From positions 4,402,001 through 4,466,000 of the forward strand of contig NZ_QASA01000001.1 in assembly GCF_003340495.1 (NCBI RefSeq): DNA of 64,000 bases, read 5' to 3'. The translations under genes and the position numbers were made by a program. Each line of letters opens with the position of its first letter. Position 1 is the stretch's first letter. Of the stretch, positions 1 to 64,000 are shown piece after piece. The notes beneath the pieces were generated by a model that saw only the letters and a list, made by a program, of their open reading frames with translations, had not been told where the DNA came from and searched no databases. This stretch comes from Adhaeribacter pallidiroseus. GTDB taxonomy: Bacteria; Bacteroidota; Bacteroidia; Cytophagales; Hymenobacteraceae.

Positions 1-1287
1 CTGGTTCAGGCTAGGCCGTATTTCAATTTCCGGATCTAATAAACCGGTTGGCCGGATAATTTGCTCCACCACTACCCCACCCGATTTTTGCAATTCGTAA
101 TCGCCGGGCGTGGCGCTCACAAATATGGTTTGGCGCATCATCGACTCAAACTCGTTAAAAGTCAGCGGCCGGTTATCCATGGCAGATGGCAACCGGAAAC
201 CCCATTCTACCAGGGCCGTTTTCCGGGAACGGTCGCCGCCCCACATGGCCCGTACCTGCGGCGTAGTGGCGTGGCTTTCGTCAATCACCATCAAATAATC
301 TTCCGGAAAATAATCCAGCAAACAGAAAGGCCGGGCGCCGGGAGTGCGCCGGTCGAAATAACGCGAATAGTTCTCAATGCCGGAGCAATAGCCCAGTTCC
401 CGAATCATTTCCAGGTCGAATTCGGTGCGTTCTTTTATGCGTTTGGCTTCTTCGTCGCGGCTGTCTTTTAAAAAATACTCGTGTTGCGCCACTAAATCAA
501 ACTGGATTTCGCGGATAGCTTGCTGCATCACATCCTGGCCAGTCACGAATAAGTTAGCCGGATACAAAGCGACTTGTTCTTCTTCGGCTATTTTTTTACC
601 CGAAGCCGGGTCAATGCGCTGAATCGACTCAATCTCGTCGCCGAAAAAGTAGATGCGGTAAGCAAAGTCAGCATAGGCCGGGAAGATATCTACCGTATCG
701 CCTTTCACCCGGAACGTGCCGCGGGTAAATTCTACCTCGGTACGGCTATACAAAATTTGCACAAACTGGTACAACAGCTGGTTGCGGCTAAATTTACGCC
801 CCGGTTGCAGGTAAATCACGTTTTTCCCAAATTCTTCGGGGTTACCAATACCGTAAATACACGACACCGAAGCCACCACAATAATATCGCGCCGGCCGGA
901 TAATAACGAAGAGGTGCAATGCAAACGTAGCTTTTCAATTTCTTCGTTAATCGCTAAGTCTTTCTCTATAAAGGTGTTGGAAGAAGCAATGTACGCTTCG
1001 GGCTGGTAATAATCGTAGTACGAGATAAAATACTCGACAGCATTCTGCGGAAAAAACTGCTTGAACTCTCCGTAAAGCTGGGCCGCCAGCGTTTTGTTAT
1101 GGCACAATACCAAAGCGGGCCGTTGCACCTGTTGGATAACGTTGGCTACGGTAAAGGTTTTACCGGTACCCGTAGCTCCCAAAAGCACTTGCGCGGGCTC
1201 GCCGTTTTGCACACCCTCTACTAACTGGGCAATGGCTTTGGGCTGGTCGCCGGTAGGTTTAAATTCTGAAGTTAATTTAAAATCCAT
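1..1287 (-). CDS. uvrB: UvrABC excinuclease subunit B (N-terminal 429 residues; cut by window edge)
   Basis: UvrB is the damage-verifying helicase-like subunit of nucleotide excision repair; it takes damaged DNA from UvrA and recruits UvrC. The minus-strand frame is open from the ATG at 1285-1287 to the window edge without a stop. Visible motifs are the Walker A GATGTGKT near residue 39, the tyrosine-rich beta-hairpin [10 protein letters not shown] near residue 90, and the helicase box IDESH near residue 335. The protein starts [16 protein letters not shown], the usual UvrB N-terminus. The helicase C-terminal half and the UVR domain would lie to the left of the window. No neighbour in the window is functionally linked. 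Confidence 0.97.
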
Positions 1288-1530
1288 GCAGATTTTTTAA
1301 AATTCGTTAATAGATTATAACAATTTACAACCTCGCAGAGTTGCCAAGCTTCCAGAATATTTTAGGAGAAAAGACGCATTTGGCCGTGCTAAAATAACTG
1401 TTTTAGATAACGAATTTATTCTTCTGTTCTGATCTTTTTGGTTTGCTCATAAACCAGATTATGTGGTTCTGTTCTCCTTATTTGGTACGTTATCATTAAA
1501 AGATGCCCGGGTAAAAGTAAACGAAGTAAA

Positions 1531-1555
1531 AAAGCCATTCGGGTAGAATGGCTTT
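1531..1555 (-). terminator. Hairpin terminator downstream of the decayed OMP gene
   Basis: A perfect 10-bp stem (AAAGCCATTC / GAATGGCTTT) with a 5-nt loop lies 33 bp past the stop of the minus-strand gene ending at 1589, with a T-rich stretch on the minus strand. The rest of the 1288-1588 spacer shows no gene. Confidence 0.7.
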
Positions 1556-1588
1556 ATATTTTTAAATCCTTTAAAATTTAAGATTTGT

Positions 1589-2667
1589 TTACAGCCTTAC
1601 CGAAAAGCCAACGTTTACGGTATAATCCGAGAAAGCCGCATCGCCTTGCACGAAGGTTTGCCGGATCACGGAATTTTCTTTGTCGGTTACGCTTTGCGTA
1701 CGATTACGCACCAAAGCCACGGGTACTGTCGCAAATAAATTTACTTTTTTAAATTGATACGTTAAACCCGGTTCCGCGGACTAAATATAACCGGGTCGCC
1801 GGAAATCGCCACTGCCGCCAATCAGGTCGTACACTGGTATACCTTCTAAGCGCATTCCTGCCGATACAACCAGGCTGCGGCGCGAATAATTGATCCCGGC
1901 CCGGCCCATGTACTGGTCGGGCACACTCATAATTGCTTCGTTGGCTAAGGTAGCGCTTACTAACTCACGGTAGGTGCGCACGCCGTTTTGTTCCCGGGGG
2001 TTAGCCAGATAGTAAAAGTTACCATAAACCCCTAAACCGGGAGTAACCGAATAAAAGCATTTAACTCAGCCGAAATACCGGTGCCGCCATCGCCTAATTG
2101 AATAGACTGATCGACGGTGCGCAACTCTTTAGTACCATTGGGCCCTACGTTCTGCCAGTAATCTTTGTAATCGTAATCGCCGGTAGGCAGTTTTAAACCC
2201 AACCCTACCTGAATGTTACCTTTGTGGTGTTTGGCCGGGTTAAATAGCCAACGGTAAGCCGCCACCCGTACATCGCCAATACCCGACGAATGCATCATGC
2301 CGCGTTCGGCCCGGCCGTGTTCGTACAACGAAGACCGGGAATTATACAGCAACGGCACATCAACCATAAACGACCAGTACTGATTTAAGTGGCGGGTTAA
2401 GGAAATGTCCAGGGCGAATTGATGATTAATTACTTCGGTGCCTAACTGCAAACGTTCTTTTTGCTCTTCCCGGCCCCGAAAATGGCGGAAAGATTTAAAA
2501 TAGCGGCTATTGGTAGCCAGTACCCAACTTCCCGGAACAGCCGCGCTATCGGGGTGGGCCGTCATGGTGCACAAGCCCCCGGTACTCCGGATAGCTACGC
2601 AGCCTTGGGCCTTTACTTGCAAATAGGAAAATACAACCAAACAGGTTAAGAGTAAAGTTTTTTTCAT
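1589..2667 (-). pseudogene. Putative outer-membrane beta-barrel protein, broken by a frameshift and a nonsense codon
   Basis: The gene begins with a signal peptide (MKKTLLLTCLVVFSYLQVKAQ) and reads as a roughly 355-residue outer-membrane protein of a Bacteroidota family of unknown role. The reading frame is lost at the T run at 2053-2056; restoring one T gives NAFYSVTPGLGVYGNFYY and the frame continues through residues VRTYREL. A second lesion is the in-frame TAG at 1781-1783 (context RRPGYI-stop-SAEPGL), after which the frame stays open to a natural TAA at 1589-1591 with the typical C-terminal beta-strand ending GFSVRL. Two independent lesions favour a true pseudogene, although the first alone could be a sequencing error. 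I do not recognise the precise function. Confidence 0.75.
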
Positions 2668-2850
2668 AAACAGGTTATTTCGTGAAGCTCAAATATAACA
2701 GGGTTCTGGCAATCAAATAACTGGTAATAAACTTATTAGCTCATATTTCGAAAAACAGAATCCATACACCTTATTTTTTATAAAATATTCAGGAAAGAAG
2801 GAGCTTTCTTAAAAATAAAAAACCCACTCCCGAATAAGAGTAGGCTTAGT

Positions 2851-2892
2851 AGATATATAGTATAGTGTAAGAGATATATAGTATAGTGTAAG
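2851..2892. repeat. 21-bp tandem direct repeat (two exact copies)
   Basis: The unit AGATATATAGTATAGTGTAAG occurs twice back to back at 2851-2871 and 2872-2892, followed by a partial third start. It lies in the 340-bp gap 2668-3007 between two minus-strand genes. Just beside it (about 2822-2845) is an imperfect hairpin CCCACTC/GAGTAGG that could end transcription from the gene on the right. Nothing else is visible in this gap. Confidence 0.8.
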
Positions 2893-3007
2893 ATATTTTT
2901 ATTTACCTGATTTTAGGCCGAAGCAGTTAAGGGTTAGTTGCCCAAAGAAGGCTGTACCAGGTAAATGTTATTTCGTGTTTTAACGGTAAATTTTAAAAAT
3001 TACTGCT

Positions 3008-3367
3008 TTAGTAAGTAATTTCTATCTCGCGTATGGCTCTGGGGTACGATGATTGGCAACTCACTTCGGTATCTTTGTAATTTTTAAATGTGATGGTTTT
3101 ACCTTCCTGTTGGTCGCTGGTTTTTAAATTATTTATTAAAAGCACATTGTTAAATTGTCCCCGGTTAACACCATCAGCGTCGAATACTGCTTGCGTGGTT
3201 CCTTTAGGTTCTTCGCTGTTAATAGCCACGTAGTAGGCATTCGGCCAACATCCGCCCCGGCAGATAACCTGACCACTAAATAGGGCGGGAGATTCCTTTT
3301 CGGTGCAATTGGTAAGCAGGCTAACCAACCCAATTACTAGCGTTATTTTTGTTAATGCTCTGCTCAT
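3008..3367 (-). CDS. Hypothetical lipoprotein (119 aa)
   Basis: A short secreted protein with a lipobox: hydrophobic N-terminus ITLVIGLVSLLTNC with the acylated Cys at residue 21, so it is expected to be anchored to a membrane as a lipoprotein. The mature part contains three further Cys residues (CRGGC and one near the C-terminus) and no recognised domain. Its ATG overlaps the stop of the preceding gene by 4 bp (ATGA), so the two are almost certainly cotranscribed and translationally coupled. Function unknown. Confidence 0.75.
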   Translation of the reverse strand: MSRALTKITLVIGLVSLLTNCTEKESPALFSGQVICRGGCWPNAYYVAINSEEPKGTTQAVFDADGVNRGQFNNVLLINNLKTSDQQEGKTITFKNYKDTEVSCQSSYPRAIREIEITY

Positions 3368-3867
3368 TTTTCTAACTTACCTTGGTTTTGCAGCGCCGCG
3401 AGTAAGGTAGCGTTATTACGCGAATCAGTAGTAGGTTGGCTGGTATTGGCGTAATCGTACCGCACCCTAATTATATTGTTGTAAGCAAGCGGATCAATTA
3501 CGATTATATCTAAACAAGCCAGGCTTAAATAACCAGGCATTAAAAAACCGGCATAAACTACTGCATTGTCCACTTTCAGGTAAAAAGGAGTTTGATTCTT
3601 TATATTTTTTAGCCGGTTAACCGCCGCGGCCGTTAAAACAAAGTAATGTTCGGCCGCGTGGTACGACAGAATTTCGTCGTTCGCAATAATTACTTCTTTC
3701 TCTTGGGCCGTAGCTACGTCCAGTTCACAACCGGTACCAAGAGTATTTTGATTTTTTAAGGTGTAAAAAGCAACGTGCGGAGTATCGGCTTTTTTACCTG
3801 TTTCGGTATCGCAGGAAAAGGCAACACCAAGCCCAATCATCAGCCAAAATAAATACACCTGCTTCAT
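3364..3867 (-). CDS. Hypothetical lipoprotein (about 167 aa)
   Basis: The signal peptide MKQVYLFWLMIGLGVAFSC ends in a lipobox with acylated Cys near residue 19; a start three codons further upstream (3876) is also possible. The mature part has no motif I recognise. It is the first gene of a two-lipoprotein operon, overlapping the next gene by 4 bp. Because both products are lipoproteins of similar size, a joint periplasmic or surface role is likely, but this is inference. Confidence 0.72.
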   Translation of the reverse strand: MKQVYLFWLMIGLGVAFSCDTETGKKADTPHVAFYTLKNQNTLGTGCELDVATAQEKEVIIANDEILSYHAAEHYFVLTAAAVNRLKNIKNQTPFYLKVDNAVVYAGFLMPGYLSLACLDIIVIDPLAYNNIIRVRYDYANTSQPTTDSRNNATLLAALQNQGKLEK

Positions 3868-4129
3868 ACCAAGCACCTAAAAATTTTAAAAATCTAACTA
3901 CATAACACCGCAAAAATGAGTAGGAAACTAATAATCAGCCAACCCAAGGCAGGCAGGTAAAAATCAAACCATTCGGAATAAAACCTATTTTGTTTAGATG
4001 GCAGTTGCATAACATAATTATATATGAGGTCCGGATTGTTAGGCTTGATTTCAGCTAGTTACAATAAAAGTTATTACCGTTCAGAATCAGGAATATTAAA
4101 TAAAGAACTGTTTCATTAATGCCTGGCAC

Positions 4130-5787
4130 TCATTTTTTACCAATCACATAGCTCGAGCTAATGCCAAACCCTACATAATAAGGTTTCTGCTGGTTTAAGC
4201 CAGGAATCTGATCAGTACTTAAAGTTAATGTCGAGAAGCTCCGGGCCACATCCAGGCTGCCTTGTACTTGCCATACTTCCGATATTTTTAATCCGCGACC
4301 CACAGAGCCTAATGCCGTTCCATACCATTTCCGGAAAGGCGAAGACCGCCCAAGCGGATATTCCACCGCGGGTACTTTAGGCGAATCAGATAAAATACTG
4401 GTTTGCAAGAGCACATTTAAAGCACCGCCCGCCTGTACAAAATTAAACCACTTGCCCCGCCCCTGTTGGTAGCGCAACCGCACAGGCACTCCTATTTGCC
4501 GGTACCGATAGTACATATTAAATGGCGTTACCTGCTCTACAGTTACCTGGGCATTATTCAGGTCCGTATCGGTTAATTTGGCCAAAAAGATGGTAACCGG
4601 AATAGTTACGTTGGTAGTTATGCCGTTGGAGGTATTATCCAGAAAAGCATTTTCTGCTTTAATATTAGCAATGGCATTTAATGCCGCCGGCCGCTTGTAA
4701 ATAATGTAAGAAGTAGTAGTCTGGGCCTTATTTTCGGCAAAAGTTAACCCGGCCTCAATACTCCATTTATCATTAATGCGGTAATTTGCGCCCACCGCAG
4801 CCCGGTACGAAAAAGACGATCGCGTATTTTCGTTAAACTCTTTGCTAGCGGCTTCTATACTATTACTGCCGGTGTTCTTACTAACCGCCGAAAGAGCATA
4901 ATTGGTCGAAGGATTACCAAAGAAATTAGTACCAGCACTCGCAAATTTAATATTCTGATCAAAATACTGGGAACCCGTACCGCCACCTATAGCCCAACGT
5001 GAGCCCACTGTTTTCTTTTTAGTTTCTTCGGGAAACAGAGCTGCGGCAATAACGGCGGCACTGTCTTTTTTAAATTCCGGTTGATTCTTAGCCATCATTA
5101 CCCCGGACGAATCGGTTGCTAAACTAGATTCAGGAATTAACTGGGCTGGCGCAAGTGCCATAGTATTACTTTTAATATCGGGCGCCTTTTCTTGGCCAAT
5201 GGTAACACTTTCAGCTGGCTTATCCGCTATAGCCAGCTTTTCGTTCGCCGATTTTAAAGATTTATTGGATGTTTGCGGTTGCTTAAAAGCTAATTGCGTT
5301 GCGTTTGTTTTTACGGATGCCGCCGCCTTATTCTTACGACTTTTACTGAAGGAAAGTATTAATGGATCTGCCTCCTGTTTTGCAGCAATAAGAGGTTCGT
5401 TGGTTTGTTCTTTTTTAAATTTTCGGTTATCGGAGATTGCTCCCGGATATCTTTATCATCGGTTTTAACAATTGCCGGGGTGGTGGCGTTATTTTTACGC
5501 TGCACAAGCTCACCGGAAGATGCACCGCGCAGATTTAACCGGTGCCCCGTCTGCGTATCGTACCAAAAATAACCAAGGGCTACCAGCAATAAAGTAATAC
5601 TGGCCGCTGCCACGCTCCGGTACCAAACCAAGCGTTTCTTGTAATAACCGGCTTGTTTTACTTCCAGTTCCTGTTCAATGTGGTGCCAGTTACTAGCCCG
5701 GGGGCGAACCTCGGCTGGCTCAAAACCATCCCGGAAAACCTCTTCCAGCTTACGGGGCCGGTTCGTGTTATCTGATGATTTTTTCAT
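4130..5787 (-). pseudogene. Sigma-linked one-pass membrane / beta-barrel protein, frame interrupted at an A-run
   Basis: The N-terminal part (start 5787, MKKSSDNTNRPRKLEEVF; an upstream ATG at 5811 is possible) has a cytoplasmic stretch with a WHHIEQEL segment and one membrane helix (VAAASITLLLVALGYFWY). This reading frame ends at 5359. The next frame is open from about 5452 to 4130 and encodes a linker plus an outer-membrane-type beta-barrel with alternating strands and a terminal strand YVGFGISSSYVIGKK. The frames meet at 5410-5416, the heptamer A-AAA-AAG in zero frame; a -1 step gives LKKEQTNEPL and a continuous protein of about 550 residues. In Bacteroidota, genes of this design follow an ECF sigma factor and probably act as its partner; here the start overlaps the sigma gene. 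Either one A is missing from the sequence, the gene is dead, or the ribosome shifts frame. Confidence 0.75.
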
Positions 5788-6343
5788 TATACTTTCTTTC
5801 TTTGGATTCAATCATTTCTTTTAAAATTGCCCGAGCGCGCGAATACTGCGATTTGGAAGTACCTTCCGAAATATCTAATTGCGCGGCAATTTCTTTGTGC
5901 GTATAGCCTTCAATGGCATACAGGTTAAATACTAACTGGTACCGGGGCGCCAGTTGCTGTATCATGGCCAAAAGTTCTTCAAAGCCATAGTTTGAAAAAA
6001 TAAATTCTTCTTCCGGATGCTTCTCTACCTGTTCTACTTCTGCCACCGAGCTTACATGCATTTTTTGCCGGTGGTGTTTTAAAGCGGTATTCACCATTAT
6101 TTTCCGGATCCAGAATTCTATGGGGCAGTCGCGCTTAAAATTCTGTATGTTATTAAATACTTTCACAAATCCTTCCTGCAACACATCTTCTGCCTCAAAG
6201 CTGGTTTTAGAATAGCGCAGGCATACGGCCATCATCCGAGCGGCATACTTATCGTATAACCGCCGCTGCATGTCTCGTTTGCCAGCAATACACCCGGCAA
6301 TCAATTCATCGTCTTCGGATAATTGGCGCGTAAAAATTTTCAA
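5768..6343 (-). CDS. ECF-type RNA polymerase sigma factor
   Basis: A 191-residue sigma-70 family factor of extracytoplasmic-function size. Region 2 is seen around residues 20-90 (YDKYAARMMAVCLRY, EDVLQEGFVKVF, FWIRKIMVN), and region 4 around residues 130-180 (LAPRYQLVFNLYAIEG, then the helix-turn-helix HKEIAAQLDISEGTSKSQ). Such factors direct RNA polymerase to a small regulon in response to envelope signals. Its end overlaps the start of the membrane / beta-barrel gene by 20 bp, the usual pairing with a membrane-bound regulator. On the minus strand a TATATTTG box lies at 6460-6467, about 115 bp ahead of the start, without a clear -33 partner. Confidence 0.93.
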   Translation of the reverse strand: MKIFTRQLSEDDELIAGCIAGKRDMQRRLYDKYAARMMAVCLRYSKTSFEAEDVLQEGFVKVFNNIQNFKRDCPIEFWIRKIMVNTALKHHRQKMHVSSVAEVEQVEKHPEEEFIFSNYGFEELLAMIQQLAPRYQLVFNLYAIEGYTHKEIAAQLDISEGTSKSQYSRARAILKEMIESKERKYNEKIIR

Positions 6344-6596
6344 TCGAGAAGGATCCTTAAAGCTGCAACACCCACATGACCCGGCCCGGCGGCCTTTGGT
6401 TGCAAGCGTCGAAAATATTTTTAACTAATTGAGTTAAGTTAGACAAAAATTAACGGAAACAAATATATAAAAACCGGCATCAAAGATTTTAGCTTGATCC
6501 CGTGAACGAAAATTTTAAAATTCAGAAAAGTTTACTTGGGCTTGGCCAATAGCGCTAAGCTATTTTTTAATTTTTTGACGCTTATAATTAAAGCGA

Positions 6597-7331
6597 TTAA
6601 CTGTTCCAGATTTGCCAGGCTACTTCGGCCTGTAAAACCAGCATTTCGTAGCCATTTTTAATTTTGGCGCCCGCGGCTTTGCCGTTTTTTAAAAAAATAG
6701 TTTCTGCCGGATTATAAACTAAATCGTACAGGTAATGCTGGTCCGTTAATGCTTCGTAAAGAATGGGGGGAGCGGTATCGATCTGCGGATAGGTACCCAA
6801 AGGAGTGGTATTAATAATAAGCAAATATTGCTGCAACTCCTCTGCTGTGAGCTGCTCATAACTTAATTGCCCGACGGTCGGGTTTCTGGAAACTTGTTTG
6901 TAATTTATGTTTAAATGCTGTAGCGCAGCGGTCACTGCTTTGGCGGCTCCCCCGGTACCTAATACCAAGGCTTGCGATTGGGTTGTAGAAGGAAAGAAAT
7001 TCTGCAAAGACTGCATAAAGCCTTGGTAATCGGAGTTAAAGCCTTTGAGTTTACCGTTAGCCAACTTAATAACGTTTACTGCTCCAATACCAGCTGCTAC
7101 CGTTTCTAAATCGTCTAAAAAAGGAATTATTGCTTGTTTGTACGGAATGGTTACGTTAATGCCCTGCAATAATGGCCGACTACGAATAAGCTCCGGAAAC
7201 AGATTAATGTTACTCAATTCAAACAGCTCGTACCGGCAATCAGTTATAGCATTTGCCCGAAACTTTTCGGTAAAATATTTCTGCGAAAAAGAATGGCTTA
7301 ATGGGAAGCCGATAAGTCCGTATTCTTTCAT
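6597..7331 (-). CDS. aroE: Shikimate dehydrogenase
   Basis: AroE reduces 3-dehydroshikimate to shikimate with NADPH in aromatic amino-acid synthesis. The 244-residue protein starts MKEYGLIGFPLSHSFSQ, which contains the shikimate-binding SxS pattern; NVTIPYKQ near residue 60 carries the catalytic Lys; GFNSDYQGF holds the conserved Asp/Asn region; and VLGTGGAAKAV near residue 123 is the NADP-binding glycine loop. Length is slightly below the 270-residue norm, as is common in Bacteroidota. It stands alone on the minus strand, 253 bp from the sigma gene. Confidence 0.95.
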   Translation of the reverse strand: MKEYGLIGFPLSHSFSQKYFTEKFRANAITDCRYELFELSNINLFPELIRSRPLLQGINVTIPYKQAIIPFLDDLETVAAGIGAVNVIKLANGKLKGFNSDYQGFMQSLQNFFPSTTQSQALVLGTGGAAKAVTAALQHLNINYKQVSRNPTVGQLSYEQLTAEELQQYLLIINTTPLGTYPQIDTAPPILYEALTDQHYLYDLVYNPAETIFLKNGKAAGAKIKNGYEMLVLQAEVAWQIWNS

Positions 7332-7493
7332 TTACATGTTACCTGCTAATCTTTACCGCAGAATTGTTTTGATATAATAATTCGTGTTCCTGATAGCTTG
7401 GGGTTATTCCTACTTACAGGGTAAATCAATGTTAAAAAAAAGATTGCCCCTCCCACGTAGTCCCTGAAATTTAAAAAACTGGCACCTCTACCG

Positions 7494-8171
7494 TTAAGCG
7501 GCCTTTTTAGAAGTAAATCGTTGTTTTATAAATTCGTACAATGGCGGCAAAATAGAAACAGCAATTATAGCAAAAACTACCAACGTAAAATTCTTTTTAA
7601 CGGCCGGTATGTTGCCAAATAAATAACCAGCCAGTAAAAAACCAGTAACCCACAGAAATCCGCCCACAATGTTATAGGCCATAAACCGGCTGTACTTCAT
7701 GGTACCTACTCCGGCTATAAAAGGAGCAAACGTGCGAATTATGGGAATAAAACGGGCTATGATTATGGTTTTAGCCCCGTGCTTTTCGTAAAAATTCTGC
7801 GTTTTAAGCAAATGTTCGCGTTTTAATAATTTATAATCGCGCCGAAATACTTTCGGGCCAAAATAATCGCCGATATGGAAGTTTAACGTATCTCCGAGAA
7901 AGGCCGCAATAAACAGCAAAATGGTTAGGTAAAAAATATTAAATGGACCTTCTATTGTTTGACCGTTATTCAGCAACTGGGGAGCGGCAAAAGCGCCCGC
8001 CGCAAACAACAACGAATCGCCGGGCAAGAAAGGCATTACCACCAGGCCGGTTTCTACAAAAATAATCAGAAAGAGAATTAAGTATGCCCAAACTCCGTAG
8101 TCCCGGATAATCTCCGACAAATGAACATCCAGGTGCAAAAAGAAGTCGATAAAGTTGTGCAACAGCTCCAT
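7494..8171 (-). CDS. DedA / VTT-domain membrane protein
   Basis: A 225-residue integral membrane protein of the DedA family, whose members act in phospholipid or undecaprenyl-phosphate handling and membrane homeostasis. Diagnostic segments are FVETGLVVMPFLPGDSLL near residue 39, with the acidic residue and the PGDSLL re-entrant motif, and ARFIPIIRTFAPFIAGV near residue 140 with the conserved arginines. Four or more membrane helices are visible. The C-terminus is basic (KQRFTSKKAA). No operon partner is close. Confidence 0.9.
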   Translation of the reverse strand: MELLHNFIDFFLHLDVHLSEIIRDYGVWAYLILFLIIFVETGLVVMPFLPGDSLLFAAGAFAAPQLLNNGQTIEGPFNIFYLTILLFIAAFLGDTLNFHIGDYFGPKVFRRDYKLLKREHLLKTQNFYEKHGAKTIIIARFIPIIRTFAPFIAGVGTMKYSRFMAYNIVGGFLWVTGFLLAGYLFGNIPAVKKNFTLVVFAIIAVSILPPLYEFIKQRFTSKKAA

Positions 8172-8233
8172 AAGTACAAAGTAAGGCTACTTTAATTTAA
8201 GAGAATCTATTTTTAGATAAACTGATATAAAAA

Positions 8234-8256
8234 AGAGTCGCCGGTGGGGCAACTCT
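8234..8256 (-). terminator. Hairpin terminator of the comA gene
   Basis: A stem AGAGT-C-GCC / GGC-A-ACTCT with one internal mismatch and a 5-nt loop, followed on the minus strand by a run of six T. It lies 12 bp after the stop of the gene ending at 8268. Confidence 0.75.
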
Positions 8257-8267
8257 CTGGTACGCAA

Positions 8268-9044
8268 TTATTTTTTAATTTTTTCCAGATTTAAGAAATC
8301 CATAAAAGTATCGCCCCGGATTCCCAGGCGAATGGTTTCTAAAGGAATAACTTCGTTCGGAGCAATATTACCTAAATTTACGTTAGCGCCGAGCAATTTA
8401 ATAAACCAAACCTGTTGCTCTTTTTGCGGAGCTTCCCAGATAATTTTTTCGAAAGGAATTTTTGTGAGAATTTCTTCTACTAAACCACTGCGTACCTCCC
8501 CCGTAGACCGGAACAGACCCACTGTACCTCCTTCACGGGCTTCCCCGATTACTTTCCAGGAACCAGCATCTAATTCGGCCTGCATCAAACTAATCCACTT
8601 ATAAGGCGGGATAATCTTTTGGTCATCTTTTGAGCCTACCTCCGATAAAACGGTAACCTGGGTGGCTAATTGGCGGATATATTCACATTTCTGGTCGTGG
8701 TTCAGTTCAATTGAGCCATCCGAAACCTCCGCAATATTCATCCCAAAATCATCCAGTAAGCGGCGGTACTCATCAAATTGATTACGGATGATGAAAGCTT
8801 CAAAAAGCGTACCTCCAAAGTAAACCGGCAAACCAGCAGCCCGGTAAACCTCGAGCTTACGTTTTAAATTAGGAACTACGTAGGAAGTAGCCCAGCCTAA
8901 TTTTACCAAATCAACGTATTCGCCGGCTACTTCAATAAAATCTTCTACTTCCCGGATGCTTAAGCCTTTATCCATGGCCATGGTACATCCTTTTTCGCGG
9001 GGTTTAGCATCCCTCTCGGGTAAATCACTAAGATGATAGTTCAT
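8268..9044 (-). CDS. comA: Phosphosulfolactate synthase family protein
   Basis: The 258-residue sequence matches the ComA family, TIM-barrel enzymes that add sulfite to phosphoenolpyruvate to form (2R)-phospho-3-sulfolactate. Supporting segments are the N-terminal DLPERDAKPREKGCTMAMDKG, KLGWATSYVV near residue 48, FGGTLFEAF near residue 77, GSIEL, EVGSKDD near residue 137 and EAREGGTVGLF near residue 170. In methanogens the product enters coenzyme M synthesis; in bacteria sulfolactate and related sulfonates are the more likely fate. No comB or comC homolog is next to it, so the downstream pathway cannot be read from this window. Confidence 0.9.
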   Translation of the reverse strand: MNYHLSDLPERDAKPREKGCTMAMDKGLSIREVEDFIEVAGEYVDLVKLGWATSYVVPNLKRKLEVYRAAGLPVYFGGTLFEAFIIRNQFDEYRRLLDDFGMNIAEVSDGSIELNHDQKCEYIRQLATQVTVLSEVGSKDDQKIIPPYKWISLMQAELDAGSWKVIGEAREGGTVGLFRSTGEVRSGLVEEILTKIPFEKIIWEAPQKEQQVWFIKLLGANVNLGNIAPNEVIPLETIRLGIRGDTFMDFLNLEKIKK

Positions 9045-9061
9045 TAAAATTGAATTGTTGG

Positions 9062-9233
9062 ATGGTTGAATGGCTAAATTGCTGAATGGTTACATGGTTG
9101 AATTGTTTTCTGTCATAGCAGTTTTTAGTTAAACAAAGATGTATTTGCAAAACTGCTGTTTCCTCTTTCTTGTAAAAAACGCCTCTACCCATTCAACAAT
9201 CTAGCAATTATTCACGTCAACAATCTAGCAATT
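9062..9233. repeat. Intergenic short repeats (TTGAATGG-type and CAACAATCTAGCAATT)
   Basis: In the gap before comA, short runs such as TTGGATGGTTGAATGG, GCTGAATGGTTACATGG and GTTGAATTG recur at 9057-9104, and their complement-like forms TCAACAATCTAGCAATT occur exactly at 9193-9209 and 9217-9233. The second copy touches the stop codon of the TPR gene. The two halves are partly inverted relative to each other. This type of repetitive spacer is common in Cytophagales; no function is claimed. Confidence 0.6.
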
Positions 9234-10630
9234 TACTTGCGGTACTGATCAATTAACCTGGCCAGTGCCCGTTGGGACTCCAGCTCCGGAAAGTATTCAA
9301 ACAACAAGTAATGCTTATCGAAGTCCAAAATTAATGCATTTTCTAAATAATTATACGCTTCTTTATATTTTCCTGCGGAAAGCAGGTAGGCACATAAGCG
9401 ATAATGGAGTTCGGCCGCATCGGGTTGTAGTTCCAGAGCATTGTGGATCAAGTCAATAGCTCCTTCAAAGTTACCCTGGTCGTATAAAATAATCGACCAG
9501 TTTAACCAAATATCTTTGTTGGTAGGCGCCAAAATGCTGGCTTTCTCGTAACTCTCCAGGCTAGACACAATATTTCCTACATTAAATTCCGCTGCGGCTA
9601 AAGCTATCCAGTAGTCGGCGCTATCGGGATAAATAGTGGCGGCTTTCCTAAAAAAATGCAAGGCCTCAAACCACTTTTCCTGGGCATTTAAAATAATACC
9701 AATCCCAAACCAGGCTTCATCCATTTCGGGGTTTAAGTCAATAGCTTTCTGATAATACCGCCGGGATAAGTCCCACTGGCGCAACTTCTCGTAACACTCC
9801 CCGATGTTGCACACAATTTCCGAAGATTGCGGATCCAAAACTGCCGCTGCCGAAAAAGCTTCAATGGCTTTGGTAAATTCTCCTAAACTCACATAGGTAT
9901 TACCCAAATGATTAAAAGCGTCGGTAAAATCTGGTTTAATAATGGTGGCGTATTCAAAAGCAGCTAAAGCTTTATCGTAATCGGCTAATTTGTATTGCAA
10001 TAAGCCCATGTTAAACCAGGCCGTATGCGAATACGGGTCACGGTCGATAAACTCTTGCAGAAATGGCAGGCAACCTTCCAGACTACCGGTAATATCCAGG
10101 CAGTATAAAATTTCCTGAATAGCCATTTCGTTCTCCGGATTTACTTCCAAACATTTCTTGTAATACTTGGCAGCAGACTTAAATTTCCCCCAGGTCTGGT
10201 AAGTTAAACCAATATTAAAAAATACGTCATCCCGATCGGGATGCGCTTCCACTACTTGCTTAAAATAGTCAATAGCCGCCTGGTATTCTCCTTTTTGGGT
10301 ATGAATAACGCCCCGGGTTACCAGCACATCGGCATTATCCGGGTCCAGCAGCGCCACCTGGTCGATCATATCAATAGCTTCGGCAAAATTACCCGCCATA
10401 GCCAGCAACTGGGATTTATCAATTAACAACTCCGTAGAAAACGGATATTGGTTTAAGGCTGCTTCGCAAGCTTGCAAAGCCTTTTTATAATTATAGCTTG
10501 AGGTATAATGATCAATAATAAATTCAAAATCAGATAAATCAAAAAACACAGTTTCGTTTCGGGAAACCATGGCTTCAAATTTCTTTATTATACCCAACTC
10601 TTCGTTTCTTTCTTCCGGATTTTCGTTCAT
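9233..10630 (-). CDS. Tetratricopeptide-repeat protein
   Basis: A 465-residue soluble protein without signal peptide, built almost wholly of TPR units (about 11-12 copies of a 34-residue helix pair), for example AWFNMGLLQYKLADYDKAL, AFNHLGNTYVSLGEFTKAI and DEAWFGIGIILNAQEKWFEAL. TPR arrays bind partner proteins. The first 40 residues are acidic (MNENPEERNEELGIIKKFE). It follows the exopolysaccharide operon by 82 bp on the same strand, so it may be read through from it, but this is not certain. Partner unknown. Confidence 0.92.
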   Translation of the reverse strand: MNENPEERNEELGIIKKFEAMVSRNETVFFDLSDFEFIIDHYTSSYNYKKALQACEAALNQYPFSTELLIDKSQLLAMAGNFAEAIDMIDQVALLDPDNADVLVTRGVIHTQKGEYQAAIDYFKQVVEAHPDRDDVFFNIGLTYQTWGKFKSAAKYYKKCLEVNPENEMAIQEILYCLDITGSLEGCLPFLQEFIDRDPYSHTAWFNMGLLQYKLADYDKALAAFEYATIIKPDFTDAFNHLGNTYVSLGEFTKAIEAFSAAAVLDPQSSEIVCNIGECYEKLRQWDLSRRYYQKAIDLNPEMDEAWFGIGIILNAQEKWFEALHFFRKAATIYPDSADYWIALAAAEFNVGNIVSSLESYEKASILAPTNKDIWLNWSIILYDQGNFEGAIDLIHNALELQPDAAELHYRLCAYLLSAGKYKEAYNYLENALILDFDKHYLLFEYFPELESQRALARLIDQYRK

Positions 10631-10712
10631 TTAATAGTATAGGTTTACCTGCATTTAAATGCAGCTTATACGACAATTTGCAGCACTAAATAGTTTACGT
10701 TTAATTCACATA

Positions 10713-11693
10713 TTATACGGGCAACTGATATTTTTGCCGTAGTTCCCGGCAGCACCAATTTAAGGTTTCTTCGAGGGTTTTAAAGGTAAAAGGCAGTTGT
10801 TTTTTTATTTTATCACTGGTATACAGGTAATTTCTTTTGGTTATGCGAGCCGTGTCTTTGGTAATTAGCGGACGCTTGCCCGTAAAAAAAGACCGGAAAC
10901 TTTCTAGCCGCCAGATTATTTCGGTTAAAACCCCTGGCACCTGGATGCCCGGTGGCTTCCTATTCAAAAACTGAGCTACTTTTTTAAAAAAATCTTGATA
11001 CAACACCTGGCCCGCGTTCAAAATAAAACGTTCGCCGCGTACCTCCGAAAAAGTTAAAGCCAGCATGCTGGCTACCACATCCCGTACATCTACAAAATTA
11101 ATATATCCGTCGGTATAAAAGGCATTTTGGTTAAATACGTATTTAAATAATTGCGTGCTGCTACGCGTCCAATCAGCTGGTCCTAGAACCACGGAGGGGT
11201 TAACTATAACTGCCGCCAGGCCTTCGGCAATGCCGCGCCATACTTCTAATTCTGCAAAGTATTTAGAATTGGCATACACGGATACCGCGGTGCTGGCATC
11301 CCATTTAGCCGTTTCGTCTAAGATGCGGGCACCTTTCTGCTGGCCAATGGCAGCAATAGAACTTACATGACATAATTTTACGCCTTGCCGGGTTAAACAG
11401 GTATTTACCACGTTAGCCGTACCTTCTACGTTTATTTGCTTGAGTAAATCGGCATCTTGCGGAGCATACGACACTAAGCCAGCGCAATGAAATACATAAT
11501 CGTTATCCTGAATAGCTTGTTGTAAAACGCTTACATCCAAAATATCCCCGATGATGTATTGCAGGTTTAAAGGCAGTAGCTGATCAGGAGGCGGCTGGGA
11601 ACGTACCAAAGCTTTTACCTGGTAGCCTTGTTCTAGTAATTGTTGCAACAGGTAAGAACCAATTAAACCGCTGCTACCCGTAACAAACACCAT
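10713..11693 (-). CDS. NAD(P)-dependent epimerase/dehydratase (extended SDR)
   Basis: A 326-residue Rossmann-fold enzyme: the dinucleotide loop VFVTGSSGLIGSYLL is at the very N-terminus, and the catalytic pair YANSK (Tyr and Lys four apart) is near residue 142. The overall layout resembles dihydroflavonol-4-reductase-like and nucleotide-sugar SDR enzymes; substrate cannot be told from sequence. It starts 27 bp after the PHP phosphatase gene, which suggests it is the last gene of the exopolysaccharide operon and may modify a sugar precursor. Confidence 0.88.
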   Translation of the reverse strand: MVFVTGSSGLIGSYLLQQLLEQGYQVKALVRSQPPPDQLLPLNLQYIIGDILDVSVLQQAIQDNDYVFHCAGLVSYAPQDADLLKQINVEGTANVVNTCLTRQGVKLCHVSSIAAIGQQKGARILDETAKWDASTAVSVYANSKYFAELEVWRGIAEGLAAVIVNPSVVLGPADWTRSSTQLFKYVFNQNAFYTDGYINFVDVRDVVASMLALTFSEVRGERFILNAGQVLYQDFFKKVAQFLNRKPPGIQVPGVLTEIIWRLESFRSFFTGKRPLITKDTARITKRNYLYTSDKIKKQLPFTFKTLEETLNWCCRELRQKYQLPV

Positions 11694-11720
11694 AGAATAA
11701 AGCTAATTAAACCAGAAAAA

Positions 11721-12476
11721 TCATAAAGAATAATTACGCAAAGGTAACTCCTGCAGCTTTTTGAACACCGAAGACAAAGGCAATTTTTGCAGAAATCGAA
11801 GCTGTTTTTCGCTGTGCGCATCTGTTCCTACAAAATCGATCAATTTATGGTCCAATAATTTTTTCGCGATTCGTTTGGCTTCTGGTCCATAATAGCCGGT
11901 TAAAGAATTTAAATTTATTTGAAATAAAACCTCTTTTTCGTGCCACTCTACCAAATGCTCCCAACGATTATACAAGTAAGAATAGCGTTCCGGATGTGCC
12001 AGCACGGGCTTATAGCCATTGCTTTTGATTTGAAAAATAATATCCTGAAACCGCATGGGCTCGTTGATGTACGAAGTTTCGATTAGCACATAATTGGCTC
12101 CAAAGCAAAGCAACGGTTGTTTTGCTTCCAACTTTTCCACAAACCACTCGTCCAGGTAATATTCAGCGGCACATTCGAGTGTTATGGCTATTTGTTCTTG
12201 CTGCACGGCAATTTGCAATTCTGCCAGTTTGGCTTTAATATCCGTATCGGTGTTTTTGTAAAAATCGCCCATTACGTGGGGCGTTAAAATAAGCTTGTGA
12301 TAACCCAACTGCTGCATTTTCCGAATCATTGCCATCGCCTGTTCTAAAGACTCGGCTCCGTCGTCTAAACCCGGAAGTACGTGGGCATGCATGTCAGAAC
12401 CGATAAATTTTAAAAAATTTACAGGTTCTGCGGCAGGAGTATTACCTGGAAATAACCTCTTAAAAAAAGAAGCCAT
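11721..12476 (-). CDS. CpsB/YwqE-type PHP-domain protein-tyrosine phosphatase
   Basis: A 251-residue PHP-superfamily metal-dependent phosphatase that removes phosphate from the tyrosine-rich tail of BY-kinases. Metal-binding segments are SDMHAHVLPGLDDGA near residue 28, LTPHVMGDFY near residue 63, VLAHPERY near residue 160 and the C-terminal VGTDAHS near residue 219. It begins 3 bp after the autokinase stop, a tight operon that places kinase and phosphatase under one control. This pair controls chain length and export of surface polysaccharide in other bacteria. Confidence 0.93.
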   Translation of the reverse strand: MASFFKRLFPGNTPAAEPVNFLKFIGSDMHAHVLPGLDDGAESLEQAMAMIRKMQQLGYHKLILTPHVMGDFYKNTDTDIKAKLAELQIAVQQEQIAITLECAAEYYLDEWFVEKLEAKQPLLCFGANYVLIETSYINEPMRFQDIIFQIKSNGYKPVLAHPERYSYLYNRWEHLVEWHEKEVLFQINLNSLTGYYGPEAKRIAKKLLDHKLIDFVGTDAHSEKQLRFLQKLPLSSVFKKLQELPLRNYSL

Positions 12477-12479
12477 CGT

Positions 12480-14915
12480 TTAGGTAAATCTTTTCTTGAA
12501 GCGGGTAACAAAGCTTTCCGGTTGGTCTTCTTCGTAGTACGAGTTAGAGTAGCCATAGCCATACCCGTAACTATACCCATACCCATATCCGTAAGCCACC
12601 ATACTATCCGCGTCATTTAAGATGGTGCACATTTTATTAAAATTATTAATGCGCATAATCTTGTTCATGTTTTTCAAGAAGGTTTTTTTCGAAAATCCGG
12701 CCCGCACAATATAAATCGGAATATCGGCTTTCCGCATTACCAAAATCCCATCCGTTACTAAGCCCACTGGCGGCGTATCCACAATAATTACGTCGTAGGA
12801 ATGATACAACTCTTCCACCATATCATCAAAACTGGAATTTAAAATCAGCTCAGCCGGATTAGGAGGAGTTGGTCCCGCGGATATAAAATCCAGATTGGGC
12901 ATACTGGTGCGCCGGATACATTCGGCTACACTGTGCCGATCAATCAGAATAGTACTGATCCCTTTCGTATTTTCGGCATCAAAAGCCTGGTGAATCTTAG
13001 GCTTTCGTAAGTCTAAATCCAGGATAATTACCCGCTGATTCGATTGCGAAATAATGGCGCCCAAGTTAACCGCCACAAACGTTTTACCCTCGCCGCTCAC
13101 GGTAGAAGTAATTGAAATCAAGCGTTTGTTTTTGGAAGAAGAAATAAATTCTAAATTGGTGCGCACCGACCGGATGGACTCGCTGATCGCCGATTTAGGG
13201 TTTTTGTCGACGATTAATTTAGAAATAGGCAGTTTTTCTTTTTTATACCGCGGAATAACGCCTAAAACTGCCGCGAAAGAACTTCGTTCCAGTTCTGGCA
13301 AACTGGTAATAGTATTATGCAACAAGTAACGGCCCGCTATTAAACCTAAACCTAAAAACAAACCACCGGCCAAGCCAATGCCGTATACTAATAATCTATT
13401 CGGATAAATAGGAGCAGCTGGCCGGGAAGCTGGTGCCAGAATTTGAAAATCGGGTACAGTGCCCGCTCGCGCAATACCAAATTCTACCTTCTTATCCATT
13501 AACATCAGGTAAAACTTTTCGTGCAAGTCAAAAAGCCGTTGTAACCGGGCGCGTTGCGTTTCCTTACCGGGCATTTGCAGCAATTCCTGCTGAATATTCC
13601 GGATGTTTGTATCAATTAAATTTACTTCCTTTTGCAAAAGCAGCTTGTTTTGCGCTAACAGCTTCCGCACGGCTTTTTCCGAAAAATCAATTTCTTCTTC
13701 GAGCAACTGGTAAGCTTTGGTAGTAGTTTTATAAGACTGCATCATTAAGCTACGGTCCAGTTGCAGGTTACTTAGCTGAGAAATCCGGTTAGAAAGCTGT
13801 TCGTCATCTAATTCTTTCAGCGAAGGAATCATCTGGTCCAAAGAAGTATTCCGGCCTATTAACTGGTCAATTTCGTTTAGCAAAGATAATTCCATGCGCA
13901 GATCAACGCGTTGCTTATTCAGATCTTCCAGCTTCGTCATCTGTTTGTTTACATCGGCCCGAACATCATAGGTTTTATTTTGCTTCACAAAATTCTCCAT
14001 CTGAATCTCGGAGTTCCCCAGATTTTCGTTGGTTTCTTTTAACTGCTCATCCAAGAAAGAAAGGGTTTGGCGGGTGGCCATATCTTTTAAAGCAATTTTC
14101 TGCTCCAGGTACACCGAATCAATAGAATTTACAATTTCATGCGCTTTAAATGGATTATGGTCGGTGAAAGAAATATCAACAGTGCTGGCATCTAAATTAA
14201 CGATATTAACCGCCACATTAGAGGTAAGGTATTGCCGGATAGCCCCGGTGCTGTTGATGGTGAAGTAATACTTTTGCGCCAGAATGTCGGAATTTAAAGG
14301 CGCCGTTAATTTTAAAGTAAAAGTAAAACCCGGCTTTTGTACGGGCTCACCAATAGTATGCTCTTCGGTTACTTCCTGATCACCTTGTACATATGATAGG
14401 TTATAACGAGTAGCGTCTAATATAGAAACTCCAAACTTAATATTATAGTAAGCCTCATTGGACATTTCGTAGCTGATATGAAACGGAGAAGATCGGTATA
14501 ATTCTTCGTTCAAAATATTACCTATCGCGTAGTAGCTAATATCTAAAGGTAATTTTTGCTGGAGGCGCTCGTACGTTAAATTTGATTTGATAATTTCGAT
14601 CTCACCAGACAGGTTCGACAGGTTTTGCTGATTTTCAATGGTACCATCTAAACCTAAACGACCAGCTTCGGATTGTTCATCAATTTTTAAAGTAGAGGAA
14701 GATTTGTATAAAGGTTTGGTATAACGGAGAAACAAAAAAGACCCGATTAAACCCAGAACAATTAACAGTGCTACCCAAATCAAGCTTTTCCGCACCAAGC
14801 TGAGCAGCATGATAAAATCAATATCACTGCCACGGCTTTCCTCTTCTACTTCAATGGTAGAAGCATAATTACTGTTATCCAGTTCCTCCAGCACAATGCT
14901 TTCTTTATTCGCCAT
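12480..14915 (-). CDS. Polysaccharide-biosynthesis tyrosine autokinase (Wzc-like BY-kinase)
   Basis: An 811-residue inner-membrane copolymerase with fused kinase. Order: cytoplasmic N-terminus; first membrane helix at about 44-66 (LIWVALLIVLGLIGSFLFL); a long periplasmic Wzz domain with coiled coil to about 480; second helix at about 505-525; then the kinase domain with Walker A TSTVSGEGKTF, Walker A' VIILDLDLRKPK and Walker B VIIVDTPPVGLV. The last 40 residues carry a tyrosine cluster, 10 Tyr in 20 residues built from Y-G units, which is the autophosphorylation site. It lies between the export lipoprotein (38 bp upstream) and its PHP phosphatase (3 bp downstream). Confidence 0.95.
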   Translation of the reverse strand: MANKESIVLEELDNSNYASTIEVEEESRGSDIDFIMLLSLVRKSLIWVALLIVLGLIGSFLFLRYTKPLYKSSSTLKIDEQSEAGRLGLDGTIENQQNLSNLSGEIEIIKSNLTYERLQQKLPLDISYYAIGNILNEELYRSSPFHISYEMSNEAYYNIKFGVSILDATRYNLSYVQGDQEVTEEHTIGEPVQKPGFTFTLKLTAPLNSDILAQKYYFTINSTGAIRQYLTSNVAVNIVNLDASTVDISFTDHNPFKAHEIVNSIDSVYLEQKIALKDMATRQTLSFLDEQLKETNENLGNSEIQMENFVKQNKTYDVRADVNKQMTKLEDLNKQRVDLRMELSLLNEIDQLIGRNTSLDQMIPSLKELDDEQLSNRISQLSNLQLDRSLMMQSYKTTTKAYQLLEEEIDFSEKAVRKLLAQNKLLLQKEVNLIDTNIRNIQQELLQMPGKETQRARLQRLFDLHEKFYLMLMDKKVEFGIARAGTVPDFQILAPASRPAAPIYPNRLLVYGIGLAGGLFLGLGLIAGRYLLHNTITSLPELERSSFAAVLGVIPRYKKEKLPISKLIVDKNPKSAISESIRSVRTNLEFISSSKNKRLISITSTVSGEGKTFVAVNLGAIISQSNQRVIILDLDLRKPKIHQAFDAENTKGISTILIDRHSVAECIRRTSMPNLDFISAGPTPPNPAELILNSSFDDMVEELYHSYDVIIVDTPPVGLVTDGILVMRKADIPIYIVRAGFSKKTFLKNMNKIMRINNFNKMCTILNDADSMVAYGYGYGYSYGYGYGYSNSYYEEDQPESFVTRFKKRFT

Positions 14916-14953
14916 TCAACTTTGTGTTATTATTAAGTTAAACACAACTTAAT

Positions 14954-15817
14954 TTATAAGTTTTTAATTAACAAATAGGTAGAGACAACTCCTACAAACG
15001 TATTGATAACGGGAGTTACATCGCGTAATAATTCAAAGAAAAGCCGCTGATTAGGCTCAATGTAAACAACATCATTAGGCTCTACGTATAAGCTGGCCCT
15101 TTTCATCCCATCGATGGTACTTAAATCCACTAATTGCACAATTGGATCATGGTCCAGATAGTCCCGGATAATCCGAATATTGTGCGCTTTTCCTTCCCGA
15201 GTTACCCCACCGGACTGAGCCAGCACTTCAAATAAATTCATATTATCATTCGACATTTGAATAACGTTCCCCCCGTTTGCCCCCAAAACAAAAATCCGGT
15301 TATTCGTAACATGCGTAGATACAAATGGTTCTACGTAATAAGTAGCGTACAACGTTTGCAGCAAGGAGTCGGTTTGCAGTAAGGTAAGACCAGATACTTT
15401 TACATAATCTACCATGGGCAACTTTACCAGACCATTGTGTTGCACTAGAAACTCCGTATTATTATAATACCCTTGGCCACCTTGTGCCGAGCCTCCCCGC
15501 TGCGTACGCGAAGAACCCCGATTAGCCCCGCCACCTTGATTACCTATACCACCGGGAGCGCCAAAAGGTAATTCTCCATTCGGATCAAAAATACGCTCTC
15601 CTTTATTGGTGTACACCCGTACATCTATATAATCGTTCGGTTGAATGATATAGTTCCGTTCCACCGTAGCTAAAGATTGCTTCAGCTTGTCTACGTTTAT
15701 GTCGCCGGTAGTTTTAAACATAATATTTTGGTTATAACTGCTGCGGCAGGAAAAAAAAGAGAAAGCAAGAATAAAACTGAAAAACAGATTTAAACGAAGC
15801 CGGGAGAGAATATGCAT
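14954..15817 (-). CDS. Polysaccharide export lipoprotein (Wza/BexD family)
   Basis: A 287-residue outer-membrane export protein. The signal peptide ends in the lipobox FSFFSC near residue 24. The Poly_export domain follows (NYIIQPNDYIDVRVYTNKG, about 55-73), then a Gly/Ser/Gln-rich insert (about 85-122), a SLBB-like domain (IFVLGANGGNVIQM), and a C-terminal helix VINTFVGVVSTYLLIKNL that could insert in the outer membrane. It is the first gene of the operon that continues with the autokinase, the PHP phosphatase and the epimerase. Its 266-bp upstream spacer is shared with the divergent acyl-CoA dehydrogenase gene. Confidence 0.93.
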   Translation of the reverse strand: MHILSRLRLNLFFSFILAFSFFSCRSSYNQNIMFKTTGDINVDKLKQSLATVERNYIIQPNDYIDVRVYTNKGERIFDPNGELPFGAPGGIGNQGGGANRGSSRTQRGGSAQGGQGYYNNTEFLVQHNGLVKLPMVDYVKVSGLTLLQTDSLLQTLYATYYVEPFVSTHVTNNRIFVLGANGGNVIQMSNDNMNLFEVLAQSGGVTREGKAHNIRIIRDYLDHDPIVQLVDLSTIDGMKRASLYVEPNDVVYIEPNQRLFFELLRDVTPVINTFVGVVSTYLLIKNL

Positions 15818-16083
15818 TTATTAATTTATTGATAATGAAAGCAATGCTTTTTCGTTATTTCTAACGGCTAAGCGGTTTTTTTATTTAAAGTAAAGCACAA
15901 AGAAAGTTAAATTCTACGTGCTTTCAAAAGATAAAGTACGTGGCTAGGTCTTACGATCATTTCCTGCTAAAAGCAACAGGATCACGTTTGATTTCCCAAT
16001 TAGCTTTTTAACTAAATAAGTAATCCGCTATTATCGCTCCAGTGCGTTTAATACAAACCTAATTTTGAAGCAATAACAATACG

Positions 16084-17223
16084 ATGCAAACAACATTAAC
16101 AGAAAACCAACAATTTATTACCGAGATGATCCGGGAATTCGGCACCAAAAACATAAAGCCTTTTATGATGGAATGGGACGAAAAGCAGGAGTTTCCCATA
16201 GAAATATTTAAAAAATTAGGAGATCTAGGGTTGATGGGCGTGTTGGTTCCGGAACAATACGGGGGCGCTGGTTTTGGTTACAAAGAGTACGTAACCGCTA
16301 TCGTGGAGCTTTCAAAAATAGACGGTTCAATCGGGTTATCTATGGCCGCACACAATTCTTTATGTACCGGCCATATCTTACAATTTGGGAGCGAAGAACA
16401 AAAACAAAAATGGTTACCTAAACTGGCTAGCGCTGAATATATTGGAGCCTGGGGCTTAACCGAACCAAACACCGGTTCGGACGCGGGCAATATGCGAACT
16501 GTTGCCGAACCGGACGGAGATTATTATGTACTCAACGGAGCTAAAAATTTTATTACTCATGGTAAATCCAGTAACATAGCCGTAGTTATTGCCCGCACGG
16601 GTGCAGTAGGTGATTCGCATGGCATGACCGCTTTTGTAATTGAAAAACCGCACCAAGGTTTTACCCATGGCCGCAAAGAAAACAAGCTAGGCATGCGGGC
16701 CTCCGAAACTACCGAGCTTATTTTAACGGATTGCCGCGTACACCGCGACAATATTCTGGGCGAAGTAGGCGATGGTTTTGTGCAATCGATGAAAATACTC
16801 GATGGTGGCCGTATTTCTATTGCCGCCCTTAGTTTAGGAATGGCGCAAGGAGCCTACGAGGTTGCATTTAATTATGCGCAGGAACGGCAGCAATTCAATC
16901 AATCCTTAATCAACTTCCAGGCTATCGCTTTTAAATTAGCCGATATAGCTACCGAAATTGCGGCGGCTTCTTTGCTCACTTACCGGGCCGCCGATTTAAA
17001 AGACCAGGGTGAAAACGTAACGAAAGAATCGGCCATGGCCAAGTATTACGCCTCAGAAGTATGCGTGCGGGCCGCCAACGAAGCGGTGCAAATATTAGGA
17101 GGCTACGGCTTTACCAAAGATTATCCGGCCGAAAAATATTACCGCGATGCTAAATTATGCACCATTGGCGAAGGCACTTCCGAGATTCAAAAGCTAGTTA
17201 TTTCGCGGGAAGTTTTGCGGTAA
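16084..17223 (+). CDS. Acyl-CoA dehydrogenase
   Basis: A 379-residue flavoprotein that oxidises acyl-CoA to trans-2-enoyl-CoA, feeding electrons to ETF. The FAD/substrate motif LTEPNTGSDAGNM is near residue 127, and the C-terminal catalytic Glu is in IGEGTSEIQKLV near residue 362, as in short- and branched-chain enzymes. GGYGFTKDYPAEKYYRD is the second family signature. The length is standard. A TAATTTTG box at 16060-16067 is a candidate -7 element without a clear -33 partner. Chain-length preference cannot be read from sequence. Confidence 0.95.
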   Translation: MQTTLTENQQFITEMIREFGTKNIKPFMMEWDEKQEFPIEIFKKLGDLGLMGVLVPEQYGGAGFGYKEYVTAIVELSKIDGSIGLSMAAHNSLCTGHILQFGSEEQKQKWLPKLASAEYIGAWGLTEPNTGSDAGNMRTVAEPDGDYYVLNGAKNFITHGKSSNIAVVIARTGAVGDSHGMTAFVIEKPHQGFTHGRKENKLGMRASETTELILTDCRVHRDNILGEVGDGFVQSMKILDGGRISIAALSLGMAQGAYEVAFNYAQERQQFNQSLINFQAIAFKLADIATEIAAASLLTYRAADLKDQGENVTKESAMAKYYASEVCVRAANEAVQILGGYGFTKDYPAEKYYRDAKLCTIGEGTSEIQKLVISREVLR

Positions 17224-17496
17224 GGATTCAGGAATTCAATTTCTAATTATATCGAAATTCGTCGGTTCCGGAATTTAGAAATGCTAAATCTGTCATCCTT
17301 ACTTTTATAATAGTATTTCTAACTTTTTAGTTTTAACTGATTAATTAACTATAAAAAAAGTAACTATAAAAGAAGAAAACATATCTTAATCAATACTTTG
17401 AAGAAGAGGCATTTGCTTGTTTTGGTTGATTTTTTAAATTTTATTACGGTTTAGAGTAATCAAGTAAAACCTTTTACTTAAAAATAAAACCTTTTA

Positions 17497-17528
17497 CTTG
17501 ATTTTAAGTAATGTTGTATCTAAATTTG
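17497..17528 (+). promoter_or_regulatory. Bacteroidota-type promoter of rpsU, with 15-bp direct repeats just upstream
   Basis: CTTG at 17497-17500 and TAAATTTG at 17521-17528 are 20 bp apart, matching the phylum's primary-sigma consensus (-33 TTTG / -7 TAnnTTTG). The rpsU ATG follows 28 bp later. The 15-mer TAAAACCTTTTACTT occurs exactly at 17465-17479 and 17485-17499, a 20-bp period that overlaps the -33 box and could be a regulator site. The rest of the 17224-17556 gap shows no gene. Confidence 0.65.
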
Positions 17529-17556
17529 CAATCCCTAAAAATCAGTAAAACAGAAC

Positions 17557-17751
17557 ATGATCATTGTAAACGTAAAAGATAACGAATCAGTAGACAGAGC
17601 TCTTAAAAGATTTAAGAAAAAATTCGAAAAAACCGGTGTGTTAAAAGAATTACGCGCCCGGACTTATTTTGAAAAACCTTCGGTTAGCAAGAAGAAACAA
17701 AAAGAAAGAGCCGTATACAAGCAACAGCTTTTTGTAAACGAAAACTACTAA
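17557..17751 (+). CDS. rpsU: 30S ribosomal protein S21
   Basis: The 64-residue basic protein begins MIIVNVKDNESVDRALKRFKKKFEKTG, the S21 signature, and has the usual Lys/Arg-rich C-terminal helix region. S21 sits near the 3' end of 16S rRNA and in Bacteroidota helps to hide the anti-Shine-Dalgarno sequence. It heads a plus-strand group with the recombinase and hpf genes, an order seen widely in this phylum. Confidence 0.97.
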   Translation: MIIVNVKDNESVDRALKRFKKKFEKTGVLKELRARTYFEKPSVSKKKQKERAVYKQQLFVNENY

Positions 17752-17821
17752 TTATTCGTATCCGATATATTTATTCCATAAATTAGTACTACTCTTAGCC
17801 TGGCTAATCTAGTACTGATTT

Positions 17822-18700
17822 ATGGAATTATTTTTTAAATATTTACAGTACGAGAAGCGGTATAGCCCCCATACCATGCTTTCGTATAAAACCGATTTAG
17901 GCCAGTTCGCCGAATACCTGCAAACCACCTACCAGATTACCGACGCCGCTGAGGCCGACTTTCATATTATCCGCTCCTGGCTGGTAAGCCTCGTCCAAAA
18001 AGATCTGGATTCCCGCACCATTAACCGCAAAATTGCTTGTCTGCGATCTTATTATAAATTTTTGCTCCGCGAAGAGCGCATTACTAAAAATCCCACTTTA
18101 CGGATTAAGCCGCCTAAAGCATCCAAAAAGTTACCGGCTTTTGTCGCCGAAAATGCTTTTAATGCATTGCTGGATTCTTTTGAATTTGAGGATTCGTTTG
18201 CCGGCTACCGCGATAAATTAATTTTAGAATTTTTGTATGGCACTGGTATGCGCCTCTCCGAATTAATTGGCGTTTCCCACGCCGATGTAAATTTGCCCGG
18301 CGGTACGGTGAAGGTACTGGGCAAAGGCAATAAAGAACGTTTAATTCCTCTAAACGACTCCTTGGTTAGTTGCTTGAATACCTACCTGGAAAAGAAAAAA
18401 AGTGAGTTCCCGGATAACCCTACCAATCGGCTGCTCGTTACTAATAAACTGGTGCCGCTTTATCCAAAATTTGTGTATAGAACCGTAAAAAAGCATATTG
18501 GCATGATTACCACTTCCGGCCATACCAATCCGCACGTGCTGCGCCATTCGTTTGCCACCCATTTGTTAAACAAGGGAGCTGATTTGAATGCCATTAAAGA
18601 TTTACTGGGTCATGCTAGTTTGGCGGCTACACAGGTGTATACACATAATTCGATCGAAAAACTAAAATCAATTTTCGATAAAGCGCATCCGAAAGCATAA
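17822..18700 (+). CDS. xerC: XerC/XerD-type tyrosine recombinase
   Basis: A 292-residue site-specific recombinase of the type that resolves chromosome dimers. The N-terminal SAM-like domain (SPHTMLSYKTDLGQF) is followed by a catalytic domain carrying the Arg in GTGMRLSELI near residue 141, the Lys in GKGNKERLIPL, the His/Arg in HVLRHSFATHLL near residue 238, the second His in LGHASLAATQ and the nucleophile Tyr in QVYTHNS near residue 273. The full catalytic set is present. Assignment to XerC rather than XerD is not certain from sequence alone. Its position between rpsU and hpf argues for a core gene and not a mobile integrase. Confidence 0.9.
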   Translation: MELFFKYLQYEKRYSPHTMLSYKTDLGQFAEYLQTTYQITDAAEADFHIIRSWLVSLVQKDLDSRTINRKIACLRSYYKFLLREERITKNPTLRIKPPKASKKLPAFVAENAFNALLDSFEFEDSFAGYRDKLILEFLYGTGMRLSELIGVSHADVNLPGGTVKVLGKGNKERLIPLNDSLVSCLNTYLEKKKSEFPDNPTNRLLVTNKLVPLYPKFVYRTVKKHIGMITTSGHTNPHVLRHSFATHLLNKGADLNAIKDLLGHASLAATQVYTHNSIEKLKSIFDKAHPKA

Positions 18701-18724
18701 GTTTCACTTTAACTATTATCGACT

Positions 18725-19024
18725 ATGAAATTACAAATTAATGCTGTTAATTTTGATGCTAGAACCGAACTACAAGACTTTGTTCAACAGAAAATCAATA
18801 AATTGGACACGTTTTACGACCGCATCGTGGAAGGCGAGGTTTTTTTAAAATTAGATAATAATAACCAGATAACGAATAAGATTGTAGAGATAAAATTGTT
18901 TGTTCCGGGCAGTACTTTATTTACTAAAGAAGAAGCTGACTCTTTTGAAACAGCTACCGATAAAGCACTTGATTCGATGACTCGGCAATTGAAGAAGTAT
19001 AAAGATAAGATTACAGCGCATTAA
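18725..19024 (+). CDS. hpf: Ribosome hibernation-promoting factor (HPF/YfiA family)
   Basis: A 99-residue short-form HPF that binds the 30S decoding site in slow growth and silences ribosomes. It shows the beta-alpha-beta-beta-beta-alpha pattern: MKLQINAVNFDARTELQDFVQQKINKL, FLKLDNNN, VEIKLFVPG, and the C-terminal amphipathic helix SFETATDKALDSMTRQLKKYK. The C-terminal dimerisation domain of long HPF is absent. It is 24 bp after the recombinase gene and ends at a strong terminator. Confidence 0.93.
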   Translation: MKLQINAVNFDARTELQDFVQQKINKLDTFYDRIVEGEVFLKLDNNNQITNKIVEIKLFVPGSTLFTKEEADSFETATDKALDSMTRQLKKYKDKITAH

Positions 19025-19039
19025 TTAAAGTTTTATATA

Positions 19040-19079
19040 AAACAAAGCAGGCCGGTAGATTTACCGGCCTGCTTTGTTT
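19040..19079. terminator. Strong bidirectional terminator between hpf and metK
   Basis: A perfect 18-bp stem (AAACAAAGCAGGCCGGTA and its complement) with a 4-nt loop lies in the convergent gap between hpf and metK. T-rich ends on both strands let it serve both genes. Confidence 0.9.
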
Positions 19080-19142
19080 ATGGGTATTACTAGTTAAAAA
19101 ATTAAAAATTTAAAAAAATCTTTTTACTAAGTATTTAATTTT

Positions 19143-20411
19143 CTACAAACCGAAAGCAGCTTTAATCTGGTCTACGTGGTCGAGTTTTTCCCAGGTAAAA
19201 GTTTCGAACTCCCGGATTTCTTTTTGGCCATTTACCTGCACTTCTACTGTTTTAGTGCCCGAAGGCCGGCCCATGTGTCCGTAAGCCGCGGTTTCAGCAA
19301 AGATCGGATTTTGTAAACCAAACCGTTTTACAATGCCATAAGGCCGCATATCAAATACCTGGCTTACTTTTTCCGAGATTTCCCCATCGCTCATTACGTT
19401 ACCTTGGCCGTCTTTTACTTTGGTAGAACCATAGGTGGTAACGTACAAGCCAACCGGCTCAGCTACCCCAATCGCATAAGCTACCTGCACCAGCACCTGA
19501 TCGGCCACGCCGGCAGCTACCAGGTTCTTAGCAATATGGCGGGTAGCGTAAGCCGCCGAGCGGTCTACTTTAGAAGAATCTTTACCTGAGAAAGCTCCCC
19601 CACCGTGCGCGCCTTTGCCGCCGTAGGTATCCACAATAATTTTACGACCCGTTAAGCCGGTATCGCCGTGCGGACCTCCAATCACAAATTTGCCGGTGGG
19701 GTTAATGTGGTAGGTAATGTCTTCCCCGAACAAATCGGCAGTGCGGGTCGGTAGTAACGTTTTTACGCGGGGTATTAAAATATTTAAAACATCGGCTTTA
19801 ATCGTGTCCAGCATTTCCGCTTCCTCGGCAAAGTCATCGTGCTGCGTAGAAATTACAATGGTATCGATTTTTTCCGGTACGTGATTATCACTGTACTTAA
19901 TGGTTACCTGCGATTTAGCATCGGGTCGCAAATACGTCATTTCGTTGCCTTCTTTCCGGATGGCCGCTAATTCTTTCAGGAGTAAATGCGATAACTCCAG
20001 CGCTAAGGGCATGTAAGTGTCGGTTTCGTTGGTAGCATAACCAAACATCATTCCCTGGTCACCGGCACCCTGGTCTTCGGGGTTGGCCCGCTCCACGCCT
20101 TGGTTGATATCGCCGGATTGCTCGTGAATGGCCGATATTACCCCGCAAGCCTCTGAATCAAATTTATATTCGGATTTGGTATAGCCAATTTTCTTAATAA
20201 CATCGCGGGCCACTTTTTGTACATCTACGTACGCCTGGGTTTTTACCTCGCCGCTTAATACTACTAAGCCAGTTGTTACCAGCGTTTCGCAAGCTACCTT
20301 CGATTGCGGATCCTGTTTCAAGAATTCGTCGAGGAGCGCATCGGAGATCTGATCGGCTACCTTATCCGGATGTCCTTCCGATACTGATTCCGAAGTAAAT
20401 AAATAAGCCAT
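19143..20411 (-). CDS. metK: S-adenosylmethionine synthetase
   Basis: MetK joins methionine and ATP to make S-adenosylmethionine. The 422-residue protein has the N-terminal [21 protein letters not shown], with the catalytic His and metal sites, the ATP-binding [12 protein letters not shown] near residue 117, and the glycine-rich [19 protein letters not shown] near residue 270. Length is typical of the Bacteroidota form, which is longer than the E. coli enzyme. It is read alone, convergent with hpf. Confidence 0.97.
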
Positions 20412-20469
20412 ACTTATTACAGTTAATTTTCTTGGTTAAAACAAGTTTTACCGTTTGGCAAAACCGGTG

Positions 20470-20477
20470 CAAAGCTA
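20470..20477 (-). promoter_or_regulatory. Candidate -7 box of metK
   Basis: On the minus strand TAGCTTTG fits the TAnnTTTG consensus and lies about 58 bp before the metK ATG. A matching TTTG at -33 is not seen, so this is a weak call. The leader is too short and lacks the structure of a SAM riboswitch. Confidence 0.35.
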
Positions 20478-20508
20478 AATAAATTTAGTGGAATGGAAAA
20501 TATTATTG

Positions 20509-21201
20509 CTACTGTGAGTCCGGACTGTTTCTTCCATCGTAAATGTTTTTGTTTTTCGGGTATTGCACAATCAGGAAAAACAAGCAACAGCCGCCGAACT
20601 CCAGCAATTCGGCCCGTTTACCCAGTGGGCAAAGGGAGATTAACACGAAAACGAGTAAAAAAGCAATTACCTGGTAACTACGCGGTATGGGAACCCCGGC
20701 TTGGTTGATAAAAGTATAAACGAACGCAGAGCGCTGATAAACATAAGGTAAAACCAGTAAATAGAGTGCCGCAACCAAAATCAGTAGCCGGGAAAAAACC
20801 AGCAGGTTAATACTGTGGCCCCCAACTATTAAATTATGGAAATTGGTTTCGCGTTGCGCATTGTTTTTTTTAAAAAAATCAGAGCTTTCCAGCCCGAGGA
20901 GGCGTTGCCCCCAGCTTAACTCTTCGCCAGCGGCAAAAAAAGAAAAAGCCGCTATTCCCAACAAGGTTACCCCAAATAACCACTTGCGCTTATTATATAA
21001 ATTAAAAAATCTTTTCACAGAAATAACCATAGCAGCTAATAAAGGCAATACGGTCATCCATTCAATAAAGCCATCTTCTACGGCGTAAGTAAATTCAAAC
21101 CAATAAGGATCGGTACGGGAGAGCACAATGCCAAAAAGAATAAGGCCTAATACCAGGTACAAAACAAAAATTTCTACTTTGGTTAGTGCAGTATCGTTCA
21201 T
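20509..21201 (-). CDS. Hypothetical multi-pass membrane protein (230 aa)
   Basis: An integral membrane protein with six or so hydrophobic helices (VEIFVLYLVLGLILFGIVL, WMTVLPLLAAMVI, LFGVTLLGIAAFSFFAAGEELSWGQ and others). The segment AAGEELSWGQRLLG near residue 89 is a strong signature of a conserved family of unknown function. The region ends in a short hydrophilic tail. It lies 97 bp upstream of metK on the same strand, but the metK promoter candidate in between suggests separate control. No function is claimed. Confidence 0.8.
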   Translation of the reverse strand: MNDTALTKVEIFVLYLVLGLILFGIVLSRTDPYWFEFTYAVEDGFIEWMTVLPLLAAMVISVKRFFNLYNKRKWLFGVTLLGIAAFSFFAAGEELSWGQRLLGLESSDFFKKNNAQRETNFHNLIVGGHSINLLVFSRLLILVAALYLLVLPYVYQRSAFVYTFINQAGVPIPRSYQVIAFLLVFVLISLCPLGKRAELLEFGGCCLFFLIVQYPKNKNIYDGRNSPDSQ

Positions 21202-21381
21202 TTAAAAGGTTTTGTTGGCGCAAAGATACTTACCCGGCCTAGTTTTTCATGCTATCTTTTGAATTGTTTTAAAGCCAAATTCTTCTAGACTTAAAAATGG
21301 CAAATAGATAACTAAATAAATTTAGATTGCGTTAAGCGATTGAAAAGGCCTTTACAGCCTGTGACGGAAGGATATTTCAGC

Positions 21382-22191
21382 ATGAAAAATCAGTTTTTAC
21401 TAATAATAGCATTTTTTCAAATTTCATTTACCAGTTTTGGCCAAACCGAATCGCCTTATAAAACCAAGTTTAAAGTAGATGGCCCCATTACGTTGGGCGG
21501 GGTAGCGGCTAGCGGTCTGGGTTTATATTTAATCAGTAATAAAAGCGGCTTGAGCCCGGAAGAAGTAAGTGGCTTAGGTAAAAACAGTGTAAACAAATTC
21601 GACCGTTTTTCGGCGGGCAATTACGATGAAGACGCCAAAAAGCTAAGTAATATTCCTTTGTATAGTTCTTTTGTATTACCACTTGCCTTACTCCTGGATA
21701 AAAAAGTAGTTGGCTCTGCGCCTCAGGTATTTTTACTTTACGGCGAAACTATGGCGATTACAGGTACTTTATATGCTATGACCGCGGGAATAGTTTACCG
21801 GAAAAGGCCGCTGGTTTACGGCGATAAAGCCCCCTTTGCTAAAAGAACCACCAAAAACGCGAACAATTCCTTCTTTGCCGGTCATACGGCGGCTACAGCT
21901 AGTGCTACCTTTTTTGCCGCTAAGGTATTTAACGATTTTAATCCGGATTCGCCCTGGCGGCCAGTAGTTTGGGGAGCCGCTGCCGCTATTCCGGCTTCGG
22001 TAGGCTATTTACGTTTGAAAGCCGGCAAGCATTTTTTAAGCGACAACCTGATTGGTTATGCCGTTGGTTCTACCGTCGGAATACTGGTACCGCACTTGCA
22101 TAAAAAAAGCAACACTTCCGGATTCTCGGTAGTACCGAACTATGACCAGATCGAAGGCAATGGCTTTGCCGTAACTTATTCGTTTAAATAA
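21382..22191 (+). CDS. PAP2-family phosphatase
   Basis: A secreted or membrane-associated type-2 phosphatidic-acid phosphatase domain protein. The start at 21382 gives a clean signal peptide (MKNQFLLIIAFFQISFTSFGQ); an upstream ATG at 21340 would add 14 unlikely residues. PAP2 motifs are visible: KRPLVYG near residue 151, SFFAGHTAATA near residue 175 (the SGH-type motif with catalytic His), and YLRLKAGKHFLSDNLIGY near residue 215 (the R-x5-H-x3-D motif). Likely substrates are lipid phosphates such as undecaprenyl diphosphate. It converges with the GNAT gene. Confidence 0.9.
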   Translation: MKNQFLLIIAFFQISFTSFGQTESPYKTKFKVDGPITLGGVAASGLGLYLISNKSGLSPEEVSGLGKNSVNKFDRFSAGNYDEDAKKLSNIPLYSSFVLPLALLLDKKVVGSAPQVFLLYGETMAITGTLYAMTAGIVYRKRPLVYGDKAPFAKRTTKNANNSFFAGHTAATASATFFAAKVFNDFNPDSPWRPVVWGAAAAIPASVGYLRLKAGKHFLSDNLIGYAVGSTVGILVPHLHKKSNTSGFSVVPNYDQIEGNGFAVTYSFK

Positions 22192-22210
22192 TTTTAAAAA
22201 ATCTTATTTA

Positions 22211-22663
22211 TTACGGCGCCGCGTTGCCGTACGGATGGGTATTTTTAATTTCCATGGCCCGGGTAGGGTCGGCAATTTGGCTAAAACCGAAGGGAGCGTA
22301 CAGCGTATGGGCATCTTTAGTATACAAAGCAAACCGGCGTAAACCTTGCAGTTCCGGATGCGCCACAATAACGCTAATCAGCCATCTCGATAAACCTTGA
22401 CCCCGGTAAGCAGCCAATATAAATACATCGCAGAGCAAAGCAAAGGTAGCATAATCGGTTACTACTCGGGCAAAACCAACTTGTTCGTGCTGGTGATACA
22501 AGCCAAAATTAAAAGAATGCCGGATAGATTTTTCGACGAGTGCTCGCGAAATTTGTTGTGCCCAGTAGGATTCCTGAGTTAAATACCGGTGAATTACTTC
22601 TATATCCAGCTTTCCGGGATCAGTAGAAATAGTAAAGTTACTCAGCAGGTATTCGTCGTACAT
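22211..22663 (-). CDS. GNAT-family N-acetyltransferase
   Basis: A 150-residue GCN5-related acetyltransferase. The acetyl-CoA-binding signature is in LLCDVFILAAYRGQGLSRWL near residue 85 (Q/R-x-x-G-x-G/A form RGQGLS), preceded by the central strand VGFARVVTDYATFALL. Substrate unknown; the sequence resembles the family of small-molecule acetylating GNATs found singly in Bacteroidota. The 3' end is 19 bp from the convergent PAP2 gene. Confidence 0.9.
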   Translation of the reverse strand: MYDEYLLSNFTISTDPGKLDIEVIHRYLTQESYWAQQISRALVEKSIRHSFNFGLYHQHEQVGFARVVTDYATFALLCDVFILAAYRGQGLSRWLISVIVAHPELQGLRRFALYTKDAHTLYAPFGFSQIADPTRAMEIKNTHPYGNAAP

Positions 22664-22772
22664 GTGTTGTTGAACGTAGATGGATTAATAAAGCAAGTAG
22701 ATGCGGGGATTAACTGGTTGTTTTTTAAAATTTTTAATTTTTGGGCGGCCCAAAAGTAAAAGGAGAGCATCT

Positions 22773-25154
22773 TTATTTCAAGTTGGCTTCAAATAATTTA
22801 AAAATACGCTTGTATTCGTCGGTCCAGCTGCTGGGCTCGGTAAAGGCATGATTTTCTACGGGGTAAACGGCTAGTTCCCAGTTTTCTTTTTTGAGTTCGA
22901 TGAGCCGTTGCGTTAACCGGATAATATCCTGAAAATGCACGTTAGTATCTACTAAACCGTGGCACATTAATAAGGCGCCTTTTAAACCGGCGGCATGGTA
23001 AATAGGCGAACTTTTAACATAAGCCGTGGAATCGGTAAAAGGTTCGTTTAAAATAGCCGATGTGTACTCGTGATTGTAATGGGCCCAATCAGTAACGGAG
23101 CGCAAAGCCGCTCCGGCCGCAAAAACATCGGGTTGCGTAAATAAAGCCATTAACGTAATAAAGCCCCCGTAGGAACCGCCGTAAATACCGATCTTTCTGG
23201 GGTTAACCTGGTAATGCTGCACTAAATAAGCGGCTCCATCTACCTGATCGGTAAGGTCTTTGCCGCCCATAAACTGATAAATGCCCGTGCGCACATCACG
23301 GCCATAACCGGCGCTGCCCCGGTAATCCAGGTCCATTACGGTATATCCCTGATCGACCAGAAAATTGTGAAACATGTATTCGCGGTAGTAGTAGCTCCAC
23401 CATTTATGCGCATTTTGTAAATAGCCGGCCCCGTGCACAAAAACAACCGCCGGGCCGTTCGCGATAGCATTGGTAGGGCGATAAATCCGGGCAAATACCT
23501 CGGCGCCATCGCGGGCCTTAAAACTAATTACTTCCGGATCGCGCCATTGATACGCTTTAAATTCGTTGGTGAGCGAGTTCGTAACCTGCCGGGGCTTCGC
23601 ACCAGTCCGGTTAGGCATCACAAATAATTCCCAAGGTTTATTGGTGTAAGAATAGCGAATAGCCAAGGTTTTTTCGTCCGGCGAAAGCGTTACTTCGTGG
23701 TTACCAGCACCAGTAGTAAGTTGTTCGGGTTCGCCGCTGCGCACCGCTAAGCGGTAAAAATGCATTTCCCCCGGATGAACTTTATTTGCCTGGAAATACC
23801 AATTTTTTTTGTCGCGGGTGAGCCGCACCGCTGAAACTTCGTACTTGCCCTTGGTTATTTGCTTTTTTTGGTTGGTGCGGGTATTTACCGTATACACATG
23901 CGAATATCCCGTTTCTTCTGACTGAAACCAAAGTGTTTCGTTATCTCCTAGCCATCCTAAATCGCCGGCTTCGTAGTCAATGCCCGGGCCGTTTAGCCAG
24001 GCTTCGTCGTGCTGGCGGTCTAATACTTTCAACGCGCGGGTACCGGGATTAAACTGCACCAGCCACCGGTCTTTGTTGTCAAAAGAACGTAGTACAAGCA
24101 CAGCATTTTTCCCGTTATCCGACCAAAACGGTCCGAAAAAAGCAACTGGGCGCGGCGTAGTTATTTTCTTTTTGTCTTTTAAAAATGCGGGCTGGTCGGT
24201 AATGCCTTTAATATCTTTAAAAGAGATCTGGTAAGTAGTATCTTTTCCGATGTCGTACAAACCCATTTCGGAAGCGGCTAAAGGAGCACCTACCTTGGTG
24301 CGGGAAGAAATGTCTTCGGTAAAACCGGAAGCGGTAACGTAATCCGGTACAATGGTTTTTTTAACATTTGCCGGGCGCGTAACCAAGCTGTAGCTTACAA
24401 ATTTTCCATCCGGGCTCAGAATTGCATTTTCTACGGTTTTTTCGCCGGTATAAATTGCTTTAGCCTGCTTTTTTTTAAATTTTTTATTTTCCGACTGCTC
24501 TATTTTCTCTTCTTCGGTGCGTTTTTTAATAATATCAAACAAAGCTAACTGTTGTTGCTGCAGCCACTTTTCCTGATCGTTTTTAGTTTCTGTTTTCTTA
24601 GCGCCCGGTAAAAAATTGGTTAGTTGCGTTAACTGGCCCGAACTCAAGTGCAGCGAAAACAAATTAGAATTTTGAGTAAAAACTACCTGCTGTTCATCGC
24701 CGCTAAAAACCGGATTTGCTTCGGGCTCCAAAGTTTTGGTTAACTGACGGCTGGTATTAGTTTTATTATCGTATAAATAAATATCGCCTTCTTTCTCGTA
24801 CACTTTTAACGTGTAAGTCCGGTTGTAGCGGCCATTCGGTGTAGGTAAAAAATCGGCTTCCGGGCGATTTACTTTGGTTGTATTTTCACCAGTCGCCGTT
24901 ACTTTGTAAAGCGAGTCAGCCCGCGCTTTTTCGGGATTCCACTTAAAATAAATAAAACGGCTATCTTCGGACCACGCAATTTCGCTGGGCGAGGTACCGG
25001 TAAACCCGGTGCCCTGCATTATTTTTTCGATGGTTAAACTAGACTTTACCTTTTGGGCCAAACTAGTCCCGGGCACCATTTCAATTACCAGAACGAATAA
25101 AAAAGCAGCCTTATTTTTAAAAAAATTTATGAAAGAAGAGGCAGAACAAAGCAT
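22773..25154 (-). CDS. Secreted S9-family prolyl-oligopeptidase (DPP4-like)
   Basis: A 793-residue exported serine peptidase that cuts short peptides, often after proline. An N-terminal signal segment (AAFLFVLVIEMVPGTSLAQ) precedes a beta-propeller region with a Lys-rich stretch near residues 215-240, then the alpha/beta-hydrolase domain: nucleophile Ser in GIYGGSYGGF near residue 663, Asp in CHGLVDTNVHF near residue 738, His in VENHAFTEP near residue 775. All three triad residues are present. A 67-bp gap separates it from the small membrane protein upstream. Confidence 0.94.
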   Translation of the reverse strand: MLCSASSFINFFKNKAAFLFVLVIEMVPGTSLAQKVKSSLTIEKIMQGTGFTGTSPSEIAWSEDSRFIYFKWNPEKARADSLYKVTATGENTTKVNRPEADFLPTPNGRYNRTYTLKVYEKEGDIYLYDNKTNTSRQLTKTLEPEANPVFSGDEQQVVFTQNSNLFSLHLSSGQLTQLTNFLPGAKKTETKNDQEKWLQQQQLALFDIIKKRTEEEKIEQSENKKFKKKQAKAIYTGEKTVENAILSPDGKFVSYSLVTRPANVKKTIVPDYVTASGFTEDISSRTKVGAPLAASEMGLYDIGKDTTYQISFKDIKGITDQPAFLKDKKKITTPRPVAFFGPFWSDNGKNAVLVLRSFDNKDRWLVQFNPGTRALKVLDRQHDEAWLNGPGIDYEAGDLGWLGDNETLWFQSEETGYSHVYTVNTRTNQKKQITKGKYEVSAVRLTRDKKNWYFQANKVHPGEMHFYRLAVRSGEPEQLTTGAGNHEVTLSPDEKTLAIRYSYTNKPWELFVMPNRTGAKPRQVTNSLTNEFKAYQWRDPEVISFKARDGAEVFARIYRPTNAIANGPAVVFVHGAGYLQNAHKWWSYYYREYMFHNFLVDQGYTVMDLDYRGSAGYGRDVRTGIYQFMGGKDLTDQVDGAAYLVQHYQVNPRKIGIYGGSYGGFITLMALFTQPDVFAAGAALRSVTDWAHYNHEYTSAILNEPFTDSTAYVKSSPIYHAAGLKGALLMCHGLVDTNVHFQDIIRLTQRLIELKKENWELAVYPVENHAFTEPSSWTDEYKRIFKLFEANLK

Positions 25155-25221
25155 AGATCAGAATTAAATAAACAGCAACCACCTAAAAGTTATTTTACCA
25201 GCCACTGCCAGGAAAAAGTAA

Positions 25222-25551
25222 TTAAAATAACCGGCGGCAACAATATCCGGCCCAAGCCGAAAAGCCCCCTACTACTCCACCAATTAATGCTGTAATAAGT
25301 AGCAACAACGTTGGGTTTGGCAAACTAAATAGTTGCCCTACTTTGTTCGTTAAAATACCTGCGGTCCGGAAATGAATAAAAGCACTTAACAATAACCAAC
25401 CTAAGCCAATCCCCAGGAATCCGGTTCCGAATGCCGCCCAACCGTTACGACCTCTCCAGGCAGCTAACCCAAAACTAACGGGTGCCACAATCCACCAGGG
25501 CAAAAAGAATTGTAAAGCAAAAGCAATGATTAGAGTGAGGAGTAATAACAT
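25222..25551 (-). CDS. Hypothetical small membrane protein (109 aa)
   Basis: Three hydrophobic helices are seen (LLLLTLIIAFALQFFLPWW, a central FGTGFLGIGLGWLLL, and LLLLITALIGGVVGGFSAWAG). Gly-rich helices suggest a compact membrane bundle. It lies between the penicillin acylase and the S9 peptidase genes, all on the minus strand, with gaps of 136 and 67 bp. Function unknown. Confidence 0.75.
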   Translation of the reverse strand: MLLLLTLIIAFALQFFLPWWIVAPVSFGLAAWRGRNGWAAFGTGFLGIGLGWLLLSAFIHFRTAGILTNKVGQLFSLPNPTLLLLITALIGGVVGGFSAWAGYCCRRLF

Positions 25552-25687
25552 TTTTTAAATTTTTTATTTGAGAACTGCTTTACTTGGAACTGGTTCCGGT
25601 CTCCGGGATAGAGTGCTTCCGGATTGGCTACTTTCAAGTTTACCTCGGGACCAACAAGTTCCGGTGGGCTTTAAGCTTACAAAAACT

Positions 25688-28123
25688 TTATTTTTTAACT
25701 AATTGCATTACCAGCATCTTTTCAGCCGCTGGCTCCGTAGCATTTTTCAGAAACTTTAATTTAAATAATTTTCCCTGCCGCCAGGTTTCAATCAGGTTGT
25801 CGTAGTAAAAACTACCCGGATTCCCTGATTGTCCTCCCGGATAAACACCATAACCTTGTACTTCGGGACCCAAAGCAACCACCATGCGCCACGAAGGCCC
25901 GTGATGAGCGCCTGTAGCGTTAACAATACCGGCACCGCCGCCAACCAGTATATCATTCCTGCCGAAACCGGGTAGCTTAGCTAAGTGCTGAATATCCGTG
26001 CTTTTTACCTGGGCCCACTGCCATTTATTTCCAACCGGACCATAGCGTTGTTGCAAAGAATCTACTGCGGCCTGAAAAGTAATTGTTGCCAGTTGATTTA
26101 GTGTTTCTTTCGCCGGTGTAGTACGATTATCAAACCAGTAGGCTTGTGGCTCCTTTAAAATCAGTTCCATGGTACGGTCGCGACTGGGATAACGTAATTG
26201 CACCGTCGGGCTGTTGCCAAAATCATCTTCCCAGATGGCCCGGTCCAGAGTTGGCCACCATTCCTGAAAAATACTGGGCGCTGTTTCGGTAGCGTTGTTA
26301 AAAAAATGCCAATCAGATAATATTTGAAAAGCCTGCTGCTGCGCTTTATTTAATTTTTCTGGTTGTACCGCCGCCAACAGCGCCGGCAAAATAGTTTGTG
26401 CGTGCAGGTTTAGGTTATCGTTTTGCAATAGGCGCATGCTGTCTACGGTTATTTTTTGCATGTGGGCGAGGCGCTGGTTAATCCGGATGCCCCGTTGCGC
26501 CGGAGCAAACTGCCAGTTAAGGTAATAAGGATACTCCTTAGGATCAGCGGAGAATTGGTTGGCCGAACTCACAAAACCCCGGGGTGGATTTACAACGTGG
26601 GGATTATGTGCCCGCGGAATCCAACCTTGCCAGTCATAGGCCGGATCAGTGCCATCCAGAATAAATTTACCTTGGTCAGGCCATTTCAGCGGGAATTTAC
26701 CATTAGGCCATATCGCAATGGTATTGGTTATATCGGCGTAAATAAAATTTTGCGCGGGTGCCGTGTAATGGGTTAATGCTTGTTGGTAATCGGTGTAGTT
26801 TTTGGCGCGGTTTAGCAAATAAAACGTAAGAATTTCGTTCGATGGCTCATGGGCTACCCAGCGCATGGCATGTTTTACTGGGGTTTGTTTGTTAAAAACC
26901 TGTTCTGCTTGGTCGTATACAATCGGCCCGTGGTGGGTATACAATACGGTATCGAACACCGAAGCCGCCCCTTTTATTTTAATTTCTTCGCTTACTTTCC
27001 GGATGGGCTTCCATTGGTTCGCGTGCCAATATTGCTGCTGCAACTTATTTTTAAATTTTAGCTCGTACCAGTCCATTACGTCGGCATCAACGTTAGTTAC
27101 GCCCCAGCTTACTTGTTCGTTAAAGCCAATTATTACATTGGGCGCTCCTGGCAGCGAAACTCCGTATACATTCATCTCGGGAGTTACCAATTGTATTTGG
27201 TACCAGATAGAAGGTAAACTTAAATTAAGATGGGGATCGTTGGCGAGCAGCGGATAACCCGTAGCTGATTTTGATGCGGCAACCGCCCAGTTATTACTAC
27301 CTAGCTCCGGGTTAGGTTCCCGTTGTACCTGATTTTCTGCTTGGCTGGCCATAAAGAGCGTTGGTTTGGGTGGAATAGGCAGAGGTTTAAAATCCAACGG
27401 CGTTCCGGGAGGTACAATAGGATCTTCGCGGAAAGGGTAATCCGGAAATAAATTCTTAGTTACGCTTGGCCCATATTTACGCAAAATATTAGTCAGGCGC
27501 AGATCGTCGCTCCCACCCGCCAGATCGTACGCCATTATTTTCAGCAGCAACGCGCATTTTAAGGGAGTCCAAGGTTCGGGCGCATAATTGAGCAACTTAT
27601 ATTCTAACGGAAAATTTTTCGGTTTTAACTGCTGAATGTAAGCATTTATACCCGCGGTAAAAGCTTCCAGCATCTGGCGCGACCGCGGATCAGCGAGCAT
27701 GGCTTTTAACGCTTGTTGCGCCCCGTACACCATTCCCATCCGCCGCTGAAACCGGTCCATTTCCAGAGTTCTGGCACCAATAATTTCAGACAGCCGTCCA
27801 GCCGCCGCGTGGGTCTGAAATTCCATTTGCCACAGCCGGTCTTTAGCCGTTACATATCCTTGGGCAAAGTACACATCGTAATTGTTCTGCGCAAAAATAT
27901 GAGGCACGCGGTTATCGTCGTACAAAACTTTTACGTCGGCTTGCACCCTTGTAACCGGAACCTTTGTAATCAGAGGTCCTTCCTTAGCTTCGGCGTTTTG
28001 CCAAAATCCCGTAAACGGACTCAGAAATTTACCAATGGGTGGCACCATACCAAACGAGGTATTTAAGGCAATAACCAAAGCCAGGCTTACTCCTACACTT
28101 ACAAGGGCCAAAAATATTTTCAT
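25688..28123 (-). CDS. Penicillin acylase family protein
   Basis: An N-terminal-nucleophile hydrolase (peptidase S45 family) of about 810 residues that matures by self-cleavage into two chains and hydrolyses amides such as acyl-homoserine lactones or beta-lactam side chains. The N-terminus (MKIFLALVSVGVSLALVIAL) is a signal or anchor; a start five codons upstream (28138) is equally possible. The alpha chain has ADVKVLYDDNRVPHIFAQN. The cleavage site and nucleophile Ser lie in PELGSNNWAVAASKSATG near residue 278, and the beta chain follows with NDPHLNLSLPSIWYQ. Natural substrate not known. Confidence 0.93.
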   Translation of the reverse strand: MKIFLALVSVGVSLALVIALNTSFGMVPPIGKFLSPFTGFWQNAEAKEGPLITKVPVTRVQADVKVLYDDNRVPHIFAQNNYDVYFAQGYVTAKDRLWQMEFQTHAAAGRLSEIIGARTLEMDRFQRRMGMVYGAQQALKAMLADPRSRQMLEAFTAGINAYIQQLKPKNFPLEYKLLNYAPEPWTPLKCALLLKIMAYDLAGGSDDLRLTNILRKYGPSVTKNLFPDYPFREDPIVPPGTPLDFKPLPIPPKPTLFMASQAENQVQREPNPELGSNNWAVAASKSATGYPLLANDPHLNLSLPSIWYQIQLVTPEMNVYGVSLPGAPNVIIGFNEQVSWGVTNVDADVMDWYELKFKNKLQQQYWHANQWKPIRKVSEEIKIKGAASVFDTVLYTHHGPIVYDQAEQVFNKQTPVKHAMRWVAHEPSNEILTFYLLNRAKNYTDYQQALTHYTAPAQNFIYADITNTIAIWPNGKFPLKWPDQGKFILDGTDPAYDWQGWIPRAHNPHVVNPPRGFVSSANQFSADPKEYPYYLNWQFAPAQRGIRINQRLAHMQKITVDSMRLLQNDNLNLHAQTILPALLAAVQPEKLNKAQQQAFQILSDWHFFNNATETAPSIFQEWWPTLDRAIWEDDFGNSPTVQLRYPSRDRTMELILKEPQAYWFDNRTTPAKETLNQLATITFQAAVDSLQQRYGPVGNKWQWAQVKSTDIQHLAKLPGFGRNDILVGGGAGIVNATGAHHGPSWRMVVALGPEVQGYGVYPGGQSGNPGSFYYDNLIETWRQGKLFKLKFLKNATEPAAEKMLVMQLVKK

Positions 28124-28323
28124 GGCAAACAGTTGCATTTAAAATATAGCCGGAAGATAAGCGGATTCTGAAAAATTCAAAAAATTGTTTACAGAAGTAA
28201 TCTAGAAACTAGTTTTTCAATTAAAATCAGCAACTTTTAGCAAAAGAATACTGCCTGCCTGGTAGGCGTTTGGCTATTGGCAAACAACATTTTTTTAAAT
28301 TTTAAGCGTGCTTACCGCCTTAA

Positions 28324-29481
28324 TTAATGCGGATTTTGGGCGTACATTTTTTCGCACAAATTTTTCAGGTTAAGGAGCGATTTACCTAAAAACAATATCA
28401 TACGCCGGCGCATGTAAAAGTAAAAAAATCGGTTTTTTAGTACCCGGCTGTAATGAAATTTAATCGACAGATAGGTATGTTGCGCATCTACCACCGTTAA
28501 ATAAAAAAACAACAACGCATTGGGAAACACCCGAAAGTTGTAGATCTTCTCGACGTACTCAATATAGTCTTCGCCAATAAAGCTTTGCACCGTCTGAATA
28601 TCAATTTGTCCCCGGTTTAAGTTACATTTATAGGCCATGCCCATGCGGTTCGCTTTGGTGGTATCGTAATACACGTTCGTCATGCCCTCTACCCAACTAG
28701 GCTTTAACCGGAAATTACTGATAATCCGCAGGACAAAACGTGCCGGCGCTTTTATGGTAACGCTGTGCGCGTAAATATTCGGGTATTTTTTCCGGTCGTC
28801 TAAACTGCGGTGGTTTGTAACTAAAAGCCGCAAAGGAGTAAGATAAGCGTATTTGTACCGAATTTCGCCAAGGTGCTCGTACTGCGTAGATCCACTGCGT
28901 AACTGGGTCCAGTTACTAAAACTTTGTTTGATGGCTTCTTCGGTTTGCGTTTTTAAAAAACCTTCGGAAAGCAATACGTATTCATCACTTTCAATATTGT
29001 TTTTTAATAACCGATGCGCAATAATTACGTCTTTGCCCATGAGTTTTACATGTTCGCGAATTAAAGTAACGCTTAGCTGCCCGTAGTGCACCACTACTTT
29101 TAGCGTTAAGTTACTACTCGACAACGATGCTCCCAACGCAGAACCCCGGTCGCGCTCTACAATGCGCAGGTAATTTTGAAAATCCAGGAATATCTGCTTG
29201 CATTGGTTAATTACTTCCTGAATGCTGGGGGGCGGTCCGGGGCGATAAAACAAAACAGCATCGCCTTGAATTTCGCTCAACTTCATGTCCAGGATATTCG
29301 CCTCAATAATAATCTCAAGTAAATCAGCAATTAAAGTGCGGCTCTGCTGGATGCCTGCTTCGTTCACAAATTTAGTAAAACCACTAATATCCGGAATAAA
29401 AATCAGGGCAGGTTGGGTGTCATCATCGGCATAAACCTCCGACACAGAGGCCGTCGTGCTTCTTTTATCTAACAAACCCAT
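28324..29481 (-). CDS. DUF2652 / class III cyclase-like protein
   Basis: A 385-residue protein with an N-terminal domain resembling adenylate/guanylate cyclase catalytic domains (FIPDISGFTKFVNEAGIQQS near residue 28, LSEIQGDAVLFYRPG near residue 64, the second metal-site region) as in the DUF2652 family, followed by a C-terminal segment (about 235-370) that looks like a START/polyketide-cyclase-type lipid-binding fold. Whether it makes a cyclic nucleotide is not known; the purine-specifying residues cannot be confirmed by eye. It is monocistronic, with no terminator obvious in the 185-bp gap behind it. Confidence 0.8.
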   Translation of the reverse strand: MGLLDKRSTTASVSEVYADDDTQPALIFIPDISGFTKFVNEAGIQQSRTLIADLLEIIIEANILDMKLSEIQGDAVLFYRPGPPPSIQEVINQCKQIFLDFQNYLRIVERDRGSALGASLSSSNLTLKVVVHYGQLSVTLIREHVKLMGKDVIIAHRLLKNNIESDEYVLLSEGFLKTQTEEAIKQSFSNWTQLRSGSTQYEHLGEIRYKYAYLTPLRLLVTNHRSLDDRKKYPNIYAHSVTIKAPARFVLRIISNFRLKPSWVEGMTNVYYDTTKANRMGMAYKCNLNRGQIDIQTVQSFIGEDYIEYVEKIYNFRVFPNALLFFYLTVVDAQHTYLSIKFHYSRVLKNRFFYFYMRRRMILFLGKSLLNLKNLCEKMYAQNPH

Positions 29482-29703
29482 TTCGTATAGTATCCTATCA
29501 GCTATTTATAATTTGATTATTTGCCGGGTTTGCCGTAAGCGTGCTGGCAAGAGAGCTAAAACAAAGCTTTTATCAATTTAAAAGTGGCAGCATTCGGTTT
29601 GCCCATCTTAGAATAAAATGACTTTCTTTTTACTTTCGTCTATTACACGGAGGCAAGGTCGTAAGGGTTTCTTTAGAGTAGCACTTTATGCCTTTATTTC
29701 GAG

Positions 29704-29734
29704 TTGGTATAAAGCCAGATTTAAACTAAATTTG
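29704..29734 (+). promoter_or_regulatory. Bacteroidota-type promoter of tRNA-Arg
   Basis: TTG at 29704-29706 and TAAATTTG at 29727-29734 are 20 bp apart, and the tRNA starts 18 bp after the -7 box. The same spacing and the same TAAATTTG octamer occur ahead of rpsU. The rest of the gap 29482-29703 shows nothing. Confidence 0.7.
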
Positions 29735-29752
29735 CCAAAAGCTCTTACTACT

Positions 29753-29827
29753 GGTCTCATAGTTCAACGGATAGAATAGAAGTTTCCTAAACTTTTGATG
29801 TGGGTTCGATTCCCGCTGAGACCACCA
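29753..29827 (+). tRNA. tRNA-Arg, anticodon CCU (reads AGG)
   Basis: A full cloverleaf can be folded: acceptor GGTCTCA/TGAGACC, D-stem GTTC/GAAT, anticodon stem GAAGT/ACTTT with the 7-nt loop TTCCTAA (anticodon CCT), T-arm GTGGG-TTCGATT-CCCGC, discriminator A and an encoded CCA at 29825-29827. It stands alone with its own promoter and a terminator 86 bp later. Confidence 0.95.
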
Positions 29828-29913
29828 AACAACGGTTAACATTTTTTAAATTAAAATTTTAAGATAAATTTAAAATTTCCAGCGTTTTCCTGAGTATAAT
29901 TTTTTTCTTGTTT

Positions 29914-29950
29914 AAAGTAGAGACACCTTAGTTTTGGGTGCCTCTACTTT
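29914..29950 (+). terminator. Terminator of the tRNA-Arg transcript
   Basis: A stem AAAGTAGAG-A-CACC / GGTG-C-CTCTACTTT with one mismatch and a 9-nt loop is followed by TTATTATTA-type sequence. The following stretch 29951-30387 has no gene I can support; a 63-codon minus-strand frame there has no recognisable features. Confidence 0.7.
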
Positions 29951-30387
29951 TATTATTACTTATTTACTTCAATTGTTAGCCGTAGCTTATATTTCACTTT
30001 TCTTAGATTTTTGCTAAGCGTAATTACTCACCGCTTTTTAAGTTTGTTGAATAAATAATTTTTAGTCCGGCTTTCATTCTTATACTCGGCGCACGGATTA
30101 AAATAAAATTCATCGGGATGAGCTTGGTCTGCCAAAATACGTAACCTTTTATACTATTATAGGTTAATTTCAATCCATAGCCATATAAGTTTATATATAA
30201 AGTGCTACTTACCAAGATTAGACGCTAAAAAGTCTAAATTTTAACTACTTTTCAGCTTCACTAGATCGTGATTCTAAAGCCTATTTTGCTAAAATTTTTG
30301 ATAAATATACGTTAATGTAATCACTCATTTTTCTGGCATAATATTTATAATTATATATATAAACGTAAAAACAGAAAAATATAAATT

Positions 30388-30477
30388 ATGCTCCTTCATT
30401 TATTTCCCGTAGCCATTATTCTGGTGTTTCTGGCAGGCAATCAAAAGAAACAAGAACAAGAATCTCTTTTTATTTAA
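30388..30477 (+). CDS. Possible small membrane peptide (29 aa)
   Basis: A short frame encodes a hydrophobic helix (LFPVAIILVFLAG) followed by a charged tail NQKKQEQESLFI, the form of a single-pass small protein. It ends 32 bp before the next gene on the same strand. Support is only the composition and position; it may be chance. Confidence 0.3.
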   Translation: MLLHLFPVAIILVFLAGNQKKQEQESLFI

Positions 30478-30509
30478 TTAAATTATCTTACCTAACTACA
30501 AGTATTCTC

Positions 30510-30761
30510 ATGAATTTATATCATTTTTTACATCAGAACCACAAGCAACGTGCAGCTTATACTCGCGCCAAAGGAGAACTTTTAATTGTTCGGGAGAGCG
30601 GTGCTTACAACATTTGTTTGTACTCCGTAGAGAATTTTTTCGCCGAAGTATGGCACCGGATTGCAGATAACGAAATAGAATTGGTAAGAGGCTTTCGCAG
30701 CACCCATTTATTGGCGCCTTACCTAGAAATGATAGACTTAGACGAGTTGGTTAGTATTTAA
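30510..30761 (+). CDS. Hypothetical small protein (83 aa)
   Basis: A soluble 83-residue protein, MNLYHFLHQNHKQRAAYTRA and onward, with no signal peptide or known motif. Residues 20-80 alternate strands and helices (GELLIVRESGAYNICLYS, ENFFAEVWHRI) and look like a real folded domain. The stop codon is part of a hairpin. I do not recognise the family beyond its likely restriction to Cytophagales. Confidence 0.6.
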   Translation: MNLYHFLHQNHKQRAAYTRAKGELLIVRESGAYNICLYSVENFFAEVWHRIADNEIELVRGFRSTHLLAPYLEMIDLDELVSI

Positions 30762-30795
30762 TGTAATCTGGTGGCCGCGGCCCATCATTACATTA
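30759..30795 (+). terminator. Inverted repeat at the end of the small gene
   Basis: TAATGTAAT at 30759-30767, starting in the stop codon, pairs with ATTACATTA at 30787-30795, and an inner GC-rich part (GGCC-GC-GGCC) can pair further. No clear U tract follows, so it may stabilise the mRNA end and not strictly terminate. Confidence 0.5.
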
Positions 30796-31040
30796 GATTT
30801 ATTGAGCTTAAGAATAAGGCTTCGATTTTTACAGTGCCATTACCTGTCACATTTCATGGGCAGATGCACCAGGCAAAGCTCTGATTTTGATCAGAATCAG
30901 AGGAATAGATCAACCCCAGGTTTAACAGATTTGCCGTCAAGTAGATTATTTAACCTAAATAGGGTTACAAGAACCCATTCTCCGCAAATTTTATCATTTT
31001 CCAAGAAGGCGATTTTCTGACATTTAAAACTTTACGAATA

Positions 31041-31064
31041 CTGGATTTTTACTCTAAAATCCAG
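31041..31064 (-). terminator. Hairpin downstream of the response regulator
   Basis: A perfect 9-bp stem CTGGATTTT/AAAATCCAG with a 6-nt loop lies 90 bp beyond the stop of the minus-strand regulator gene. Apart from this and the preceding inverted repeat, the gap 30762-31154 shows no supportable gene. Confidence 0.45.
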
Positions 31065-31154
31065 TTAATCATCTTTTTACCAGGTTCGGACAGTCAGGCA
31101 GTTTACCATAATTGCAAACAATGGATAGTAGTAAACAGAATTCTAAACTGTTTT

Positions 31155-31517
31155 TTAACTGGCAGCTTTTAAGATAGCCGCTACTTTTTCTTGAGCTAAG
31201 GGTTTATTTAAAAAACTTACCACATTAGTGTAAGCACTGGATCGCTGCCGGTCGAGTTCACTCGTGGAAGAAGTTAGAATGTACACTTTATTCGACATGT
31301 TGCGCTCCATCATGCCTTCCAGAAATTGCCAACCATCTAAATTTGGCATATTCAAATCCAGAAAAATAAGGGTGGGATTAATCTCGCTCAGTGTTCCTAA
31401 AGCCTTTTGGGAGTCAATGTAATCACATACTTGTAAACTCTCATCCAGATTACTTATTACTTTCTTCATGATAAAATTGGCAATCATACTATCATCCACC
31501 AGCATTACTGTTTTCAT
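31155..31517 (-). CDS. Single-domain (CheY-like) response regulator
   Basis: A 120-residue receiver domain with no output domain. The acidic pocket is MLVDDS near residue 4, the phospho-acceptor Asp is in IFLDLNMP near residue 57, the switch Ser/Thr is in ILTSSTSE, and the conserved Lys is in FLNKPL near residue 106. The start at 31517 (MKTVMLVDD) is preferred over one eight codons upstream. It has no kinase next to it and is about two-thirds identical by eye to the receiver at 45093-45452, which does. Partner proteins are therefore elsewhere or shared. Confidence 0.9.
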   Translation of the reverse strand: MKTVMLVDDSMIANFIMKKVISNLDESLQVCDYIDSQKALGTLSEINPTLIFLDLNMPNLDGWQFLEGMMERNMSNKVYILTSSTSELDRQRSSAYTNVVSFLNKPLAQEKVAAILKAAS

Positions 31518-32075
31518 TCTTATTATACGTTTTAAGCGCAATTGTAATTTTAATCGTTTCCTGCTGCCTAATAAAATCCGAAAATTTAAAATTCTATTAT
31601 CAACACAAACAATTTCAGAGCATACTTGCAGCTATTCTTTAAATCATGCCTAAATTTGGCGAAAGCTTTTTTAAAATTCACAGCATCCTCTTACTAATAA
31701 ATAGATTGTGCTTATTAGTACTATTCCATTATCAGATAAATTCAAATTCATTAAAGCAAAGCTTTTAAAAATTATAATTTCTTTTACCTGGAGCGGTTTG
31801 TAAAAAGGTCCTCAACTTACTAATTTATTGCAATATGAACAGAGTGGCACACTCTAAAAAAAAAGCTCTATCTAATTTAAAGTAAGCACTACGATATCGG
31901 TTCATACTTCTTCACATTTTACTACTTGTTGCTGTATTTACTCAAGCTACAGTAAAGACCGACCCAACTTAAATTGGCTATTTTTAAGATAGACTATTTA
32001 GAAGAATAATACTATTTAAGCAAAAAGGAAGAAAATTGTAAAAATAAAGCAATAACTGAATATTGTTAAAATAAA
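31518..32075. other. AT-rich intergenic region, no gene seen
   Basis: About 560 bp between the response regulator and the serine hydrolase terminator. No frame of credible length, no tRNA and no clear repeat are visible. Confidence 0.6.
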
Positions 32076-32099
32076 AACCAGCGGTAATTACCGCTGGTT
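32076..32099 (-). terminator. Terminator of the serine hydrolase operon
   Basis: AACCAGCGGTAA/TTACCGCTGGTT forms a perfect 24-bp palindrome followed by a T-rich stretch on the minus strand, 13 bp after the stop at 32112. Confidence 0.85.
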
Positions 32100-32111
32100 A
32101 AGGATGGTTTG

Positions 32112-33701
32112 CTAGGCTAAACGCCCTTCTAGGGTGGGTCTGGGTTTGGCCCGTTCCGGTGCTTTAGCCGCTACACTATCTTTATACTCCAGCCGAACGG
32201 TCCCATTTTCAAAAAAACAAGTAACGGTTTCGGAATGAGGAGTTTCGTTAAAAACCCAGGTCATTTCAAAAGTATCCGGATTTTTCCAGGTACCAAAAGC
32301 CGCAATTTTCTCTTTTGGTTTTGGCTCTTTCGCTTCCATCCGCACAAAGCGAGGTGGCTCACCCGGCATCCGCGACTCGCCAAAAACCCACGTATTTAAA
32401 CCGCAGGTTATCTGGTGCGTTTCCTGGGCATCCTGTAATTTAAAAGTGCAGGCATTGTTAGTAAATGAAAAAGAAACACTTTGGGCTTTTAAATCATTAT
32501 CTGCCAATTTAAATGTTTTGCCGGAGATGCTCTTGGCTACAGGTGAGGTGCTGTTTACTTGAGCTGGTAAAAGCGTCAGGGATGCCAGTTTTTGCTTTAA
32601 AGCTTTTTGAGAAGCAGCGTTAGCGGACAAGGCAGCTGGTTTCATGGCCGGGAGTATATGCTCCCAAACCTGATTCAGAATAGCCTGCATGTTGCTGGTT
32701 TCACTGGTAATAGCAATAACGGCATCTTGCTCCGGTAAAACCAAGCAGTACTGCCCCATCGCTCCATCGCCGCGGTACGATTGATGGCGGCTTCGCCAGA
32801 ATTGGTAGCCGTAGCCCTGGTTCCATTCGTGGGCTGGAGTAGTAGCAGTGGCATTAGGTACCTGGTAGGCAGTAGCTTCTGCTACCCAAGTGGCCGGTAA
32901 AATTTGCTTGCCATTATACATGCCTTTCTGCAAATACAATTGTCCGAATTTAGCAATATCTTCCGTTCTGATACGCAGGCCAAAACCGCCGGTAGCAATT
33001 CCTTGCGGATCCGTTTCCCAATCCGCACCAATAATTCCTAAAGGTTGCAGCAAACGGGGCGTAAGATAATCCAGCAGGTTTTGTCCGGTTACTTTTTGCA
33101 CAATAGCTGATAGCATGTAAGTAGCACCGGTATTATACAGAAAATGCGTTCCTGGCTCGTGCTCTACGGGCAAAGCTAAAAAAGTACGTACCCAACTACC
33201 CGCTTTCTCCTGAATCAATGGACCGATAGTGTCTTTATCGTGCCCCGAGGTCATGGTGAGTAAATCTTTAATGCGCATAGCCGCCAGATTGGTACTAACG
33301 ATAGGTGGTAATTCCTGCGGGAAAAATGAAATTACTTTATCGGTTATTTTTAATTTTCCTTCGGCTACGGCCAAACCAATGCCTGTAGAAGTAAAGCTTT
33401 TACTTAAAGAAAACAGCGTATGCTTCAGATCGGGGGCATAGGGCGCCCACCAACCTTCGGCAGCTACTTTGCCGTGCCTCACTACCATTAAGCTATGCAG
33501 CCCTAATTTGTCTTTTTCTACGGCTTCTATAAAAGCAAGCAAGTTTTGGGAAGCAATACCTTGCCGTTCAGGAGAGCTGCGAGGCAAACCTCCACTCGCC
33601 AGCGGTTCGGCCCAAAGCGGTTTGGGTGATATTGAAAACAAGCTTATGCCGGCCAAGCTAACTCCGGTTGATTTTAAAAAATTTCTGCGGTTGATCGTCA
33701 T
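32112..33701 (-). CDS. Tat-exported serine hydrolase of the beta-lactamase (class C / PBP4*) family
   Basis: A 529-residue protein with a twin-arginine leader (MTINRRNFLKSTGVSLAGISLF). The catalytic Ser-x-x-Lys is in FSLSKSFTS near residue 96 and the Tyr-x-Asn-type motif is YNTG near residue 194; HEWNQGYGYQFW near residue 290 is typical of the family. The last 140 residues form a separate beta-rich domain. Members include esterases, D-amino-acid peptidases and beta-lactamases; resistance is not implied. It is 27 bp behind the carboxylesterase gene, forming a two-gene operon. Confidence 0.9.
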   Translation of the reverse strand: MTINRRNFLKSTGVSLAGISLFSISPKPLWAEPLASGGLPRSSPERQGIASQNLLAFIEAVEKDKLGLHSLMVVRHGKVAAEGWWAPYAPDLKHTLFSLSKSFTSTGIGLAVAEGKLKITDKVISFFPQELPPIVSTNLAAMRIKDLLTMTSGHDKDTIGPLIQEKAGSWVRTFLALPVEHEPGTHFLYNTGATYMLSAIVQKVTGQNLLDYLTPRLLQPLGIIGADWETDPQGIATGGFGLRIRTEDIAKFGQLYLQKGMYNGKQILPATWVAEATAYQVPNATATTPAHEWNQGYGYQFWRSRHQSYRGDGAMGQYCLVLPEQDAVIAITSETSNMQAILNQVWEHILPAMKPAALSANAASQKALKQKLASLTLLPAQVNSTSPVAKSISGKTFKLADNDLKAQSVSFSFTNNACTFKLQDAQETHQITCGLNTWVFGESRMPGEPPRFVRMEAKEPKPKEKIAAFGTWKNPDTFEMTWVFNETPHSETVTCFFENGTVRLEYKDSVAAKAPERAKPRPTLEGRLA

Positions 33702-33728
33702 TTCAGAATAGTAAATTATTAAAGCCAG

Positions 33729-35279
33729 CTATTTACTAGCGGTTTGCTGATACAAGAAATCCAGGGCCGCGGCATCGGGCATTGTTTTCGCCGTTGGCTT
33801 CAAGTCCAAGATCATAATTTTTTTATCAGAAACCTGGTAAGCGGGCCAAACTGGAAGTTCTGGTCCATTTGGGTTACCAGTGCGCGCAAAGTTTGCCCAA
33901 TAATCCGACATGATTTTGGCTAGTTCGTAATCGGCAGATGTCCAAGGTCGGTCTACAAATTTTAAATTATTGTAGGCATAAGGCACTTCGCCGGTGTGAA
34001 AAGCACCGTATTTTAAGTATTCGCCGGTTGCCGGCACTTTGCGGGTAAACCGGTACACGTATATTTTTTGCTTATTAGCTTGGCTTTGCACATTTGCCCA
34101 GGTATAATTTTGAACACCAAATATCATGTCCCGCGCAAGCTTTAACTGGGACATTTCAGCTTCGGCATCGTTAGTAGCGGGGTAAAATTTTAAAAAAGTA
34201 CTTGCTTGGGGCCCATATTGCTCTTCTACTGTTTTCAGGAAATCAGTTGCTTTTTTAATTGGGCCTATGGTTAATCCTTCTTCTTCGTTCCAGCCGGTAA
34301 GCAAAGCTACCGGATTAGCTTTACCGGCCGCAAAAATATGAGCCACACTTTCGGGTAATACATAACCATCCACAATCGGCCGCACTCCTTTTACTTTTTC
34401 TAATAAAGTGGTAGCAGGTAATTTTCTTAAATCCGCCAGCGAGGTTGCGCTTAAATTCTGAGCTATTTGTATTCCATCGGCTTCGGCTTGCTGCAAGGTA
34501 ACGCTGCCGCGCGTAAAATTAGCACCGCTTTGCGCAATAGCTTTATTAAAAAGGTTTTTTGCTAAAGGGGAAGCTACCAGATAATTTACGCTCATGGAAC
34601 CCGCCGATTGACCAGCAATGGTAACTTTGTTAGGGTCGCCGCCAAAAGCCGCAATGTTTTGTTTTACCCATTGCAGAGCCGCAATCTGATCCATTAAGCC
34701 ATAATTGCCGGAAGCGTTTTTGCCTGACTCTTTGGTTAACTCTGGATGCGCTAAAAAGCCGAAAGGCCCTACTCGGTAATTGATGCTCACAAACACCACT
34801 CCTTTATGCGCCATGGCTTCGCCATCGTAAATGGGCACACCACTGCCCCCACTGTTAAAACCACCGCCGTAAATCCAAACCAGCACGGGCTTTTTTTCAG
34901 TGGCGGTTTTAACTCCGGTCCACACATTCAGGTATAAACAATCTTCACTGATCGGCTCTTCGGGTATTAAAAATTCGGTACTCCACATGCTAAACGGAGC
35001 CGGGGCGGCTTGCATGGGACTTGGGCCAAAATTAATGCATTTACGTACTCCCGACCATGATTTTACTGGCTGCGGCGCTTTCCATCTTAAATTGCCCACG
35101 GGCGGGGCGGCAAACGGAATGCCCTTGTAAATAGCTACCTGACCGTCGTTGCTTGTAGTACCCGAAATCTGGCCCGATTGAATTTTAATAACGTCTAAAC
35201 TGGCGGGTACCGAATAAAAAGAAAATAACCCAATCGCCAGCACTAAAAAGAGCAGACAGATTTTTGCAACTTTTATCAT
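33729..35279 (-). CDS. Secreted type-B carboxylesterase
   Basis: A 516-residue alpha/beta-hydrolase with signal peptide (ICLLFLVLAIGLFSFYSVPAS). Family signatures are EDCLYLNVW near residue 113, the oxyanion hole YGGGFNSGGSG near residue 138, and the nucleophile elbow TIAGQSAGSMSV near residue 220; the catalytic His is in YGAFHTGEVPY near residue 424. It hydrolyses carboxylic esters in the periplasm or outside the cell. First gene of an operon with the beta-lactamase-fold hydrolase, and related to the carboxylesterase at 36536-38182 on the other side of the regulator. Confidence 0.93.
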   Translation of the reverse strand: MIKVAKICLLFLVLAIGLFSFYSVPASLDVIKIQSGQISGTTSNDGQVAIYKGIPFAAPPVGNLRWKAPQPVKSWSGVRKCINFGPSPMQAAPAPFSMWSTEFLIPEEPISEDCLYLNVWTGVKTATEKKPVLVWIYGGGFNSGGSGVPIYDGEAMAHKGVVFVSINYRVGPFGFLAHPELTKESGKNASGNYGLMDQIAALQWVKQNIAAFGGDPNKVTIAGQSAGSMSVNYLVASPLAKNLFNKAIAQSGANFTRGSVTLQQAEADGIQIAQNLSATSLADLRKLPATTLLEKVKGVRPIVDGYVLPESVAHIFAAGKANPVALLTGWNEEEGLTIGPIKKATDFLKTVEEQYGPQASTFLKFYPATNDAEAEMSQLKLARDMIFGVQNYTWANVQSQANKQKIYVYRFTRKVPATGEYLKYGAFHTGEVPYAYNNLKFVDRPWTSADYELAKIMSDYWANFARTGNPNGPELPVWPAYQVSDKKIMILDLKPTAKTMPDAAALDFLYQQTASK

Positions 35280-35616
35280 GGTTGGAATTTAGAAAAATAT
35301 GTGGATATATGGTGACCAGCATTTTAAATTTTTCTTTTTAACAGTAACCTGTGTGGCTTTTGACCAAGCCGATGGGTGCTTTGCTTTATGTATTATTCTT
35401 AGTAGTTAACCAAACTTCTCGTAAAATAAACGGGGCACTTTTTATTTAACTTTCCGCTTTGCTATTGCAATCGGCTTTATTTGCTGTAAAGAATGTAAAC
35501 TCATGATACTGCTTTACAAGTAGGTTGCTAAAATTTGAAAAATTTAAAAAAATAAATTTTAGCACTGGTTAAAACCCTATTTAGTGGAGCACTCGCCTGC
35601 GTAAAGTATTTTACGA
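35280..35616. other. Intergenic region, no gene seen
   Basis: About 340 bp between the carboxylesterase start and the stop of the Nudix-type regulator. AT-rich, contains AAAATTTGAAAAATTTAAAA-like runs near 35530 but no gene or convincing hairpin. Confidence 0.55.
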
Positions 35617-36339
35617 TTAGTTTTGTTTAAACCGATAGAGATAAGGCGCTTTATGCGCGCCGCCGGTATATTTTTTTTCGATACGTTCCAGAATTTGCAG
35701 GCTCAATATCTTACGTTGAAAACTGGATCGATTCAGCTTTTCGCCCAGAATGGTTTCGTAAAGCAGTTGTAAATCGCCAATCGTAAAAGTGTCCGGCAAA
35801 AGATTAAATCCAATTAGTTTCCGATCTAAATTCACCCGGAGCGTTTCCAGCGCCTTCTGTATAATTTCGTGGTGGTCCAGCATCAAGGGGGGCAGATTGG
35901 TTAAATCATACCAATTGCAGCGGTCCGCCAGCGGATCTGGTTTAGGCACGACTTGTGTAAAATCCACGAGCGCGTAATAGCCAATAGATACAAAACGGCC
36001 CAAGAGCCAGTGGTCTTTTTTAAATTTTAAATTTCTGCCTTTTAAGATGGCTTTGAGCGGTGTTGGGTTATGCCGCTTGTGATTTCCAAAAACGTAAAAC
36101 TGCTCCAGGTAGATGTTTTTTAAACCGGTTCTTTGTTCCAGGGAGCGGCGGGCGGCCCGGTTCACATCTTCTTCTTTTTTAATAAAACCAGCTGGCAAAG
36201 CAAATAAATCCGTGTTTTCGTACTCGAGCAATAAAACTTTTAGCTGGTTATCGTGAAACCCAAATATAACCATATCAATCGCCAATCCCGGCAGGTATTT
36301 CGTTCCGTCCAATTGGTTTTCAAGAGTTTTCTTGCGCAT
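35617..36339 (-). CDS. NrtR-like regulator: degenerate Nudix domain plus winged helix
   Basis: A 240-residue protein with an N-terminal Nudix fold (LAIDMVIFGFHDNQLKVLLLEY) and a C-terminal winged helix (about 170-238; FQRKILSLQILERI). The Nudix box reads GFIKKEEDVNRAARRSLEQRTGL broken up as G-x5-E, then R-S-L-E-Q-R instead of the catalytic R-E-U-x-E-E, so the residues that hold the metal are lost. In Bacteroidota such proteins are ligand-sensing repressors of sugar or NAD genes and not hydrolases. It is transcribed away from the carboxylesterase at 36536, with a dyad in between, so it probably controls the flanking esterase genes (inference). Confidence 0.88.
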   Translation of the reverse strand: MRKKTLENQLDGTKYLPGLAIDMVIFGFHDNQLKVLLLEYENTDLFALPAGFIKKEEDVNRAARRSLEQRTGLKNIYLEQFYVFGNHKRHNPTPLKAILKGRNLKFKKDHWLLGRFVSIGYYALVDFTQVVPKPDPLADRCNWYDLTNLPPLMLDHHEIIQKALETLRVNLDRKLIGFNLLPDTFTIGDLQLLYETILGEKLNRSSFQRKILSLQILERIEKKYTGGAHKAPYLYRFKQN

Positions 36340-36450
36340 GCGCTTTCGGCTTTATCAATCTTATTTGTAAATGAAATAAAGGTAATAAAATTTTTAATGT
36401 CGCAAACTGTAACAATATTTTATCTTTATTATTTTGAAAATAAATTTATT

Positions 36451-36471
36451 ATTGTTTTATATTGCAACAAT
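36451..36471. promoter_or_regulatory. Candidate operator dyad between the regulator and carboxylesterase genes
   Basis: ATTGTT at 36451-36456 and AACAAT at 36466-36471 form a 21-bp dyad, and another AACAAT is at 36411-36416. The spacing matches the size of operators bound by Nudix-type regulators, but no consensus is proven. On the minus strand TTTG (36403-36406) and TACCTTTA (36377-36384), 18 bp apart, could be the regulator's own promoter. Confidence 0.3.
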
Positions 36472-36535
36472 AGAATACAAATTTAGGAATTACACTTGTA
36501 CGCGGCATTTTACCCTTCATTTTTAAAAAATTAAC

Positions 36536-38182
36536 ATGAAAACATTATTTACTTTTTTGCTCTCCGCTGTTTTATTTCTGCCAGTTGTTTCTGCGCAGTC
36601 TATTAAAAAATCTATAAACAATACCAACCAGGTTACTACGGCTAACGGTGTTGTGGAAGGAGTTACCGAAAAGTCGGGTATTCGGGCTTTTAAAGGATTG
36701 CCGTTTGCGGCGCCACCTGTAGGTGATTTGCGCTGGCGCGAACCGCAGCCAGTAAAAAACTGGCAAGGGGTACAACCGGCCAAACAGTTCGGCCCGAGGG
36801 CCATGCAGTTGGCGGTGTTCGGTGATATGGGCTTCCGCTCTAGTGGCATGAACGAAGATTGCTTGTATCTAAACGTCTGGACCCCGGCAAAAAGCAATAA
36901 AGAAAAGTTACCGGTACTGGTTTATTTTTACGGCGGCGGCTTTGTGGCCGGTGATGGTTCAGAGGCCCGCTACGACGGTGAAAGCATGGCCAAACTGGGC
37001 ATGGTAGCCATAACGGTTAATTACCGGTTAGGTGTTTTCGGGTTTTTGTCCCACCCCGAGCTATCCAAGGAATCGCCGCACAAAGCCTCGGGCAATTACG
37101 GCTACCAGGACCAAGCCGCGGCTTTGCGTTGGGTAAAACAAAATATTGCGGCTTTTGGCGGCGATCCTTCTAAAGTTACCATTGCCGGAGAATCGGCGGG
37201 TTCTATTTCGGTGAGCGCGCAAATGGCTTCGCCGGTATCTAAAAATTTGTTTGCGCAGGCTATCGGCGAAAGCGGCGCTTTAGTAAATTCCAGTTTAGAT
37301 CCTGTACCTTTAACTGAAGCAGAACAAATAGGGGTAAACTTTGCTACCGAAGTGGGTGCTAAATCCTTGTCCGATTTACGGCAAATGCCCGCCCAAAAGT
37401 TATTAGATGCTGCCGGTAAACGGGGCATCCCGGGTTTCCCGGCCACGCTGGATCATTACTTTTTCCCGAAATCACCGGCCGCTATTTTTGCTGCCGGCGA
37501 ACAAGCCAAAGTACCATTGCTGGCCGGCTGGAACTCCGAAGAAATGACGTATATGTTCTTGCTGGGTAAAGAGCAACCAACCTTAGAAAATTACAAGAAA
37601 GCCGTACAGAAAACCTTTGGCGAGCAAGCCGAAGCTGTTTTGCAAGTGTATAAACCTACTGCCGAAGCAGAAGTAGTGCCGGTAGCCACTGCTTTAGCCA
37701 GCGATCGCTTTATTGCATACAGTACCTGGAAATGGCTGGATTTGCACCGCCAAACCAGCGGACAGCCCGTGTACCAGTATTTGTTTTCCCGTCCGCGGCC
37801 GCCCATGGTAGCCGCTATGGGCAACGCTTCGGCGGGCTTAGCCGGCGGCGTAGTAAAAGAAAACAACCCAAATGCGGTTAAAATGCCGCAAACCCGTGGA
37901 GCGGTACACGCCGCCGAAATTGAATACGCCCTGGGCAACTTGCCTTATAACGAAGTTTACGCCTGGACACCCGAAGATTACAAAGTTTCGGAAACGATGC
38001 AGCGTTATTTTGCCAATTTTATTAAAACCGGTAACCCTAACGCTACTGGTTTGCCCAACTGGCCCGCCACTACTAAAACTAATCCGGTACAAGTAATGCA
38101 CCTGGATGTAACTACCGTTGCTAAACCCGAACAGCACCAGGAGCGCTACCAACTCCTGGACCAACTGCAATCTAAAAAATAA
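36536..38182 (+). CDS. Secreted type-B carboxylesterase
   Basis: A 548-residue ester hydrolase with a signal peptide (MKTLFTFLLSAVLFLPVVSAQ). Signatures are NEDCLYLNVWTP near residue 104, the oxyanion-hole segment YFYGGGFVAGDG near residue 130, and the nucleophile elbow TIAGESAGSISV near residue 215. The acid is expected in WNSEEMTYMF and the catalytic His is in GAVHAAEIEYALG near residue 455. It is divergent from the Nudix-type regulator and ends at a strong terminator. Likely acts on esterified carbohydrates or phenolics, but substrate is not shown. Confidence 0.94.
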   Translation: MKTLFTFLLSAVLFLPVVSAQSIKKSINNTNQVTTANGVVEGVTEKSGIRAFKGLPFAAPPVGDLRWREPQPVKNWQGVQPAKQFGPRAMQLAVFGDMGFRSSGMNEDCLYLNVWTPAKSNKEKLPVLVYFYGGGFVAGDGSEARYDGESMAKLGMVAITVNYRLGVFGFLSHPELSKESPHKASGNYGYQDQAAALRWVKQNIAAFGGDPSKVTIAGESAGSISVSAQMASPVSKNLFAQAIGESGALVNSSLDPVPLTEAEQIGVNFATEVGAKSLSDLRQMPAQKLLDAAGKRGIPGFPATLDHYFFPKSPAAIFAAGEQAKVPLLAGWNSEEMTYMFLLGKEQPTLENYKKAVQKTFGEQAEAVLQVYKPTAEAEVVPVATALASDRFIAYSTWKWLDLHRQTSGQPVYQYLFSRPRPPMVAAMGNASAGLAGGVVKENNPNAVKMPQTRGAVHAAEIEYALGNLPYNEVYAWTPEDYKVSETMQRYFANFIKTGNPNATGLPNWPATTKTNPVQVMHLDVTTVAKPEQHQERYQLLDQLQSKK

Positions 38183-38258
38183 GCTTAGATCAAGAGCCAA
38201 AATTTAAAATCTTAGTTCTTTCCCATTACATAACCTTTTCAGTGCCCTATTAAACATT

Positions 38259-38289
38259 AAGCCGGCAAACTCATTACGTTTGCCGGTTT
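38259..38289 (+). terminator. Terminator after the carboxylesterase gene
   Basis: CCGGCAAAC/GTTTGCCGG with a 7-nt loop, extended by outer A-T pairs and followed by TTTTAC. It ends the transcript before the next esterase gene at 38328. Confidence 0.85.
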
Positions 38290-38327
38290 TACTTTATCTG
38301 TCATTATTTTTAAATTTTTCATATTCC

Positions 38328-39209
38328 ATGAGATTAATTTTTAAATTTCTGTCGCTTACGCTACTAGTTTGGTTACCAGCTACCTTATCGTTCGCGGCCA
38401 AAGTAGATTCGCTGGACATACCCAGTGCGGCCATGCACAAAACCTATAAAGCAGGAGTGGTGTTACCCCAAACCTACGCTAAAAGCAAAGCAGCCTACCC
38501 GGTTTTATATTTGTTACACGGGGGCAGTGGCCATTACAGCGATTGGCTTCAGAAAACGCCTGACAAGCAGTTGCTGCACAAACTCGCCGACCAATATAAC
38601 CTAATTATTGTTACCCCGGAAGGAGAGACGCTGGGCGGCTACCTCGATAGCCCTGTGCAACCCGATAATAAATTTGAAACGTACATTACCCAAGAGGTAA
38701 TTACCAAAATTGATAACACGTACCGCACCACCCGCGACCGGAAAGGCCGGGTAATAACCGGATTAAGCATGGGTGGACACGGAGCCCTTTATCTGGCTAC
38801 GCGCCACCCGGATTTATATTACGCAGCCGGCAGCATGAGTGGAGCCTTAGATTTAAACTTTAACAACTGGAAAATAGCCCCGGAGTTTGCCAAAGAAATA
38901 ACCCCGCGTTTTGCCCGGATATTAGGCCCAATAGGAACCACGCCTGATTTGTACGCCGCCAATTCGGTGGTATACATGGCCGATAAAATGAAGACCAACG
39001 AGGTAAAGCTTATCTTTGATTGCGGCGTAGATGATTTTTTAATTGAACCCAACCGCGAGTTACACCGCCGCCTGGTGTACAACAAAGTTCCGCACAATTA
39101 TACCGAGTACCCCGGCGGGCATACCTGGGATTACTGGGAAAATTCTTTGCCTTACCACCTGCTGTTTTTTCATAAAATTTTAAAAGCAAACGGCGTTACC
39201 GTGATGTAA
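38328..39209 (+). CDS. Secreted esterase (esterase D / feruloyl-esterase-like)
   Basis: The start at 38328 gives a signal peptide MRLIFKFLSLTLLVWLPATLSFA; a start at 38280 would overlap the terminator. The protein is an alpha/beta-hydrolase of the putative-esterase family: VLYLLHGGSGHYSDW near residue 52, the nucleophile elbow ITGLSMGGHGALYL near residue 140, Asp in FDCGVDDFLIEPNRE near residue 225 and His in YPGGHTWDYW near residue 260. Such enzymes remove acetyl, feruloyl or S-formyl groups. One of five esterase-type genes within 12 kb. Confidence 0.92.
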   Translation: MRLIFKFLSLTLLVWLPATLSFAAKVDSLDIPSAAMHKTYKAGVVLPQTYAKSKAAYPVLYLLHGGSGHYSDWLQKTPDKQLLHKLADQYNLIIVTPEGETLGGYLDSPVQPDNKFETYITQEVITKIDNTYRTTRDRKGRVITGLSMGGHGALYLATRHPDLYYAAGSMSGALDLNFNNWKIAPEFAKEITPRFARILGPIGTTPDLYAANSVVYMADKMKTNEVKLIFDCGVDDFLIEPNRELHRRLVYNKVPHNYTEYPGGHTWDYWENSLPYHLLFFHKILKANGVTVM

Positions 39210-39429
39210 AACCCAGGTAATCAGAAGAACTTCGGTTACCCTACCGCTTCTGTACTAGCAATTTAGGCTTGCCCAAGGTTGCAGGTACTATCTTTTTAAT
39301 TAAAATCTGGTTTATAGAAAGCAGCAATCAAATCGCTTGCGCCTAATAAGGCGCAATAAAATTTAAAAAATTGCTTCGGCAGTATGTTTTATTCTTGCTA
39401 TTTTGGGCCAATAAGTCTCATACTAGAAA

Positions 39430-40296
39430 ATGAAAAATTACATCTGCTTTGTTTTGTTATTTGTTAGTTTCTTAGAAGTTAAAAGCCAGGTTATTACTGA
39501 TTCTATTATAGTAGAGAATCATTACCGCGTTTTTCATTTTAATAAACCAAAACAAGCCCTTAAAAACTATGACCTGGTATTTGTGCTACACGGCTCCGGC
39601 GGCAATGGTAAAGACATGATGCAACCGGCCAGGAGCCTGGAGAAATTAGCCGACAAAGAACATTTTTTATTGGTTTACCCCGATGGTTATAAAAAATACT
39701 GGAACGAATGCCGAAAACAGGCCACGAGTGCAGCCAACCAGGAAGACGTAAATGAACAAGCTTTTTTTCAGGGAATGCTCGATTACTTCGGCCAGAAATA
39801 CCAGGTAAACAACCAACAATTTTTTGCCATGGGTTTATCCGGAGGCGGGCACATGGCGTATAAATTGGCCTTAACCATGCCCAAAAAATGCAAAGCCATT
39901 AGTGCCGTAGTAGCTAATTTGCCCGACTTACCTAACCTGGATTGTGTAGAAGCTAAGATTCCGGTTGCCGTAATGATTATAAATGGTACTAACGATGCTA
40001 CCAACCCCTACGGTGGGGGCAAAATGGTGGTAAATGGCAATTCATTCGGTACGGTACGGTCTACGGATGACTCTTTCCGGTACTGGTCGCAATTAGCTGG
40101 CTACAACGGCAAACCCACCGAAGAAGCTTTACCGGACCCCGATAAAAATAACCAGCAAACCATTACCCGCTATACGTTTAAACAACCCGGCAAACCCGAA
40201 GTAACGCTCTTAAAAGTAACTGGCGGCGAACACGCCTTCCCGAAAGATACCGATGGATTTATAGAAGCCTGGAGCTTTTTTAAGCGGCAGAAATAA
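39430..40296 (+). CDS. Secreted PHB-depolymerase / LpqC-like esterase
   Basis: A 288-residue alpha/beta-hydrolase with a signal peptide (MKNYICFVLLFVSFLEVKSQ). The lipase-like oxyanion segment DLVFVLHGSGGNGKDMM is near residue 48, the nucleophile in FFAMGLSGGGHMAYKLA near residue 135, Asp in INGTNDATNPYGGGK near residue 190 and His in VTGGEHAFPKD near residue 267. Families of this type include acetylxylan and feruloyl esterases and polyhydroxybutyrate depolymerases; the absence of a binding domain makes a carbohydrate or small-ester substrate more likely. Confidence 0.9.
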   Translation: MKNYICFVLLFVSFLEVKSQVITDSIIVENHYRVFHFNKPKQALKNYDLVFVLHGSGGNGKDMMQPARSLEKLADKEHFLLVYPDGYKKYWNECRKQATSAANQEDVNEQAFFQGMLDYFGQKYQVNNQQFFAMGLSGGGHMAYKLALTMPKKCKAISAVVANLPDLPNLDCVEAKIPVAVMIINGTNDATNPYGGGKMVVNGNSFGTVRSTDDSFRYWSQLAGYNGKPTEEALPDPDKNNQQTITRYTFKQPGKPEVTLLKVTGGEHAFPKDTDGFIEAWSFFKRQK

Positions 40297-40691
40297 ATAA
40301 CAAGCTATAGCTGTGGAAAAAACTTCGGGTTGTACTTGGGTTATAAACTGCTTTGCCTTTTTGTAGTCCGCACTGCTTCTTTAAACCCTCACAGGTCAGT
40401 CATTTTTTAAATTTTTATCCTGGTCATTATTCTATTAGCCATATACAGTTTATAACTTCTTAGTAATCAATAATTAACATCTACTTTTCTAAACTTACCT
40501 GTTCGGGCTTCCGGGATATCAGTATAGCTAACTGGCTGTTGCCTGGCTGATTGCATGCTGTTAAAATCTTAATAAAATTTGTGTAACCTCGTTTCAATTT
40601 GGGAGTAAACCAACCTAAATCAAAGAGCAGGCTTTTGTGAGATTCCTTGATTTTTATCAAACCAGGATCTATCATCATTTTAAGTGGCGGA
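40297..40691. other. Intergenic region, no gene seen
   Basis: About 395 bp between the depolymerase-like gene and the following small gene. It holds one copy of the ATTTTTTAAATTTTT run (near 40402) that recurs in spacers of this window, and nothing else I can support. Confidence 0.55.
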
Positions 40692-41105
40692 ATGGCGGAT
40701 AAAACAGAACTAAAAAAAGCTAATGGCGATGTATTTTTAATAGCAGAACGAATGCCGGACAATTCCTATGTTCTGGCTCAGTGGATTGGTTTACAAAACA
40801 TAGAAACTGTTATGCAGGGCGGCAACTATTACATAGAGCTGCTGCAAAAGCAACCGTGCCCAAAACTCCTGAACAGCCATGCCGAACTAATTGGCCCCTG
40901 GAATGTGGCCAACGACTGGATTGTACAGGCCTGGACGCCCCGCGTGCGGGCTTTGGGTTTACGCTACATGGCGCAAGTGCTGGCGCCAGGGGTTTACGGA
41001 CAAATGTCGTTTCACCAGTTGCACCAGCGTATTAGTAATGTTTGGGAAATTAAAATGTTCGACGATGAACCGTCTGCCCAGGATTGGTTGCTTTCTGTGC
41101 CTTAA
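40692..41105 (+). CDS. Hypothetical protein, possibly STAS/SpoIIAA-like (about 137 aa)
   Basis: A cytoplasmic protein starting MADKTELKKANGDVFLI (an ATG 15 codons upstream is possible). The pattern of a strand, a helix with PCPKLLNSHAELIGPWNVANDWI, then WTPRVRALGLRYMAQVLAPG and a final helix fits the small STAS-like proteins that occur near signalling genes in Cytophagales. It lies 200 bp ahead of the RsbQ-like gene, in the same direction, which agrees with a role in the same signalling set. Family assignment is tentative. Confidence 0.65.
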   Translation: MADKTELKKANGDVFLIAERMPDNSYVLAQWIGLQNIETVMQGGNYYIELLQKQPCPKLLNSHAELIGPWNVANDWIVQAWTPRVRALGLRYMAQVLAPGVYGQMSFHQLHQRISNVWEIKMFDDEPSAQDWLLSVP

Positions 41106-41309
41106 GTTATTTACGCGATTGTCAGGAAAAATCCTTCAGTAAGAAATATGAATTTTTAAATTTTTTCAGTTTTATGGCCCATCTTTTTCCTGCAACAAGT
41201 TAAATCTTACTTTTACTTTGATTACTCCGGCTTTCTATTTTGTAAATTACCCAGAATAGCCAACGAATAAGTAGCACAGGCCGTAAATTGTCTTTAACTT
41301 AATGTTAGA

Positions 41310-42113
41310 ATGATAGACGTAAGCAAACGAAACAACGTTCGCGTAATTGGCGAGGGAAATCAATCTATAATATTGGCGCATGGGTTTGGTTGCAGTCAAA
41401 ATGTATGGCGCCATTTTGTAACTGCCTATAAAGATAAGTTTAAGCTTATTCTTTTTGATTTTGTAGGTGCCGGCCAATCCGATCTGAGCGCGTATGACTC
41501 TAAACGATACAGTACTTTAGATGGGTACGCCAAAGATGTTCTGGAAATTATAGAAGCCTTACACCTTAAAAACACAATTTTTATCGGACACTCGGTAAGT
41601 TGCATGGTTGGCGTAAAAGCGGCTATTCTGCAACCTACTTATTTTAGTAAACTAATTTTTGTCTCTCCATCACCTTACTACATTAATGATCAAGATTATA
41701 AAGGCGGGTTAGAAAAAGAAGATTTAATTAACCTGTTAGCCTTAATGGATAGCAATTATCTAGGCTGGTCGAGTTTTATAGCGCCACAGGTGATGGGTAA
41801 CCCCAACCAGCCAGAACTCGGAGAAGAACTAACCGCTAACTTTTGCGCTACCGATCCGGATATTGCCAAAGAATTTGCCCGGGTAACTTTTTTGTCGGAT
41901 AACCGGGCCGACCTGGAAAAACTACCAATCCAGAGCCTTACCCTGCAATGCCAAGACGATATTCTGGCTCCTTTAGAAGTAGGTTATTTCATAGAACAAA
42001 AAGCAAAAGATAATACCTTAAAAATTTTAAAAGCTACCGGTCATTGTCCGCATTTAAGTGCCCCCGAAGAAACCATTGCGGTTATTAATGCTTATTTACA
42101 CCTCCCAGAATAA
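41310..42113 (+). CDS. RsbQ-like alpha/beta-hydrolase
   Basis: A 267-residue cytoplasmic hydrolase of the RsbQ / KAI2-D14 family. Signatures are ILAHGFGCSQNVWR near residue 24, DFVGAGQSDLSAY near residue 50, the nucleophile elbow FIGHSVSCMVG near residue 94 (Ser), the Asp in CQDDILAP near residue 218 and the His in ATGHCPHLSAPEE near residue 247. In Bacillus RsbQ binds or hydrolyses a small ligand and switches on its PAS-containing partner RsbP. Here the very next gene, 8 bp on, encodes a PAS protein, reproducing that pairing. Confidence 0.92.
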   Translation: MIDVSKRNNVRVIGEGNQSIILAHGFGCSQNVWRHFVTAYKDKFKLILFDFVGAGQSDLSAYDSKRYSTLDGYAKDVLEIIEALHLKNTIFIGHSVSCMVGVKAAILQPTYFSKLIFVSPSPYYINDQDYKGGLEKEDLINLLALMDSNYLGWSSFIAPQVMGNPNQPELGEELTANFCATDPDIAKEFARVTFLSDNRADLEKLPIQSLTLQCQDDILAPLEVGYFIEQKAKDNTLKILKATGHCPHLSAPEETIAVINAYLHLPE

Positions 42114-42121
42114 GAATATCT

Positions 42122-42763
42122 ATGGATCAAGAAATTACCGGATATTTTATAAATTTTGAACATTTCTACAATACGGCGCCCTGCGGCTTATTAGCTTTTG
42201 AAATAAAAGGCCCTATTATTTACGGCAACCAAACTTTATTAAATTGGCTGGGCCTTACCGCCGAAGAAATTGTAAACAAAAAGTTTGCGGATCTTTTAGA
42301 CAGAGCGGGGGTAATGTATTACGAACTTTTCGTGCAGCCTATCCTGAAAATGCACCGGGAAGCTAAAGAAATTAAGTTAACTATTAAAACTGCCACTGGT
42401 GCTTTTGCCTGTTTTTTTAACGGAGTAGTTACCACAGACAATACAGCCGGCCGGGAAATTATTAATGCCTTAATTTTTAAATTAGAAGACCGCCAGAAGT
42501 ATGAAACCGAGCTACTGCTAAAAAGAACGCAGGCCGAAGAAGAAAAACAATCAAAATCAAAAGCATTGCAGGAGTTATCCTTTCACCAGGCGCATTTAAC
42601 CCGGGCTCCTTTAGCCAACATTATGGGGCTGCTTACTATTTTGGAACAGATAGATCATAGCAACGAGGAAGTAAAGCAGATTGTAGCCATGCTGCAAGAA
42701 AGTGCTTCGGAACTGGATCGGCAAGTAAGAACCATTGTGGATAAAGCCGATTTGAATATTTAA
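42122..42763 (+). CDS. PAS protein with a kinase-type His helix pair but no ATPase domain
   Basis: A 213-residue cytoplasmic protein. Residues about 10-120 form a PAS domain (TAPCGLLAFEIKGPIIYGNQ, LNWLGLTAEEIVNKKF); then a coiled coil (130-155), then a dimerisation/His-phosphotransfer-like helix pair (about 158-210) with QAHLTRAPLANIMGLL holding the candidate His and its Arg-x-Pro-Leu. It ends there: no N, G1 or G2 box and no phosphatase domain as in RsbP. It is 8 bp after the RsbQ-like gene. A sensor that depends on another kinase or acts as a phosphate carrier is likely (inference). Confidence 0.85.
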   Translation: MDQEITGYFINFEHFYNTAPCGLLAFEIKGPIIYGNQTLLNWLGLTAEEIVNKKFADLLDRAGVMYYELFVQPILKMHREAKEIKLTIKTATGAFACFFNGVVTTDNTAGREIINALIFKLEDRQKYETELLLKRTQAEEEKQSKSKALQELSFHQAHLTRAPLANIMGLLTILEQIDHSNEEVKQIVAMLQESASELDRQVRTIVDKADLNI

Positions 42764-42914
42764 CTACAACCTGCAAAACAACAGTATTACTCTTACAAAG
42801 GGCTGGAGTATCAGATATTTTTGAATTTTTGTGGTTACCTGTGTTCCGTAGCATGGATAAAGGAACAGGATCTGTGGCATATCTATTAGTTTGCTTACTC
42901 GTAGCCCTTGCCTG

Positions 42915-43474
42915 TTAATCAAACGAAATTTGGTTGCTGTATTTGGGTGTAATCTTAGGAGTTTTATGATTTTCTTTCCATAGCTCCAGCTCTTTCATCA
43001 CTAACTCGGCCAAGTGAGTCAGCATATCGGCATCAACAGCATTAAAATTTCGGGGCGCTTTATCTACCAGGCACACCGAACCCAGATTGTAGCCATCCGG
43101 AGTAGTTAAAGGAGCCGCCGCATAAAATCGAAGTCCAAAATCACCAGCCACTAAAGGATTAGCTAAAAGGCAAGGTTCTTTTGTAGCATCCGGAAATATC
43201 GTAAGATCATAGTTGAGGATCGACAGCGAACACAAACTCACCCCTCGCTCCACTTCGGTTACATCCGTCATGCCTTCATTGGCTTTAAACCAAATCCGTT
43301 CTGCATCTACAAAAGAAATTAAGCAATAGGCACTTTAAAAATATGAATTGCCAACGAAGTAATGTGCTTAAAAGAACCCTCAGAATGGGTATCTAAAATG
43401 CGGTATTCGTGGAGCTTTTTAACTCTTGCCTGCTCGTTAGCCGGAATAATCGGAATGCCAAAGGTGTTATTCAT
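42915..43474 (-). pseudogene. GAF-domain protein, frame interrupted
   Basis: From the ATG at 43474 the frame reads MNNTFGIPIIPANEQARVKK and on to HIFKVPIA, then hits TAA at 43319-43321. Adding one T there restores A-LISFVDAERIWFKANEGM and joins the frame that runs to the stop at 42915 (ERGVSLCSLSI, GLRFYAAAPL, SVCLVD), giving one GAF domain of about 185 residues. GAF domains sense small ligands and in this phylum often stand alone near signalling genes. The lesion is a single missing base, so sequencing error is as likely as true decay. Convergent to the PAS gene. Confidence 0.8.
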
Positions 43475-43888
43475 ACGCTTCTACCAACAGGTTATTAATT
43501 TAAACTAAGTATAAAATGAAGATTATTCCGTATTTATACTGAATACCTCCTATTAGGTTAGAGAAAAATAGGAAAAATTAAAAAAACTTCTCCCAGGACA
43601 GCACCCCGGAACATTAATATAAGATTTCAAGATTTGGAAATATAGACGCAAGCCGTAAAGCCTTGTATTTAAGTTTTATTTTAGCTGATACCCCTACTCC
43701 TACTCCAGGCTTTCCCCGTAATTTTAAAAAATTAATTTTATCAAGCTTGGGGTTCCTGTTTCAATTAACCCTGCTTGCAGACTTGCTCCTTGATTAATAC
43801 TACTAATCATAATTTATCTTTAATCTGTAACCGGAAAAGAGTACCTTCACTTACTGCACGCTAAACATTTTAACTCAGAAATAACAAC
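43475..43888. other. Intergenic region, no gene seen
   Basis: About 415 bp between two divergent genes (GAF and esterase). AT-rich; must contain both promoters, but no TAnnTTTG box with correct spacing stands out. Confidence 0.55.
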
Positions 43889-45013
43889 ATGAAACGAGCT
43901 CTCCTTAACCTATCGTCGCTGCTGGTTTTTCTCTTTTTTATTATTTTTCTCTCCCCTAGCTTTGCGCAAAATAATACGACAGCTTCCAATGTTCTAACGG
44001 TTGCGATTGCGGGTACCCAACAGCTAAAATTAACATCCAAGATAATTTTGGGGCAGGAATATAGTGTACAAGTAAATCTGCCCGGTCATTATAGCGATAC
44101 CAGCAAAAAGTTTCCTGTTATTTATTTATTGGATAGCCAATGGGATTTCCCCTTGGTTAGTGGCATCTACGGGGGACAATATTATGATGGCTTTATGCCG
44201 GAGGCAATTATTGTGGGGATTACTTGGGGTGGAGAAAACCCGAATTATGGGCAGCTAAGAGCTCGCGACTTTACTCCTACTAACTTAGGCCAGGGAGCCC
44301 AGTTCGGTAATGCCGCCAATTTTCTAACCTTTATACAACAGGAACTTACTCCTTTTATCGAAGCTAATTACCGGGTTTCTAAAAATAACCGTACTTTAAT
44401 GGGTAGTTCTTTAGGTGGGTTATTTACGTTGTATGCTCTTTTTAAAGCTCCTGATTTTTTCCAGAATTACGTTTTAACCAGCCCCGCCACTCCCTGGGAT
44501 CAAGATGTGATTTACAAAATAGAACAAGAGTATTGGGATAAAAACAAGACCTTACCCGTGCGGCTTTATATGGCAACTGGAGATGCGGAAGATGTAGCCA
44601 TTTTTAATAAATGGGTAAATACCGTAAAAGGAAGAAAGTATACGGGTTTAAATCTGCAAACCAAAGTTTTAGAAAATATTGGTCATTCTGGTACCAAGCC
44701 CATTGGGTACACCCAAGGCTTACAATGGGTTTTTAAAAAAACACCCGTTTCTTTAACGGCTACTCAGCTAAAGCCTTATGTAGGTACTTATCTTCTGGAT
44801 AAAGAAGTCTTAAAAATAGTTATTGAAAACAATGCTTTGGTAGGTATAGATGCTCAGAACCATAAAACTGTTCTGGCTGCCGAGACGGAGAAAGATTTCT
44901 TTGTGCCAGGCCGGTTCTTATTTCTCCATTTTCAAAAAGATCAAGCCAACCAAGTAGCCGGCTTTCAATTAGAACAATTTGAAGGAGTAACTTTTGCCAA
45001 AAAGAAAGAGTGA
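43889..45013 (+). CDS. Secreted esterase (IroE / esterase D-like)
   Basis: A 374-residue protein with a long signal peptide (LLNLSSLLVFLFFIIFLSPSFAQ). The alpha/beta-hydrolase core shows FPVIYLLDSQWDFPLV near residue 73, the nucleophile elbow TLMGSSLGGLFTLYAL near residue 170, and a His region around NIGHSGTKPIGYTQG near residue 271. A C-terminal domain of about 90 residues (VGTYLLDKEVLKIVIENN) resembles the small beta-domain added to serine hydrolases such as the one at 32112. Substrate unknown. Confidence 0.88.
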   Translation: MKRALLNLSSLLVFLFFIIFLSPSFAQNNTTASNVLTVAIAGTQQLKLTSKIILGQEYSVQVNLPGHYSDTSKKFPVIYLLDSQWDFPLVSGIYGGQYYDGFMPEAIIVGITWGGENPNYGQLRARDFTPTNLGQGAQFGNAANFLTFIQQELTPFIEANYRVSKNNRTLMGSSLGGLFTLYALFKAPDFFQNYVLTSPATPWDQDVIYKIEQEYWDKNKTLPVRLYMATGDAEDVAIFNKWVNTVKGRKYTGLNLQTKVLENIGHSGTKPIGYTQGLQWVFKKTPVSLTATQLKPYVGTYLLDKEVLKIVIENNALVGIDAQNHKTVLAAETEKDFFVPGRFLFLHFQKDQANQVAGFQLEQFEGVTFAKKKE

Positions 45014-45092
45014 TATCTTTCCTAAAAGTTTGCTGTCTATCAGTTTTACTTCAATTACTGATAACCTTATTACTTGTCTGCCGCAGTTGGCG

Positions 45093-45452
45093 TTAGGCAA
45101 CATGTAAAATAGCGGCTACTTCGGCTTCGGCTAGAGGTTTATTTAAAAAACGCACCACGTTCGGGTAGTTGGCAGATCGTTGCCGGTCTAACTCACTTGT
45201 GGAGGAGGTTAAGATATAAACCTTATAATTCATATTCTTTGCAACCATGCATTCCAGAAACTGCCATCCATCCAGCACCGGCATGTTTAAATCCAGAAAG
45301 ATAACTGTTGGATTAACTTCCTCGAGGGTAAGTAAGGCTTGATGGGCATCTGTATAATCCAAAACGGGCAGATGCTCATCTACATTGCTGATTACCTTCT
45401 TCATAACAAAGTTGTTAATCAGATTATCATCTACCAACATCACTTTTTTCAT
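45093..45452 (-). CDS. Single-domain (CheY-like) response regulator, cotranscribed with kinase-like protein
   Basis: A 119-residue receiver with the acidic pocket MLVDDN, phospho-acceptor Asp in IFLDLNMPVLDGW near residue 56, Ser/Thr in ILTSSTSELD and Lys in FLNKPLAEAE near residue 105. No output domain. It starts 7 bp after the upstream kinase-like gene, so the two are one operon and presumably partners. The receiver at 31155-31517 is a close paralog. Confidence 0.92.
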   Translation of the reverse strand: MKKVMLVDDNLINNFVMKKVISNVDEHLPVLDYTDAHQALLTLEEVNPTVIFLDLNMPVLDGWQFLECMVAKNMNYKVYILTSSTSELDRQRSANYPNVVRFLNKPLAEAEVAAILHVA

Positions 45453-45459
45453 ATGGTTC

Positions 45460-46296
45460 TTATGCTTTTAGGTTAATTAAATCTTCGGTCGCTTTGGTTA
45501 CTACCTCTTGCAAGGCATTATCTAAATCCATCGATGACCGTTTTAACATGGGTATAATTTCACTTTTGAGCTGTTCGGCCTCGTAGTAATCAAAAATAGA
45601 AATAAGACCTAACATTCTACTCAGGGGTTCCCGCACCTGGTGGGCATTAAGCACTGATATTTCCAGTAATTTTGCGTTCTTAGCGGCAATTTCCTGGGTC
45701 CGGAGTTGGATAATATCTTGCTGCTGCTCCATAATAGAGTTAATGGTCTTATTTCTATCCTGAATGATGTGAAAAGCATCTTCTAACTCTTGAAATAAAC
45801 AAATTTCTAATAATTTTGTCTCAAGCGCTTCGGTCACCATTTTAAGGATAACTACTTCTTTGGGCGTAAAACTGCGGCTTTTGCCACTTAATACCGTAAC
45901 GGTAATCTGCCGATCGGATGCATAATTAAACAACCAGCCCCATAGCTTCGGCTCTTCCGCTTCGGGCAAGGCGTAAGCAACTGGCAAACCAAATTCGCCA
46001 GGCTCTGTCCAATAAACAGGAAGCTTTTTTTCCAACAATACTTCTTCCACTAAGAAATACTCCGGGGCCGCCTGTATTTTAATATTTGTATTAATCCCCG
46101 ATACCATCAAGTGAATGTATTGACTGTTGCGTTTAAAACTTACCCGAAAAAAATAACAATTAAATAAGTATTTCAGGTTAATCTTAAAACAAGTAGCTAT
46201 TTCTTCAAAGGAGCGGCAGCGGATTAAACTATTCGAGAACTTAGAAAAAGCCTCGTAAGTTACCCGCATTACCTGGCTCTCTACTGCTATCGACAA
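45460..46296 (-). CDS. Sensor protein with a kinase-type His helix pair but no ATPase domain
   Basis: A 278-residue soluble protein. Residues about 10-180 form a GAF-like sensory domain (VTYEAFSKFSNSLIRCRSFEEIA, SFTPKEVVILKMVTEAL), followed by a coiled coil (190-220) and a dimerisation/His-phosphotransfer-like helix pair (about 222-272) with LNAHQVREPLSRMLGLI. The chain stops after the second helix; there is no ATP-binding domain. It heads a two-gene operon with a CheY-like receiver. It can be read as a phosphotransfer or phosphatase partner, or as a truncated kinase; conserved architecture in the PAS protein at 42122 argues against random truncation. Confidence 0.85.
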   Translation of the reverse strand: MSIAVESQVMRVTYEAFSKFSNSLIRCRSFEEIATCFKINLKYLFNCYFFRVSFKRNSQYIHLMVSGINTNIKIQAAPEYFLVEEVLLEKKLPVYWTEPGEFGLPVAYALPEAEEPKLWGWLFNYASDRQITVTVLSGKSRSFTPKEVVILKMVTEALETKLLEICLFQELEDAFHIIQDRNKTINSIMEQQQDIIQLRTQEIAAKNAKLLEISVLNAHQVREPLSRMLGLISIFDYYEAEQLKSEIIPMLKRSSMDLDNALQEVVTKATEDLINLKA

Positions 46297-46324
46297 GGGA
46301 TTAAATTAAGATACGTAACGAGAA

Positions 46325-46915
46325 TTAAAATTCGGCTTCCGTTAATTCATTATCAATCTTGATTCCCGAAATAGTAGCCAGCGTATTCAGCATATTTACC
46401 AAGTCGGCCTGGGCCATTAACTCCTGTACTTCTTCTTCGGTAAAACCTTCTTCCAAGAGTTTCTCAAAATCATAGTTCGTTAACTCCTCTGAATTTAAAG
46501 CAGCTTTCGTAACCAACTGTATAGCAGACTTATAGCTATTGGGCAGGGCGGGCGAATCCAAGTTCTCGGTTACTCTAAAATCTGGATCGTCACTTATCAT
46601 TTTACTCATGCTATCGGCAAATAAGCCATGTGCATGCGCACAATACTCACAACCACGTTCCTTCGATACGTTGTAGATAATAAGCTGCTTTAACACGTTA
46701 GGTACCTGACCTTCGATGAGCGTGGCCCGCAATTTAGCCCAGTTGCCCCGCAGTAGGGTAGCATTACTGCCCTGGCATTTAAACCAGTTGAGCACAAAAG
46801 GTAACTGAAGAACCTGCATGGTTTCTTCGTAAATGGCCTTTACCTCCGAATCTGCTTCCTGGTAAGACACTAACTTAAATCGGGTACTGGGTAAGGCTGT
46901 AGTTGTAGTTGACAT
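46325..46915 (-). CDS. AhpD-like carboxymuconolactone decarboxylase family protein
   Basis: About 196 residues, start MSTTTTALPSTRFKL (an ATG eight codons upstream is possible). The redox motif ERGCEYCAHAHGLFA near residue 90 is the Cys-x-x-Cys-x3-His of AhpD-type peroxidase reductants. The helical fold is all-alpha as in the family. It ends 28 bp before the kinase-like gene, on the same strand, so it may be the first gene of that operon and link redox state to the signalling pair (inference). Confidence 0.88.
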   Translation of the reverse strand: MSTTTTALPSTRFKLVSYQEADSEVKAIYEETMQVLQLPFVLNWFKCQGSNATLLRGNWAKLRATLIEGQVPNVLKQLIIYNVSKERGCEYCAHAHGLFADSMSKMISDDPDFRVTENLDSPALPNSYKSAIQLVTKAALNSEELTNYDFEKLLEEGFTEEEVQELMAQADLVNMLNTLATISGIKIDNELTEAEF

Positions 46916-47083
46916 AGACTTGTTTTTTTTACTTTTCAAAGATAATTAAAGGTTTATGCTCCTAAATCAAAGTAAATACCAAGTCTTAAATTCTAAATAA
47001 ATAATAGTTAAAGTACTATATGTTTATAAAATTTGTACTAAACCAGTATTCGCCCCGATAGAAACAGGAACAATTTTACCAAA
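46916..47083. other. Left junction of the accessory island
   Basis: Between the AhpD-like gene and the truncated replication gene, codon use and base composition change to strongly AT-rich. No direct repeat, tRNA or integrase marks the junction. Confidence 0.4.
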
Positions 47084-47671
47084 TAATATGCCCGCACGTT
47101 CATAGATGTGGCAACAGATGAGCTTGCGGTAAAGATACTTAGCAAGTTTTTCGATAATAATAAGAAGCGAAGCAAGAACTTTATCTACCTCTGGGTTGCC
47201 GAAAGGCAAGCCGAGCACAAGGTATTTCCGGAGAACATTCACTTTCACATGCTTACTAATAAGTACTGGGACATTAAAAAAAGTTGGGCTTACTGGTTAG
47301 AACTGCAAGCCAAACATGGCATTAAGCCAAGAGAAGAGAACTTTAAACCGTCTTCTGCTTTTGATGTGAAGCAGATAAACACTAAAAACCCGAAAAGTAT
47401 TGGAGCTTACTTAACCAAGTACGTGACCAAGAACAAAGCGGAGTTCAGGTGCCAAGTTTGGAATTGCTCGAAGCATATTTCAATCCTCTATACTGATTTC
47501 TATACTGGTTATGAGTTTTTGGAGAAATTGCAACGACTTAAGAAGGAGGAAATAAAAGAAGTGCCTTTAGAATATTGTACCCTGTATCTAATACCTCTAG
47601 ATAAGATTACTATGCGGTTTTACGACCGCTTGCAAGTTAAAAATAAACAAACCCTTGAAACCCTAAACTAG
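47084..47671 (+). pseudogene. Rolling-circle replication initiator (HUH endonuclease), 5'-truncated
   Basis: The frame opens after a stop at 47084 with no ATG and begins inside the domain (TFIDVATDELAVKILSKFF); a GTG at 47108 is the only near start. The HUH metal motif is ENIHFHMLTNKYW near residue 54 and the catalytic Tyr region is IGAYLTKYVTKNK near residue 97, with the Cys-rich VWNCSKHISILYTD after it. This is the replication-associated protein of Bacteroidota plasmids, satellites and small phages. The first strand motif and about 80 residues are missing, so the protein is probably dead or badly impaired. It is followed at 6 bp by a zinc-ribbon protein. Confidence 0.75.
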
Positions 47672-47676
47672 ATAAT

Positions 47677-47940
47677 ATGCCACTTTCACGTAAACGTAAA
47701 AAAAGTAGAACTTCATTAGTAAAATTAAAAATTAAGCAAAGAAAAATTATAATATCAATAGTTGAACCTGATTTCATGAATGAAGAAAATTGTCGAACTT
47801 GCGGTACCTTAAGAGAAAAACTCACATTTCTAGAGTTACCTCTAGAACAGAAGCTACACTGGATACAAAATGATTATTTTAGCTTAATTCCATTCCATTT
47901 TTATTGCCCTAATTGCAAGGAAGCTTCCGCTTTAATTTAA
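47677..47940 (+). CDS. Small zinc-ribbon protein (87 aa)
   Basis: A basic N-terminus (MPLSRKRKKSRTSLVKLK) is followed by two Cys pairs, CRTCG near residue 39 and CPNCK near residue 78, the four-Cys layout of a zinc ribbon that binds nucleic acid or protein. It starts 6 bp after the replication gene, so it belonged to the same element. A short hairpin AAGAGT/ACTCTT lies just past the stop (47943-47958). Function not known. Confidence 0.6.
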   Translation: MPLSRKRKKSRTSLVKLKIKQRKIIISIVEPDFMNEENCRTCGTLREKLTFLELPLEQKLHWIQNDYFSLIPFHFYCPNCKEASALI

Positions 47941-47995
47941 AAAAGAGTGTAAACTCTTAATAGATATTGTTACAATAGATTTTAAGAGATTTTGT

Positions 47996-48075
47996 GAACT
48001 GCACCTTATTCTGCTGGATAAACCACTATGCGGTTTTATGAGCGTTTAGAAACAAAAAATAATCTAACGCTATAA
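47996..48075 (+). pseudogene. Remnant of a second replication-initiator C-terminus
   Basis: The bases encode ELHLILLDKP, then after one missing base MRFYERLETKNNLTL-stop. This matches the last 25 residues of the neighbouring replication protein (LYLIPLDKITMRFYDRLQVKN). So the tail of a related but distinct copy is left here, 330 bp from the first. The rest of the gap 47941-48379 shows no gene. Confidence 0.6.
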
Positions 48076-48379
48076 TAATAAATAATTACCAAAATATCTT
48101 TAATAAACATAATAAGCAATATAAATACTTTGTACTGCTAAAATGAAAGTTTTACTTTCTGTATCACTTCTGAATCCGATAATGCCAAAATGTAAAAAAT
48201 CCAAGAGATTTTCATTCACTTCTTTTTACTAATTTTATCGGTTGGTAACACTGTAAAAATTCAACTAACATTGATCATTTTATTAATTATTATAAATGCA
48301 TAGATATTACAACAGTGTTGATAAGAGAATAACCTGAGAATAAAAGAACCAGATAACATCAGTTTTAAATTAATAAAAA

Positions 48380-49162
48380 TTACGAATTAAAATAGCTTTG
48401 AATGATATTCCTTCTCTTTATTAAAATAGAATCTTCACTATTCTCACTTATAACCATTCTATAAATTAGATCAAAAAGTTGGTCTACGCTATATTTAATT
48501 CCTTCCTTGCCTCTTTCCTGAAAAATTTTAATATAGGCTTGAAACAAAAATTTACCTCTCAATTTGACTTGATAATTAGTTAAAATATCTTGGAAAATTG
48601 CTTCATCAGGTTCTTGAAAGTTTATTTTATTTAAAAACTCAGCACTAAATTCAATGCTCTTTTTTGGTATTATAGCGGTATTAAGTAAAGAAACATTTGA
48701 AAAGCTACAATCATAGCTTTGTTCATTGATGGCTTTCTCAACTTCACGGGAATACCATAAGCAAACGTTTTTTATAATTAATGCTAATTTCAGCTTTTCA
48801 TCATCAGTTAAAAGCTTTATTAAAATATGCTCACCATCTTGGTAAAGCTCATTCTCTATTGAATAACCTTCAGTAGTTATTAAATCCTCATCAGCAAAAT
48901 CGGGTCTACCAAAAAATAGCCATAAATCTGAGTCGCAAATGAAGAGAAGTTTAGAACTGATTTCATTTTTTCTTTTATAAATTTCCAATAACTTAGTTCT
49001 ACCACCACATGACAGAAAATCTAGGTCTATTATATCAAGTTCTTTTTCTATGTTTCTATAAATTTGTAAATCATCAATTCCCTCAATTAAAACAGTATTT
49101 AAGCCACTTCTTTTTAAAACTTCAATTAATATATCTGGGGTAAGTGGATTTATTCTAGGCAT
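48380..49162 (-). CDS. DUF4435 (TOPRIM-like) protein, AriB-type effector of a PARIS-like system
   Basis: A 260-residue protein. The N-terminal half shows the TOPRIM-like metal sites of DUF4435: VLIEGIDDLQIYRNIEKE near residue 23 (Glu and Asp), LLFICDSDLW near residue 72 (Asp-x-Asp) and TEGYSIENELY near residue 95. In the PARIS anti-phage system AriB carries these sites and, when released by AriA, degrades a host tRNA. The gene overlaps the upstream ATPase gene by 8 bp, the same order as in ariAB. Sequence is visibly AT-rich against the core genes. Function as defence is inferred from architecture. Confidence 0.82.
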   Translation of the reverse strand: MPRINPLTPDILIEVLKRSGLNTVLIEGIDDLQIYRNIEKELDIIDLDFLSCGGRTKLLEIYKRKNEISSKLLFICDSDLWLFFGRPDFADEDLITTEGYSIENELYQDGEHILIKLLTDDEKLKLALIIKNVCLWYSREVEKAINEQSYDCSFSNVSLLNTAIIPKKSIEFSAEFLNKINFQEPDEAIFQDILTNYQVKLRGKFLFQAYIKIFQERGKEGIKYSVDQLFDLIYRMVISENSEDSILIKRRNIIQSYFNS

Positions 49163-50216
49163 TTTCAGCTATTCTTTTATCATTAATAATGATTTCTTTA
49201 TCAGGATATTTTGAATATATGAATGGAGAATGTGTAGCAATAATAAATTGATTCCCTTTATTTTGTTTTAATAAAGTTGGGAATAATAATCTTTGCCAAT
49301 CAGTATGAAGGCTAAGTTCGGGCTCATCAATAAATATAATGGATTTATCATAAAAGAAGTTATAACATAAAAAGCTTAGCATTTGCTTTTCACCAGATGA
49401 AAGCTTTTCAGAATAAATAGCTTCTTTCGCATCTCCTAACTTAATATTCCCTGTTATAGAAATTGATTTATTTTTAAAAATCTTATCTACAAAGCTTGAC
49501 AATACTGAAATAGGTTTTAATATATCATTCTTTTTAGAATCATTATTCCTAACAACAGCTTTTATTGATTCTAAGGATTCTTTTTCTTTATTGGTACTTT
49601 TGGAAACAATATCTAAAATTACTTTTGATTGCTCATCCTCAAGCTTTCTTACTTTTTCTGAAATTTCAGAATATTTACTTGTCAACAGAAAGTCAATGTC
49701 ATGAGAAGAAATAGAAGTAATAAAATTATGCTTAGTTTTATTAAGTTCAGTAGAGATAACATCTAGTGCTTCTCTAAGATTGAAAGTACTAAACCTGGAA
49801 CGTTTCCCTTCAGAATTAAGAATAGAATAACCACCTTCAATCCTTCTAAACGTTGGAAAATATAATGAACCCCACATTGGTACTAATCCATCTATTGATT
49901 CAAGTTGCTTTAATGAGATTTCATGGGGAAAAGGAGGAACTTCAGATTTAGTATTAATTTTTAAAAACTTTGTATTTTCTTTCTCAGTAAAAATTAGTTC
50001 TAAGAAATCTCCATCCATAAAATCAAGACGAGCATAATCAAAGTCCATTTCATCGAAAATGTATTTCCAGTTCCCACTCGTCATGTACCACATTAATTTC
50101 AATAAAGTTGTTTTCCCACTTCCATTTTTTCCCGAAATTATATTAAGATCTGAGTGAAACAAAAAATCTTGAGTGATCCTATTATTAAGTTTGATTACAC
50201 TTAGTTTAGTTATCAT
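49155..50216 (-). CDS. ABC/SMC-type AAA ATPase, AriA-type sensor of a PARIS-like system
   Basis: A 353-residue soluble ATPase. Walker A is ISGKNGSGKTTLLKL near residue 27; the central part is coiled (about 195-220); the ABC signature KLSSGEKQML is near residue 276; Walker B with adjoining D-loop is IIFIDEPELSLHTDW near residue 293; the switch His is in IIATHSPFIYSK near residue 327. This is the AAA15/OLD-like ATPase class. With the overlapping DUF4435 gene it forms the two-gene PARIS layout, in which the ATPase detects a phage anti-restriction protein and triggers the effector. It is shorter than the best-known AriA. Confidence 0.85.
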   Translation of the reverse strand: MITKLSVIKLNNRITQDFLFHSDLNIISGKNGSGKTTLLKLMWYMTSGNWKYIFDEMDFDYARLDFMDGDFLELIFTEKENTKFLKINTKSEVPPFPHEISLKQLESIDGLVPMWGSLYFPTFRRIEGGYSILNSEGKRSRFSTFNLREALDVISTELNKTKHNFITSISSHDIDFLLTSKYSEISEKVRKLEDEQSKVILDIVSKSTNKEKESLESIKAVVRNNDSKKNDILKPISVLSSFVDKIFKNKSISITGNIKLGDAKEAIYSEKLSSGEKQMLSFLCYNFFYDKSIIFIDEPELSLHTDWQRLLFPTLLKQNKGNQFIIATHSPFIYSKYPDKEIIINDKRIAENA

Positions 50217-50676
50217 ATCTAAATTATTAGCTTAAATTATTTCTTAAATTTTATCTTTAATGTTGAGCTTATATTGAACCTGTTTGAGCTTTTTAAAAGT
50301 AATTAATTTGTGTATAAAATGGATAAGATATCCAATGTTCTGCAATCTTTATTTATTATTTTGCAATTAATAGATAGCTTTAAGCTAAAGATATTGTGTT
50401 TAATTTAAATTTTAAATTAAACATAAAGATTCTTAACTGGTTCATTTTAATCAATGGTTATAAAAAAATATATCCTTTCTAATTTAAAGGTCATTTTTGA
50501 TGATTAATTAAATCCTCAAGGAGCCCTCTTGATTATATAACAACTTAAATATATTATTAATAAAATAATTGTTTTTACGTGCAGACCTCTGGTTGAGAAT
50601 ATGATGATTTTTTAATAGCAAAGTATTTATAGCCAATATTAATAAACCGTCCCCTATAATGTCCCCTTACAATGAA
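50217..50676. other. Very AT-rich spacer, no gene seen
   Basis: About 460 bp upstream of the ATPase gene, with long A/T runs. It must hold the promoter of the ATPase/DUF4435 pair, but no TAnnTTTG box with correct spacing is clear. GGGGAC occurs twice on the minus strand at 50649-50666. Confidence 0.5.
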
Positions 50677-50709
50677 AAAGCCTTGTAAACAACTAATTTA
50701 CAAGGCTTT
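50677..50709 (-). terminator. Terminator downstream of the Mrr-like gene
   Basis: A perfect 13-bp stem AAAGCCTTGTAAA/TTTACAAGGCTTT with a 7-nt loop, ending in a T run on the minus strand. It lies about 90 bp past the stop of the Mrr-like gene. Confidence 0.8.
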
Positions 50710-50721
50710 ATAATAATTAAA

Positions 50722-50740
50722 AGTACCCAGAGCCGGGTTC
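50722..50740 (-). other. tRNA 3'-end-like sequence, possible att remnant
   Basis: On the minus strand the bases read GAACCCGGCTCTGGGTAC, which looks like the T-arm 3' strand plus acceptor 3' strand of a tRNA (usual form ...CTCTGGGTACCA), directly followed by T-rich sequence and the terminator. No complete tRNA is present. Such fragments are left when an island integrates in a tRNA gene. This is a weak, short match. Confidence 0.3.
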
Positions 50741-50801
50741 CTCAAGTCTATTATCCATCAAGTAGTTATGCTTTTTTTGGTAAACAATTGGTAAATAATT
50801 G

Positions 50802-51629
50802 CTAGATTAATCCTAATTTATATTGTTGCACCCAATCTAAGACATCAACACGGTCATTCAAGTGTAAAAGATAAGGATGCTTATTTTGTCTATTATGAAC
50901 ACCAGAAGTAAAATAGGAAGTTGTAACTATGATACCAGCATTAGCCTGCTCTTCCTTAATAACATCCATAAAGCTCCGCACGATGTCGATTTCTACTGGG
51001 TTCTTTGCAGCATAGCGTTTACATTCAACTAAAAATTTTATTGGGTACCCACCAATTTCTTGAATAGCTAAGATATCGTATCCACCATCCCTAGTTTGCT
51101 TAGTAAGTTCGACTTTGAAATTCCGCTTGTTTAAAAGTTCCGCAATAACTTCTTCAAAATGTCTAGGCTCAATCTTGTATAAAATGTCATTATTGTGGTA
51201 AATGTCGGAGATGATTGATTTAACTCTTTCTGATTCTTTAAATACTATCTGCTCAGATTCGTATTCTAAATCACCAACTAAATCAAACTCTAAAAATTTA
51301 AGTTTAGAATATTCAGGCGAGTTAAAGAACTTATTTAAGCCACCAATTCCTGGAATATTAATTTCGGGCGGTAATTTAAGTACTAACTTGCTAAATGGCT
51401 GATAGACTTGTGATATAGCAGCTGCCATGGTTCCAGCTTTAGAAATGGACTCAGTAAATTCCGCAGATTTTCTAAAGGCTTCTTTAATTTGATCGTTAAA
51501 TATTTTGGTATCTTCCATTGCTTTCGTAAAAGCAGCCTGGCTGGCATGTAATTCAGACCATGGACTTTTTACTCCAAGCATTTGACTTTGGATAAGAGCA
51601 ACCTTTTGAATCCAATCGTAGGGTTCCAT
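50802..51629 (-). CDS. Mrr-like restriction endonuclease with a helical N-terminal domain
   Basis: A 275-residue protein. Residues 1-150 are mostly helical with no known motif. Residues about 155-250 form the Mrr-type PD-(D/E)xK nuclease: FEEVIAELLNKRNFKVELTK, the catalytic Asp in TRDGGYDILA near residue 180, and the ECK motif in FLVECKRYAAK near residue 199, followed by the Q/D-containing helix. Mrr nucleases cut modified or foreign DNA. It starts 22 bp after the HTH gene, so it forms an operon with a repressor, and divergently faces the replication operon. A defence or element-control role is likely but unproven. Confidence 0.85.
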   Translation of the reverse strand: MEPYDWIQKVALIQSQMLGVKSPWSELHASQAAFTKAMEDTKIFNDQIKEAFRKSAEFTESISKAGTMAAAISQVYQPFSKLVLKLPPEINIPGIGGLNKFFNSPEYSKLKFLEFDLVGDLEYESEQIVFKESERVKSIISDIYHNNDILYKIEPRHFEEVIAELLNKRNFKVELTKQTRDGGYDILAIQEIGGYPIKFLVECKRYAAKNPVEIDIVRSFMDVIKEEQANAGIIVTTSYFTSGVHNRQNKHPYLLHLNDRVDVLDWVQQYKLGLI

Positions 51630-51651
51630 TCTATATCTTCTAGTTTATACG

Positions 51652-52011
51652 TTACCCTTTAGCAAAATTCATAGTAGTTAAAAGCTCATTGTGCTTCTCC
51701 AACAAGGCAATGTATTTTTTCTGAAGATTTAAGAGAGCTTTAGTACATTCAGAAAGGCTTTGTAATTCGGTAACTGATTCTTCCGGCAATTCAGAAAGAG
51801 TTTCTTGAGAAGTTTTTAGTTCTGGTATATCTTGACTAAAATCATAGTGAATAATCTTGCCCACCCTTTTAATAAAATCAAGATCTAAGTTAGGTGTCTG
51901 AAACCTAACATATAGGGTATTACGAGTAATCGCCAAAGCTTCAGCAACTTTCACGATTTTCATATCGCTGTTTCTTACCTTTTGTTCAACTACTTCACCC
52001 CGATGTATCAT
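51652..52011 (-). CDS. HTH transcriptional regulator of the element
   Basis: A 119-residue protein with an N-terminal helix-turn-helix (MKIVKVAEALAITRNTLYVRFQ, residues 17-38) and a C-terminal coiled coil (LQSLSECTKALLNLQKKYIALLEKHNELL, about 80-112) that suggests dimer formation. It lies divergent to the replication operon and upstream of the Mrr-like gene, the position of a phage-type or PICI-type (Stl-like) repressor. It probably binds the dyads at 52111-52130. Confidence 0.8.
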   Translation of the reverse strand: MIHRGEVVEQKVRNSDMKIVKVAEALAITRNTLYVRFQTPNLDLDFIKRVGKIIHYDFSQDIPELKTSQETLSELPEESVTELQSLSECTKALLNLQKKYIALLEKHNELLTTMNFAKG

Positions 52012-52110
52012 AGCATTACAAAAATGCTAGATAAACTATCAAAAAAATTAACCAAAATTTTACATAATTCTTGCTTTATTGCGTACACTTTAACTTATTT
52101 GCTTAATTAC

Positions 52111-52130
52111 TTAACATTTTTGTTAAATGT
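52111..52130. promoter_or_regulatory. Candidate repressor operator
   Basis: TTAACATTTTTGTTAA (52111-52126) is a near-perfect dyad, overlapped by ACATTT-n5-AAATGT (52114-52130). It sits in the 182-bp divergent spacer between the HTH gene and the replication operon. Confidence 0.4.
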
Positions 52131-52193
52131 AATTAAATAATTCAGTCAATAAAAAGATTATTTGTTAAAAAAGTTAAAGAAAATCTGCGCAAA

Positions 52194-52541
52194 ATGACAC
52201 AATTAAGTAATAACTCTAATCTTGGTAAAAAGCCTACCAAAAAGCGTATTCGAAAAATTTATGTAATGCAGAAGCAAAACCAGCTTAAAAGCATACTAAT
52301 GGAACTAGGTTTTGAAGATTATAAACCTACTGCTTCTCTTTTAAAAAAATTAGGAATAACCCGACTACGGTTCTTTCAAATTTTTGAAAATACGGGCAAA
52401 AATGAGATAACTGTTACGGAGAAGGAGAACATCGAAAATTGGTTAGCCGAGATTTTGAATAAACCAGTTAGTCAAATCAACTTTATGGTACCTGGTCCCC
52501 AAGAACTCCTAGACTTACAATTAACGTCTAAACGGTTTTAG
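52194..52541 (+). CDS. Hypothetical basic protein, first gene of the element replication operon
   Basis: A 115-residue protein with a very basic N-terminus (GKKPTKKRIRKIYVMQKQNQLK), a predicted helix-turn-helix-like middle (ASLLKKLGITRLRFFQIFEN) and a C-terminal helix. The layout resembles small element regulators or excisionase-like proteins, but I cannot place it in a family. Its stop is 1 bp ahead of the next start, so it is in the same operon as the primase-helicase. Confidence 0.65.
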   Translation: MTQLSNNSNLGKKPTKKRIRKIYVMQKQNQLKSILMELGFEDYKPTASLLKKLGITRLRFFQIFENTGKNEITVTEKENIENWLAEILNKPVSQINFMVPGPQELLDLQLTSKRF

Positions 52542-52542
52542 C

Positions 52543-52788
52543 ATGGAATTTACCGCAATTAGTTACCGTCTTAGCCGCATGGTTAAAGCTGTCGAGACTA
52601 CTATTATAGCTCAGTTGGATATACTTCAGCAGGAGTTCGATAATAACACCATCGATCAATCCACTTATGACTTCTGCCGAATTTTATTAGAAGCTGATTT
52701 AAAAGAGCTTCAAGTCAAAGCCAACATAAGTATTAAAATAGGTCATAAAACCGATGTAGTTCCTCCTTTTAAATTCAACTCCAATTAG
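52543..52788 (+). CDS. Hypothetical protein of the replication operon (81 aa)
   Basis: A short helical protein (YRLSRMVKAVETTIIAQLDILQQEF, then TYDFCRILLEADLKELQVKA) with a likely two-helix coiled coil and no known motif. It directly follows the previous gene and precedes the primase-helicase by 50 bp. Function unknown; small partner proteins of replicative helicases in satellites have similar size. Confidence 0.6.
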   Translation: MEFTAISYRLSRMVKAVETTIIAQLDILQQEFDNNTIDQSTYDFCRILLEADLKELQVKANISIKIGHKTDVVPPFKFNSN

Positions 52789-52838
52789 ATTCTAAGAGCT
52801 AACGATAATGGTATACTTATTAAAAATAGGGCAATGAT

Positions 52839-55118
52839 ATGATAGCAGAACAAAAACCTTATTACCTCCAGCGAACCGAAGAATTAGGCATTACTGCTTC
52901 TGAAAATCAGCTTAGTGTTCACATACCTGGGGAAGAGAAACCACAAATGCTACAGTTGTTAAGCGGAGACGGCAAAGAAGATAATTTACTCATCTTATAC
53001 CTGGATTTACAAATGAAAGAAGGTTCGTTTGTAGCCCTGACTCATGAGATTGAAGTAACTGGAAGCTTCTCTGATACACCGAAAAAGTTGATTGTTCCCT
53101 ATCGGAATACCCGGTTAAAAAAGCCAATTGGAAGTAATAAGTACAGACTACCGGCAAATGCACCAGCATTTCCTTTTCTACCACCACCGCTTATTCAAGC
53201 TTATAGCTCCGGATTAAACATACCCTTACTTATTCTAGTGGAAGGATCCCTAAAAGCATTAAAAGGAAGTATGCACGGAGCTTATGCAGTAGGCATCAAT
53301 GGCATTTGGGGACTCCGGGGAAAAGGATCCAGTGAGCTACACCCGATCATTAAGAAAATCATAGAAGTTTGTAAAGTTCAACATGTGTTGTACCTGCATG
53401 ATGCGGACTTCCGAAGAGTTAATTATAGCTACCTTAAAGATTTAGGAGAACGACCGAAAAACTTTGCAGATACAGTGCTGGCCTACCAAAGGTCTATTCA
53501 AAAATATAAAAGCCAAACCGTTAATTTTTTTTACGGCCATCCCTTAGAAAATGGTCCCAAGGGATTGGATGATGTTTTTATTACTTACCCAGGTCGCGAA
53601 ACGGAAATTTTAGGTGATTTACTACAGTTTCAGGAGGCCAAGCGTTTTTTTAAAATCCATAAGGTACCCGCCGATTTTAAGACTCACGCTGATATAAAGA
53701 AATATTTCTACATCGATAATCCGCAAAACTTCTACGATCACCACTCCGACCTTATCGGGGAGGATCCATATATTTTTTTAGGTGATTTCTACCAGTACAA
53801 TCCAGAAGAAGATTCCGTGGAGATGACTTTACCGAAGGAAGTAAATGATTTTGTGCTAGTAGGTAATCGCTACTTCAAAAACATTTATGAACTAAATAGC
53901 AAAGGCCACCCAGAGCGGGTCAGGTCCATTAGGAACACGGAAATTATACTGGATGATTTCAGGCGAATGAATAAGGATGATAAACAAGCAAAAGCATTAA
54001 TGTTGAAAATTCCTAAATACGATGGTTATGTGAATGAACCTGACTTTTTAAATTTTAAACAGGAAACCATCATCAAAGAAAGGTTTCGAATGCTTAATCT
54101 AGCTTACCGCCTGGAACATGATCCAGAACCAGGAGACTGGCCCCACATTAGACGATTTTTAAAACATATTTTCCATAATGGAGGTGATTGCAAATACGAA
54201 GTTGGATTGGATATGATCCAGATGTATTATACCAAGCCTTGTCAAATACAACGAATTCTAGCCCTAGTTTCTACCTCTAACGAAACAGGAAAAACTAAAT
54301 TCCTAGAGCTAATGCGAGCCATCTTTGGTCAAAATATGAGCATTATTGGCTCTGCCGATTTTGAAAGTCAATTCAATCCTTACATTGTAAAATCACTAGT
54401 AGGCGTTGATGAAAGCAAGATTGATGATCCCCGGATTATTGAAATGATAAAATCGATGGTCACAAATCCCTATGCCAATCTAAATGACAAAGGAGTAGCA
54501 GCGGTTCAAGTAGTTAATCGAGTAAAACTGATTATGACTACCAACCACGTTGAAGATTTTGCAAGCATTCACCAGGCCGAGAACAAGTGGTTTATTCTGG
54601 ATGTAGGTACGGTTCAAAATAAAGACAAAGAGTTAATGGAAAAAATGCAGGCGGAAATCCCTGCTTTTCTTCATTTTCTGTTAAATCGGGAACTGAAATA
54701 TTATTCAAATGAAAGTCGATTTGCTATTCCCGATTATATTGTAGAGACAAAAGCATTACAACGCATTAAGGAAAACTCTAAGCCAGAAGTATTACTCCGA
54801 ATTTTAGATTATTTAAAAGAGCGTTTTGCTGACTTTGACGAGGACGAAATTAGGATTGATGCCAAACGATTGCACGAATTAATTTTTGGAGAGAAGAACT
54901 TCCGGTACACCGCACATGATATAGGTAAAACTATTAAGCAGAACTTAAATTTGGATCCTATTTCTGTATCGAAGCATTTCCGATTTCCCAAACAAGAGAT
55001 TAAGGGAGAAGAAGTTCTAGATGAAAATACTGGAGAGATAGTACCTCCAGAAATTGTTACAACTTGGGAATATAAAAATGGGCGTTATTATGTATTTCCA
55101 CGTTCTCAATTTAGCTAA
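52839..55118 (+). CDS. Primase-helicase of plasmid/phage-satellite type (DUF3854-like TOPRIM plus SF3/DUF5906 helicase)
   Basis: A 759-residue replication protein. The N-terminal part has a TOPRIM-like primase region: ILVEGSLKALKG near residue 130 and VLYLHDADFRRVNY near residue 184. The C-terminal part is a superfamily-3-like helicase: Walker A STSNETGKTKFLEL near residue 480, Walker B-type LVGVDESKIDD near residue 520, and the sensor segment VKLIMTTNHVEDF near residue 563. A final winged-helix-like domain (about 640-720) may bind the origin. Such proteins replicate satellites, ICEs and plasmids. It ends at a terminator, followed by repeat clusters. Confidence 0.85.
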   Translation: MIAEQKPYYLQRTEELGITASENQLSVHIPGEEKPQMLQLLSGDGKEDNLLILYLDLQMKEGSFVALTHEIEVTGSFSDTPKKLIVPYRNTRLKKPIGSNKYRLPANAPAFPFLPPPLIQAYSSGLNIPLLILVEGSLKALKGSMHGAYAVGINGIWGLRGKGSSELHPIIKKIIEVCKVQHVLYLHDADFRRVNYSYLKDLGERPKNFADTVLAYQRSIQKYKSQTVNFFYGHPLENGPKGLDDVFITYPGRETEILGDLLQFQEAKRFFKIHKVPADFKTHADIKKYFYIDNPQNFYDHHSDLIGEDPYIFLGDFYQYNPEEDSVEMTLPKEVNDFVLVGNRYFKNIYELNSKGHPERVRSIRNTEIILDDFRRMNKDDKQAKALMLKIPKYDGYVNEPDFLNFKQETIIKERFRMLNLAYRLEHDPEPGDWPHIRRFLKHIFHNGGDCKYEVGLDMIQMYYTKPCQIQRILALVSTSNETGKTKFLELMRAIFGQNMSIIGSADFESQFNPYIVKSLVGVDESKIDDPRIIEMIKSMVTNPYANLNDKGVAAVQVVNRVKLIMTTNHVEDFASIHQAENKWFILDVGTVQNKDKELMEKMQAEIPAFLHFLLNRELKYYSNESRFAIPDYIVETKALQRIKENSKPEVLLRILDYLKERFADFDEDEIRIDAKRLHELIFGEKNFRYTAHDIGKTIKQNLNLDPISVSKHFRFPKQEIKGEEVLDENTGEIVPPEIVTTWEYKNGRYYVFPRSQFS

Positions 55119-55138
55119 TTATAAATTTTCACAGTGGT

Positions 55139-55168
55139 AAAGTGCAATTGTCTTGCACTTTTTTTTTC
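55139..55168 (+). terminator. Terminator of the primase-helicase operon
   Basis: AAAGTGCAA/TTGCACTTT with a 5-nt loop followed by eight T, 20 bp after the stop codon; a textbook intrinsic terminator. Confidence 0.9.
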
Positions 55169-55203
55169 ACCTAATTTTATTAATGAACTAAAAAGGAAAA
55201 AAT

Positions 55204-55437
55204 AGGTGAGATTGTGAGAAGTAGTACATAAATATTATAAATGTCAGCATTTTACCTCCTCACTAAATTGTTTTTTTAGAGTGAGAAAAAGTGAGAAATG
55301 TGAGAAAAAACTTCACTCATTGTTCTAATGAAAGTAAACTTTCTCACACTCTCACTAATTAATTCTTTAAAAGAAACTTATAATTAACTTTATCTCCCTA
55401 AAAAACAAGACTTTAAGCAATTTCTAACTTTCTCACT
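55204..55437. repeat. GTGAG/CTCAC iteron-like repeats, candidate replication origin
   Basis: Five GTGAG copies (55206, 55214, 55281, 55291, 55300) in a context of GTGAGAA, and four inverted CTCAC copies (55259, 55344, 55351, 55432) lie within 234 bp of AT-rich sequence directly behind the primase-helicase gene. The last three direct copies are spaced 9-10 bp, about one helix turn. This matches the layout of iteron origins placed 3' of the replicase gene in satellites. No protein binding is shown. Confidence 0.5.
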
Positions 55438-55537
55438 CTCAAACTATAATTATTGTTCCAAAATCGGACAATATTGACCCTAATTGGAAGCACTTAAAAC
55501 AATAAAGAAAATGCATTTATAATAAAAATATAAAAAC

Positions 55538-55587
55538 AGGAGGTGCTTCTTTATCCTAAATACTTTAATGATAAAGAAGCACCTCCT
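55538..55587. terminator. 18-bp perfect inverted repeat (AGGAGGTGCTTCTTTATC)
   Basis: Two perfect 18-bp arms (55538-55555, 55570-55587) separated by a 14-nt loop, about 100 bp past the stop of the lipoprotein gene at 55688. It can end minus-strand transcription and also marks the right side of the accessory island. No U tract is strong on either strand. Confidence 0.6.
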
Positions 55588-55687
55588 AAGCATCAAATTG
55601 CTTTATAGTATTTCTACTTTAGTTTCATATACTAACCACAAATAAGATGACCTAACTTGAAAACTTAATTTACAATATATACATGTA

Positions 55688-55891
55688 TCATTTCTGACTA
55701 TTCAGACTATCACTTGCACTTGTGGAGGTGTCACTCATCATTACTCCAATGGGATTTGCAGTATCGGAAGTTACCGGAGGAGTAGTGCTATTTGCTTCAG
55801 TTGTGCTGTCGGAATTAGCAGAGCTTTCGGTTCCTTTTCCGCAGGCGTTGCAAAAACAAACAATACTAAGGGCTAATAATGCTTTTTTCAT
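55688..55891 (-). CDS. Small lipoprotein (67 aa)
   Basis: The signal peptide MKKALLALSIVCFCNACG ends in a lipobox with the acylated Cys at residue 17. The mature part is almost entirely Ser/Thr/Asp/Asn (low-complexity), the form of an extended surface linker peptide. It follows the molybdenum hydroxylase gene by 30 bp on the same strand and may be its last operon gene. No known function. Confidence 0.7.
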   Translation of the reverse strand: MKKALLALSIVCFCNACGKGTESSANSDSTTEANSTTPPVTSDTANPIGVMMSDTSTSASDSLNSQK

Positions 55892-55921
55892 ATTGATCTA
55901 TCTTTTTAATAATAGTTTCCC

Positions 55922-58180
55922 TTATACAAGTTGCTTATTGCCTTGTAGAAAGGGTTGAGTATATTCCCGTTGTCCCGTTGCCTTGTACAAAGCATTTGCC
56001 AGTGCTGCAAAGATGGGTGGAAACAACGGTTCACCCAGGCCAGTTGGATCTGCTTCACTTTTTACAAAATGAACTTCAATGGCTTTTGGCGCTTCGCTGT
56101 GCCGGATCATGCGATATTTGTCAAAATTACTTTTCTGAGGCACTCCTTCTTGAAAGGTCATTTCGCCATACAATGCATTGCCAATGCCATCAATTATTCC
56201 TCCTTCACTCATGTTAGTAGCTGCATCCGGATTCACTACTACTCCGCAGTCAACGGCCGCATATACTTTTTCCACAACAGGTTTGTTTTCCTGCATGGTC
56301 AAATCAATCACTTGGGCTACATAGGTATTATGACAAAAGTAAGCCGAAATGCCCCGGTGAACATCTTTACTGGCTTGCTTCCAATTAGATTTATCCCGGA
56401 CCAATTTTAATACTCCAGCATAACGTTCCGCATCATAATCGTTTTGCTTGCCTACGGGCTTTTTCTTAGCACGGTCCAAAAGTTCCAAGCGAAATTCAAT
56501 TGGATCCTTTTCCGCTAACTCGGCAACCTCGTCTAAAAAAGACTGCTCTACGGCACCCAGGAAATTAGATCGGGGAGCCCGAAAGGCTCCAATTGTAATG
56601 TTGGAATCCAGCATCCACTCCTCGGCTAAATAATGATCCACGGCACCCGCCGGAAAGCGATTTTGGGCAAATCCTAAGGGACTTTCGGGAATCCCTCCCG
56701 CTTTTACTTGATAGGCAATCAGGTTGTTTTTATCATCTAACGCCGCTTTATACGTGGCTGTATACATAGGCCGATAAATCCCGTAGGTCATATCATCCTC
56801 ACGGGTGTAAACCAGCTTCACAGGAGCCTGCAACTTTTGAGAAATAACCGCGGCTTCTACTAAATGGTGGCCATAAGCTCTTTGGCCAAAGCCACCACCC
56901 ATACGAGCCAATTTTATGTGAATCTTTTCTTTAGGTAATCCCAGGCGGGCTGCAAGGGTTTGTGATATTAACTCGGGTGCTTGGATAGGAGCTACTATTT
57001 CAGCTTTATCTTTCGTAACGTGGGCGAAACAATTTACCGGTTCCATGGCATTGTGCGCCAGGAAAGGAGCCGTATACGTGCGTTCAATCACTTTTTTAGC
57101 CGTTTTAAAGACACCTGCCGGATCCCCATCTTTACGCAGCTCTTTACCCGGCTTTTTCATCATTTCCGCCATCTTCACTTGATGCTTTTCGGTACTCTCC
57201 AGACCGGCTGGAATTTTAACCATTTGTTTGTTACCGCCAAACCCAGCTATAGTTACGGTAGAGTCACTTATTTTTTCCCACTCTACTTTCAGAGCTTTCT
57301 TGGCATTCATTACTTCCCAAGTAGAATTTCCCACCACTACCACCAGCTCCGTAAAACTGGTCGTATCAAAACCGTTTCTTTCGTAATCATCGGCTAATGT
57401 TTTAATGACAAATACATCCTTAATCCCGGGCATAGATTTTACGGCTTTATCCTCCACCGATTTTACTTTTAATCCGAATGCTGGTGGATGGGCCATCATG
57501 GCAATCAGCATTCCTTCTTGTTTATAATCCAAAGTGAATAAAGGTTTGCCGGTTACAATATTCATTCCTTCAACGTTCCGCTTCGAATTACCAATGATTT
57601 TAAAATCACCGACTTTTTTTAAAGGCACTTCTTCGGGAACCTTTAGTTTAGCCGCTTGAGAAGCAAATTCTCCATAACCTCCTTCTTTGCCACTCCCCTT
57701 GTGGTGTAATACGCCATCCTTAGTGGTAATTTCACTAGCCGGTACTTTCCAGGTTTGAGCTGCGGCATTTATGAGCAGGTGTCGGGCAGTAGCTCCGGCG
57801 GTGCGCAAAGGCTTCCAGGCCATCTGCATGGCCAGACTCCCCCCAGTAAACTGGCGATCATAGCGTTCTGGGAAAAAATCGGCTTGCTCAACGGTTACGT
57901 TTTTCCAATCGACATCCAACTCTTCGGCCAGCATCATGGGCATGGATGTCTTCACATTGGATCCAAATTCCGGGTTAGGTGAAAATAAAGTAACCAGCCC
58001 GTTGTCGCCGATCTTTATGTAGCTATTTAGTTCAAACCAAGCTTTCGGTAGTTTTGACACCTCCTCCGTAGTAGGCTTGCAGCCGGCCAGCCAACTAAAA
58101 CTGAGCATCATGCCGCCTCCGGCTAGAGCCGAAGCTTTTAAGAAATCCCGCCGGTTGATCGTTTTTTTTGCAGTTTCCAT
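55922..58180 (-). CDS. Tat-exported molybdopterin-binding subunit (xanthine dehydrogenase / isoquinoline 1-oxidoreductase beta-type)
   Basis: About 752 residues; the start at 58180 gives a twin-arginine leader (KKTINRRDFLKASALAGGGMM), and a longer start at 58255 would place this leader internally. Family signatures are GGSLAMQMAWKPLRTAGATAR near residue 130, MGGGFGQRAYGHHLVEAA near residue 435, and GAFRAPRSNFLGAVEQSFLDE near residue 535, which wrap the molybdopterin-cytosine dinucleotide. Such enzymes oxidise aldehydes or N-heterocycles in the periplasm. The [2Fe-2S] subunit gene is 10 bp upstream, forming the heterodimer operon. Substrate cannot be told. Confidence 0.92.
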   Translation of the reverse strand: METAKKTINRRDFLKASALAGGGMMLSFSWLAGCKPTTEEVSKLPKAWFELNSYIKIGDNGLVTLFSPNPEFGSNVKTSMPMMLAEELDVDWKNVTVEQADFFPERYDRQFTGGSLAMQMAWKPLRTAGATARHLLINAAAQTWKVPASEITTKDGVLHHKGSGKEGGYGEFASQAAKLKVPEEVPLKKVGDFKIIGNSKRNVEGMNIVTGKPLFTLDYKQEGMLIAMMAHPPAFGLKVKSVEDKAVKSMPGIKDVFVIKTLADDYERNGFDTTSFTELVVVVGNSTWEVMNAKKALKVEWEKISDSTVTIAGFGGNKQMVKIPAGLESTEKHQVKMAEMMKKPGKELRKDGDPAGVFKTAKKVIERTYTAPFLAHNAMEPVNCFAHVTKDKAEIVAPIQAPELISQTLAARLGLPKEKIHIKLARMGGGFGQRAYGHHLVEAAVISQKLQAPVKLVYTREDDMTYGIYRPMYTATYKAALDDKNNLIAYQVKAGGIPESPLGFAQNRFPAGAVDHYLAEEWMLDSNITIGAFRAPRSNFLGAVEQSFLDEVAELAEKDPIEFRLELLDRAKKKPVGKQNDYDAERYAGVLKLVRDKSNWKQASKDVHRGISAYFCHNTYVAQVIDLTMQENKPVVEKVYAAVDCGVVVNPDAATNMSEGGIIDGIGNALYGEMTFQEGVPQKSNFDKYRMIRHSEAPKAIEVHFVKSEADPTGLGEPLFPPIFAALANALYKATGQREYTQPFLQGNKQLV

Positions 58181-58190
58181 AGTTACAGTT

Positions 58191-58658
58191 TTAGGCAGTT
58201 TTGGTTGATTTAGCAGCCGTTTTGATAGCGGTCTTAATACGCAGATAAGTGGCACAACGGCAGATATTACCGTTCATCGTCGTTTCAATTTCTTCATCCG
58301 TAGGATTTGGATTGCTTTTCAACAACGCTGATGCATTCATTATTTGCCCAGCCTGACAATAGCCGCACTGTGCTACATCATGTTCCAACCAGGCTTGTTG
58401 TACCGGATGGTCTCCTTTTTCCGAAAGTCCCTCTATGGTGGTTATGGTTTGTTCGCCTACCGCTGATACCGGCAATTGACAGGAACGCATGGCTACCTCG
58501 CCGAGATGGATGGTGCAGGCCCCACATTGGGCAATGCCACAACCGTACTTGGTTCCGACTAGGTTTAGGTGATCCCGCAACACCCACAACATAGGCGTGG
58601 CTGGGTCAACGTTCACCTGCAGAACTTTTCCGTTAATTTTTAAGCTATATGTTGCCAT
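58191..58658 (-). CDS. [2Fe-2S] subunit of the molybdenum hydroxylase
   Basis: A 155-residue iron-sulfur protein with two clusters. The plant-ferredoxin-like cluster ligands are in GTKYGCGIAQCGACTIHLG near residue 38 plus the downstream Cys (SCQLP); the second cluster is held by QCGYCQAGQIM near residue 98 and GNICRCATYLRI near residue 130. It passes electrons from the molybdenum site. No signal peptide, so it is carried through the Tat system with its partner (known for this family). Confidence 0.95.
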   Translation of the reverse strand: MATYSLKINGKVLQVNVDPATPMLWVLRDHLNLVGTKYGCGIAQCGACTIHLGEVAMRSCQLPVSAVGEQTITTIEGLSEKGDHPVQQAWLEHDVAQCGYCQAGQIMNASALLKSNPNPTDEEIETTMNGNICRCATYLRIKTAIKTAAKSTKTA

Positions 58659-58724
58659 AACTTTGTATGTTAAAGGTTACAATAATATACCTGGAAATAA
58701 ATTACCATCCTATACTTTAGCCTT

Positions 58725-59222
58725 TTACGGCTTTACTATGCTATTATATTCAGCATCCGTAACTGGCTCTAACCATATCACGGCTCCATTTTGGGTGTTG
58801 GTTACGGCTATTTGAATAAACTCTTGATTGGGACTCGCCCCGTGCCAATGCTTTACATTTGGCGGGCATTTGACTACTTCTCCTTTCCGTAGAATCCTTT
58901 TCGGACTCCCTTTTTCTTGATAATACCCTACTCCACCGGTGGCTAGCAATATCTGTCCGCCCGGATGAGAATGCCACTTGGTCCGGGCCCCCGGTTCAAA
59001 AGTTACATTGCCTACCGATATCGGATTAAGACTGTCACTCGCCACCAAGGGCTGCAACCAAGCATTACCTTTAAAATTATCATTGGTAATCTTTTCTCCT
59101 GTGGGAAAAACCAGGTTCTGGTTAATAGACGAACTATTTTTCTTGTTCTGTGCCTTCACTGGCAAAGTGAATGAGCAAAAAAGCACCCACGAGAGAATAA
59201 ACAAGTTGGCAAAGTATATCAT
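58725..59222 (-). CDS. Secreted cupin-domain protein
   Basis: A 165-residue protein with signal peptide (LFILSWVLFCSFTLPVKAQ). The cupin metal motifs are TKWHSHPGGQILLATGG near residue 86 (two His and Gln) and KCPPNVKHWHGAS near residue 123 (His). The residues for metal binding are all present. It starts 11 bp after the carboxymuconolactone-decarboxylase-like gene, forming a pair often found together in redox clusters. Enzyme activity unknown. Confidence 0.9.
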   Translation of the reverse strand: MIYFANLFILSWVLFCSFTLPVKAQNKKNSSSINQNLVFPTGEKITNDNFKGNAWLQPLVASDSLNPISVGNVTFEPGARTKWHSHPGGQILLATGGVGYYQEKGSPKRILRKGEVVKCPPNVKHWHGASPNQEFIQIAVTNTQNGAVIWLEPVTDAEYNSIVKP

Positions 59223-59233
59223 GGTAATACCTT

Positions 59234-59980
59234 TTATTTCTTTCTTGAATTTATTACAATCGCCAGAACCTGTTTAGCTACTTCTGCCTCCTTTTTTCCA
59301 CCATGGGCGTCAATCAGGGAAATGATTTGCATGAGCCCAGCTTCCGTGATACCAATGTTTAAGGCAATGCCCATATGGCTTTGCATCATCGGCTCGACTC
59401 CCCCCAAGTTGATAAGGGCCGATATAGTAGCAATTTCTCTATCGGCATAGCTAATAATATCCCGGGTAAAAAGGTCGGCAAACAAATGCTCCTTCAAAAA
59501 TATCTCTATTTCTGGGCTGAAGGCTGCATAGCCGGTTTTGGGGCTTGTCTCTGGTCTACCAGTTAGGCTTTCTAATACTTTCTTTCCCCGCTCGTATTTG
59601 CTTCCACTATCCGATACAGGGGTAGCTCCTTTGCCTACCTTATCGATTATACCTTTCGTTTTTCTTGCATCTACTACTGCCATCAAGGTTTTTATTCCCT
59701 GAAGACTTCTGGGAAAGCCACAATAGGCATACAAGTGAACAAGTACTTCTTTTGCTTCATTAATAGTAAGGCCTGCATCCAGTGCTTTGTGCAAAGTCTG
59801 ATTTAATTGGGGCAGATCTCCTTTAGCCGTAAAGGTTGCAATTGGTACGATATGTTGCTGCTTGGCATCCAGACCTTGGTTTCTACCTCCGTTAATTTGT
59901 GCTTGCATGGTGTTAGAAACAAGTAAAAAGGTAAGAAAGTAAATAATAAACATCAGGTGGTGAATTCGTGCACTTAACAT
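59234..59980 (-). CDS. Secreted two-domain carboxymuconolactone-decarboxylase-like protein
   Basis: A 248-residue protein with an N-terminal hydrophobic segment (MFIIYFLTFLLVSNTMQAQ), so it is likely exported; start at 59953 is also possible. Two CMD-type helical repeats are seen: TINEAKEVLVHLYAYCGFPRSL near residue 75 and REIATISALINLGGVEPMMQSH near residue 185. The Cys-x-x-Cys of AhpD is not complete in either repeat, so peroxidase activity is doubtful. It pairs with the cupin gene 11 bp on. Confidence 0.88.
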   Translation of the reverse strand: MLSARIHHLMFIIYFLTFLLVSNTMQAQINGGRNQGLDAKQQHIVPIATFTAKGDLPQLNQTLHKALDAGLTINEAKEVLVHLYAYCGFPRSLQGIKTLMAVVDARKTKGIIDKVGKGATPVSDSGSKYERGKKVLESLTGRPETSPKTGYAAFSPEIEIFLKEHLFADLFTRDIISYADREIATISALINLGGVEPMMQSHMGIALNIGITEAGLMQIISLIDAHGGKKEAEVAKQVLAIVINSRKK

Positions 59981-60144
59981 AAAGTAAAATTAAAAGCCTA
60001 ACTCAATAACTTACCCTCTCAGGCACATCATGTAGTATATGATCATCCGGAAGGATTTATGGACTTAACAAGAAGGTAAAGAACAAAGCCGTAGTAAAAA
60101 GCTTTTTTAAGATTCACAAGAATCAAAACTTCTTACTACAGTAT

Positions 60145-60780
60145 TCATTTTTGGATTAATTGGAGTTTTTCTAACCACTTCTTTACTTCCTCTTGCACCT
60201 GTTTTTCTTTTTCTCCCTCCATCACGAACAAAACACCATCTCTTTCTATTCCGCCCTTAGTCGTAAAGCCTTCTAGTATTTTACTATTGGGAGCCATTGC
60301 TTTTACCGTTTCGAAAGTGCTGCCAATGCCGTAGCCAGCGTTGGAATTAAAAGGCACAATGGTTTTACCACTTAGATTATACTGGTTTAAAAAGCTTTTC
60401 ATGGGTGGCGGTAACTGCATGCCCCAAGTCGGGAAGCCTAAAAACACCACATTATAATTTTCTATGCTGTCAATTTTTGTTTTCAAAGGCGGTAAAAAAC
60501 CGGTTGCGTTTTCATTAGCCACCTGATCCACAATTTGTCTATAATTTTGAGGATAAGGATTATCTAACTCCAATGCCACCAAGGCTCCACCGATATTTTG
60601 GTGAATCATTTCCGCAATAGCCTTAGTATTATTGGTCCGGGATAAATACACAATTAAGACTTTATCTGGAGTTACAGAAGAGGCAGTTTGCACATTGATG
60701 CCAAAATCTTCCGTTTGGGAAGGAGAACAAGCAGAAAATAAAAAAAAGAACCCCAACAGTAATTGCATCATACAAGTCAT
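60145..60780 (-). CDS. Flavodoxin-like lipoprotein
   Basis: About 211 residues. The start at 60780 gives a signal peptide with lipobox LLLGFFFLFSAC; a longer start at 60828 exists. The FMN phosphate loop is IVYLSRTNNTKAIAE near residue 43, and FLGFPTWGMQLPPPM near residue 115 is the flavodoxin Tyr/Trp loop region. Extracytoplasmic flavodoxins of this kind occur beside Tat-exported oxidoreductases and may donate electrons to them. It is on the minus strand with the rest of the redox set. Confidence 0.88.
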   Translation of the reverse strand: MTCMMQLLLGFFFLFSACSPSQTEDFGINVQTASSVTPDKVLIVYLSRTNNTKAIAEMIHQNIGGALVALELDNPYPQNYRQIVDQVANENATGFLPPLKTKIDSIENYNVVFLGFPTWGMQLPPPMKSFLNQYNLSGKTIVPFNSNAGYGIGSTFETVKAMAPNSKILEGFTTKGGIERDGVLFVMEGEKEKQVQEEVKKWLEKLQLIQK

Positions 60781-60848
60781 TATTTTATTCTCTTTAATTG
60801 TTGCCACAATTTTTATATTAGCATTCAAATAGTTTGGGGAAAAGTGGT

Positions 60849-61352
60849 CTAATCACCCATTAATCGGGTAAAAGAAAGGGAGCCTAAGGACCATTTATTG
60901 CCTTCCTTTACATACACTTCCGTAACCATAAATGGGTTGGTAACTTCATTGCCACCAACTACGGCTAACAACCTGATTTTGCTTAACAGAATGGCCGTAT
61001 TGCCAATAAACTTTACGGATGTATCTTGAATTTCGGCATGCTTGTAATGAATCCCTCCACTTCTAATTATGTTGACTTCCTGCTCCTTCCCCCAGCTTCC
61101 TCCCATATGGACAAACATAGCGTTCTCATGGAAGAGAGCGGCTAAAGTATCTGCTTTCTTATCAGCCATCCATTGCCATTTCTTCTTAGAAAGGCTAATA
61201 ATTTCTTGTTCTGAATTCAGACTATTGGTTTTAGATGCACTTGCTTTTTTTTGTGCGAAGCCTTCTGAGGTACTCACTAACAGGAAACACAATCCAAGAA
61301 TGGATACTTTCATCCAAGTATTTACCAATTTACTATGGAACATAACTTTCAT
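60849..61352 (-). CDS. Secreted NTF2-like (DUF4440) protein
   Basis: Roughly 167 residues; starts at 61400, 61352 or 61313 are possible, and the signal peptide is VSILGLCFLLVSTSEGFAQ. The domain is a cone-shaped NTF2/SnoaL fold: KWQWMADKKADTLAALFHE and FVHMGGSW near residues 60-85, ending in VTEVYVKEGNKWSLGSLSF. Such domains bind or isomerise small ligands. It is a tandem paralog of the gene at 61492-61944 (clear identity throughout) with a 139-bp gap. Confidence 0.85.
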   Translation of the reverse strand: MKVMFHSKLVNTWMKVSILGLCFLLVSTSEGFAQKKASASKTNSLNSEQEIISLSKKKWQWMADKKADTLAALFHENAMFVHMGGSWGKEQEVNIIRSGGIHYKHAEIQDTSVKFIGNTAILLSKIRLLAVVGGNEVTNPFMVTEVYVKEGNKWSLGSLSFTRLMGD

Positions 61353-61491
61353 TTTATTGAGGTTTGAAATTTTTGTTTTATATATTTTTTTTGCTATCAC
61401 CCCAAACTTCCTTGTTGTATTGTCGCTACTGAGTTACTTCTTTCTGTGTAAGGGCCGTTAACTTCAGAACCAACCCAGCCTGGTTATACTA

Positions 61492-61944
61492 CTAATGTTT
61501 AATTTGATGGGTGTCCCGAACACTGCTAAAGGTCAAGGCTAACAATTTCCAATCATTCCCTAGTTTTTTATAGACTTCGGTTACGGTAAATTCTGTAACG
61601 GCATCACTGCCCCGGACCACCGCCGTGAGCGTAATGCGGTTCCAAAGAATAGCCGTATCGTCAACAATTTCTACCGCCACATCATGGACATCGGCTTTCT
61701 TGTACCAAATGCTTCCGGATTTAATAATATCGAGTTCCTCCTGCTTTTTCCAGGTTCCACTCATATGCACAAATTTTGATTTATCGTGGAAGAGAGCGGC
61801 CAGCTTGTCCACGTTCTTGTCGGCCATCCATTGCCATTTCTCTTTAGATAGATCTTTAATTTTCTGTTCTGTGGCAGAATTTTGGGCAAAGGACCATTGC
61901 GCACTTAGGATGATTAAAAATAAGCTGATGATTGATTTTTTCAT
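61492..61944 (-). CDS. Secreted NTF2-like (DUF4440) protein, paralog
   Basis: 150 residues with signal peptide MKKSIISLFLIILSAQWSFAQ. The domain starts KEKWQWMADKNVDKLAALFHD, has FVHMSGTWKKQEELDIIKSGS and ends VTEVYKKLGNDWKLLALTFSSVR, aligning with its neighbour over the full length. Origin by tandem duplication is clear. No catalytic residues can be assigned. Confidence 0.87.
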   Translation of the reverse strand: MKKSIISLFLIILSAQWSFAQNSATEQKIKDLSKEKWQWMADKNVDKLAALFHDKSKFVHMSGTWKKQEELDIIKSGSIWYKKADVHDVAVEIVDDTAILWNRITLTAVVRGSDAVTEFTVTEVYKKLGNDWKLLALTFSSVRDTHQIKH

Positions 61945-62125
61945 TTTTAAGATTATTTACTAGTAATATAATTTGTTTATTGTCAGATATTTAAAGACTC
62001 ATTCCGGACACTGAGCTTATTTTTAGAACAAGAGCGGTGTAAACTGTAATAGATAGTTTCGCCAGTTGCTCCAAGTCTGCCCTCCATGGGATAGCAATTT
62101 GGGATCTTTCACCCCTCCTTACTAA

Positions 62126-63289
62126 CTACTTGGCCGGAGCTTCCACCCCTGAAAACTGGAGCACCATCTGCGGCAGGCGCTCGCCTTTAAATTCAATCTG
62201 CGATAGCTCCGTATTAAATTGCTTTATTTCATCAGAGGTAAACCGTACCGCATCGGCACCATTATTCTCCAACATGTGGGCCATCTGGGTGGTACCTGGG
62301 ATAGGCACAATCCATGGCTTTTGCGCTAGCAGCCAGGCCAATGCTATTTGCGCAGGAGTGGCTTCTTTCTGGGTTCCCCACTTTTTAATCAAATCTACCA
62401 ACACCAGGTTGCTAGGTAAGTTCTCTGGTGAGAAGCGGGACTCTGCCCCGCGAATATCACCGGGAGCAAAACGGGTATTGGCGTCGATGGCTCCGGTTAA
62501 GAAACCTACTCCCAGCGGACTCCATGGCACGAAGCCAATGCCAAGTTCCTCACAAAGCGGAATAACTGCTTCTTCTGGTCCGCGCCAGATAAGGGAATAT
62601 TCATTCTGAATAGCCGTAACCGGGTGAATGGCATGGGCGCGTCTTACGGTTTGCAGTCCGGGTTCAGAAAGCCCATAATGCAATACTTTTCCGGCAGTAA
62701 TAAGGTCTTTAATAGCACCCACCACATCTTCAATCGGTACGGCCGGATCTACCCGGTGCTGATACAACAAATCAACCCGATCAGTGCGTAAACGTTTCAA
62801 CATGCCCTCTACTACTACCTTGATGTGGTCGGGACGACTATTCAAACCCGGGAGGCGTTGCCCGGTATTTTGATCTATATTCCAGCCAAACTTGGTTTCA
62901 ATAACAACTTTATTACGAATAGGTACTAACGCTTCACCCAAGATGCGTTCTACCTCAAAAGGACCATATGCCTCCGCCGCATCGAATAGGGTAACGCCAT
63001 GATCGTAAGCAGTCCGAATGATGTGGTGCATTTCAGGTCGGGAAGGAACCTCAGTGGTATACTTACGGCTCATATTCTGCACCCCCAGGCCGATATTAGA
63101 AACTTCTAAATTACCCAGTTTTCGGCGGGTGGTTACTATTTCCTTCGATGAACTGTTAGCACTGGTTGCACTCGCAGCTGTTTTACAAGCGGTAGGTAAC
63201 ATGGCTCCACCGGCGAGAACTAACCCGGTTTTGAAAAAGTCTCGACGGTTAAAAATAGTACCTGTTTTTTTATTGGTTATAGTTTCCAT
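62126..63289 (-). CDS. Tat-exported aldo/keto reductase
   Basis: About 387 residues; the start at 63289 gives the twin-arginine leader FNRRDFFKTGLVLAGGAMLP. The AKR barrel has the catalytic Asp-Tyr in LFDAAEAYGPFEVERIL near residue 105, Lys in VIETKFGWN near residue 135, and His in LLYQHRVDP near residue 180; the NADP-phosphate site is in [14 protein letters not shown] near residue 345. All four catalytic residues are present. Export of an NADPH-dependent enzyme is unusual. It is paralogous to the next gene. Confidence 0.92.
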   Translation of the reverse strand: METITNKKTGTIFNRRDFFKTGLVLAGGAMLPTACKTAASATSANSSSKEIVTTRRKLGNLEVSNIGLGVQNMSRKYTTEVPSRPEMHHIIRTAYDHGVTLFDAAEAYGPFEVERILGEALVPIRNKVVIETKFGWNIDQNTGQRLPGLNSRPDHIKVVVEGMLKRLRTDRVDLLYQHRVDPAVPIEDVVGAIKDLITAGKVLHYGLSEPGLQTVRRAHAIHPVTAIQNEYSLIWRGPEEAVIPLCEELGIGFVPWSPLGVGFLTGAIDANTRFAPGDIRGAESRFSPENLPSNLVLVDLIKKWGTQKEATPAQIALAWLLAQKPWIVPIPGTTQMAHMLENNGADAVRFTSDEIKQFNTELSQIEFKGERLPQMVLQFSGVEAPAK

Positions 63290-63354
63290 AGTTGCTATTG
63301 TCTTACTAATTGACAAGGTACTTTGAAGGAGTTATTGCTTCTGTTTTGGCAAGA

Positions 63355-64000
<646 letters not shown>

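Follow-up and report, generated by a model that had tools for sequence, protein, structure and literature searches.

Phage satellites of the PICI type are small elements without virion genes of their own. For such satellites a size of 7 to 20 kb and a lack of structural genes are given in PMC13376191. Salisaeta icosahedral phage 1 (SSIP-1) is a membrane-containing icosahedral virus with a 43.8 kb genome that includes an integrase; its capsid proteins are two vertical single beta-barrels according to PMC4958249, and the virus is called unclassified in two papers (among PMC6260650, PMC4958249, PMC5332951, PMC5894146). The prophage of Rufibacter immobilis MCC P1 (NZ_RJJE01000017; UViG 2839759663_000002, identical across the 10,545 bp compared) is that of a tailed phage with a head protease and a tape measure, located at a tRNA-Met gene, while Persicobacter replicons such as plasmid 13 of Persicobacter sp. 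JZB09 (CP012856, 47.6 kb circular), plasmid 11 (CP012854) and pPP10 of P. psychrovividus are circular and carry Rep/Par-type maintenance genes. No element like the one described here appeared in the titles and opening parts of abstracts on SSIP-1, its proviruses, Persicobacter plasmids with a link to phages, and PICI satellites of Bacteroidota.

The window (the whole 64-kb stretch of Adhaeribacter pallidiroseus DNA that was analysed) contains a module in which a repressor gene is divergent to genes for a second HTH protein (HTH2), a small protein and a primase-helicase, followed by a terminator and repeats (Table 1). These reading frames and their order are as given in the first-pass annotation, and a nuclease gene does lie directly behind the repressor. 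The same annotation took the module for a satellite, possibly a decayed one, without an integrase. An integrase was looked for outside the window and found together with a matching att site, and the module is the att-side end of a 46.8-kb element integrated in tRNA-Leu(CAA), as follows from the att copies, the integrase and a corresponding site without the element. The 3' end of the tRNA gene is copied at window positions 50723-50737, and in a genome-wide count the attL 14-mer had two exact copies in the same orientation (reversed control 0), the second of them within the intact tRNA-Leu gene 46.8 kb rightward, adjoining a tyrosine integrase of 405 aa at the right end (Phage_integrase E 1.2e-15). 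The two att copies are direct repeats, and the one that belongs to an intact tRNA gene adjoins the integrase, as is expected of an integrative element. attL was also compared with six tRNA-Leu loci. In the congeneric genome G004 it matches a site without the element at 84.8% over 99 bp, the counterparts of window positions 50642-50740 and of the right flank (contig positions 4499526-4499705) directly adjoin each other, overlapping by 18 bp at the core, and the genes neighbouring the tRNA-Leu site match on both sides of the element; G004 is the one genome used for this comparison, and its tRNA-Leu site itself holds a different, older insertion.

Table 1. Features of the locus (window positions unless stated otherwise).
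Feature	Position	Strand	Evidence or remark
5'-truncated HUH rolling-circle Rep	47108..47671	+	older tRNA-Leu insertion, outside element; REP_ORF2-G2P E 8.7e-8
orf87	47677-47940		older tRNA-Leu insertion; beside truncated HUH Rep
PARIS-like pair AriB (DUF4435) and AriA (AAA)	48380..50216	-	outside element; PADLOC AriA E 3.7e-31, AriB E 1.8e-7
attL (tRNA-Leu(CAA) 3' end, 15 bp core GTACCCAGAGCCGGG at 50723-50737, tRNA downstream terminator hairpin)	50642..50740	-	left element boundary
Mrr-type restriction endonuclease	50802..51629	-	22 bp behind repressor; accessory gene at att end; Mrr_cat E 7.9e-22; PADLOC PDC-S02/mREase
HTH repressor-like protein, 119 aa	51652..52011	-	family near primase of related prophages
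Divergent spacer, presumed operator/promoter region	52012..52193	.	imperfect dyads; very A+T-rich
HTH2, small DNA-binding-like protein, 115 aa	52194..52541	+	Rufibacter counterpart in same position
Small protein, 81 aa	52543..52788	+	26% to same-position Rufibacter protein in alignment, weak
Primase-helicase, 759 aa	52839..55118	+	DUF5906/SF3-type helicase part
Terminator-like hairpin 3' of primase	55139..55168	+	fold; motif common to Rufibacter
Iteron-like cluster, presumed replication origin	55206..55436	.	GTGAGA x8, both strands
Metabolic cluster (lipoprotein, aldehyde oxidase, FeS, cupin, others)	55687..64000	-	within element; continues to contig position 4468271 outside window, 10.6 kb total

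From left to right the element consists of the module, the metabolic cluster, a virion/lysis-like block of about 20 kb, defence-like genes, the integrase and the tRNA; minus the metabolic cluster it is 36 kb long. Integrase, primase, regulators and block genes are all open frames, and an element with its own integrase, att sites and virion/lysis-like block lends no support to the notion of a decayed satellite. The first-pass annotation had named a primase that belongs to a known ICE with an adjoining integrase as evidence against its own proposal; this is essentially the case in that the element has an integrase of its own, though the integrase lies 41 kb away and no ICE is recognisable; relaxase and type IV secretion genes were not seen among the proteins scanned against Pfam and PHROGs. 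Rfam gave no match at gathering scores in 44000-60000. An inverted repeat (48287-48301 and 55511-55525), considered as the element ends, is A+T-rich, shows no target duplication by eye and is superseded by the att sites. To the left of the att site, the HUH-Rep scrap and the PARIS-like genes represent an older insertion at tRNA-Leu, separate from the element. Sequence matches revealed a second scrap of a Rep C-terminus near 47999-48062; longer copies of this Rep occur in other genomes, and none was found in phage or plasmid collections. The likeness to PARIS lies in the adjoining AAA and DUF4435 genes; these are, however, not part of the 46.8-kb element.

Judged from sequence, the closest known module is that of the Rufibacter prophage, where a repressor (46% identity), HTH2 (58% over 88 aa by BLAST, 51% in alignment) and primase (53%) stand in the same order. 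The small protein between them had no BLAST match to Rufibacter at E 0.01. Both elements have the terminator motif and an iteron cluster at the att end, and integrase and tRNA at the opposite end; the Rufibacter prophage differs in the tailed virion and tRNA-Met noted above and in having no nuclease behind the repressor. No 13-mer of the 23-nt core of its att site occurs in the window. The gene order of the module is thus shared by a tailed prophage that seems complete and carries it at its edge, and the order is therefore no marker of a satellite. Repressor identity is 42-43% to the gene at locus L022 and 25-27% to those at L020/L021, and neither the repressor nor HTH2 had a Pfam family above cut-off. 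An inverted repeat, TTAACA-N4-TGTTAA, was seen by eye at 52111-52126 in the very A+T-rich spacer. The nuclease had no match among viral contigs.

The assignment of the primase-helicase was borne out by matches to DUF5906 (Pfam, E 2.3e-14), to a PHROG DNA primase (E 1.3e-19) and to the PDB 'Primase' chains 6k9e/6k9c (E 3.7e-5), whereas its match to the P4-type primase C-terminus fell below the curated cut-off. Residues E135, D188/D190 and G484-K485 are invariant across 10 aligned sequences, and the N-terminal part is TOPRIM-like. The predicted hairpin is present after the primase with a weak fold (z only -1.4, equalled by 21 of 200 shuffles), and its AAAGTGCA..TGCACTTTTT motif recurs 3' of the Rufibacter primase (L019 sequence). 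Further 3', the repeats amount to 8 GTGAGA on both strands in 55206-55436, as against 13 in the whole 64 kb; 2 of 300 dinucleotide shuffles reach 8. A comparable cluster of a different 6-mer follows the primase at L019, L020 and L026 (0/300 shuffles each); at L022, L083 and L089 the same comparison gave no such cluster, and the L021 spacer entered the test with inexact coordinates, its primase being masked by an opposite-strand ORF. A hairpin at 55538-55587, considered as a part of the module or a recombination site, proved to terminate the lipoprotein gene that flanks the module, its sole second match in the genome being its own other arm.

The virion/lysis-like block comprises 20 proteins of at least 80 aa. 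With CP012856 it has nine collinear protein matches (E <= 0.01, the weakest 0.008); six island proteins were matched on CP012854 and four, in the virion-type part, on pPP10. SSIP-1 has in common with the element the structural transglutaminase gp34, the ATPase family of gp40 and the endolysin gp31, and further genes by way of CP012856, which matches gp43 (E 1.8e-33) and gp56 (E 5e-9). Among 50,697 phage records the 608-aa block protein matches SSIP-1 only (two records, one virus); its family profile reaches 98% to gp34, next to a weak PHROG tape-measure match (E 2e-8). The block lysozyme family profile reaches 97% to gp31, and the block ATPase has as its best PHROG phrog_6891, the family of gp40, though direct profile comparison with gp40 gave only 47%. 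The 1576-aa protein, being common among plasmids, has no diagnostic value. SSIP-1 differs in its replication genes and its host, Salisaeta. Family, profile and PDB comparisons identified no major capsid protein in the element, nor one shared with SSIP-1; for the candidate, a 198-aa protein, AlphaFold models of two relatives had a mean pLDDT of 34 and 31, its family had no profile match to the SSIP-1 late proteins tested, and the search against PDB was empty. Of the 20 block proteins, 15 were scanned against Pfam (all but those of 94, 103, 151, 103 and 239 aa) and 10 against PHROGs; no terminase, portal, major capsid or replication initiator was recognised among them. A hydrophobic stretch occurs in 7 of 20 block proteins versus 3 of 35 Rufibacter phage proteins, a count that does not discriminate because the metabolic cluster also has 4 of 11. 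Near the block, a small HTH-like ORF of 81 aa (contig positions 4473808-4474053) was noted by eye; it could regulate a separate element.

We therefore read the module as the immunity/replication end of an integrated temperate element of 46.8 kb, most likely the provirus of a tailless membrane-containing virus, since the nearest kin of the block are the circular Persicobacter plasmids and SSIP-1; we put the probability of this reading at roughly two in three. As the module supplies an initiator and none was recognised in the scanned block proteins, module and block would belong to one element. The relatives of the module belong to tailed phages and to one integrative element, and on the Persicobacter plasmids nothing matches its primase, so that the parts may differ in history. 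In the element as integrated at the tRNA-Leu(CAA) 3' end, the divergent HTH2-small-primase operon would be silenced by the repressor, and the nuclease gene behind the repressor may be co-expressed as a defence of the lysogen. Upon derepression the integrase would, judging from gene order and family, excise the element, the primase-helicase would open the iteron cluster just 3' of its own gene and start replication, and the virion-type block, as the shared genes suggest, would package the element.

For a virus, a metabolic cluster of 10.6 kb is unusual; it may have been inserted later and have disrupted the provirus. It has a syntenic block elsewhere in G007, and its aldehyde oxidase part is found in G003, G006 and G001. 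This insertion, and a primase homologue in G280 that is broken and lies next to integrase fragments, would fit a dead genomic island of proviral origin, immobile and retained because of the nuclease, Fic, TIR and metabolic genes that it carries. We consider this unlikely, however, as the att core is present and the integrase, the primase, the regulators and the block genes have open frames.

It is also rather improbable that two tandem elements are present, with the module as a remnant of a Rufibacter-like tailed prophage, integrase and block as a second element at tRNA-Leu, and the middle att lost. Such an arrangement would account for tailed-phage kin of the module but not of the block, for the 40 Rufibacter phage proteins matching the island only in the module (repressor, HTH2, primase) bar one weak match at E 0.007, and for a metabolic cluster exactly between module and block; the older tRNA-Leu element on the left and the small HTH-like ORF near the block would fit as well. 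The genome has, on the other hand, only two exact copies of the core, a second replication initiator was not recognised in the scanned part of the block, and primase and regulators are open frames.

A satellite consisting of the module alone is ruled out by att, integrase and the G004 site, since the element continues beyond the window; what stands of the satellite proposal is a phage-type repressor, divergent operon, primase and origin module on a mobile element. The PICI likeness lies in a repressor of the stl kind whose gene diverges from a primase/ori module. A larger PICI-like satellite, self-replicating and integrase-bearing, could take its capsid from a helper such as the resident tailed prophage at about 2.30-2.34 Mb, which has homologues of the Rufibacter head protease, tape measure and portal-like protein, besides a terminase and a capsid labelled by size and position (the Rufibacter terminase-like protein, so labelled and with no PHROG match, has its sole match in the genome in the 2.31-Mb prophage). 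Among the element proteins scanned, none was confidently recognised as a terminase, portal or tail protein, yet this reading is very improbable given the size of the element, even minus the metabolic cluster, its own lysis/virion-like genes, partly collinear with stand-alone replicons, and the same module order in an apparently complete prophage.

What seemed an orphan satellite fragment is thus the one end, in view within the window, of a complete provirus-like element, and such a fragment matters as a marker of the larger element; the order of repressor, primase and origin does not suffice to recognise a satellite. If the virion block has been read correctly, SSIP-1 has relatives in Bacteroidota both as integrated elements and as plasmids, and replication modules pass between viruses with and without tails. 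It is possible, as a tentative proposal, that temperate SSIP-1-like tailless membrane viruses in Cytophagales alternate between integrated and plasmid forms and swap whole immunity/replication modules with tailed phages, in which case this locus would be one such virus in its integrated form, combining a primase module of tailed-phage type with 10.6 kb of metabolic cargo.

Left of the nuclease gene, a gap of 585 bp ends in a match to the 3' end of tRNA-Leu(CAA) and its terminator. The 14-mer TACCCAGAGCCGGG has exactly two copies in the genome, both on the plus strand, at 4452724 (window 50724) and 4499527, the second inside an intact tRNA-Leu(CAA) gene, and the reversed 14-mer, used as control, has none. 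A search for an integrase beyond the window, proposed in the first-pass annotation, turned up one of 405 aa beside the second copy. In G004, of the same genus, a tRNA-Leu locus (L122) aligns at 5510-5412 with window 50642-50740 and at 5429-5249 with 4499526-4499705, genes flanking both sides correspond, and judged by these alignments this is the site without the element. The two att copies, the integrase and the G004 site thus define a 46.8-kb insertion, real with high certainty, that carries the module at its left end and the integrase at its right end.

Features of the insertion outside the module (seven-digit positions refer to contig NZ_QASA01000001.1)
Feature	Position	Context
Metabolic cluster, 10.6 kb (AraC/aldehyde-oxidase)	window 55687 to 4468271	inside element
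780-aa protein of no assigned family	4469145	ahead of block
Virion/lysis-like block	about 4474291 to 4494540	
Fic (PDC-S04) and TIR (TIR-TM) genes	4494932-4496561	near integrase end
Integrase, 405 aa	4498191-4499408	adjoins intact tRNA-Leu(CAA)

Left of the att site lie a 5'-truncated HUH Rep, orf87 and a PARIS-like pair, which belong to a separate tRNA-Leu(CAA) element family. G004 carries a Rep-type scrap in the same position without the 46.8-kb element, and the scrap is therefore an older insertion. The Rep is found in 13 of 204 family genomes (own counted), and tRNA-Leu(CAA) lies within the stretch at six of the seven Rep loci examined (7 of the 12 other Rep genomes); in G193 and G137 Rep occurs together with an integrase (by similarity) and an HTH-like gene (by eye). 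This family of small elements comprises integrase, HTH-like protein, HUH Rep and zinc-ribbon-like orf87 (window 47108-50216; L119-L123, L129, L130), and truncated Rep/orf87 ends persist in several genomes beside variable, partly defence-like cargo (PARIS, SIR2/ThsA, HEC-05). PADLOC gave four clear matches among seven cargo proteins (AriA, AriB and HEC-05 in G193, ThsA/SIR2 in G001), one weak match and two proteins without. At L119 (3705-6427) a strong AriA/AriB pair (E 8.6e-32, 1.4e-35) comes after a Rep C-terminal scrap and orf91; the contig also has a full-length Rep copy 11.7 kb away.

ORF calling bore out the four genes first annotated in the module and the nuclease behind the repressor. 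The 759-aa protein matches DUF5906 (E 2.3e-14), a PHROG DNA primase and PDB chains labelled 'Primase' (E 3.7e-5), its match to the P4-family primase C-terminus lies below the NCBIfam cut-off, and it is classed here as a primase-helicase. G484-K485 and E135/D188/D190 are invariant in an alignment of 10 sequences; the former belong to a Walker A motif, the latter to a TOPRIM-like part of the protein. Eight of the 13 GTGAGA copies of the whole 64-kb window fall within 55206-55436, and when this spacer after the primase is shuffled some G/C-containing 6-mer attains eight in 2/300 shuffles.

The primase is single-copy in its genome and has no match in 7 other genomes of the genus. Matches occur in 11/204 family genomes (E <= 1e-10) and 21/390 genomes of the order sample (E <= 1e-40), own counted in both, and among 395 genomes of the class sample only the own genome matches at E <= 1e-110. 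The nearest module relative, in Rufibacter immobilis (G132), has repressor (46%), HTH2 (58%) and primase (53%) in the same order, then a similar terminator motif and 11 GTAAGA words (0/300 shuffles). It forms the left end of a prophage flanked by two tRNA-Met copies, with a tyrosine integrase adjoining the right one, i.e., module and integrase sit at opposite ends as in the element. PHROG matches of this prophage are head protease, tape measure and, weakly, portal; its 'terminase' and 'capsid' are labels from size and position without PHROG function. Near full-length primases occur in five family genomes (the Rufibacter locus L019, and L020, L021, L022 and L026), four with repressor relatives within 5 kb; homologues of the Rufibacter structural proteins lie nearby at L019, L020 (with L058), L022 (with L057) and L026, and L021 has just two late-region homologues within the stretch scanned. 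In G229 a 46% primase relative adjoins an integrase, HTH_17 and arsenic-type cargo and is not part of a phage in the stretch seen; this locus (L083, contig C3, 5787-16260), with ArsR, a methyltransferase and an SBF-family transporter beside tRNA-Ser, is an integrative element employing a related primase. The G244 relative sits at a contig end, and that of G280 is broken, with integrase pieces alongside. The gene order first described for the module was confirmed, but as it recurs in phage and integrative-element relatives it is a phage/integrative-element module and no mark of a satellite; with the same order in the Rufibacter prophage and its own integrase at the far end of the insertion, the proposed PICI-like satellite is unsupported.

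Of eight spacers tested after the primase, four showed iteron enrichment; the coordinates of one of the eight were inexact. The word varies by relative (GTAAGA, GTAACA/GTTACA, GAAACA, GTGAGA; L019, L020, L026, window 55206-55436) at a conserved position, which suggests that primase and origin co-evolve.

The metabolic cluster also occurs elsewhere in the chromosome of the congeneric G007, and its aldehyde-oxidase part in G003, G006 and G001. The block encodes an SLT transglycosylase, a transglutaminase-like 608-aa protein, a GH108 lysozyme, a 1576-aa methyltransferase/strawberry-notch helicase and an ATPase. Scans of its proteins (15/20 with Pfam; 10 with PHROGs) revealed no terminase, portal or capsid. 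Just two tail-type matches came from those scanned, both of low specificity: tape measures for the 608-aa protein (E 2e-8) and a lytic tail protein for the transglycosylase (E 7e-6). To the right follow Fic and TIR (PADLOC) proteins and the integrase, so that defence-like genes stand at both element ends. The same genome harbours a tailed prophage (about 2302390-2336000; L124, L125) with homologues of the Rufibacter head protease, tape measure, portal-like, terminase-like and capsid-like proteins; the element's primase is absent from it.

The 1576-aa protein matches 735 plasmid records and a Bacteroides phage (35%) and is therefore not diagnostic. Among 50,697 phage records the 608-aa protein matches only gp34 of Salisaeta icosahedral phage 1 (SSIP-1; 25.7%, E 6e-5; 2 records, one virus), and among plasmids only Persicobacter (5 records). 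Nine island proteins match, in conserved order (E <= 0.01), the circular 47,579-bp Persicobacter plasmid CP012856, including a 198-aa protein (31%, E 3e-30) and the ATPase (49%), the weakest two at E 4e-5 and 0.008; six CP012856 proteins in turn match five SSIP-1 genes (gp3, gp31, gp34, gp43, gp56). Profile comparison gave 98% for the transglutaminase family against gp34, 97% for the lysozyme family against gp31, 92% for a Persicobacter pair against gp56 and 47% for the ATPase against gp40; gp40 falls in phrog_6891 (E 2.6e-79), the top PHROG match of the island ATPase (E 1.3e-7). Two UViGs, L142 and L150, are additional block relatives, L150 with an integrase 28% like that of the island. The Rufibacter phage is kin of the module and not of the block: comparison of 40 of its proteins with the island gave matches for repressor, HTH2 and primase only, plus one at E 0.007. 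SSIP-1 is described as an icosahedral virus containing a membrane and is classed with single-barrel viruses having two capsid proteins. Counted against this type are that no capsid protein was found among the block proteins scanned and that capsid structure prediction gave no usable result; hydrophobic-stretch counts did not discriminate.

The reading that fits best is that the module forms the att-side end, for immunity and replication, of an integrated provirus-like element, which is likely SSIP-1-related, its virus type being assigned with moderate certainty. Established are where the element integrates, its att copies and its integrase, together with a relative that lacks it, the conserved order of the module and the iteron cluster. 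The repressor would bind the divergent spacer, with the nuclease co-expressed in the lysogen; derepression would lead to excision, the primase would load onto the iterons, and the element may be packaged by a virion that the block itself encodes.
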